Shown here piece by piece: positions 1 to 28,468 of a stretch of 28,468 nucleotides of DNA. The notes below the pieces were generated by a model. It saw only the letters and a program-made list of their open reading frames with translations. It did no database searches and had not been told where the DNA came from. Both the position numbers and the translations under genes were made by a program. This DNA is from a virus. The stretch spans positions 1-28,468 of the IMG/VR virus record IMGVR_UViG_3300036820_000644, one strand, 5' to 3'. How positions within the stretch are numbered: position 1 is the stretch's first letter; the number at the start of each line of letters is the position of its first letter.

Positions 1-309
1 ATGATCCCGCTCATGAGCCGGATCATCTACGTTCTCCGCGGCGGCGAGCTGGTCGACAAACGGGACGCCCCGCCGCTGCATCCCTGCGCCGAGGCCCCGA
101 TGGTGAGGCCCGATGGCATGGCGCCGGTGCGCTCGATGGCCGACGGGAAGATCTACGAGTCCCGCTCCGGCTATTACGCGAGCGTCAGGGCCGCCGGCTG
201 CGAGATCGTCGGCGACGAGCGCGTGCCGTTCGAACGGCGCTCGGGCTTCGCGCCGGGCCGGGCGGGGGCCGACATCAAGGCGGCGATCGAGCAACTGAGG
301 TCCGGATGA
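1..309 (+). CDS. Small podovirus-type hypothetical protein (portal-adjacent)
   Basis: A protein of about 100 residues with no assigned function. Its second half (residues about 45-75: SMADGKIYESRSGYY, then AAGCEIVGDE) resembles the small proteins that podophages often encode next to the portal gene, where a tract about the displayed or required state of a residue is followed by a conserved AAGC(E/V)xVGxE. That resemblance is from memory of such phages, not from a search. An ATG lies at position 1 and another at 13; since the window begins here, the true start may be either, or upstream. It ends 60 bp before the next late gene on the same strand, consistent with one late operon. Confidence 0.6.
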   Translation: MIPLMSRIIYVLRGGELVDKRDAPPLHPCAEAPMVRPDGMAPVRSMADGKIYESRSGYYASVRAAGCEIVGDERVPFERRSGFAPGRAGADIKAAIEQLRSG

Positions 310-369
310 CCGGCCCCGCCGCGTTCGCCGCAACCCCGTCCAACTGAGCCAGCTCCGAGGAGCCGAGAC

Positions 370-1680
370 ATGGGCGCACCCAGCACATCCAACATCGTGT
401 GGCCCGACAGCTTCGGCGTTCGGGGCCCGACCGATCCCAGGCTTTACGCCCTGGCGCTCCAGCTCCAGGGCGGCGGCTTGGCTGGCCAGCCGGGCGCCGC
501 GCCGGATGCGGATCCGTCGCCGGACGGGGCGCTGTCGCCGAGCCTGATGGCCGCCAGGGTGCTGGCCGCCTACAACGCAGCTCATCCGACGGCGGACATG
601 GCCCGATTCGCCCAGGACGCGCCGACGGGCGCAGCGGCGATGGCCGACGCCGATGCCGATGCCTCGGACCCGGACGATGCAGCGCCGATGACGGGCGCGC
701 AGGACGCCTTGGCGGCCCAATCCTCTGATGCGGGAGCCGTGCCGGCCTCCTCCGTCGCCGAGCCCGCCGCCGCCCAGGTGGCGACCAACGGCCCGTCATC
801 GCAGCCGGCGAGCCCGGCGCTGGATCCCGCCGATCAGCTCCTGCGGCCCGAGCTGTCGGGCGGACCCGATCCGCTGGTCGCGGCGCTGGCCGGGCAGAGC
901 CCGAACGACAATCCCTTCGGACTGATCGTGGACCCGACCACGGGGTCGGTCTCGCATCTGCGCTTCGATGTCGGCGGAGATCCCTTGAATCCGAATGGGC
1001 CCACGCTGGAGCCGGCGACGCCCCAGGAGAAGCAGAGCTATCTGGAATGGCTGACCGGCGCCCGCGCGAACTACCCGCTGGGAGCGATCTCGCCCGAGGA
1101 GCAGAACCTGCGGCAGATGCAGTCGGCCCCGGCGGCGCAGGGAAGGATAGCCGGCGGCTCCGCCGGCCGGCGCCCGCAACCACACCCCTCGCCCGGGGGC
1201 GTGCGGTACACGACCGATCAGGCCCTGACCCCCTCGCAACAGGGCATCCTCGACAATGTCGTGGACACGGGACGACGGCTGGGCATGAGCCCCGACCTGA
1301 TCCACGCCGTCGCGAACCAAGCGTACTATGAATCCTCGCCTGGACGGATCAGGACAAATCCGGCGCATCCGAACACCAAGGGTCTATTCCAATACAAACA
1401 GGGCGCCTGGGATCAGAACTCGAGGCCGGACCACCTCGACATCAACTCCGACGACGATCAGATCGGCCTGATGTATCGGGACGCCGCGCGCTACAAGGCG
1501 CAATACGGCCGAGCCGTGGCCAACGGCGCGCTTCGGTCGCCCCTCAGCTTCGAACAGTATGTAGAGCTGAATCACCACATGGGCGATCACGCGCTGCAGA
1601 AAGGTAAAACGCTACCATCCGACTTCAATAAAAAGGTAGCAGGGTTCGGGTTGCGCATTTTGAACTTGCCATTGAGATAA
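370..1680 (+). CDS. Phage protein with C-terminal lytic-transglycosylase-like domain
   Basis: This 436-residue protein starts at an ATG preceded by AGGAG with 9-nt spacing. Residues about 30-270 are a low-complexity Ala/Pro/Asp-rich region. Residues about 285-436 look like a goose-type/SLT-like lysozyme fold: a YYESSPG segment supplies a candidate catalytic Glu and is followed about 20 residues later by KGLFQYKQGAWD, which parallels the ES...GLMQ pair of lytic transglycosylases. It probably cuts peptidoglycan, either as a virion-associated enzyme during DNA entry or as an effector. The last ~100 bases are visibly richer in A+T than the first half of the gene, so the C-terminal domain may have been acquired separately. 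A secreted protein gene follows 34 bp downstream. Domain call is by motif only. Confidence 0.6.
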   Translation: MGAPSTSNIVWPDSFGVRGPTDPRLYALALQLQGGGLAGQPGAAPDADPSPDGALSPSLMAARVLAAYNAAHPTADMARFAQDAPTGAAAMADADADASDPDDAAPMTGAQDALAAQSSDAGAVPASSVAEPAAAQVATNGPSSQPASPALDPADQLLRPELSGGPDPLVAALAGQSPNDNPFGLIVDPTTGSVSHLRFDVGGDPLNPNGPTLEPATPQEKQSYLEWLTGARANYPLGAISPEEQNLRQMQSAPAAQGRIAGGSAGRRPQPHPSPGGVRYTTDQALTPSQQGILDNVVDTGRRLGMSPDLIHAVANQAYYESSPGRIRTNPAHPNTKGLFQYKQGAWDQNSRPDHLDINSDDDQIGLMYRDAARYKAQYGRAVANGALRSPLSFEQYVELNHHMGDHALQKGKTLPSDFNKKVAGFGLRILNLPLR

Positions 1681-1714
1681 GGCGTAGCGAGAACATCGAT
1701 CAGGACTTGATCGC

Positions 1715-2218
1715 ATGCTCGCCGCCCTGACGCTCGCCGCCGCCCTTTCGGGCCCTCTGCCACCCGCCAATGCCGGCGCCTGTCTTACCCGCAATGCACA
1801 CTATGTGTTGCGCGGCGATCCGAAGGTGACCGTCGAGTTTGGGCGCTATCTTCGCCGTCCGGAAAGCTTTGCGTCCGACCTCTACCTTGTCTACCACACC
1901 CGGCACACGGGCCATACTTATTGGTACGGCATGGACTGGGGCTCGGATGACATATTCAAGCTTTATCCGGTCGGGAAACCCGGGAAGGGCTACTATCACG
2001 CAGCATCTGGCGATGGTCGCGCCGTGCTGAGCGACGATATGACGATATGGGGGACGGACGCGCAGTTGAATTTCATCGACGAATGGGCGGAGTCGCGCGG
2101 ACGAGCTCCCAAGTACATCTTCATACCCGAACTCAACGACGTCATGCGCCACGATCCCAATGATCCTGAGGTGGTGGCGACGGCGTTCTTCATCCTGAAA
2201 AGCTGCGTCAAGCGCTGA
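1715..2218 (+). CDS. Secreted protein of unknown function, candidate immunity/inhibitor partner
   Basis: This 167-residue protein begins with a Sec-type signal peptide: a hydrophobic stretch from Leu2 to about residue 15, then PPANA before GACL, so cleavage near residue 20 is likely. The mature part is rich in Tyr, His, Trp and Asp (for example TYWYGMDWGSDD) and has two Cys, near the start of the mature form and near the C-terminus (KSCVKR), that could form a disulphide. I do not recognise the family. Composition is less GC-rich than the flanking head genes, typical of a moron. Its position directly after a protein with a peptidoglycan-hydrolase-like domain, between head genes, suggests a periplasmic immunity or lysozyme-inhibitor role. 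That is inference. Confidence 0.6.
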   Translation: MLAALTLAAALSGPLPPANAGACLTRNAHYVLRGDPKVTVEFGRYLRRPESFASDLYLVYHTRHTGHTYWYGMDWGSDDIFKLYPVGKPGKGYYHAASGDGRAVLSDDMTIWGTDAQLNFIDEWAESRGRAPKYIFIPELNDVMRHDPNDPEVVATAFFILKSCVKR

Positions 2219-2268
2219 GCAAAGCGCCGCAGCCTGGCGGCGGCTTAGCCCCGCCCTAAGCGCCCGCC

Positions 2269-2289
2269 GGGAGGACCCATGATCCTCCC
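2269..2289 (+). promoter_or_regulatory. Perfect hairpin covering the Shine-Dalgarno and first ATG of the scaffold gene
   Basis: GGGAGGA (2269-2275) pairs perfectly with TCCTCCC (2283-2289) around a 7-nt loop containing the ATG at 2279. The stem buries the ribosome-binding site. If the stem forms, initiation at 2279 or at the second ATG (2291) would be limited, so it may tune scaffold translation. The structure is seen in the sequence; the function is inferred. Confidence 0.45.
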
Positions 2290-3382
2290 CATGACTTCAG
2301 ACACCGAAGACTTCACCGACACCGCCGCCGAGCCTGAGGCCGGCGAGGCGGAGGACCTTTCCCTGCGCGAGGAGCTGGCCAAAGCGCTGGCGGACGCCGG
2401 GGAGGGCGCGGCGGCCGCTTCCGCTCCCCCGGCGACCGCCGCGCCCGCACGCGATGCGCATTCGCGTGACGCCCTGGGCAGGTTCGCCCGGTCGGCCGAT
2501 CCGGCCGCCCCGTCCCATTCCAACGAGCCCGAGACGCCCGATCCGCCGGCCGCCGCCCCCACAGGGGTGACGACACCGCCGGTTTCCTGGAGCGCCGCAG
2601 CCAAGGCCGACTTCCAGTCGCTTCCCGAGCACATCCGCAAGGAGGTGCTGAAACGGGAAGCGGACATGGAGCGCGGCCGGGCCCAGTGGCAATCCGGCGC
2701 CGAACGGCTCAACCGCCTGGACGCCATCCTCGGCCCCCGCACCGACATGATCCGCATGCGCGGCATGGACGAGGCGCGGGCGATCGAGGCGCTGTTCGCA
2801 GCGCAGGACATGCTCGACCGCAACCCGGTCGAAGGCTTGACCTACCTCGCGCGGACCTACGGCGTCGATCTCCGCGCCCTGGCCATCAGCTCGCCGCAGC
2901 AGCCGGGAAGGCCCATGCCTCCGCAGGCCCAGCCGCCGGCGCATCTGGCCGCCCTGGCGCGCGACGTCGAGACCCTGAAAGGAGCGCTCGCGCAGCAGCG
3001 GCAGCGCGCCGACGAAGCCCAGATGACCGCGCTCTCGGACCAGCTGCAGGCGTTCATGACCGACCCGGGCAATCTCTATTTCGAGAACGTCCGCGGCCGG
3101 ATGCACGCGCTCCTGCAGGCCGGCGCGGCGAGGGACTTCGCCGACGCCTACCAGCAGGCGATCTGGTCCGACCCGGACGTCCGCCAGGCCCTGCTCCGCC
3201 AGGAGCAGGCCGAGCGGCAAGGCCAGGCGTCGGACGCCGCCCGCGCGAAAGCGGCGCAGGCCCGGCACGCCTCAGGGTCGATCACCGGCTCGCCCTCGCC
3301 CGGATCGCGTCCGGGCCGGGGCGGGCCAGCCCCCACCCTCCGCGACGAGCTGGTGTCCGCCTGGAGCCAGCACGCGGTCTGA
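2279..3382 (+). CDS. Putative capsid scaffolding protein
   Basis: A 367-residue acidic, Ala/Pro-rich protein lying directly before the major capsid gene, the usual place of a podovirus scaffold. It carries the pattern seen in such proteins: an acidic N-terminus, a basic DALGRFAR segment at about residues 62-70, a VSWSAAAKADFQSLPEHIRKE-type segment at about 100-120, then long charged helices (about 115-310) and a basic, disordered C-terminus. It would line the inside of the prohead and leave before or during packaging. Two starts are possible: ATG 2279, only 4 nt from GGAGG, or ATG 2291 (MTSDTED), 16 nt away. I give the first. The function rests on position and composition; no catalytic motif is visible. 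Confidence 0.65.
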   Translation: MILPMTSDTEDFTDTAAEPEAGEAEDLSLREELAKALADAGEGAAAASAPPATAAPARDAHSRDALGRFARSADPAAPSHSNEPETPDPPAAAPTGVTTPPVSWSAAAKADFQSLPEHIRKEVLKREADMERGRAQWQSGAERLNRLDAILGPRTDMIRMRGMDEARAIEALFAAQDMLDRNPVEGLTYLARTYGVDLRALAISSPQQPGRPMPPQAQPPAHLAALARDVETLKGALAQQRQRADEAQMTALSDQLQAFMTDPGNLYFENVRGRMHALLQAGAARDFADAYQQAIWSDPDVRQALLRQEQAERQGQASDAARAKAAQARHASGSITGSPSPGSRPGRGGPAPTLRDELVSAWSQHAV

Positions 3383-3385
3383 TCC

Positions 3386-3437
3386 CCTGGAGCAACGACC
3401 TGATCCAATCAGGTCGCCGCTCCAGGTCTTTGTTTTT
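3386..3437 (+). terminator. Strong hairpin with U-rich tail between scaffold and capsid genes
   Basis: CCTGGAGC (3386-3393) pairs with GCTCCAGG (3419-3426), and CGACCTGAT (3396-3404) with ATCAGGTCG (3408-3416), separated by a 2x2 internal loop and closed by a CCA loop. The 17-bp stem is followed by a T-rich run at 3429-3437. It looks like an intrinsic terminator or attenuator inside a late operon, which would lower or reset transcription before the capsid gene. Confidence 0.6.
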
Positions 3438-3439
3438 CC

Positions 3440-3482
3440 GCGCGTTTCTTCCGAAAACCGGTCCCCACTTTTCGGAACGCGC
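3440..3482 (+). repeat. Second hairpin of a composite alphaproteobacterial-type intergenic repeat
   Basis: GCGCGTT (3440-3446) pairs with AACGCGC (3476-3482), and CCGAAAA (3451-3457) with TTTTCGG (3469-3475), leaving a 4-nt bulge and an 11-nt loop containing the CCGGT core. The AAAACCGGT...CCACTTTT core resembles a widespread intergenic repeat of alphaproteobacterial chromosomes. I recall this from memory and have not searched. Its presence between scaffold and capsid genes suggests capture from host DNA. Confidence 0.45.
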
Positions 3483-3505
3483 TCACCCAAAGGAATCCCC
3501 AGGGA

Positions 3506-4477
3506 ATGGCTTCCCCGAACCTCAACGAGATCGTCACCACGACGCTCCGGAACCGCTCCGGAAAGCTCGCGGACAACATCACCAACAACAACGCACTTTT
3601 GGCGCGGATGAAGAAGAAGGGCTCGATCAAGCCCGTCTCCGGCGGCCGCACCATCGTGCAGGAGCTGGAGTACGCCCAGAACGGCACCTACCAGCGCTAT
3701 GCCGGCTACCAGGTGCTGAACATCCAGCCCTCGGACGTGTTCACCGCGGCCGAGTTCGACTGGAAGCAGGCCGCCGTGGCGGTCACCTGGAACGGGCTGG
3801 AGATCGACGTCCAGAACACCGGCGCCGAGCAGGTCATCGACCTGTTGGAATCCCGCATCCAGAACGCCGAGAAGACCATGGCCAACAACCTGTCCTACGA
3901 CCTGTATTCCAACGGGACGGCGGACGGGGGCCTGCAGATCGGCGGCCTGCAGCTGCTGGTGGCCGACGCCCCGACCTCGGGCGTGGTGGGCGGCATCGAC
4001 CGTTCGCAGTGGCCGTTCTGGCGCAACCAGGTGTTCAGTGGCGTGAACAACGGCGGCTCGGCCGTCTCGGCCACCAACATCCAGGGCTACATGAACCAGC
4101 TCTGGCTGACGACCAAGCGCCAGAACGACGTCACCGACCTGATCATCGCCGACAACAGCTACTTCAACTTCTATTGGTCGAGCCTGCAGGCGATCCAGCG
4201 GATCACCGCCGAGGACACCGGCGAGGCCGGTTTCCAGACGCTGAAGTACATGGGCGCGGACGTGGTCCCGGATGGCGGCGTCGGCGCGGCCTGCCCGGCC
4301 AACCACATGTACTTCCTGAACACCGACTACATCAAATACCGGCCGTCCTCGAAGCGGAACATGGTCCCGCTCGAGACGGTCACCTCCATCAACCAGGACG
4401 CCTCGGTGCGGCTGATCGTGTGGGCGGGGAACATGACCCTGTCCAACGCGCAGCTGCAGGGCGTGCTGATCGCCTAG
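3506..4477 (+). CDS. Phage major capsid protein
   Basis: This 323-residue protein matches the podovirus/siphovirus major capsid family often annotated simply as phage major capsid protein, and is expected to adopt the HK97 fold. Visible signs are the N-terminal NLNEIVTTTLRNRSGKLADNITNNNALLARMKKKG segment (residues about 4-38), a typical P-domain stretch around residues 95-135 (helix with NAEKTMANNLSYDLYSNGT), and the C-terminal strand-rich part that ends in LIVWAGNMTLSNAQLQGVLIA. No propeptide cleavage site is obvious, consistent with a separate scaffold. The start is ATG 3506, with AAAGGA about 11 nt and AGGG about 2 nt upstream. It sits between scaffold and decoration genes in the expected order. 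Confidence 0.88.
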   Translation: MASPNLNEIVTTTLRNRSGKLADNITNNNALLARMKKKGSIKPVSGGRTIVQELEYAQNGTYQRYAGYQVLNIQPSDVFTAAEFDWKQAAVAVTWNGLEIDVQNTGAEQVIDLLESRIQNAEKTMANNLSYDLYSNGTADGGLQIGGLQLLVADAPTSGVVGGIDRSQWPFWRNQVFSGVNNGGSAVSATNIQGYMNQLWLTTKRQNDVTDLIIADNSYFNFYWSSLQAIQRITAEDTGEAGFQTLKYMGADVVPDGGVGAACPANHMYFLNTDYIKYRPSSKRNMVPLETVTSINQDASVRLIVWAGNMTLSNAQLQGVLIA

Positions 4478-4491
4478 AGGAGCGCAAGCCC

Positions 4492-5400
4492 ATGAGAGAT
4501 CTTCGTCAATTGTCCACGGCCGCGCTGCGCATGGAGGCCTGCGGCCTGTGCTCGGCGGTGTGGACCGGCGACTTCGGGACCGGCCAGCCGACCGGCTCGG
4601 GCGTTTGGAGCGACCCGGGGGTGAACCCCTGCAAGCTCCATGGCCCGCTGCCCACGGCCGGGACCACCGGCAACGGCGTCCTGTTGCCGCCTTTCAAGCT
4701 CGGCATGATCGTCGACGGCGACCTCGGCGCCGAGTTCGTGCTGGGCAAGCTGGTCCTGGCCTCGACGACCGACCTCTTGCCCGGCCAGGGCTATTTCCTG
4801 GACAAGGACTTCAACCTGACCCTGACCTCGGGGACCAACGCCTCGAACGTGCTGAACGCCGAGGTGGGCGTGCTCAACGTCTGGGGTCCGCAAACCCCGG
4901 CCGGGACCTATTGGGCCTGGATCCAGCGGGCCGGCCACTGCTCGGTGCAGGCCGCGGCCTCCTCGGCGGCGACCGGGTCGGCCGAGACGGTGTCGGGCGT
5001 GAGCGGGCAGTTCAAGTTCCCCACCACGGCGACCTCGGGCCAGAAGAACGCCCTGCCGATGACCGCCTACAACGGCTCCTCGGCGGTGACCTTCACCGGC
5101 AATACCACCTCCGGCTCGCCCTATATCACCGGCGTGGTGTCGGTCTCGGGCGGGGCGGCCAATCCGCTGGACGACCTGCAGGTGGGCCAGGTGATCACCG
5201 GCACGGGCCTGCCCGCCAATGCGATCATCGCCGCGATCGACAAGCAGGGCTCGGGCTGGCGGGTGACCATCGGCACCAACACCGCCGGCTCCTACAACGT
5301 GCTGCAGAACGCCACGGCCAGCGGCAGCGGGGTGACCTTCACGGTCACCAGCCACCTGACCGCCAACGTCTACTGGCCGACTTTCGTCAAGCAGAACTAG
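4492..5400 (+). CDS. Head decoration/capsid-associated protein candidate
   Basis: A 302-residue protein, start ATG 4492 chosen because GAGGAG lies 8 nt upstream and it follows the capsid gene by 14 nt; the same frame stays open far upstream but there it only shadows the scaffold and capsid genes. Residues about 1-150 form a compact Gly/Leu-rich domain with a repeated GDLGAEFVLGKLVLAS pattern. Residues about 180-302 are Ser/Thr/Gly-rich beta repeats with an ITGTGLPANAIIAAID segment of the kind seen in phage Ig-like or decoration domains. Position right after the capsid gene suggests an outer-capsid decoration or stabilising protein, but a fibre-like role is possible. No enzyme motif is seen. 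Confidence 0.6.
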   Translation: MRDLRQLSTAALRMEACGLCSAVWTGDFGTGQPTGSGVWSDPGVNPCKLHGPLPTAGTTGNGVLLPPFKLGMIVDGDLGAEFVLGKLVLASTTDLLPGQGYFLDKDFNLTLTSGTNASNVLNAEVGVLNVWGPQTPAGTYWAWIQRAGHCSVQAAASSAATGSAETVSGVSGQFKFPTTATSGQKNALPMTAYNGSSAVTFTGNTTSGSPYITGVVSVSGGAANPLDDLQVGQVITGTGLPANAIIAAIDKQGSGWRVTIGTNTAGSYNVLQNATASGSGVTFTVTSHLTANVYWPTFVKQN

Positions 5401-5500
5401 CCCCGGCCGGGGTCCAGGTCCGTTCGGAGCGGCCGTGGAATTGAAACCACCAAGGTCACCAAGGCCACCAAGAACTTGGTGAACTTGGTGGGCTTGGTGG
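5401..5500 (+). repeat. Palindrome plus 9-nt-periodic inverted repeat after the decoration gene
   Basis: A perfect 12-bp palindrome (CCCCGGCCGGGG, 5401-5412) directly follows the stop codon. From 5447 to 5500, three CACCAAG units spaced every 9 nt face three CTTGGTG units also spaced every 9 nt, so the whole folds as one long stem with 2-nt mismatched steps. GTGGAA (5435-5440) can add an outer pairing with TTCCAC (5506-5511). It probably works as a transcript-end or processing structure; the periodic arrangement is unusual. Confidence 0.6.
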
Positions 5501-5566
5501 TCGCCTTCCACGATCGAGCCGGTTGTCCTGCGCCCCCGGCGAGCGCGGCTTATGGAGTTACGCCCA

Positions 5567-6154
5567 ATGTCCGAAACCGATTTCCGCGACCCCGCGGCTC
5601 CGAAGTCGCCGGCGATCCCGCAGTTCTTCACCGAGGCGGTGAAGCTGGAGTGGAAGAGCCGCCAGGAGGGTCGCCCGATCTTCGAGGATCGGGAGTTCGT
5701 CCGCATCATCATCCCGGGCGATCGCCGCTCGATGGCCGTCGAGCCGGTGGGCGAGGCCCACAAGGCGCGCTGGCCGCGCGAGTACGAGGCCTTCCGCGCT
5801 GGGCGCGAGGCGCCGGTGGAGGGCACGCCCCTGAGCGAATGGCCGGTCTCGCTGATGAGCCCGGCCAGGGTGCAGGAGCTGGCCTGGTTCAACCTGCGCA
5901 CGGTCGAGCAGCTGGCGGCGGTCAACGACGCCCAGCTGCAGAACCTCGGCATGGGCTCGCGCGAGCTCAGGGAGCGCGCCCGCACCTGGCTGGAAGTGGC
6001 CGAGAAGGGCGCGGGGCCAATCGAACGGCTGATCAGCCGCAACGAGGATCTGGCGCGGGAGGCCGAACGGCTGACGCGCGAGCTGAAGGCCGCCAACGCC
6101 GAGGTCCTGGCGCTGAAGTCCAAGGAGGCGCGCCATGCCGACGCTGCAGCGTAG
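5567..6154 (+). CDS. Phage structural-region protein with C-terminal coiled coil
   Basis: This 195-residue protein starts at ATG 5567, preceded by GGAG; an ATG at 5552 lies upstream of that site and is less likely. The first ~75 residues hold a compact IFEDREFVRIIIPGDRRS segment. A helical middle (about 95-140: LMSPARVQELAWFNLRTVEQLAAVNDAQLQNLGMG) resembles a helix-hairpin-helix or small helical bundle. Residues about 155-190 are a charged coiled coil. Such a gene lies between capsid and tail-tube genes in several podovirus-type prophages, but I cannot assign a function. It overlaps the following small gene by 20 bp, so the two are probably translationally coupled. Confidence 0.65.
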   Translation: MSETDFRDPAAPKSPAIPQFFTEAVKLEWKSRQEGRPIFEDREFVRIIIPGDRRSMAVEPVGEAHKARWPREYEAFRAGREAPVEGTPLSEWPVSLMSPARVQELAWFNLRTVEQLAAVNDAQLQNLGMGSRELRERARTWLEVAEKGAGPIERLISRNEDLAREAERLTRELKAANAEVLALKSKEARHADAAA

Positions 6155-6335
6155 CGTCTCGCAGAGAGGCGCCAGATTCTACCAGGAGGGCGATGAGCTG
6201 ATGTTCGTGCGCCATCTGGACGCCTCGACCCGCGAGGGTCCGCGCCCGGCCACGGCCGAGGACCGGTCGGCGCATCCCGAGGCGTGGAAGAGCTTCGCCG
6301 AGAGCCATCCGACGCCGCGGAAGGGCAGGGGATGA
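6135..6335 (+). CDS. Small basic phage protein, unknown
   Basis: A 66-residue basic protein whose ATG has a very good Shine-Dalgarno (GGAGG with 7-nt spacing) inside the end of the upstream gene. It ends in an ATGA overlap with the tail tubular A-like gene, so it is part of the tightly packed head-tail operon. The middle (GARFYQEGDELMFVRHLD) contains a short strand-turn-strand pattern. Function unknown; a head-completion or assembly accessory role would fit the position. Confidence 0.6.
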   Translation: MPTLQRSVSQRGARFYQEGDELMFVRHLDASTREGPRPATAEDRSAHPEAWKSFAESHPTPRKGRG

Positions 6336-7027
6336 GCCTGCTCTCGATCGTGCAGGACGTGTCGGGGCGGCTGTCGCTGCCGCAGCCGTCGGCGGTGGTG
6401 GGTTCCACCGACAAGCAGGTGATCCAGCTCCTGGCCCTGGCCAACGAGGAGGGGACCTCGCTGGGGCGGCGATATCCATGGCAGGCGCTGATGGAGGAGC
6501 AGACCTTCACCACGGTGGCATCGCCCGCCCAGAGCGCGGCCCTGCCGGCGGATCTCGACCGCTTCGTCCCGAACAGCTTCTTCAACCGCTCCACGCGCCG
6601 GCCGATGACCGGGCCGATCACGCCCCGGCAATGGCAGTGGATCCAGGCCCAGCCGGTCTATTCCACCGCCTATCTCTTGTTCCGCGAGCGCACCGGCCAG
6701 TTCCTGATCGCGCCCACGCCCGCGGCCGGCGAGACCATCGCCTATGAGTACCTGTCGAAGAACTGGGCCGAGAGCTCGGGCGGGACGCCGCAGCCGGCGT
6801 TCCTGGCCGACGCCGATGTGGCCCTGCTCGACGAGGGGCTGATCACGCTCGGCCTGCGCTGGCGGTTCCTGCGGGCCAAGGGTCTCGACTACGCCGAGGA
6901 GATGGCGACCTACGAGCGCGAGCTGGAGCAGGCCATGGCCCGCGACGGCGGCTCGACCGCCCTGACCATCGCGCCCCAGCCGGTCGACCTGAACCGCGTC
7001 AACATCCCCGACGGGAACTTCGGCTGA
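6332..7027 (+). CDS. Head-tail adaptor, tail tubular protein A-like
   Basis: A 231-residue protein at the position and length of the podovirus adaptor that joins the portal to the nozzle (T7 gp11-like). The N-terminal helical part (SLLSIVQDVSGRLSLPQPS, then DKQVIQLLALANEEGTSLGRRYPWQALMEE) is the characteristic opening of this family in phages of this type. The central DRFVPNSFFNRSTRRPMTGPITPRQW segment and the DEGLITLGLRWRFLRAKGLDYAEEMATYERELEQAMARDGG helices near the end also fit. The start ATG 6332 overlaps the upstream stop; an in-frame ATG at 6284 is less likely. It overlaps the nozzle gene at TGATG (7025-7029). Confidence 0.8.
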   Translation: MSLLSIVQDVSGRLSLPQPSAVVGSTDKQVIQLLALANEEGTSLGRRYPWQALMEEQTFTTVASPAQSAALPADLDRFVPNSFFNRSTRRPMTGPITPRQWQWIQAQPVYSTAYLLFRERTGQFLIAPTPAAGETIAYEYLSKNWAESSGGTPQPAFLADADVALLDEGLITLGLRWRFLRAKGLDYAEEMATYERELEQAMARDGGSTALTIAPQPVDLNRVNIPDGNFG

Positions 7028-8691
7028 TGCGCCAGGCGCTGCGTCCCAATCCGCAGAAGAGGCAGGTGTCGGTCGGACAGTCGATCCCGGCGCCGATCGG
7101 CGGGTGGGACGCCTCGAGCCCGCTCGCCGCCATGCCGATCGAGAACGCCCAGATCCTCGACAACTGGATCCCGCGGGCCGGCTATGTGGAGCTGCGGCGC
7201 GGCTTCACGCCCCAGCAGGTGGGATTCACCGGGCCGATCGAGACCCTGATGGCCTATCGCGGCGAGCCCTCGGGCGATCTGCTGTTCGCGGCCTCGGGCG
7301 GAGCGCTCTACGACGTGACCACCCAGGGGGCGTCGCCGGGCGCGCCGGTCTACAGCGGCGCCACCTCCAACCGCTGGAACTCCACGGCCTTCGCCAATCC
7401 CGCCGGCGCCTGGCTGATCGCCTGCAACGGCTCGGACGCGCCGATCGGCTACAATTCCGGCGCCTGGGCGGCGCTGCCGGCGCTGTCGGGATCGTCGGGC
7501 TCGATCACCCTGAACCCGAACGCCCTCTCCAACGTGTTCGGGCACAAGGGGCGGCTCTATTACCTGGAACAAGGCTCGCTGCGGGTCTGGAACCCGGCGG
7601 CCGGGGCGGTGGGCGGCGCCTGCACTCTGCTGGACCTGTCCTCGATCTTCTCCAAGGGCGGGCGGCTGATCTGCGGGGCCAACTGGTCCTACGAGTTCGG
7701 CCTGACCGCGGACGACTTCGCGGTGTTCATGACCGACCAGGGGCAGCTGGCGGTCTATCAGGGCATCGATCCCACCAGCGCCTCGGCCTTCAGCCTGATC
7801 GGCGTCTACGACCTCGGCCCGCCGCTGGGGCCGCGGGCGATGCTGAAGTTCGGCGGCGACCTGGCGATCGTGACCGCCGACGGCGTGATCCCGCTCAGCC
7901 AGGGGCTGAAGCTCGACCGCAGCCAGCAGAACGAGGTGGCGATGACCGCCAAGATCCTCAACGCCTTTTCCGCGGCGGTGAAGGCCTATGGCGGCAATTA
8001 CGGATGGCAGGGGCTGCTCTATCCGGGCACCTCGCCCTCGGACGACGACGAGGCGGCCGGGGGATCCTTGGCCATCTTCAACATCCCGATCACCACGCTC
8101 GGGACCTCGATGCAGTTCGTGCAGAACGTGCTGACCGGGGCCTGGTGCCGGTTCCTGAACCTGGACGCCTTCTGCTGGGAGCTGGCCAACGGCTGCGTCT
8201 ATTTCGGCGGAGCCGGCGGGGTCTATCAGTGGGACGCGGGCTCGTCGGACAACGGCGTGGCGATCGTGGGCGACGTGAAGAGCGCCTTCACCGATTTCGG
8301 CGACCGCGGCCGGCAGAAGCGCTTCACCATGATCCGGCCGCTGCTCAACACCACGCCCCTGGTGCAGCCGGCGCTGGAGATCGATGTCGACTACCAGGAA
8401 AGCGAGCCCACGGCCGTGCCGACGGTGGTGCAGCAGGGCGATACGGCGGCCCAGATCCGCTACGACTGGACCTCGGCCTCGGGCATCGGCTATGTCGGCG
8501 CCGCGCGCATGCAGGTGAACCTGGTGGGCGACACCTCGACCCCCACCCTGGGCGTCGGCGACACGCCGCCGCACGACCTGGGCATCGACGGCGCGGGCGA
8601 CACCTTGTTCACCCAGAGCGACCTGCCGTTCGACGTGCCGTGCCAGCTGTTGGGCTTCGACATCGTCTATGAGCCCGGCGGCCAGCTCTGA
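7027..8691 (+). CDS. Tail nozzle, tail tubular protein B-like
   Basis: A 554-residue protein with the hallmark N-terminus of podovirus nozzle proteins (T7 gp12-like group): SIPAPIGGWDASSPLAAMP, followed by a stretch about the locus being closed by a NWIPRAGYVELRRG motif. The rest is beta-rich, as expected of the propeller-like nozzle: repeated short strands such as LLFAASGGALYDVT and GRLYYLEQGSLRVWN. It forms the distal tube through which DNA leaves. It follows the adaptor by TGATG overlap and is followed the same way by a GNAT gene, matching the T7 order 11-12-13. Confidence 0.8.
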   Translation: MRQALRPNPQKRQVSVGQSIPAPIGGWDASSPLAAMPIENAQILDNWIPRAGYVELRRGFTPQQVGFTGPIETLMAYRGEPSGDLLFAASGGALYDVTTQGASPGAPVYSGATSNRWNSTAFANPAGAWLIACNGSDAPIGYNSGAWAALPALSGSSGSITLNPNALSNVFGHKGRLYYLEQGSLRVWNPAAGAVGGACTLLDLSSIFSKGGRLICGANWSYEFGLTADDFAVFMTDQGQLAVYQGIDPTSASAFSLIGVYDLGPPLGPRAMLKFGGDLAIVTADGVIPLSQGLKLDRSQQNEVAMTAKILNAFSAAVKAYGGNYGWQGLLYPGTSPSDDDEAAGGSLAIFNIPITTLGTSMQFVQNVLTGAWCRFLNLDAFCWELANGCVYFGGAGGVYQWDAGSSDNGVAIVGDVKSAFTDFGDRGRQKRFTMIRPLLNTTPLVQPALEIDVDYQESEPTAVPTVVQQGDTAAQIRYDWTSASGIGYVGAARMQVNLVGDTSTPTLGVGDTPPHDLGIDGAGDTLFTQSDLPFDVPCQLLGFDIVYEPGGQL

Positions 8692-9449
8692 TGCATCTGG
8701 TGCTGGGCCGTGACGCGGTGGTGGCCGACTGGGTCGCCCGGCGTATCCCGCACGTGGGCGAGGGCAGCGCGTTCGGCCCCTGCGCCGCGATCGGGGTCGA
8801 GGCCGAGGATGGCGCCCCGCTGGGCGGAGTGGTGTTCTCGGGCTGGCAGCCGGAATGCCGCTCGATCGAGGTCAGCTTCGCCTCGGCCAGCCCGCGCTGG
8901 CTGACCCGGCGGCTGATCGGGGCGATCCTGAGCTATCCGTTCGTGCAGCTGGACTGCCAGAGGATCACCGCCCTGACGCCCCGGCGGGCCAGGGCCGCGC
9001 GGCGCTTCATCGACGCCTTCGGATTCAAGCGAGAGGGCCTGATCCGCAGGGGCTTCGGCGACGACGACGCGGTGGTGTCGGGGATGCTGAGGCGGGAGTG
9101 GGAGGGGAGCCGGTGGGTGCAAAAAAGTAAGCTCACGCTCGAACAGGAAACCTCGATCCCGTTACCTCAGGGCGACCACCGGGCTCGGCGGCGGCTATCC
9201 CGCGCTCGGTTAAATCAGCATCCACTAGCCGAGAATCCGCATGCCTTAGCTGCATGGCCCCAACGCCTGTCGTGTAGATTGTGCTCTCCGTCACTTTGTA
9301 GTATGCGTCCGTTTGCAGCTTGTTTTTGCGCCGGGGGGCCAAATGAATCGGTTGCTCACGCTTGCGGCGATTTCGGAAGTGCTGCTAAGCGGATGCGCCC
9401 AGCTTCCGCAAAATGTGGTCGTGCCGATCAATTCGATTCCGACTTTTGA
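8691..9449 (+). CDS. GNAT-fold protein in the T7 gp13 position, with an aberrant C-terminal extension
   Basis: Residues about 1-145 form a GNAT acetyltransferase-like domain: the LGGVVFSGW strand, then a helix (PRWLTRRLIGAILSYPF), the strand QRITALTPRRARAARRFIDAFGFKREGLIRRGF and a final GMLRREW. Podophages commonly carry such a protein just after the nozzle gene, in the place of T7 internal virion protein gp13. The usual protein ends near residue 145. Here the frame runs through an A6 tract at 9121-9126 and continues for about 107 extra residues of non-family sequence, overlapping the start of the next gene. A -1 shift at the A-run would meet TAA at 9128-9130 and give a normal-length product. 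The extension is therefore suspect. Confidence 0.65.
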   Translation: MHLVLGRDAVVADWVARRIPHVGEGSAFGPCAAIGVEAEDGAPLGGVVFSGWQPECRSIEVSFASASPRWLTRRLIGAILSYPFVQLDCQRITALTPRRARAARRFIDAFGFKREGLIRRGFGDDDAVVSGMLRREWEGSRWVQKSKLTLEQETSIPLPQGDHRARRRLSRARLNQHPLAENPHALAAWPQRLSCRLCSPSLCSMRPFAACFCAGGPNESVAHACGDFGSAAKRMRPASAKCGRADQFDSDF

Positions 9450-10149
9450 TTCGTCGAGCATAGTTTCGTCATCCAATGGCATTCTCGCAGCTGACATCGC
9501 GAAGATTCCTGGAACGATATGCTGGCCTGACGATCAAGGCCTATGCGATTCAAAGACATTTCTTGCTGGGCAATATTTTTCGACTGGGTCGAAGGTCAAT
9601 GTTACCGCGCCGACTACGGTGCAGCCAAGCTATGATTCATTGCTTGATAACATGTACAGTGCCTCGGGAAATGTTCCCTTCCTTTCGGCGAGCGGCTCGC
9701 TAACGGAATACGATGAAATCAAGGCTACGACCGTCGGCACGGCAACTTTCGACAATTCGTCTCCAAACGCCGGGTTTCCCGGGTTGTCCGCGATACAGGC
9801 GGCCCTGACCAGTGCTGGTGCGCCGCCTAGCCTTCAATACGTGTATTGGATCTCAGCCGCCAACACTATAGCTGTCTCAAGGGATACTTACACGAAGGTC
9901 AACTCCACTGCACAGGTGACTGGTACGGCGTTCGGTGCAAATGGAATGACGTATAACGACGGTAGCATAAGCCAGGAGACCGTTTGGATTGGATTGTTTG
10001 CACACAAGATTTATCTTAATGGAACTCCAAATAAGCTTATATCAAGTCAGAATGTAAGAACACTGGGGCAGGTGCTGCGAAATCTTCCTGCCTTAGAGAA
10101 GATTCCGTTCGTTAAGACGGATTCAAAGGGCCGGATCGCGTCTCATTGA
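9343..10149 (+). CDS. Putative lipoprotein, prophage moron
   Basis: A 268-residue protein starting at ATG 9343, with a G-run (GGGGGG) just upstream; an in-frame ATG at 9313 precedes it but would bury the signal. The N-terminus MNRLLTLAAISEVLLSGCA is a lipoprotein signal peptide with lipobox LSGC, so Cys18 would be lipidated. The mature protein is Ser/Thr/Asn-rich with short hydrophobic strands and no recognised domain. The region is close to 50% GC, clearly lower than the roughly 68% of the tail genes on the left. It breaks the late gene order, so it is probably a recently acquired lysogeny-expressed moron. A surface role such as superinfection exclusion is possible but untested. Confidence 0.65.
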   Translation: MNRLLTLAAISEVLLSGCAQLPQNVVVPINSIPTFDSSSIVSSSNGILAADIAKIPGTICWPDDQGLCDSKTFLAGQYFSTGSKVNVTAPTTVQPSYDSLLDNMYSASGNVPFLSASGSLTEYDEIKATTVGTATFDNSSPNAGFPGLSAIQAALTSAGAPPSLQYVYWISAANTIAVSRDTYTKVNSTAQVTGTAFGANGMTYNDGSISQETVWIGLFAHKIYLNGTPNKLISSQNVRTLGQVLRNLPALEKIPFVKTDSKGRIASH

Positions 10150-10160
10150 TCCGCGTCTCA

Positions 10161-10385
10161 TCAACGCTCCCATCTCGGCTTCTCAACTTGGCGAATGAAT
10201 CGCCAGCGCGTGCCGTTGCGTTCGGCCTCGAACCACGCTTCCTCGCCATCGAACTCCGGGATTTCGCCAGGCCGGAAGAAGGTGGTCGGCTGACAGCGCG
10301 TGCCCGCGTTGATGGTGAAGAACAGGGTGCGGCTGCCGGCGTTGGGGAGGGTTCGATGCCGCAGGACTTTGTATGTGTGGATCAC
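10161..10385 (-). CDS. Small hypothetical protein, minus strand
   Basis: A 74-residue frame starting at GTG 10385, preceded on the minus strand by AAGGA with 9-nt spacing. The sequence is protein-like: RTLFFTINAGTRCQPTTFF, then PGEIPEFDGEEAWFEAERNGTRWRFIRQV, with alternating strand-like segments and a charged C-terminus. It converges on the lipoprotein gene. A longer overlapping frame on the same strand (10183-10464) looks like a shadow because of its composition. Family unknown. This may be a small accessory gene of the moron block. Confidence 0.45.
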   Translation of the reverse strand: MIHTYKVLRHRTLPNAGSRTLFFTINAGTRCQPTTFFRPGEIPEFDGEEAWFEAERNGTRWRFIRQVEKPRWER

Positions 10386-10462
10386 GAAAGAAGGTCCTTG
10401 GATCCGTTGACTCCTGCGATGGATATGAGAACAAATAAGGAACTATCCAACGGAGCTCGTCC

Positions 10463-10693
10463 ATGCCCTACGATGGCGGCGCGCGCGAAAACGGTGGATT
10501 GGCGGCCGAGGTCGAGAGGGTGCTGACCGGCGGGGCCCGCCTGAGCATCAACGATCTGTACGGCCTGATAGAGGAAGTGGAGCGGAGCGCCCGGTTCTAT
10601 CCCGGTGGTCAAATGCGCGCCCACGCGGTGGTCGGCGAGCTCTACCGGCGCGCGGTGCTCCTCATCAATGGTGCGGGTGCAGGAGGTTCCTGA
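10463..10693 (+). CDS. Small hypothetical protein
   Basis: A 76-residue protein starting at ATG 10463, with GGAG and 7-nt spacing upstream. The residues LAAEVERVLTGGARLSIND, then LYGLIEEVERSARFYPGGQMRAHAVVGELYRRAVLLIN are amphipathic helices of a soluble helical protein. I do not recognise it. It is the first of a short series of small + strand frames between the lipoprotein and the minus-strand cargo genes. Confidence 0.5.
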   Translation: MPYDGGARENGGLAAEVERVLTGGARLSINDLYGLIEEVERSARFYPGGQMRAHAVVGELYRRAVLLINGAGAGGS

Positions 10694-10732
10694 TCCAATC
10701 CGACGAAAACACACCAAAGACAAAGATTATAA

Positions 10733-10909
10733 GGTCAGCCCACTGGAAGCGGCCCCAAGGATGCGGCAAGCGAAGACCCCGAGGACAAGGTAACGCAGGT
10801 TAAATTCGAGGCCTTGGGCAAGCGGCTGTTCGCCGTGACGCTCGCGCAGTACGCCGCCGAGGAGGCGCGCCAGAAGGTCGAGAAGGCCAAGACCTCCAAG
10901 GAGAGGTAA
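10733..10909 (+). pseudogene. Coding-like small frame without a standard start codon
   Basis: From 10733 to the stop at 10907-10909 the frame encodes a charged helical peptide (KVTQVKFEALGKRLFAVTLAQ, then AAEEARQKVEKAKTSKER) with the look of a real small protein. No ATG or GTG opens the frame before its middle; only an internal TTG and GTG exist after 10800. An upstream TAA at 10730 closes it. Either the start has been lost, or a rare start is used. Function unknown. Confidence 0.35.
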
Positions 10910-10964
10910 GGACGCCCAGATTGCTCCGGGCGTCCGTCGACTAAAGCCTTGAGGGGCGGTAGCC

Positions 10965-11072
10965 ATGGCGCCGACGCCAGACCCAACGGACGCGGGTCAG
11001 ACGCGGCTGATGACGACGGAAGTTCATGGGTTTGGGCCCGTCATTCCGGTTGATGACATGCCCGCGCCGTGA
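10965..11072 (+). CDS. Very short ORF (35 residues)
   Basis: A 35-residue frame starting at ATG 10965, with GAGGGG upstream, and ending at TGA 11070-11072. The peptide is acidic and Pro-rich, ending in VIPVDDMPAP. It is plausible only because of the Shine-Dalgarno and its place in a run of small + strand frames. No function can be suggested. Confidence 0.3.
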   Translation: MAPTPDPTDAGQTRLMTTEVHGFGPVIPVDDMPAP

Positions 11073-11305
11073 GACAATCTAAGCTTCTGGTGGAAGCCAG
11101 ACGCGCTCTCGGCGCGGCCGGTTGGACGGCCCGATCTCCCTGCCAGGAGACGGGCCGTTTCGCTGTCTAGGATCACATATGACGCTTCCTCTGGCGGCGG
11201 CGGGCTTGCCGGCGCCATTGGGTCGAACGTAGCCAATCGGCATGGCTTCGTCTGACGGAAAGGGGCGCAAAGGGTTTTTTGTCCTTGTCGGCAGAGAAAC
11301 GCAGA

Positions 11306-11335
11306 AAAGGGACAAAAACTAGTTTTTGTCCCTTT
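11306..11335. terminator. 30-bp perfect palindrome overlapping a stop codon (bidirectional terminator)
   Basis: AAAGGGACAAAAACT (11306-11320) is followed by its exact reverse complement (11321-11335) with no loop bases left over. On the minus strand it contains the last codons and the TAG stop of the gene ending at 11319. The A/T runs on both sides would act as a U-tail in either direction. Confidence 0.6.
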
Positions 11336-12152
11336 CCGCTACATAGGCGTTGAATAGCGCCCGCGCGCGCTCACGAATTGCGACCTCGCTCGCCTCGTGC
11401 CCGCGTGCAGACAACCAGTCTGCCATCCAGCGCTCGGCGTCGGCGATTTTCCCGGGTTGCCAACCTGCATAAATTGCGATTCCGGCCGCGACCAACACCG
11501 GTTCCCAGAAGTCCTTTCTAGGACGGCCGCCTTTGTTGGGTCCGGGGTCCACATTGATTAGCGGCGCAGTCAGCTCTGGGGCTGTGCGCGCAATGAAGTC
11601 CTCCGCTACGTCCTCGTTTGGCTTGATATCCAAGGACGCCTGGATTGCGCTCGCCTCCACGATGGAGCGCACGGCCTGCGCCGACGAGACATCGATCCGG
11701 TCCTCCCGATTTCGATCCGCCATGACCTCATTGAAGCTCCGGGCGCGGGGAGCAACGCCGAGCTGCGCCGCGAGGTTATCGACTCCGGTTCGATCAAGCC
11801 GCACGCCGGTCAGTTCTATGTCAGGCCCCTCTTGGCGCACGATGAGCGCCTCTACCGCGCTAGCCCGCCGAACCTCGGGTTTGATCGTGATGTTGCCCAG
11901 TTCCCAGAACCGTTCTTCGGCTTCCTCTATCCAGCGGCCCGCTTCCAAGAGCTTGTAGACGGCTACTTGGCCGGAGCGGCCGGACTGATGCACCTCGAAT
12001 ACCTGGTGCGCTGCAGCTCTGACCGCTCCTGAGCGGATGCACGCGGTCAGAGCGTCGATCACCACGGCCGTTCGGGTAGGTCGTAATCGGTCGATGGCAG
12101 CACGTGGCGGATACCAGCGCTGATATTCGTCGACCGGAATTGTGTCCACCAT
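11319..12152 (-). CDS. Alphaproteobacterial hypothetical protein with C-terminal basic helical domain
   Basis: A 277-residue protein, taking ATG 12152 as start; a TTG about 50 nt upstream is an alternative, and neither has a clear Shine-Dalgarno. The N-terminal part (DEYQRWYPPRAAIDRL, then AVVIDALTACIRSGAVRAAAH, then IEEAEERFWELG) and the C-terminal part (GGRPRKDFWEPVLVAAGIAIYAG, then AERWMADWLSARG, AIRERARALFNAY) are patterns I associate with a common group of uncharacterised alphaproteobacterial proteins; the C-terminal GRPRK-helices may bind DNA. It runs against the surrounding late genes and ends inside a perfect palindrome. It may share a transcript with the aspartyl-protease gene 101 bp upstream on the same strand. 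Confidence 0.6.
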   Translation of the reverse strand: MVDTIPVDEYQRWYPPRAAIDRLRPTRTAVVIDALTACIRSGAVRAAAHQVFEVHQSGRSGQVAVYKLLEAGRWIEEAEERFWELGNITIKPEVRRASAVEALIVRQEGPDIELTGVRLDRTGVDNLAAQLGVAPRARSFNEVMADRNREDRIDVSSAQAVRSIVEASAIQASLDIKPNEDVAEDFIARTAPELTAPLINVDPGPNKGGRPRKDFWEPVLVAAGIAIYAGWQPGKIADAERWMADWLSARGHEASEVAIRERARALFNAYVAERDKN

Positions 12153-12253
12153 CGAGGCGGAGGCTCGATCGCTAGCGGCTAGTGAGTCAAGTACGTTGAT
12201 GCTTGGCAACCGGTCGGCGTCCAGCCTTACCCGACTACCGCATTGGCTTGGGT

Positions 12254-14050
12254 CTACGACTTCGCCCCCGCCTGCATCTCCGGCCCGATCCCTCGCGCCT
12301 TGGCGCGGGCGGCGATGGCGGGGGCGATGGCGGTGGCGGCCTCGAGGTCGGCCTGGCCATCGGTGACCTGGCCGAGCTTCAGCCTGGCTACGCCGCGACC
12401 GTAGAGGGACCAGGGCTGTTTGGGCCGGAGCCGCAGCGCCTCGTCGTAGTCGGCGATGGCCTGGCCGTACTGGCCGAGCCGCAGGTGGACCAGCCCGCGG
12501 CTGTCCATGATCTCGGCCATGCCCGGCCTCAGCTTCAGGGCGCGGTCGCAGTCGGCCAGGGCCTGGTCGAGCTCGCGGCCCATCAGGGCTCTCGACCAGC
12601 AGCGGCCATTGAGGGCCTCGGCCAGGCGCTCGTCCTTCGGGTTGGCGTCGATCCATTGGCTGAAGCGGTCGATGGCTTGGTCGTCCAGGCCGGTGTTCTC
12701 GTAGGCCTCGGCGATCTGCAGGCGCAGCGTGGGATCGAGCCTGGCGGCCGCCTCGAAGTCGGCCTTGGCGCCGTCGGGATCGCGGTTGGCCAGCTTCAGC
12801 CGGCCGCGGGCCAGGAGCGCCAGGGTGAAGTCGGGCTGGAGCTTGAGGGCCTGGTCGAGGTCGGAGAGGGCGAGCAGCAGCTGGCGATTGCCGAGACGCG
12901 CCATGGCCCGGTCGTAGGGAAGCTGGGGGTCCTTGGGGTCGAGCTCCATCGCGCGGCTGAAGTCGGCGATGGCCTGGGCGTACTCGCGGCGTGCGGCGGA
13001 GGCGTCGCCGCGGCGGGCGAAGCCGGCGGCGTCCTTGGGCTCGTCATCGGAGGACGCCGCGGGGGGTGCGGCGGCGGACGCGACCTGCGGCCCTGGCGGC
13101 CCGTCCTGCTCAGGGACGAGACGGAACACCGGGCCGCCGTTGTAGGTGAAGTAAAGGCGGTCCTGGCTGCGGGCGAGGAAGATGTGGTGCGACAGCATGA
13201 AGTCGGCGCCGATCAGCATGTCGTTGTCGCCAAGGTCGATCGCGGCCACGCGAAGCCGGGTGTTCTTGATCTCCTCGCCGCCGATCTTGAAGCTGGCGAC
13301 GGGCGCGATCCAGCTCTCGATCGATTTCCTGCCCTCGCCGATCACCAGGCCGGCCTGCGTGACGCCCGGGCCGTCGCGCCGGATACCGGCCCGGCCCGCA
13401 GCGCTCTGGGTGAGGATCGAGTCCGCCGATCCGCTGGCCAACTCCACCTTCATCGGCTGGCCGTTGATCTCGGCCGTCCCCACGACCTGATCGGTGGAAG
13501 ACCGGCGCGGATCCAGCGGGATCATCGCATAGCCCGATCCGGGCGGCGCCCAGTAGGCCAGCGGCTGGTATCCGCAGCCCTTGGGCTGGATGAGCTTGAT
13601 CACGCCGTTGGCGAGATCGATCTCGGAGTCCGCCGCCATCAGGAAATTGCGGCCGAGGACGCCGTCGATGGTCGGGCCGTCCTCGCTGCCGCCGACCAGG
13701 AACTGTGTGCGGGGGAAGTTGGCGCCCACGAAGGTGAAGTTGGAGGCCGTGGCGAGGCCCATGTCGGCCACGCCGTTCACGCCCCTGACGGTGATGTTCG
13801 CCGGCAAGACGCCGATCTTCAGATGGAACCGGTCGGCATGCGAGCGGCTGATCACGCTGAAGGACGAACCGTAGTCGACCAGCAGATGGGCTTCGACGCC
13901 GTTGATCCTGGCGTCGACCACCGGCTGCAGGCCCTGCATGGTCACCGGCATCTGGGCCACAAGGTCGAGCTTGCAGGCGGCGAAGGCGGGCAGCGCCGAC
14001 CCCAGCGCTCCCATCAGGATCGTCGCGATCAGCGGAAATCTTCCAACCAT
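12254..14050 (-). CDS. Secreted retropepsin-like aspartyl protease with TPR repeats
   Basis: A 598-residue protein with a signal peptide (residues 1-24, ending LPAFA). Residues about 40-145 and 185-300 form two retropepsin-like lobes: LLVDYGSSFSVIS with IDGVLGRNFL in the first, and VELASGSADSIL with MLIGADFML in the second. Residues about 325-590 hold seven tetratricopeptide repeats. The family is expected to act in the periplasm, perhaps on or with partner proteins bound by the TPRs. The catalytic motifs are abnormal: DYG (Asp59) replaces D(S/T)G in lobe 1, and ASG (Ala205) lacks the Asp in lobe 2, so activity is doubtful. It is a host-type gene carried as cargo among phage late genes, on the opposite strand. 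Confidence 0.75.
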   Translation of the reverse strand: MVGRFPLIATILMGALGSALPAFAACKLDLVAQMPVTMQGLQPVVDARINGVEAHLLVDYGSSFSVISRSHADRFHLKIGVLPANITVRGVNGVADMGLATASNFTFVGANFPRTQFLVGGSEDGPTIDGVLGRNFLMAADSEIDLANGVIKLIQPKGCGYQPLAYWAPPGSGYAMIPLDPRRSSTDQVVGTAEINGQPMKVELASGSADSILTQSAAGRAGIRRDGPGVTQAGLVIGEGRKSIESWIAPVASFKIGGEEIKNTRLRVAAIDLGDNDMLIGADFMLSHHIFLARSQDRLYFTYNGGPVFRLVPEQDGPPGPQVASAAAPPAASSDDEPKDAAGFARRGDASAARREYAQAIADFSRAMELDPKDPQLPYDRAMARLGNRQLLLALSDLDQALKLQPDFTLALLARGRLKLANRDPDGAKADFEAAARLDPTLRLQIAEAYENTGLDDQAIDRFSQWIDANPKDERLAEALNGRCWSRALMGRELDQALADCDRALKLRPGMAEIMDSRGLVHLRLGQYGQAIADYDEALRLRPKQPWSLYGRGVARLKLGQVTDGQADLEAATAIAPAIAARAKARGIGPEMQAGAKS

Positions 14051-14133
14051 AGCGTGTACTCTAACCCCGCGGCCAAGCTCTGGGGAAGGCCTTAGCCGAA
14101 CCCTAAGACAGGTCGTGCGGCGGCTAGGCTCTG

Positions 14134-14153
14134 GTTCGACACCGCAGTCGAAC
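14134..14153 (+). promoter_or_regulatory. Inverted repeat adjacent to the ribosome-binding site of the virion protein gene
   Basis: GTTCGAC (14134-14140) and GTCGAAC (14147-14153) form a perfect 7-bp inverted repeat around a 6-nt spacer, immediately before AGGAG of the TTG-started gene at 14165. It lies in the divergent region between that gene and the aspartyl-protease gene, so it could be an operator for either promoter or an RNA hairpin that limits translation. Confidence 0.4.
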
Positions 14154-14164
14154 AGGAGCCCCCG

Positions 14165-15727
14165 TTGGGCAAGTCCGCACCCACCCCGCCCCAGGCGCCC
14201 GATCCGAACACGATCATCGACGCGGAGACCAACGCCAGCGACCAGGCGGCCGCGACGCAGTCGTCGCTGAACAACGTGAACTACCAGGGCCCCCAGGGCT
14301 CGGTGACCTATTCGATGAACTCTCCGGATCGCTGGACCGAGGACGTCCAGCTGAACCCGACCGAGCAGGCGACCTACGACACCACCCAGAACGCCGACTA
14401 TCGCGCCGCCAAGGTGGCCGACAACCAGATCCTGAACGTCTCCAACGCGCTGCAGAGCTCCAACCTGCAGGCCCCGACGCTGCAGACCGGCGCGCCGACC
14501 GGCAATCTCGCCACCGGCTACAATTCCGGCGGGGCGATCCAGTACGGCTTCAATCCGGGCGGGCCGATCCAGTCGCAGGTCGCGCCGACCTATTCGCCGT
14601 TCGGCACCTCATCGCTTCCGGTGAACCCGTACGGGACCGGCGCGTCCATGGGCGTCGCGTCCCAGCCATCCTCCTCGCCGCCGACACTGGCGCAGGCGCA
14701 GAGCGCGCTCGGAAGCGGAGGGGCCGGGGCGTCGAATGTCGGCGCCTACGAGAGCTGGCTCGGCAGCGGCCAGAGCCAGCTGCCGGCCGCGCAGCAGGCC
14801 CAGCTCGCCCAGCTCCAGCAGCAGAACCCGAACGACAACCAGGCCCAGCTCGACTACCTCGCCTTCGGCGCGAACAACGGCGCCAAGGGGCAGTCCTATC
14901 TCCAGTCGCTGGGGGCCCAGGGCGCGCAGCCATCCGCGCCTGCGCCCTCCTCCCAGACGGCCCAGCCAGCGGCGCAGAACGGTTATGGCCAGGCGCCGTC
15001 GTCGCTCGCCTCCGTGGCGTCAAATCCGGTGCTGGGGACCCAGCTCGCGACCTACGACCAGGCGGCGCAGCTCCTGAACCCCCAGTGGCAGCAGACGTCC
15101 GAGCAGCAGCAGGCCCAGCTCACCGCCCAGGGGCTGAACCCCAACAGCGCCGCTTACCAGAACTCCATGACGCTGTTCGGCAACCAGGAGAACGAGGCCT
15201 ACGACCAGGCCGCGTTCAACGCCGTCAACGCCGGCGACGCCGAACAGAACACGCTCTACGGCCAGAACCTGTCGTCGGCCCAGTTCGCCAACCAGGCCCA
15301 GGCCCAGCAGTACGGCGAGAACCAGAGCGCGGCCCAGTTCAACAACACCGCCCAGGCCCAGGCGAACTCGCAGAACGCGGCGGCCGCGGCCTTTCAGAAC
15401 CAGGCGGCCGGCCAGAACTGGCAGGAGCAGTACCAGAACGCCCAGCTCGCCAACCAGGCGGCGCAGCAGCAGTTCCAGGACCAGGCCTACGCCACCCAGC
15501 TGCCGATCAACGAGTTCACCGCGCTTCTGGGCGACAGCCAGGTGGCCATGCCGCCGTCCTCGCCGGCGCAGAACACCACGGTGCAGACGCCGAACGTCTC
15601 CAACGCCTACGAGCTGCAGCAGGCCGGCCAGCAGTTCGATTACAGCGCCAACCAGCAGAACGAGCAGTCGGGGCTCACCGGCCTCTTCAACCTCGGCAAC
15701 GCCGTTCTCAGCCTCCCAGGACTTTGA
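14165..15727 (+). CDS. Gln/Asn/Ala-rich podovirus virion protein (internal or tail)
   Basis: A 520-residue protein that starts at TTG 14165 with AGGAG about 6 nt upstream. Residues 1-95 (MGKSAPTPPQAPDPNTIIDA opening, then a YSMNSPDRWTEDVQLNPTEQATYD segment) resemble the N-terminus of podovirus proteins in the internal-virion or tail region. Residues about 100-290 are low complexity. Residues about 305-480 are a Gln/Ala/Asn-rich helical region with the motif LTAQGLNPNSAAYQNSMTLF and repeated AQ pairs. It probably belongs to the DNA-ejection or internal core of the particle. The unusual start and its own divergent promoter region suggest independent expression after the inserted cargo. Confidence 0.65.
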   Translation: MGKSAPTPPQAPDPNTIIDAETNASDQAAATQSSLNNVNYQGPQGSVTYSMNSPDRWTEDVQLNPTEQATYDTTQNADYRAAKVADNQILNVSNALQSSNLQAPTLQTGAPTGNLATGYNSGGAIQYGFNPGGPIQSQVAPTYSPFGTSSLPVNPYGTGASMGVASQPSSSPPTLAQAQSALGSGGAGASNVGAYESWLGSGQSQLPAAQQAQLAQLQQQNPNDNQAQLDYLAFGANNGAKGQSYLQSLGAQGAQPSAPAPSSQTAQPAAQNGYGQAPSSLASVASNPVLGTQLATYDQAAQLLNPQWQQTSEQQQAQLTAQGLNPNSAAYQNSMTLFGNQENEAYDQAAFNAVNAGDAEQNTLYGQNLSSAQFANQAQAQQYGENQSAAQFNNTAQAQANSQNAAAAAFQNQAAGQNWQEQYQNAQLANQAAQQQFQDQAYATQLPINEFTALLGDSQVAMPPSSPAQNTTVQTPNVSNAYELQQAGQQFDYSANQQNEQSGLTGLFNLGNAVLSLPGL

Positions 15728-15732
15728 CCGAC

Positions 15733-16122
15733 ATGAGCTACATGTACATTCCCAACGGCTCCGGCCCGGCCCAGACCCAGCCGGGTCAGACGCCAGGACA
15801 GACTGCTCCTCTGCCGGCGCAGACCGGGGCGCCGCTGGCGGCGACGCCGCAGGACTACGCCGCCGCCCTGGCGCGGCTGAGCCAGCAGGCCCAGACCGGC
15901 CTTCGCACGCCCGGCGCCCTGGCCTCGAGCCTCGGCGCGGATGCGCTGCTCCGGTATGCCCAGGGGTTGGCGCAACAGAAGGCTGCACAAGCTCCGCCGG
16001 CGGGGTCCCCGACGGCGGGCGGCGGCCAAACCGCGATCCAGCTGCCGTCGGGTGCGCTGCCGATCGGGCAGCCGGGACCGCAACAGGCGCCGGGGGCCTT
16101 CAGTCCGTGGGGCCATCCGTGA
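15733..16122 (+). CDS. Gln/Pro-rich small phage protein
   Basis: A 129-residue protein starting at ATG 15733, six bases after the previous stop; ATG 15742 is an alternative. The first third and last third are Gln/Pro/Gly-rich and probably disordered, while the middle (DYAAALARLSQQAQTGLRTPGALASSLGADALLRYAQGLAQQ) is helical. The frame is open far upstream, but there it only shadows the Gln-rich virion gene. It overlaps the next gene by GTGA. Role unknown; virion or assembly accessory by position. Confidence 0.55.
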   Translation: MSYMYIPNGSGPAQTQPGQTPGQTAPLPAQTGAPLAATPQDYAAALARLSQQAQTGLRTPGALASSLGADALLRYAQGLAQQKAAQAPPAGSPTAGGGQTAIQLPSGALPIGQPGPQQAPGAFSPWGHP

Positions 16123-16448
16123 TCGCTTCGACCGTGGCCAACTGGCTGGCTTTCGGCGGGCTGGTCTTCCTGATCTGCTCGGCGTCGGTGACCTTCGCCT
16201 TCGGGCTCGGACGGGTGTTCCAGCGCGTGGGCGATCTGCGCGCGGACGTGGACGAGCTGAAGCAGGGCGAGGCGGAGGAGGGCAGGGCGCGCTCGTCCCT
16301 GCGCGAGGCCTTCGCCCGCTTCGAGGGCCGCATCGAGGCCAAGCTCGAGCACCTGGACGGCCGTGTGGCCGAGCTGACCCGGGCCTTCCTCGGCCGTCAT
16401 GGGCGCGCCGGCCCCAAGCCCGCGCCTGAAGCGGAGGGTCGGCCATGA
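16119..16448 (+). CDS. Membrane protein with coiled coil, holin/lysis accessory candidate
   Basis: A 109-residue protein. GTG 16119 overlaps the preceding TGA, so I prefer it over the upstream ATG 16107. A single membrane helix (about residues 5-30: TVANWLAFGGLVFLICSASVTFAFG) is followed by a charged coiled coil (about 35-85) and a basic tail. This one-helix plus coiled-coil plan is typical of small proteins beside endolysins in prophages. It may be a class III-like holin or a regulator of lysis; the sequence alone does not decide. It overlaps the lysozyme gene by ATGA. Confidence 0.6.
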   Translation: MIASTVANWLAFGGLVFLICSASVTFAFGLGRVFQRVGDLRADVDELKQGEAEEGRARSSLREAFARFEGRIEAKLEHLDGRVAELTRAFLGRHGRAGPKPAPEAEGRP

Positions 16449-16921
16449 CCACCGCCTTCCTCGCCCAGGACCTGCGCGTCGATGAGGGCCTCAGGCTTCG
16501 GGCCTACCCCGATCCGCTCTCCGGCGCGGATCCCTGGACCATCGGCTATGGCCACACCGGCCCTGAGGTCCGCGAGGGCCTTGTCTGGACCCCGGTCGAG
16601 GCCGAGACGGCCCTGATCGCCGACATCGCCAGGGCCTGCGAGCTGCTCGATGCGCATGCGCCCTGGTGGCGCGGGCTCAATGACGCCCGACAGGATGTCC
16701 TGGCGAATATGGTCTTCAACATGGGCTGGCTGAATCCAGCCGGGACCCACGGCCTCGCGACCTTCCACGATGCCTTGGCCGCCATCCGGGCCGGCCGCTG
16801 GCAGGAGGCCCACGACGGCCTCCTGGACAGCGCCTGGGCCCATCAGGTCGGCGCCCGGGCCCGACGGCTGGCGGCGCAGCTGCTGAGCGGGGTCCGGGCG
16901 CCGGAGGAGGCCGCCGCATGA
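16445..16921 (+). CDS. Endolysin, T4-type lysozyme (GH24)
   Basis: A 158-residue muramidase that cleaves the MurNAc-GlcNAc bond of peptidoglycan. The T4 lysozyme catalytic triad is present in the right spacing: Glu14 in VDEGLRLRAY, Asp23 in YPDPL and Thr32 in WTIGYGHTG. The helical C-terminal part (VLANMVFNMGWLN, then the TFHDALAAIRAGRWQEAHDGLLDSAWAHQVGARARRLAAQLLSG helices) also fits the family. Length is normal for T4/P22-like enzymes. No signal peptide or SAR anchor is obvious, so it should need a holin for export. It has a GGAGGG site upstream, and overlaps its neighbours on both sides by ATGA. Confidence 0.92.
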   Translation: MTTAFLAQDLRVDEGLRLRAYPDPLSGADPWTIGYGHTGPEVREGLVWTPVEAETALIADIARACELLDAHAPWWRGLNDARQDVLANMVFNMGWLNPAGTHGLATFHDALAAIRAGRWQEAHDGLLDSAWAHQVGARARRLAAQLLSGVRAPEEAAA

Positions 16922-17133
16922 GCGCCCAGGCCCAGACCCTTTTGGCCGGCGCGGCCCTGGTGATGCTGGGACTGCTGACAGGCTGCCTGGTGTTCGTGGC
17001 CGTGCCGCAAGGCAACCAGCAACTCGTCACCTTCGCCCTCGGCGCCCTGGCCGGCGCGACCACGGTGGGCGGCGTCGGACGCATCGGCGGCGCGTCCAGA
17101 CCCGGCGGCGAGCCGCCATCCCCTCAGCCCTGA
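16918..17133 (+). CDS. Putative holin
   Basis: A 71-residue protein with two hydrophobic segments, about residues 8-30 (LLAGAALVMLGLLTGCLVFVAV) and 36-53 (LVTFALGALAGATTVGGVG), followed by a short Pro/Gly-rich tail. Size, two-helix hairpin and immediate overlap with the lysozyme gene (ATGA) point to a class II-like holin that would open the inner membrane for the endolysin. No sequence family is recognised. Confidence 0.65.
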   Translation: MSAQAQTLLAGAALVMLGLLTGCLVFVAVPQGNQQLVTFALGALAGATTVGGVGRIGGASRPGGEPPSPQP

Positions 17134-17146
17134 CGGAGATCCACAG

Positions 17147-17473
17147 ATGTCCTTCCTCTCGCAGTCCCTGAACCAGATCGAGCACGGCGACATCGCCGAC
17201 TGGGCCAAATACGCCATCGGCTATGTGAAGCGCCGGATCGGCCAGCCGCTGTCCCCCGACGCGGCGAACGCCGCCATCAGCGACATCGACGGCTTCAAGG
17301 CCTCGGTCGAAACCGCCGCCAACGCCTATCTGACCGCCAGGCTCGGCCCGCTGGGCGGCGCGCTGGCCGCCAATGTCGCCGATCACGCGGTGCAGGCGGT
17401 GGCCACCACCCTCGAGGCGGCGACCCGGGCGCTGGAAGCGGCGCCGGCCAACGCCCCGGCGCCCCAGGCCTGA
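17147..17473 (+). CDS. Phage lysis-region protein, unknown
   Basis: A 108-residue protein starting at ATG 17147 with GGAG upstream. The N-terminus (SFLSQSLNQIEHGDIADWAKYAIGYVKRRIG) is an amphipathic helical region. The middle ISDIDGFKASVETAANAYLTARLGPLGGALAANVADHAVQAVATTLEAATRA is Ala-rich and helical, perhaps membrane-active but without a clear transmembrane helix. It sits between the holin-like gene and the spanin gene. Function unknown; possibly a lysis accessory factor. Confidence 0.55.
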   Translation: MSFLSQSLNQIEHGDIADWAKYAIGYVKRRIGQPLSPDAANAAISDIDGFKASVETAANAYLTARLGPLGGALAANVADHAVQAVATTLEAATRALEAAPANAPAPQA

Positions 17474-17477
17474 GCCG

Positions 17478-17954
17478 ATGCTGGCGCTGAGGCTGATCCT
17501 GGCGCTCGCGCTGGCCGGCGGCGGCTTCCTCGCCGGCTGGCGCGTGCACGACTGGCGCGATGGCGCCGCTGCGGCCAAGGCGGCCGTCCATGCGGTGCAG
17601 GTCGTGCAGAAGCAGGCCGCCGTCGCCCAGACCGTCGCCGTGCGCCAGCAGGCCGCCCAGGACCACGTCCGCATCGTCACCCGAACCCTGATCCGAGAGG
17701 TTCCCCGATATGTCACGGTCCAAGCTGACGCTGGCTGCGTTGTGCCTGACGGTTTCCGCCTGCTCCACGACGCGGCCGCCACAGGCGTGCCCGCCGCCGC
17801 CGAGCCCCCCGGCAAGTCTGCTGACGCCCCCTCAGGCGTTGCGCTCTCTGCCGTCGCCGACACGGTGACGGCCAACTACGGCATCTGCCACGAGACCGCC
17901 CTGCGCCTGCAGGGCTGGCAGGACTGGTGGGCCGGCGTGAGCAAGGCCCGCTGA
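17478..17954 (+). CDS. Inner-membrane spanin subunit, Rz-like
   Basis: A 158-residue protein starting at ATG 17478. Residues 1-20 form an N-terminal membrane anchor (ALRLILALALAGGGFLAGW). Residues about 28-75 are a Gln/Ala/Val-rich coiled coil. The C-terminal half lies in the periplasm. That is the plan of i-spanins, which fuse the inner and outer membranes in the last step of lysis. The decisive support is a second frame inside it encoding an Rz1-like lipoprotein. No cysteine pairing can be proven, but Cys at about residues 87 and 136 could link partners. It is the last gene of the prophage before the tRNA half. Confidence 0.75.
   Translation: MLALRLILALALAGGGFLAGWRVHDWRDGAAAAKAAVHAVQVVQKQAAVAQTVAVRQQAAQDHVRIVTRTLIREVPRYVTVQADAGCVVPDGFRLLHDAAATGVPAAAEPPGKSADAPSGVALSAVADTVTANYGICHETALRLQGWQDWWAGVSKAR
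17710..17868 (+). CDS. Embedded outer-membrane spanin subunit, Rz1-like lipoprotein
   Basis: A 52-residue frame lying wholly inside the Rz-like gene, shifted by +1. It opens with MSRSKLTLAALCLTVSACST, a lipoprotein signal with lipobox VSAC and Cys18 as the lipidated residue. The mature part is short and rich in Pro (PPQACPPPPSPPASLL), the classic o-spanin composition. It starts at ATG 17710 and stops at TGA 17866-17868. Nested Rz/Rz1 pairs are well known in lambda-like lysis cassettes; finding both in the expected arrangement supports the spanin call for the outer frame. It is easily missed by gene callers because of its length and full overlap. Confidence 0.8.
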   Translation: MSRSKLTLAALCLTVSACSTTRPPQACPPPPSPPASLLTPPQALRSLPSPTR

Positions 17955-18003
17955 TCCCGCACGCTGGAGCCCGGCCCGCGCCGCTGCTAAGAGCCGCGCC
18001 CAC

Positions 18004-18042
18004 GGACGGGTGGCCGAGTGGTTGAAGGCAGCGGTCTTGAAA
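18004..18042 (+). other. attL: truncated 5' half of tRNA-Ser(UGA)
   Basis: These 39 bases are identical to the first 39 bases of the tRNA-Ser at 27008 (acceptor 5' strand, D-arm and anticodon 5' stem and loop). After position 42 of the 18000s the sequence no longer matches a tRNA. The two copies are in direct orientation 9004 bp apart, with an integrase gene beside the right copy. This is the left attachment site of the element. Confidence 0.88.
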
Positions 18043-18146
18043 TGCGGTCGCGGTCGCGCCGCCTCGATCCGTTTGGACGTATCCTGAGCCGTTCCTCTCG
18101 GCCGATCCCGCGTCTCAAGCCGTTTAGAGCCATTCACCTCCGCCCC

Positions 18147-18156
18147 ATTGGTGGCA
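18147..18156 (+). other. Candidate integrase arm-type site, left
   Basis: ATTGGTGGCA occurs 105 bp inside the left att core. A second, imperfect GTGGC follows at 18163-18167. The same decamer sits near the right core (26933-26942). Matching repeats at both ends of an element with a tyrosine integrase are expected for arm-binding sites; binding is inferred. Confidence 0.4.
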
Positions 18157-18231
18157 AGTTGAGTGGCGGGCTGCTATATTGATCACTGCGCCGGGCCCTC
18201 CCAGATCGCCCCTCCCGGGCTACCCGAGCCG

Positions 18232-18558
18232 ATGACGGTCGGGCCAAAGATCCCCCGCGCCGAGACCGCCGTGATGACCGTTCCAAGAATCATCGGGGAC
18301 GCGCAACTGATCGCGCCTGCCCGCGTGGCGTCGATGATCCACGCGTTTGAGAACATGCGAGCTGCCAGACTGACGGGGCTGCCGCCGGAGAAGTGGTCCG
18401 CGGCCGACCAGGTCCCCTGGTTGCAGGGCGCGACGCGCCTGCTGCAGAGCGTCGTTGCCGCCGAGCTAGGGCGCGCACCGGGCAGGAGGATTCTCTCGGC
18501 GGAGGAGCTGTTCAACCACTGCTTCGACGCGGCCCTCCAAGCCAGTCTCCGGCCCTAG
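18232..18558 (+). CDS. Hypothetical protein at the left end of the element
   Basis: A 108-residue protein if ATG 18232 is used; the frame is open from 18163, and ATG 18274 is another choice, with no Shine-Dalgarno to decide. The sequence PRIIGDAQLIAPARVASMIHAFENM, then WSAADQVPWLQGATRLLQSVVAAELGRAPGRRILSAEELFNHCFDAALQASL is helical and protein-like. It lies alone on the + strand between attL and the convergent end of the minus-strand operon, the place where satellites and prophages often carry an accessory or defence gene. No domain is recognised. Confidence 0.5.
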   Translation: MTVGPKIPRAETAVMTVPRIIGDAQLIAPARVASMIHAFENMRAARLTGLPPEKWSAADQVPWLQGATRLLQSVVAAELGRAPGRRILSAEELFNHCFDAALQASLRP

Positions 18559-18714
18559 ACACAGGCTGCCGTTGCGGGCCGGGGGCGCCGAAAGGAGAGA
18601 CGCTTGTCCCGGCCCGACTCGGCTCAGGCGCCAGGATAGTGCCCGCCGTTGCCGCTGTTGTTTCGCTCACCTGCGGCTGGAGCGCCTGGCCGCGAGAAGG
18701 TTGTCGGCCAAGGG

Positions 18715-19215
18715 TCAAGCGGGCGACATGCCACCACGCCTGATGGTTTCGACGATCACCGGCGCCGGCGCTTTCTGGCCGTGCAGCCGGGCCGTCGGCT
18801 CGGCGGGGAGAGCGAGCAGCGCGCCGAGGCCCGAGATAACCCGGCCGATCGTCTGATAGGCTGCGTCATAGCCAGGCTCGTCCCTGCACATGAGGAACAG
18901 CGAGCCGTCGCCGTCGCTGGGCACGCGAGACCAGCACCACGAGACGGCACCCGCCAGGTGCTGACTATGCCGGACCCGCCGGGGCTCGACCCGCTTGAAG
19001 GGGGGCGTCTGGGCCAGCTCGATGGCCGCGGTATCGGCTTTCACCCGAAGCCGCGCACCGTCGTAGAAACCGCCGCTGGCAAGATCCTCGACACGGCCGC
19101 AGACATCGGGCTCCGCCTCGGCGTCCAGCTCGATATCGATCGCCTCCGCAATCCCCACCAAGCGCATGGTGAGCCGTACCGGCGGCGCCCCGGGCGGCCG
19201 GCTGGGCCGCTTCAT
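18715..19215 (-). CDS. Cyclophilin-like protein, degenerate active site
   Basis: A 166-residue protein starting at ATG 19215, which overlaps the upstream stop by ATGA. It has the order of a cyclophilin-type peptidyl-prolyl isomerase: an IDIELDAEAEP strand, an LASGGFYDGARLR loop, a DGSLFLMCRDEPGYDAAYQTIGRVISGL core and a final strand (APVIVETIRRG). The usual FHR...MxQGGD and SQFF active-site residues are replaced, so prolyl isomerase activity is doubtful. It closes the element's long minus-strand operon. It may be a folding or assembly factor for particle proteins, or have lost its enzymatic role. Fold call is by pattern only. Confidence 0.5.
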   Translation of the reverse strand: MKRPSRPPGAPPVRLTMRLVGIAEAIDIELDAEAEPDVCGRVEDLASGGFYDGARLRVKADTAAIELAQTPPFKRVEPRRVRHSQHLAGAVSWCWSRVPSDGDGSLFLMCRDEPGYDAAYQTIGRVISGLGALLALPAEPTARLHGQKAPAPVIVETIRRGGMSPA

Positions 19216-19937
19216 CGCATCGCCAGGGCGTAGCACTTCTGCCCGGCCGGGGTGGCCAAGGCGTCGGCGAAGTGCTGCTCGAAAGATCGGCTCGGGTCGG
19301 CCTTGTGGCGCTCGCGGGCGGCCTTGGTGACCGCGCCGATGTAGTCCTCGGGCGTGGGTTCACCGAGGTCGGCCGGGGCGCCGTTGCTCTGGCCAGGGCC
19401 GCCCTGGTTGCGGCCGATCGCCTGCGCCGGCGACATGTTCTCGACGGGCTCGCCCCAGGCGCTCTTCCTGATCTGGGCGCCGCGCTCCATGTCCTTGCGG
19501 ATGCCCTTGTCGATCTGGTTTTCCTGATCGTCGCCGTCCACTGAGCTCGAGCGATCGTCGTAGGTCTTGCGCTCACGCTTGCCGCCATCGGCCCATGCCT
19601 CGGGCAGCATGTGCTCCGCCCCAAGCTGGCTGGCGCGCTCGGTGATATGGCGCTTGGTCTCCTCGGGCGTGGAGGAGCGGCCATAGGCCTCGATGGCGTG
19701 GTGCAAGTCGGCGACGTCGAGGATCGGGAAACTGCCGTTGCTCTGGGCGAGGCCGCGGCGGGCCAGCTCCTGGCGCTGAGCCGAGCTGTAATCTCGTTTG
19801 GCGAAGGTGGCGCCCACCGGCTCATCTCCCGTGCTGTCGCGCTTCAGGATGCAGATCCGCGCGCCCTCTTGGGCGGGCTTATCGACGCCGCTGATCTCGT
19901 GGATCTTGAACTTGGTCATGACGCCGGGAATCGCCAT
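19212..19937 (-). CDS. Phage head-region-type protein with XkdF/prohead-like N-terminus
   Basis: A 241-residue protein. The start (MTKFKIHEISGVDKPAQEGARICILKR) is typical of phage proteins linked to prohead proteases of the XkdF type, but no protease domain follows. Residues about 45-115 (YSSAQRQELARRGLAQSNGS, then ADLHHAIEAYGRSSTPEETKRHITERASQLGAEHMLPEAW) match a conserved helical module found in such proteins. The C-terminus (TPEDYIGAVTKAARERHKADPSRSFEQHFADALATPAGQ) resembles another common phage motif. It lies where portal and capsid genes would follow in a full phage, yet those are absent. It may be a capsid-modifying or packaging accessory factor. Confidence 0.6.
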   Translation of the reverse strand: MAIPGVMTKFKIHEISGVDKPAQEGARICILKRDSTGDEPVGATFAKRDYSSAQRQELARRGLAQSNGSFPILDVADLHHAIEAYGRSSTPEETKRHITERASQLGAEHMLPEAWADGGKRERKTYDDRSSSVDGDDQENQIDKGIRKDMERGAQIRKSAWGEPVENMSPAQAIGRNQGGPGQSNGAPADLGEPTPEDYIGAVTKAARERHKADPSRSFEQHFADALATPAGQKCYALAMR

Positions 19938-20236
19938 CAGAAGCGCCCTCCGCTGGCCACGTTGCCAACCCCGGCTTTGTGCAGGGCAGCGGCCTTGCCG
20001 GCCTTGAAGTGCTCGTAGATCTCCGGCCGCTCGCGCATGATCCGGTCGGCCGCCTGAGCGTGGGATTCGCCGCCGGCGACGTCTCGGTGCCGCTCGATCA
20101 ATTCCTCCATGGCGCGATCATGGCCGGCGGTGTGCCGGAGCACCTGGTCGGCGCGGTTCACCGGCTCGGTTTCGGGCTTGGGCTCAAGGCCGAAGGCCGC
20201 GCGGGCCTCGGCATCGGTGGGCAGCGTCTTGGCCAT
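19937..20236 (-). CDS. Small hypothetical phage protein
   Basis: A 99-residue, highly charged helical protein (MAKTLPTDAEARAAFGLEPKPE, then HDRAMEELIERHRDVAGGESHAQAADRIMRERPEIYEHFKAGKAAALHKAG). It is joined to genes on both sides by TGATG overlaps in the minus-strand operon. I do not recognise a family. The helical repeat and basic C-terminus suggest a small assembly or scaffold-type factor, but this is a guess from composition. Confidence 0.55.
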   Translation of the reverse strand: MAKTLPTDAEARAAFGLEPKPETEPVNRADQVLRHTAGHDRAMEELIERHRDVAGGESHAQAADRIMRERPEIYEHFKAGKAAALHKAGVGNVASGGRF

Positions 20237-20646
20237 CAGGTGGCCTCCAACTCGCCGGAGACCGCCGGCGTCGGGGCCGAATTGGCCGGGGTGGTGCGGA
20301 AGGCGGCCGAGGCGCTGAGCGCGGCCCTGGCCTGGTGCAGATAGCCGCGCCGGTGGCCGCTGAGCACGTAGGGCAGGCCGAGCAGCCGGGCGACGTCGCC
20401 ATGCTCTGCCAGCGCAGCTTGGACGTTGTGGACCGTCAGAAGGCCGTGGATCGCGCCTTTGCCGCCGAGCTGTGTAACGCCAGCCAGCCTCGCAATCGCC
20501 GTCCTGCGCCTCGCCAGGGCCGCCAGCATGGCCGTTGCGTGCCGGTCGGCCTCGGCGGACGCTTCCAGCACTTCAGCTTCGAGACTGCCGGCTGCAATCA
20601 CCGGCGCGGGTGGCATAGGCGGCCTGCGGGACCACGGAAACATCAT
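20236..20646 (-). CDS. Hypothetical helical protein
   Basis: A 136-residue protein starting at ATG 20646, which overlaps the upstream stop by ATGA; a second ATG follows directly. The N-terminal 20 residues are Pro-rich (PWSRRPPMPPAPVIAAG). The rest is long helices (SLEAEVLEASAEADRHATAMLAALARRRTAIARLAG, and HNVQAALAEHGDVARLLGLPYVLSG) ending in an Ala/Thr/Pro-rich tail. No domain recognised. Its place between the winged-helix gene and the head-type protein suggests a packaging or assembly accessory. Confidence 0.55.
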   Translation of the reverse strand: MMFPWSRRPPMPPAPVIAAGSLEAEVLEASAEADRHATAMLAALARRRTAIARLAGVTQLGGKGAIHGLLTVHNVQAALAEHGDVARLLGLPYVLSGHRRGYLHQARAALSASAAFRTTPANSAPTPAVSGELEAT

Positions 20647-20975
20647 GGTGTGATCCCCTGGCGGCGCAGGTTCGCGTTCAACACCGCTTCGTCGGGATCG
20701 GCGCCGCCTTCGTACCTCTCGCCCCTCTCGTTCGCGATGGCTCGGCCCAGCTCGGCCCGGCCGATGTCGGTCAACATCCAGCTCCAACCATCGGGCCGGC
20801 GCAGGTGATGCTCCAGAAGGTGCTCCTCGGTCATCAGCGCGACCGCCCGGGCGCAACGGTGCAGCTCCAGGCCAGTCGCCTCGGCGAGCTGCAAGGTGGT
20901 CATCGAGACCTTGGCCTCGGCGAGCGCTTCCAAGATCTTGCGGCGGTCGGTCGGACGGCGGTGAAGGTTCAGCAT
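20643..20975 (-). CDS. Winged-helix DNA-binding protein
   Basis: A 110-residue protein starting at ATG 20975, overlapping the terminase stop by TGATG. Residues about 10-75 show a winged-helix pattern: RRKILEALAEAKVSMTTLQLAEATGLELHRCARAVALMTEEHLLEHHLRRPDGWSWMLTDIG, that is helix, helix-turn-helix, then a two-strand wing, as in MarR/GntR-like small regulators. It could control the operon or act with the terminase at the packaging site. The frame is open further upstream, but that part shadows the terminase. Confidence 0.6.
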   Translation of the reverse strand: MLNLHRRPTDRRKILEALAEAKVSMTTLQLAEATGLELHRCARAVALMTEEHLLEHHLRRPDGWSWMLTDIGRAELGRAIANERGERYEGGADPDEAVLNANLRRQGITP

Positions 20976-22483
20976 CAAAACGCGCCTCCTAGAGCCCTGA
21001 TTGGCCCATCGTCGTAGCTGTCGTAGCCATCTTGGAGCTCGCTCCGGCGGCTGAAGATCTCGGGCGGCCCGAAGCCGCAATCCAAGTCGACGTCGAGCCG
21101 GCTCGACGCCAGCATCAGTGCGCCCGCCGCAGCGTTCGCCAGGTCATCGTGCGCGGCAGCACCGGCACCATGGTCGACGCTCTCACGGCCGCCCGCGTGA
21201 GCCCTTCGTTCGAGCCCCGCCAGCTGCTGGCGGAGAGGCTGGCTGTCCAGCAGCCGCGCCCGTCCTGACAACAGCAGCGGCAACGCGGCCAGGTAGATCT
21301 CGCTGCGGTTCCGGCGGGATGGCCGATAGTGCACGCCCGCCCGGGAGAACTCATCGCGGACCCAGCCGCCGGAGAAATGATCGCCCTGGACCTCGCTGCA
21401 CCGATATGCGCGCAAGGTCTCAGCGAACTCCACCACCACCGCCGCTGGAACGAACCTCGGCCGGCGCTCCCTTAGCACATCCAAGATCACCGCATTGCCG
21501 GGACCGGCATGCGCTATGCCCATGGTGAAGCTGTCTTGGCCGGTCCCGCCCGCCGCGTCGACGAAGGCGCGATAGGCGACGCCCGGCTCTGGAGCGCGCT
21601 CCCGGACCTTCCAATCCGTGCACGCCTGGATCGCGTCATCAGGCACGAAATCGGCGTCAGTCGACCGCCACTCCGCCAGGTATTCACTGCGGGCGCGCAC
21701 CGGGTCATCGGCCAGCGCCTGGCGGATCAAGGCCGGCGGCAACGCGGGATTCATGACCGTCGATGGCGCTACCCAGCAGACGTCCGCCGCCCGATCATTG
21801 GCGTGCAGCTCGCGCCAGCGCCGGTGCATGAGGCCGCGCGGCCGATAGGGCGAGCTGGACAGCACCAGGAAGCCACCACCAGGAACGGTCGCCATCGCCG
21901 GCTCGCATGCGGCGATCACCTCCTCGTCGCTCGATGCGCTCTCGCCATCCGCCCGCCAGAAGCACGCCTCGTCTCCGATCGTGGCGAGGCACGTGCGCGA
22001 GCGGATCAGCCGGTGATCGTTCGTGCCGACCTCGATCACCGCGCCCGACCGGAACTCGATCTCATCTTCGGTCTGGCGCACCACCTCGCCGGCCAGGAGC
22101 GGCGTTTCGAGAAGCCCGGCGCAATAGCGCCGCAACACGGCGGCCTGGCGCTTGTCGACGGCCAGGAGCAGCACCACGCCGCGTTCGCCGGCGCTCAGCA
22201 GCGTCCGCCAGTCCGCGGCCAGGGCGGCGACCCAGCACGCCAACGCGCTCAGGAACCGGCTCTTGCCGCCTCGGCGACCGATCAGCAGATAGAGGCGGCG
22301 CACCGGGTCTTTGGGCAGGCGGCGACGGCCGGTGCAGCGCTTGACCAGCTCAGCCTCGCTTCGCGTCAGCTGCTCGCCGCTGATCACCTTGGCCAGCGCA
22401 TGCCACGGGGCGAACGAGGGCGCCTTGAACGGGCCGCCGAGCAGCGCCGGATCGCGCAGAGCTGCGGCGAAGCTGACGCTCAT
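20975..22483 (-). CDS. terL: Terminase large subunit
   Basis: A complete 502-residue ATPase-nuclease that drives DNA packaging into proheads. In the ATPase half, a Walker A-like GRRGGKSR (about residues 69-76) and a Walker B-like CLATIGDEACFW (about 165-176) are visible, followed by a VLSSSPYRPRG coupling-type motif. In the nuclease half, acidic clusters are at AYRAFVDAAGGTGQDSF (about 305-321), VQGDHFSGGWVRDEF (about 364-378) and HDDLANAAAGAL (about 443-454), which fit the three metal-binding sites of the RNase H-like nuclease. It starts by ATGA overlap with the upstream small-terminase candidate. No portal gene follows, which is unusual for a phage. Confidence 0.88.
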   Translation of the reverse strand: MSVSFAAALRDPALLGGPFKAPSFAPWHALAKVISGEQLTRSEAELVKRCTGRRRLPKDPVRRLYLLIGRRGGKSRFLSALACWVAALAADWRTLLSAGERGVVLLLAVDKRQAAVLRRYCAGLLETPLLAGEVVRQTEDEIEFRSGAVIEVGTNDHRLIRSRTCLATIGDEACFWRADGESASSDEEVIAACEPAMATVPGGGFLVLSSSPYRPRGLMHRRWRELHANDRAADVCWVAPSTVMNPALPPALIRQALADDPVRARSEYLAEWRSTDADFVPDDAIQACTDWKVRERAPEPGVAYRAFVDAAGGTGQDSFTMGIAHAGPGNAVILDVLRERRPRFVPAAVVVEFAETLRAYRCSEVQGDHFSGGWVRDEFSRAGVHYRPSRRNRSEIYLAALPLLLSGRARLLDSQPLRQQLAGLERRAHAGGRESVDHGAGAAAHDDLANAAAGALMLASSRLDVDLDCGFGPPEIFSRRSELQDGYDSYDDGPIRALGGAF

Positions 22484-22896
22484 GCCGCGGCCTCAGCGGC
22501 GGCTTTCGAGGCCAGGTAGGCGGCCAAGTCACCGCCTAGCGGCTTGGCCTTGCGCTTGGCGGCGGCCAGCTTGTCCAGTGCGCTCAGCTCGCGGGTGAGG
22601 CCGTTGCTGAGGCGCACCAGGTCTTCGTCGCTGATCGTTAGGTCTCCACGGGCGAGCGCGCCGCGGACCTGCTCCAACCGCACGCTCAACGCCGCGGCGG
22701 TCTGAACGCGCAGCCGCTCGGCCGATGATAGCACAGCCAAGCCGCCCAACGGCTCGGCCAGCGCGTGCTCGCGGTCCCGCAGCAACCGGGCGCCGGCCGA
22801 TCGGCCGTCAGCATCAGCGAAGCGCCGCGTCCCGTTACTGACCCGGGCGCGGACCTTGGCCGAGCGCTGGTCAACGGCGGCATGATCGGCGGACAT
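22480..22896 (-). CDS. Terminase small subunit candidate
   Basis: A 138-residue helical, basic protein immediately before the large terminase. Start ATG 22896 is chosen for an AAAGGA site 7 nt upstream; the open frame reaches further but without coding character. The protein has an N-terminal basic region (residues about 10-40), then a long helical core (LSSAERLRVQTAAALSVRLEQVRGALARGDLTISDEDLVRLSNGLTRELSALDKLAAAKR). Position and helical build fit a TerS that would recognise the packaging site, but no clear helix-turn-helix is seen. The call rests mainly on synteny. Confidence 0.55.
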   Translation of the reverse strand: MSADHAAVDQRSAKVRARVSNGTRRFADADGRSAGARLLRDREHALAEPLGGLAVLSSAERLRVQTAAALSVRLEQVRGALARGDLTISDEDLVRLSNGLTRELSALDKLAAAKRKAKPLGGDLAAYLASKAAAEAAA

Positions 22897-22898
22897 CA

Positions 22899-22915
22899 GC
22901 GGTTCCTTTAACCGC
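22899..22915 (-). promoter_or_regulatory. Hairpin with the small-terminase ribosome-binding site in its loop
   Basis: GCGGTT (22899-22904) and AACCGC (22910-22915) flank a 5-nt loop that on the minus strand carries AAAGG, the Shine-Dalgarno of the gene starting at 22896. Such a hairpin may present or hide the site. Six base pairs only, so chance is possible. Confidence 0.35.
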
Positions 22916-23098
22916 CAAAGGGTATGGCGTTGGCCTTTGATTCCACAGAGTTTTCTCGCGCCGTCTGGAGCCGTGCCACGCCGTTTGCCACCAATCGGCT
23001 GTTCGCCCGGCCGCAATTGCGCGAGCGGCGCTGTGTCTGTGTCACCGCGGCGGCGGCAGGCTGCAAAAGCTGGCTCAGCCGGTCTGCGCGCGGTGCGG

Positions 23099-23692
23099 TT
23101 ATCCCGACCGACTTGGAAGCGCCGAGTATCGGCTCACCGTGGTCTCCGCCTTGCGCCGTTCGTCGACCAGTTCGGCGAGCAGTTTGAGCTGAGCTGTCCA
23201 GCGGCGGCGGCCTTCATGGCAGGCGTCGACAATTTCGCTGAGGGCTGGTCTGAACTTCGACGTGCGGCGCAACGTCTGAAGCGCCTCTGCGACGACGATC
23301 GGCGGAAAGCCCTCATCCACCAGGTCATTGGAGACGATCTTCTTGAACGCGTCGACGTCGCCGGCGCCCGCGGGATACACATCGAGCAGGATGCCCACGA
23401 ACACGCGGTTGGCCTTGGCATCAGGCGGCACGGCCAAGGCGTTTTCCGCAAGGGCGCTCAGTGCGAGCAGCTCGTGCTCGGTGGGGCCCTCCAAGAGCCG
23501 GCGGGCGCCCTCCAGGCCACCAAGCTCCCGGCTTTGGCTGCTGACGCGCAAGGCGCACACCAGGACTTGGCTCCACTGCCTCCGATCGGCGAGGGCCACC
23601 TTCTCCCCGTCCAGGGCGACAAGGGTGAAATCCTGCTGAGCACGGCGCGGCGCTGGCGGCATGGCGCCGCCGGGGATGAGGTCATTGGTCAT
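23099..23692 (-). CDS. Replication-region protein, possible helicase-loader-like
   Basis: A 197-residue protein starting at ATG 23692, inside the end of the replication-initiator-like gene (11-bp overlap). The middle (LLALSALAENALAVPPDAKANRVFVGILLDVYPAGAGDVDAFKKIVSNDLVDEGFPPIVVAEALQTLRR) is helical, and TSKFRPALSEIVDACHEGRRRW recalls the FxPSxAEI motif seen in phage helicase-loader-type proteins. That likeness, plus position after an initiator-like gene, is the only basis for the call. It is followed by about 200 bp without a gene before the small-terminase candidate. Confidence 0.45.
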   Translation of the reverse strand: MTNDLIPGGAMPPAPRRAQQDFTLVALDGEKVALADRRQWSQVLVCALRVSSQSRELGGLEGARRLLEGPTEHELLALSALAENALAVPPDAKANRVFVGILLDVYPAGAGDVDAFKKIVSNDLVDEGFPPIVVAEALQTLRRTSKFRPALSEIVDACHEGRRRWTAQLKLLAELVDERRKAETTVSRYSALPSRSG

Positions 23693-24428
23693 CGCTGAAC
23701 AGGTCCCTGACGGCTTCCTCGCTATGGCTGTGCGGTCGCTGCCGGGCGCGTGGCCGCGGCCGGAAGTCGGGCGCTTTGCGGATCCAGTTGCGGAGGGCTG
23801 CGCCCCAGTCCCTACATTGCCGATCATGCTCCAGGGCATGATCTCGGAACCGAGCTCCCTGGTCGCGTGCGTCAACCCCGAGGCTGGCTGCGAGGACGTT
23901 GACAGCGTCCAAGTCCGCCTCGGTCGGGAAGCCTTCGGGAATCGCAGTTGCTGGAGCACGCCTCCTGGGGCGCTCTCTCTCAATGGGTTCCTCAGAGGGT
24001 TCCTTCAAAGGGTTAGGCCCGACGCGCGCCGGGGTTTTTTCCGACCGCGCGTCTGGGTTTTTCCGACAGGCTGTCGGGGTTTTTTCGTCGAAAAGCCCGA
24101 CGGGCGTCTGGCTTTCTGGCCGTGATAACCCCGACGGGCGTCTGGGTTTCAGGACCGGCCGGAAGCGGCTTGAGATGCCAGCACCCCGCCCCCGCTGAAC
24201 TTCGACGTGGCCGCCGGCTTCAAGTACACGAACTGCGCGCCTGATTCCGTCAGGCGTGGCGCCCAGCTCGGAAGCCAGCCGGGATTGCGACGGCCACGCG
24301 GACCCATTCTTGGCGTTGATGTAGCGCACCGCCAGGATCAGCCCGACCCGAAGGGCCAGGGCGGACAGCTGGCCATCCGTCACCAGCTGCTCGATCCACG
24401 CGAGCTTGTCCTGGGTCGACCAGCTCAT
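23682..24428 (-). CDS. Replication initiator-like protein with winged helix and internal iterons
   Basis: A 248-residue protein. Residues about 10-90 (DKLAWIEQLVTDGQLSALALRVGLILAVRYIN, then GSAWPSQSRLASELGATPDGIRRAVRVLEAGGHVEVQRG) form a clear winged-helix domain of the kind used by phage replication proteins and MarR-like regulators. Residues about 92-145 are a Pro/Arg-rich linker with repeated KTP...RKNPDARSEKTP units. The C-terminal part (ATAIPEGFPTEADLDAVNVLAASLG, then FRDHALEHDRQCRDWGAALRNWIRKAPDF) matches the DNA/helicase-binding tail of O-like initiators. The linker DNA holds regular direct repeats (24019-24152), an arrangement like lambda ori inside gene O. Start ATG 24428 overlaps the preceding small frame. 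Confidence 0.7.
   Translation of the reverse strand: MSWSTQDKLAWIEQLVTDGQLSALALRVGLILAVRYINAKNGSAWPSQSRLASELGATPDGIRRAVRVLEAGGHVEVQRGRGAGISSRFRPVLKPRRPSGLSRPESQTPVGLFDEKTPTACRKNPDARSEKTPARVGPNPLKEPSEEPIERERPRRRAPATAIPEGFPTEADLDAVNVLAASLGVDARDQGARFRDHALEHDRQCRDWGAALRNWIRKAPDFRPRPRARQRPHSHSEEAVRDLFSDDQ
24019..24152 (+). repeat. Five iteron-like direct repeats inside the initiator gene (candidate origin)
   Basis: Five imperfect ~22-nt repeats with the core CCGACGGGCGTCTGGG plus a T-run begin at 24019, 24041, 24063, 24097 and 24131. The steps are 22, 22, 34 and 34 nt, so the last three are spaced by the same extra 12 nt. Such regular repeats within an initiator gene are typical of replication origins recognised by the protein encoded there. 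Confidence 0.55.
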
Positions 24429-24517
24429 CAGGCGCTCCGGAGGTGCAGCGTCATCACGACGCTGCGGGGATGGACCTGGACGGGGCGGAGCTGGGCGCTT
24501 AGGGTCGCTGCGCTCAC
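24428..24517 (-). CDS. Possible 29-residue translationally coupled peptide
   Basis: A GTG at 24517 opens a 29-codon frame that ends TGATG over the start of the initiator-like gene. The peptide VSAATLSAQLRPVQVHPRS ending in MTLHLRSA is plausible but has no good Shine-Dalgarno. It fills an otherwise empty gap of about 160 bp in the operon and might couple translation of the initiator. Confidence 0.25.
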   Translation of the reverse strand: MSAATLSAQLRPVQVHPRSVVMTLHLRSA

Positions 24518-24591
24518 AAGGCAGCCGCCCCGCCAGGCGGATTTCAACGGTCGGCCCCTCCTACGTGGCCGGCCGTTGTCGTTTCGGCGTG

Positions 24592-24786
24592 TCAGGTCTG
24601 GCCCTCGGGCTCGGCGCCTTCGTCTTGGGCGCGCTGTTCGATCGTGAGCGCGGCGCGGCGGCCCGCCTCGAATCGCTCGTGCTCGAATTCGGCGGCGAAC
24701 AGCTCGTTGAATTCGTCCCATACCGACATGACGCTGCCCTGGGCGTGGGCGAGCAACCATTCGACCATCTCGTTCATCTCGGTCAT
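24592..24786 (-). CDS. Small acidic helical protein
   Basis: A 64-residue acidic protein starting at ATG 24786, one base after the preceding stop, with GGAGGG in the end of the upstream gene. The sequence EMVEWLLAHAQGSVMSVWDEFNELFAAEFEHERFEAGRRAALTIEQRAQDEG is a single long amphipathic helical region. Family unknown; small acidic proteins of this kind often lie between Xis-like and replication genes. Confidence 0.6.
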   Translation of the reverse strand: MTEMNEMVEWLLAHAQGSVMSVWDEFNELFAAEFEHERFEAGRRAALTIEQRAQDEGAEPEGQT

Positions 24787-24787
24787 G

Positions 24788-24997
24788 TCATCCCTCCGCC
24801 ATCGCCGCGGGCACCTCCGGCCCGCGAGTCCTGTCGGGCCCAAGGCGCTGCTCGGCCACCCACCATGCGGGAACCTTGATCAATCGCCCAAAGCGCCTGC
24901 CAGGGATCTCGCCCCGCCCGATCGCCGCTCGCACTGATTTCACTTCCATGCCCGTGGCGTCAGCCACCTCTTGGACACTCAGCAGCACCTTTTCCAT
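24788..24997 (-). CDS. AlpA/excisionase-like HTH protein
   Basis: A 69-residue protein starting at ATG 24997, with AAAGGAG 6 nt upstream on the minus strand. MEKVLLSVQEVADATGMEVKSVRAAIGRGEIPGRRFGRLIKVPAWWVAEQRLG is a standard MerR-like helix-turn-helix of the Xis/AlpA class: LSVQEVADATG first helices, VRAAIGRGEIPG recognition and wing, then a VPAWWV strand. In prophages and P4-like satellites such proteins direct excision or activate the element. It is the first gene of the long minus-strand operon and diverges from the RHH-integrase operon. Confidence 0.72.
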   Translation of the reverse strand: MEKVLLSVQEVADATGMEVKSVRAAIGRGEIPGRRFGRLIKVPAWWVAEQRLGPDRTRGPEVPAAMAEG

Positions 24998-25072
24998 GGT
25001 CGCTCCTTTGCCGCCCGCGATGGGGTGTTTCGCGCCGGAAGCTGCCATGCAGCGCCTTGAGGCGCCAAGGCT

Positions 25073-25095
25073 ACTGTGCTACGTCGTAGCACAGT
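25073..25095. promoter_or_regulatory. 23-bp palindromic operator between the divergent operons
   Basis: ACTGTGCTACG (25073-25083) and CGTAGCACAGT (25085-25095) form a perfect 11-bp inverted repeat about one central T. It ends 13 bp before the RHH regulator's ATG and lies between that gene and the divergent AlpA-like gene. It is the natural site for the RHH protein to repress its own and possibly both operons. Confidence 0.65.
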
Positions 25096-25108
25096 TACGG
25101 GGAAGCAC

Positions 25109-25702
25109 ATGGGCACCAGAGGTCCTCACGCCGGCACTGAGAAGCGCGGACCGCCGACCGGCATTCGGTTTGATCCCGCGCTGAAGGCCAGACTGAAGGC
25201 CGCAGCCGATGCTAGCGAGAGGACCTTCTCCGAAGAGGTCTCCGCGCGCCTTCAGATGTCATTCGGTGCCAATGACTGGTTTGGGGATGTCGAGACCTAC
25301 GCCCTCTGCCAGTTGATCGCGCTCGCCCTCAGAGATGTCGGCCGCTACTCGGGCGCGCCATGGCATCGTCATCCATGGTCGTATGGCCAAGCGAGCACGG
25401 CAGTCGCCGAGGTGATGGGCCACTTCAAGCCAGACGAATCGGCCGGTGAAGCGTCCCATCCCCTGGGGGATGACTTCTCATCCCCCGAGGCTAAGGCCAC
25501 GCTTCAGAATTTCAGGCTGGGCGAAGCGGTCGCTCTCCAAGCGGTCCATAGGCTGATGGCGCTGACAGAGCACAGCGACATTCAAGACGCGGATCGACTC
25601 CATGTGATCGCCGCCGGGCTGCTTGATCGGCTCATGCGCACCGGCACGGCTGAAAATGTCAGTAGCGCCTTGGACAAGCTCATAAAGGAGGGCTCATCGT
25701 GA
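25109..25702 (+). CDS. Ribbon-helix-helix (Arc-like) regulator, candidate element repressor
   Basis: A 197-residue protein starting at ATG 25109 with GGGGA upstream; an in-frame start at 25076 lies within the operator and is less likely. Residues about 17-52 (TGIRFDPALKARLKAAADASERTFSEEVSARLQMSF) are an Arc/MetJ-type ribbon-helix-helix: a strand followed by two helices. The remaining ~145 residues are helical with no recognised domain and may serve sensing or oligomerisation. It is translationally coupled to the integrase by GTGA and preceded by a perfect palindrome. In this position it probably controls lysogeny or excision; integrase would be produced together with its regulator. Confidence 0.65.
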   Translation: MGTRGPHAGTEKRGPPTGIRFDPALKARLKAAADASERTFSEEVSARLQMSFGANDWFGDVETYALCQLIALALRDVGRYSGAPWHRHPWSYGQASTAVAEVMGHFKPDESAGEASHPLGDDFSSPEAKATLQNFRLGEAVALQAVHRLMALTEHSDIQDADRLHVIAAGLLDRLMRTGTAENVSSALDKLIKEGSS

Positions 25703-26904
25703 ACGGATTTCAGCGACACCGTCGCGCCCGGGGCGACGGCGGCTATCGCCAGCGCGGAGAGTCCTGGGAGCTGAAATTTGCAGCGACCGACCCTGCGACC
25801 GGACTCCGCCGGATGAGGTACTTCACGCTCAGGGCTGAGCCCGGGCGGCCGACTCCCACGGAGACGGATGCCCGGAGGAAGCTCCGTGAGCTGGTCCGAC
25901 AGGCCGAGGAGGGCGCGTTCATCCCCCCCGCGCGTCAGGCGTTCGGCGACGTGCTCGACGCCTGGGACCGATCATTGTCCGTCAGCCCAAAGACGGCCGA
26001 GCGCTATCGCGAGCTGGTGCGGCTGCATATCCGCCCGCATCTCGGCGATCTTAAGCTCCAGGCGTTGCGCCCGACGCGCATCGAGGCGTTCTACCAGGAC
26101 CTTCGGGCCGGGCGAGGCCGTGACGGGAAGGGCGGCGCGCGGTCGCTGTCAGCCCGCACGGTCGGCCACATACACAGGCTCCTGGTGAAGATGCTGTCCC
26201 TGGCCGAGCGGGACGGCCTGATCGCGTCCAACCCGGCTCGCAAGGCCGAACGGCCCAGGGTCGAACGCACCGAAATCGAGATCCTCGGCGAGGATCAGGT
26301 GCGGGAGCTTCTGACCAAGCTGCGTGGCCGGCCAATGTACTTGATCGCAGCTCTTGGGGTGGCGACCGGAATGCGCCGGGGCGAAATGCTCGCACTCCGC
26401 TGGAAAGACGTGGACCTTGAGAGGGCGGAGCTACAGGTCCAGCAGTCGTTGGAACAGACCAACGATGGCCTCCGGTTCAAGTCGCCCAAGACCAAGTACG
26501 GGCGCCGCACCATCTCGCTCCCGGCGTTCATCGTCGCCGAGCTGAAGACCCACCGGGCCGCACAGAGGGAGGAGAGGCTCGCCCTAGGCCTCGGTAAAGA
26601 GGGCGACGATGCGCTGGTGCTGCGGCGCCCCGATGGTTCCCCGCTGGTCCCGGACAACGTGTCTTCCGAGTGGCGCAAGGTGGTGTCCAGCCCCAACCTC
26701 CCCAAGGTGAGCCTGCATGCTCTACGCCACACGCACGCGAGCCAGCTAATCGCCTCGGGCATGGACGTGCTCACGATCAGCCGCCGGCTGGGCCACGGGT
26801 CGCCGTCCATCACGCTTGACGTCTACAGCCACCTGTTTAAGCCGACCGACCGCGGCGCGGCGGCGATCTTCGACAAGGCCTTCGGTGCGTTGCAGGCCGA
26901 CTGA
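25699..26904 (+). CDS. int: Tyrosine recombinase, phage integrase
   Basis: A 401-residue integrase starting at GTG 25699, overlapping the RHH stop. Residues about 1-75 form an arm-type DNA-binding-like domain (GDGGYRQRGESWELKF strand pattern). Residues about 80-175 are the SAM-like core-binding domain (FGDVLDAWDRSLSVSPKTAERYRELVRLHIRPHLGDLKL opening). The catalytic domain shows Arg226 in TGMRRGEML, a Lys in SPKTKYGRRTISL, His340 and Arg343 in LHALRHTHAS, His366 in LGHGSPS and nucleophile Tyr376 in LDVYSHLF, so the active site is complete. It lies about 100 bp from the tRNA core and is expected to recombine the 39-bp repeats. Confidence 0.93.
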   Translation: MNGFQRHRRARGDGGYRQRGESWELKFAATDPATGLRRMRYFTLRAEPGRPTPTETDARRKLRELVRQAEEGAFIPPARQAFGDVLDAWDRSLSVSPKTAERYRELVRLHIRPHLGDLKLQALRPTRIEAFYQDLRAGRGRDGKGGARSLSARTVGHIHRLLVKMLSLAERDGLIASNPARKAERPRVERTEIEILGEDQVRELLTKLRGRPMYLIAALGVATGMRRGEMLALRWKDVDLERAELQVQQSLEQTNDGLRFKSPKTKYGRRTISLPAFIVAELKTHRAAQREERLALGLGKEGDDALVLRRPDGSPLVPDNVSSEWRKVVSSPNLPKVSLHALRHTHASQLIASGMDVLTISRRLGHGSPSITLDVYSHLFKPTDRGAAAIFDKAFGALQAD

Positions 26905-26932
26905 GAACAAACCGGAAGCATCTCGGAGCCCG

Positions 26933-26953
26933 ATTGGTGGCAGATAGGTGGCA
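26933..26953 (+). other. Candidate integrase arm-type sites, right
   Basis: ATTGGTGGCA (26933-26942) is followed after 4 nt by a second GGTGGCA (26947-26953). They lie between the integrase stop and the right core and match the left-end copy. Same orientation, near the core: a typical arm-site layout. Confidence 0.42.
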
Positions 26954-27007
26954 AGCCGCCGTCCGCCGCCACCGCCGACTGAGCTAAAGGTTTGATTTCG
27001 CTGGTGA

Positions 27008-27046
27008 GGACGGGTGGCCGAGTGGTTGAAGGCAGCGGTCTTGAAA
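27008..27046 (+). other. attR core: 5' half of tRNA-Ser shared with attL
   Basis: This stretch is identical to 18004-18042. The identity stops just after the anticodon loop (27046), so the crossover is inside or before that loop, a usual place for tyrosine integrases that use tRNA genes. Upstream of it the two copies differ from the first base before the tRNA. Confidence 0.85.
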
Positions 27047-27097
27047 ACCGCCGTGCGTGCAAGCGCACCGTGGGTTCGAATCCCACCCCGTCCGCCA
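27008..27097 (+). tRNA. tRNA-Ser(UGA), intact, with encoded CCA
   Basis: The 90-base gene folds as a class II serine tRNA: acceptor GGACGGG pairs with CCCGTCC (27087-27093), then discriminator G and CCA (27095-27097). The D-arm GCC/GGC, anticodon stem GCGGT/ACCGC with loop CTTGAAA (anticodon TGA), a long variable arm and T-stem GTGGG/CCCAC are all present. Its first 39 bases are duplicated at 18004-18042, so its 5' half and upstream promoter come with the integrated element and its 3' half is the original chromosomal one. Confidence 0.95.
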
Positions 27098-27459
27098 ACC
27101 TTCCCGCGCTACGGTCGTCGCCCGAGCGCAGCGGCTGCTAACCGCCGGGATTCGCGCGCCTATTCGGGGCGAAGCCGACGTGGGCGGCGTCACTCCGCAC
27201 AACTTTCCCCTCTAATTCCCGCCTTTGCGCCGGCTGTCTCCGCGCGTCTTTGATCTACTCCGGTTTCCCTGCGAACAGGGTAATCTACAGGGAACCGGCC
27301 GGATTTCGGTCCGAAACGGGCCCTCCAGGACGGGCAGATTGCTCTCATCCCTTTGAAGTCACGAGGAATTGCTCTCGCTTCCCTGCTCACCATGGAGCAG
27401 GGAAGGAATCAGGCGGAGCAGGGAAACAATCCACCCACAACAGGATATCGGATGGAACT
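27098..27459. repeat. Non-coding stretch with CAGGGAA-type inverted repeats
   Basis: No convincing gene is seen in these 362 bases. They hold repeated TTCCCTG/CAGGGAA motifs: an imperfect stem CCGGTTTCCCTG (27260-27271) with CAGGGAACCGG (27288-27298), and a perfect 11-bp stem CTTCCCTGCTC (27378-27388) with GAGCAGGGAAG (27395-27405), then one further GAGCAGGGAAA copy. Similar arrays next to recombinase genes are, as far as I recall, frequent in alphaproteobacteria. They could be a recombinase site array or a terminator for the gene ending at 27460. Confidence 0.5.
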
Positions 27460-28314
27460 CTAAGCCGCCTCGGTGGCGCACTTGAACATCCACTGCTGAT
27501 CCGCCCATGCGGGCGGGATCGCGGTGTTGATCAGGGACTGCAGGTTCATGCCAACGGGCTGGCGTCCATCCAGGATCGCGAGCTGCAGGTCCGGTGCGAG
27601 GAAGGCTAGCTGCATCAGCCGCCGCTCATAGGTGCTGGCGAAGGTCATGTCTGCGGCGCCGTCGCTGCGGGCCTTCTTGCGGACCAGCGCATGGGCCTGC
27701 TTCAGCGCCGCCGCCAAGCTCTGGTCAGGCGAGGGGGTGATGGCCTGGGCGCCGGCCTCGTCGGTGATCCAGACCCTGCCTCCGCCGCGCTTCATGCGCA
27801 TGGGGATCGTTAGCCGCAGGGATCGCTGCACCTGCACCTCACGGAGCTTGAGGTAATCTCCCCGCTGGTTCGCGACCTGGCCGGCACGCTGATCTCGCCC
27901 TGGCGGCCGGAGCCCCGCAGTTTCGGCGGGGTCCTGCACGGTGCCTTCGTGTTTGTAGGCCTGAGAGCCTATTTCGACGCTGTCATCGCACCCCCAGACT
28001 CCGCCGTGGGCCGCCACCTTGACCAACGCCGCGCTGAGATCGCCACGGAGCTCTCTGAGATCGACGGCCCTATTCTGAAAGCAGGGCTGACAGAGCAGGG
28101 TGACGCTCTCCTCTCGCATTTGTTGGATTGTCCTGCCTACGCCGCGAGCCGGACCGTCAAACACTTCCGTCAAGCGTCCTCGTAGCCCCTCCGTCTTTTC
28201 CACAGCCAACCCCAACGCGTCAGATGCGCCGCGCGAAGTCCGCAAGATCGGCTTTGGCGGCGGGGTCCAACGCCACGTCCCAGCTAGGCTGCGGCTCGCT
28301 AAGGGCGGTCTCAA
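27460..28314 (-). pseudogene. C-terminal remnant of a large serine recombinase
   Basis: Only the last ~215 residues of this frame are family-like. NRAVDLRELRGDLSAALVKVAA followed by a VQRSLRLTIPMRMKRGG segment matches the region after the zinc-ribbon in large serine recombinases, and the end (LAAALKQAHALVRKKARSDGA, then YERRLMQLAFLAPDLQLAILDGRQPVGMNLQSLI with PPAWADQQWMF) matches their alphaproteobacterial C-terminal helical module. The catalytic N-terminal domain with its serine is absent; upstream of about 28110 the frame only shadows another gene. An in-frame ATG at 28119 exists. It is probably a decayed element that once used the neighbouring tRNA region. Confidence 0.6.
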
Positions 28315-28468
28315 TCGCCTCGCGCACCAAGCCGCCGCCGACCTTGCGGCCAGCCGCCAGTGTCAGCGCATCAGAGGCTTCCGCCCGTGCGATCTGCCAA
28401 AGTCGGACGTACTCCGCTGTCGGGTCGAGCTGATCGCCTAAGAACCCAGCCAAATCATCGATCGGCAC
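28220..28468 (-). CDS. Partial hypothetical protein at the window edge
   Basis: An 82-residue frame reading in from the right edge; an ATG coincides with the last bases, but the gene may start further out. The sequence LDPTAEYVRLWQIARAEASDALTLAAGRKVGGGLVREAIETALSEPQPSWDVALDPAAKADLADFARRI is helical, acidic at the start and protein-like. No family recognised. It overlaps the 5' part of the recombinase-remnant frame, which supports that frame being open there by chance only. Confidence 0.45.
   Translation of the reverse strand: MPIDDLAGFLGDQLDPTAEYVRLWQIARAEASDALTLAAGRKVGGGLVREAIETALSEPQPSWDVALDPAAKADLADFARRI

Follow-up and report, generated by a model that had tools for sequence, protein, structure and literature searches.

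Known phage satellites either redirect the packaging motor of a helper by means of a small terminase subunit (TerS) or a cos site, or they bring motor and shell together. In the case of P4, packaging is carried out by the P2 terminase via cos sites, and Sid and Psu act on the helper capsid (PMC10690885, PMC11389934). The cfPICIs, which have TerS and a large terminase subunit (TerL) of their own, encode capsid, protease, portal, connectors and HNH in addition (PMC10690885). TerS is also carried by some Gram-negative PICIs (PMC6092414). The PICIs described so far go no further than TerS or cos sites and depend on the TerL of the helper, whereas the element characterized here has its own TerL.

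The window analysed is a lone virus record of 28,468 bases with no host genome attached. An intact tRNA-Ser(TGA) was identified with ARAGORN, and the first 39 nt of this gene, its 5' end (27008-27046), recur as a direct repeat with 0 mismatches at the distal end of the element, at a spacing of 9004. This perfect pair agrees with the initial annotation, which had placed clean tRNA-Ser attachment repeats around a 9.0-kb element. Between the repeats, an operon of a ribbon-helix-helix (RHH) regulator and an integrase is encoded on the plus strand, and the AlpA-like gene, small ORFs, the initiator, a 197-aa gene, TerS, TerL and five more genes lie divergently on the minus strand (Table 1). No ORF of the element matched a portal, capsid, tail or lysis family in the Pfam and PHROGs profile searches, as had been claimed for its gene content. 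The locus has two of the features by which satellites are recognised, namely a specific attachment site with its own tyrosine integrase and an incomplete set of virion and lysis genes. An ORF at 24428-24760 is doubtful as a real gene and probably spurious (GC3 0.62). A stretch of the right flank shares 87% identity with a Bradyrhizobium plasmid.

Table 1. Features of the element in window coordinates (GC3, third-position GC).
Feature	Position	Strand	Evidence
Distal attachment repeat	18004..18042	+	39 nt identical to tRNA-Ser 5' end
Small ORF, 94 aa, convergent with terminase operon	18274..18558	+	GC3 0.84, start MTVPR; no Pfam match
Cyclophilin-like protein, 166 aa, last operon gene	18715..19215	-	PF00160 24.1 bits, cut-off 21.7
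241-aa protein	19212..19937	-	phrog_24785 1e-10 (unknown-function family)
99-aa protein	19937..20236	-	No family match; 1-bp overlap each side, GC3 0.86
136-aa protein	20236..20646	-	No family match; 4-bp and 1-bp overlaps, GC3 0.82
Winged-helix protein, 110 aa, possible regulator	20643..20975	-	HTH_24 E=0.003, below cut-off
Terminase large subunit (TerL), 502 aa	20975..22483	-	phrog_2 1.6e-21
Terminase small subunit (TerS), 138 aa, refined start	22480..22896	-	Homologs directly 5' of terL
197-aa protein after initiator	23099..23692	-	No family match; GC3 0.80
Replication initiator, lambda-O-like plan, 248 aa	23682..24428	-	HTH_36 3.1e-7; phrog_270 6.4e-8
Iterons inside initiator gene	24019..24150	.	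4 direct copies
Small ORF, <=83 aa	24592..24843	-	GC3 0.85; no family match
AlpA-like / excisionase-type HTH protein, 86 aa	24788..25048	-	HTH_17 1.6e-5
Ribbon-helix-helix (Arc-like) regulator, 208 aa	25076..25702	+	TraY 0.0026, phrog_228 0.009
Tyrosine integrase, 401 aa	25699..26904	+	PF00589 1.3e-21, PF14659 1.8e-8
Intact tRNA-Ser(TGA), attachment site at integrase end	27008..27097	+	ARAGORN

We then assessed the terminase pair, for which a complete large subunit and a small-subunit candidate had been proposed; both proposals were upheld. TerL is firmly assigned by its profile match and by catalytic residues that are all intact, including Walker A (GRRGGKS), Walker B (DE), motif III (SSP) and the nuclease residues D309, D317, D368, D446 and D447, and its motif positions are invariant or nearly invariant across 106 related sequences. 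No match to TerS was returned by the profile searches; support for its identity comes from 56 loci in which a homolog immediately precedes terL, 44 of them sharing the 4-bp overlap. An alignment-based model of TerS was helical and confident (pLDDT 85.6), and a fold search of viral structures placed many small terminases among the best matches, none of them significant. Sequence searches of the PDB with TerL and with a TerS profile yielded nothing useful.

From terS to the far end of the element, seven genes with refined starts form an operon with successive overlaps of 4, 1, 4, 1, 1 and 4 bp and a GC3 of 0.82-0.89, so that the intact genes and 1-4-bp overlaps first described were recovered on recomputation for this operon. 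Such overlaps in an intact operon indicate that terL was not brought next to its neighbours by a recent deletion. All operon frames are intact, and the fragments, broken frames and deletion joints of defective prophages were not encountered. The winged-helix gene (GC3 0.86) overlaps terL by 1 bp, and the cyclophilin-like gene overlaps its upstream neighbour by 4 bp. The label of head-type accessory proteins that had been given to the genes after terL was weakened, with a head-like trace seen only in the 241-aa protein, the N-terminal part of which weakly resembles the C-terminus of the L008 prohead protease (E=0.06). Two other downstream proteins are of different kinds, one being winged-helix by a weak match and the other cyclophilin-like above the Pfam cut-off, the latter also weakly matching the PDB cyclophilin 5ex2 (E=3.2e-4); its single-sequence AlphaFold model was uninformative (pLDDT 30). 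When the cyclophilin-like and 241-aa proteins were used as queries, no relatives were returned, and a homolog of the 241-aa protein was seen in L096 (E=1.4e-6).

Among the genes for integration, regulation and replication, the proposed integrase is firmly identified by its PF00589 match, and the RHH, AlpA-like and initiator genes were recovered at a weak-to-moderate level of profile match. The AlpA-like protein matched recombination directionality and excisionase PHROGs at about 1e-3, and Arc-domain proteins were found beside int in the relatives L016 and L023. A homolog of the initiator is present in L014 (E=2e-12). The iterons that had been reported with the initiator proved far from random: the pattern has six matches in the whole window (four on the plus strand), all within the initiator gene at 24020-24150, compared to 0.30 expected, and a count of six was reached in 0 of 100 shuffles. 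L014, L016 and L111 likewise carry iteron-like repeats within their initiator genes. The in-gene iterons are likely the origin of the element, as judged from this repeat pattern.

When compared to the described systems, the element shares with cfPICIs a tRNA or other specific attachment site, an integrase, an AlpA-like protein, its own replication gene and its own TerS and TerL. However, cfPICIs have their own capsid, protease, portal and connectors, none of which was recognised in the element. Gram-negative PICIs resemble it in integrase, AlpA, a replication module, size and the lack of virion genes. Of the AlpA and Pri-Rep pair that characterizes PICIs, the element has an AlpA-like HTH_17 protein, but its initiator is O-like (HTH_36) with in-gene iterons and no primase is present. 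P4-like satellites share integration at tRNA genes and an AlpA/Vis-type protein; they differ in making no use of a TerS and TerL of their own, and the P4-type primase, which is present in many of the relatives, is absent from the window element. Neither a primase nor Psu or Sid was matched in the element by Pfam or PHROGs. A further likeness was found in plasmids of the Acetobacteraceae, Komagataeibacter pKNA06 and a Roseomonas 9.7-kb plasmid, which carry TerS-TerL with no portal or capsid; the Komagataeibacter TerL is about 40% identical to that of the element, and the Roseomonas TerL, which is truncated, is 33% identical over a short stretch. These plasmids differ from the element in being extrachromosomal, with a resolvase and primase/VapE-type replication, and the Komagataeibacter plasmid has ParA. 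No description of such a family was found in the open-access literature, in which marine families such as VEIMEs and tycheposons were met by name only, and an earlier account elsewhere is possible.

A search of genome and viral collections with the single TerL protein gave no relatives, so an alignment with the plasmid TerLs was needed; this alignment recovered 64 viral loci and 50 from bacterial genomes. In 11 of these relatives, the integrase and TerL are bracketed by exact repeats of 31-63 bp, nearly all inside a tRNA gene, and a few weaker cases were noted beyond them. The tRNA-bounded TerS-TerL elements span 8.9-16 kb and occur in many Alpha- and Gammaproteobacteria. It had been suggested that stand-alone islands should be sought in other genomes, and the answer was positive in kind, comprising these elements and two circles (L014 and L017, below). 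Related TerL genes were found with strong E-values in 4 of 385 sampled alphaproteobacterial genomes (~1%). For two relatives, joined-flank searches were run in Marinobacter and Phyllobacterium and revealed no clean empty site.

We further examined which virion genes accompany TerL in these loci. At least nine elements have no recognised portal or capsid (L078, L080, L093, L099, L100, L104, L105, L107 and L112), L099 being from Sedimenticola and L112 from Marinobacter bryozoorum. The stretch from TerL to the far end was scanned in twelve attachment-bounded elements (100 ORFs), where Pfam matched 16 families, all listed, with portal, capsid and tail among none of them. Among the best 25 of 49 PHROGs families on the same ORFs, there were one capsid and one virion structural protein, which local profiles located in L097 and L043, respectively. 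Portal profiles matched 32 virus records, and all 50 bacterial-genome loci were negative, a count that weak or unusual portals could escape. PF04860 portals were found in 12 of 15 host genomes, all at coordinates outside the elements, so these genomes do contain candidate helpers or gene transfer agents. Some members add single virion parts after TerL, including a capsid gene (L087, L091, L097 and L118) and a DUF2213 head protease, and a tape measure occurs in many (L073, L075, L083, L087, L091, L101, L105, L111 and others). A portal is carried by L034 and L027, that of L034 being confirmed against a solved portal structure (E=1.9e-14), and the lack of a portal is thus common among the relatives, not absolute. 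In the main clade of the TerL tree, the first two portal profiles recognised no portal in 68 of 70 rows; L034 and L027 lie within this clade with a portal of another type. The element TerL forms a long branch outside the main clade and is not firmly placed inside the satellite clade.

The element has no close relative in the collections, its TerL being about 44% identical to the nearest. By integrase, L034 is nearest (46% identity), followed by L111 (37%) and L105 (35%). L034 has a portal and a tape-measure-like gene, where its contig ends. L105, a 15.3-kb element of Rhizobium terricola, is bounded by the same 39 tRNA-Ser positions and contains TerS-TerL, a tape measure and a tail-completion protein. 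The initial annotation had held that relatives with portal, capsid and tail genes between the same ends would reveal a deletion; none was found, the sole same-end relative, L105, having neither portal nor capsid. By initiator, the nearest is L014, whose record can be read as a 9705-bp circle on account of its 114-nt terminal repeat; its sister L017 is a circle of 9338 bp, and both are metagenome genomes. Each has genes for an integrase, an initiator and the TerS-TerL pair, and in L014 an AlpA-like gene can also be discerned. They resemble the element in the order int-AlpA-RepO-TerS-TerL and in size (9.3-9.7 kb), and the L014 initiator is homologous with in-gene repeats. However, their integrase is of another type, and after TerL come a coiled-coil protein and two proteins named from sequence reading, one neck-like and one tape-measure-like.

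Positions 1-18003 of the window are occupied by an Mx8-like podovirus prophage that is collinear with Bradyrhizobium phage ppBjS10J-1, with a capsid 61% identical. The lysis end of this prophage (lysozyme at 16445-16921) abuts the element at 18004, in line with the tandem arrangement first described, and its own TerL lies beyond the left edge of the record. A terminase-bearing piece of the podovirus split off by rearrangement could be placed at this junction, but TerL precedes the portal in ppBjS10J-1, is of an unrelated terminase type and has no match to the element TerL. Because the packaging genes of the Mx8-like podovirus are unrelated, the element is not a piece of that prophage. With its own attachment pair and integrase and an opposite orientation, it is, on sequence grounds, a separate unit in tandem with the prophage, and we rejected the podovirus fragment as scarcely credible. 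As a helper, which the initial annotation had thought it might be, the prophage is at most a candidate, since the terminase of its relative is of an unrelated type. It is also very improbable that the element is a complete small temperate phage with a portal and capsid too divergent for recognition. Five operon proteins do lack a clear function, but the largest of these downstream of terL, at 241 aa, is too small for any known portal, and none of the genes is a candidate for a capsid, tail or lysis function. A length of 9 kb is also below that of any known autonomous tailed phage.

Another reading is a trimmed prophage, in which a temperate ancestor was reduced to its left arm through the terminase by loss of its portal, capsid, tail and lysis genes. 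TerS-TerL followed by a portal is the normal phage order, portal-bearing contigs with a related TerL exist, L034 and L027 still have the portal, and there are no close relatives to show that the exact element is conserved. However, TerL runs into the chain of 1-4-bp overlaps with intact starts to 0.7 kb from the attachment site, gene remnants are absent after terL, and the TerL motifs are all kept. Portal-less tRNA-bounded elements also recur in distant genera, which is not expected from one-off decay. Given the intact overlapping operon and a plan recurring in distant genera, random decay was rejected as the origin of the element, and we regard trimming as unlikely. An integrative element that uses the terminase in another role, such as concatemer resolution or a block on phage packaging, with its own DNA left unpackaged, appears improbable. 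Related TerS-TerL pairs also occur on circular plasmids that encode ParA and a resolvase and lack a capsid, which is compatible with such a role. However, the conserved TerS partner and the presence of both motor and nuclease motifs in TerL speak for full packaging activity, and many relatives add virion genes such as a tape measure or capsid.

The boundaries, gene content, intact terminase residues, tight operon and iterons of the element are established directly, as is the recurrence of its plan elsewhere. We consider that the element is probably an intact, or very recently active, integrative phage satellite with its own packaging motor, at a probability of roughly two in three, and we see in it a divergent representative of a broad class of phage satellites that carry a terminase. 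The initial annotation had favoured a satellite over a trimmed prophage, and that preference stands, tempered by the absence of a close relative, by the portal of L034 and by the conjectural role of the podovirus as helper. It was also noted, against the satellite reading, that a foreign TerL must fit the portal of the helper, that the nearest integrase relative has a portal and a tape-measure-like gene, that the element TerL is a long branch, and that two relatives gave no clean empty site.

For such a satellite, the integrase would recombine within the first 39 nt of tRNA-Ser for entry into and exit from the chromosome, with the AlpA-like protein as the likely excision factor and the RHH-integrase operon as the likely lysogeny switch. 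Replication would start at the iterons within the O-type initiator gene of the element. The element DNA would be marked by its own TerS, and its own TerL would cut this DNA and pump it into the proheads of a helper phage, from which portal, capsid, tail and lysis functions would also come. Packaging may be tuned by the five small genes that follow terL, for example through adaptation of the helper prohead or regulation of late genes. We infer excision, induction, mobilisation, helper use and packaging into helper proheads, with mobilisation by a helper phage deduced from TerS-TerL only.

More broadly, we put forward, at even odds, a broad and old satellite lineage of the Alpha- and Gammaproteobacteria that packages with its own TerS-TerL into helper proheads and adds a varying choice of single virion parts, never a whole virion. 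If this lineage is real, the motor and not the shell would be the fixed signature of the satellite, with variable parts such as tape measure, capsid, head protease and portal. Were a satellite to exchange the motor alone, this would demonstrate that a TerL can be paired with the portal of a different type of phage. TerL is the usual marker gene for phages, and if the proposal is true, it marks many elements other than phages; it seems from the 50 bacterial-genome loci that elements of this kind are often wrongly counted as partial prophages. The tRNA-bounded recurrence in many proteobacteria suggests a little-described kind of virus parasite.

Among the loci related to the window element by TerL, two TerS-TerL elements (L034 and L027) were found to carry a portal gene, that of L034 being supported by a PDB match (E=1.9e-14). 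L034 also possesses a 1044-aa gene that we read as a tape measure. No capsid gene was seen in either element, and the L034 contig stops at this point. Related genes were also encountered on plasmids. Komagataeibacter pKNA06 (L002 and L003; 25.8 kb as recorded) carries a resolvase-TerS-TerL-DUF2213-ParA-VapE unit twice, as partial duplicates spaced ~15.2 kb apart, and neither copy contains a portal or capsid gene. The 9.7-kb circular Roseomonas plasmid L004 encodes primase, resolvase, TerS, and a TerL shortened to 169 aa, and is possibly a relative in decay.

Positions of features in the window and related loci
Locus	Positions	Feature
Window	9001-10500	GC 0.53-0.56 vs ~0.69 elsewhere
Window	18004-18042	Attachment site, 5' half of tRNA-Ser
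Window	28201-28468	Right flank; 87% identity to hypothetical gene of Bradyrhizobium plasmid
L105 (Rhizobium terricola element)	1298-1336	Attachment site, 5' half of tRNA-Ser
L034	12304-17720	TerS-TerL element with portal and tape-measure-like genes
L002 (pKNA06)	1-25766	Partly duplicated unit

The tRNA 3' end is the attachment site for many integrases. Because the window element and L105 use the 5' half, the region upstream of the tRNA must come from the element. The right-flank match is a hint that the host belongs to the Hyphomicrobiales or that the flank is part of a further mobile element. The low-GC stretch, located after an acyltransferase gene in the adjoining podovirus prophage, is likely a cargo insertion.

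Tape measure genes were repeatedly found after TerL in integrative elements (L020, L023, L081, L087, L091, L105, L111, and, as tape-measure-like genes, the circular metagenome genomes L014 and L017). These elements lack most other tail genes, a pattern suggesting that satellites may control tail length or DNA injection.
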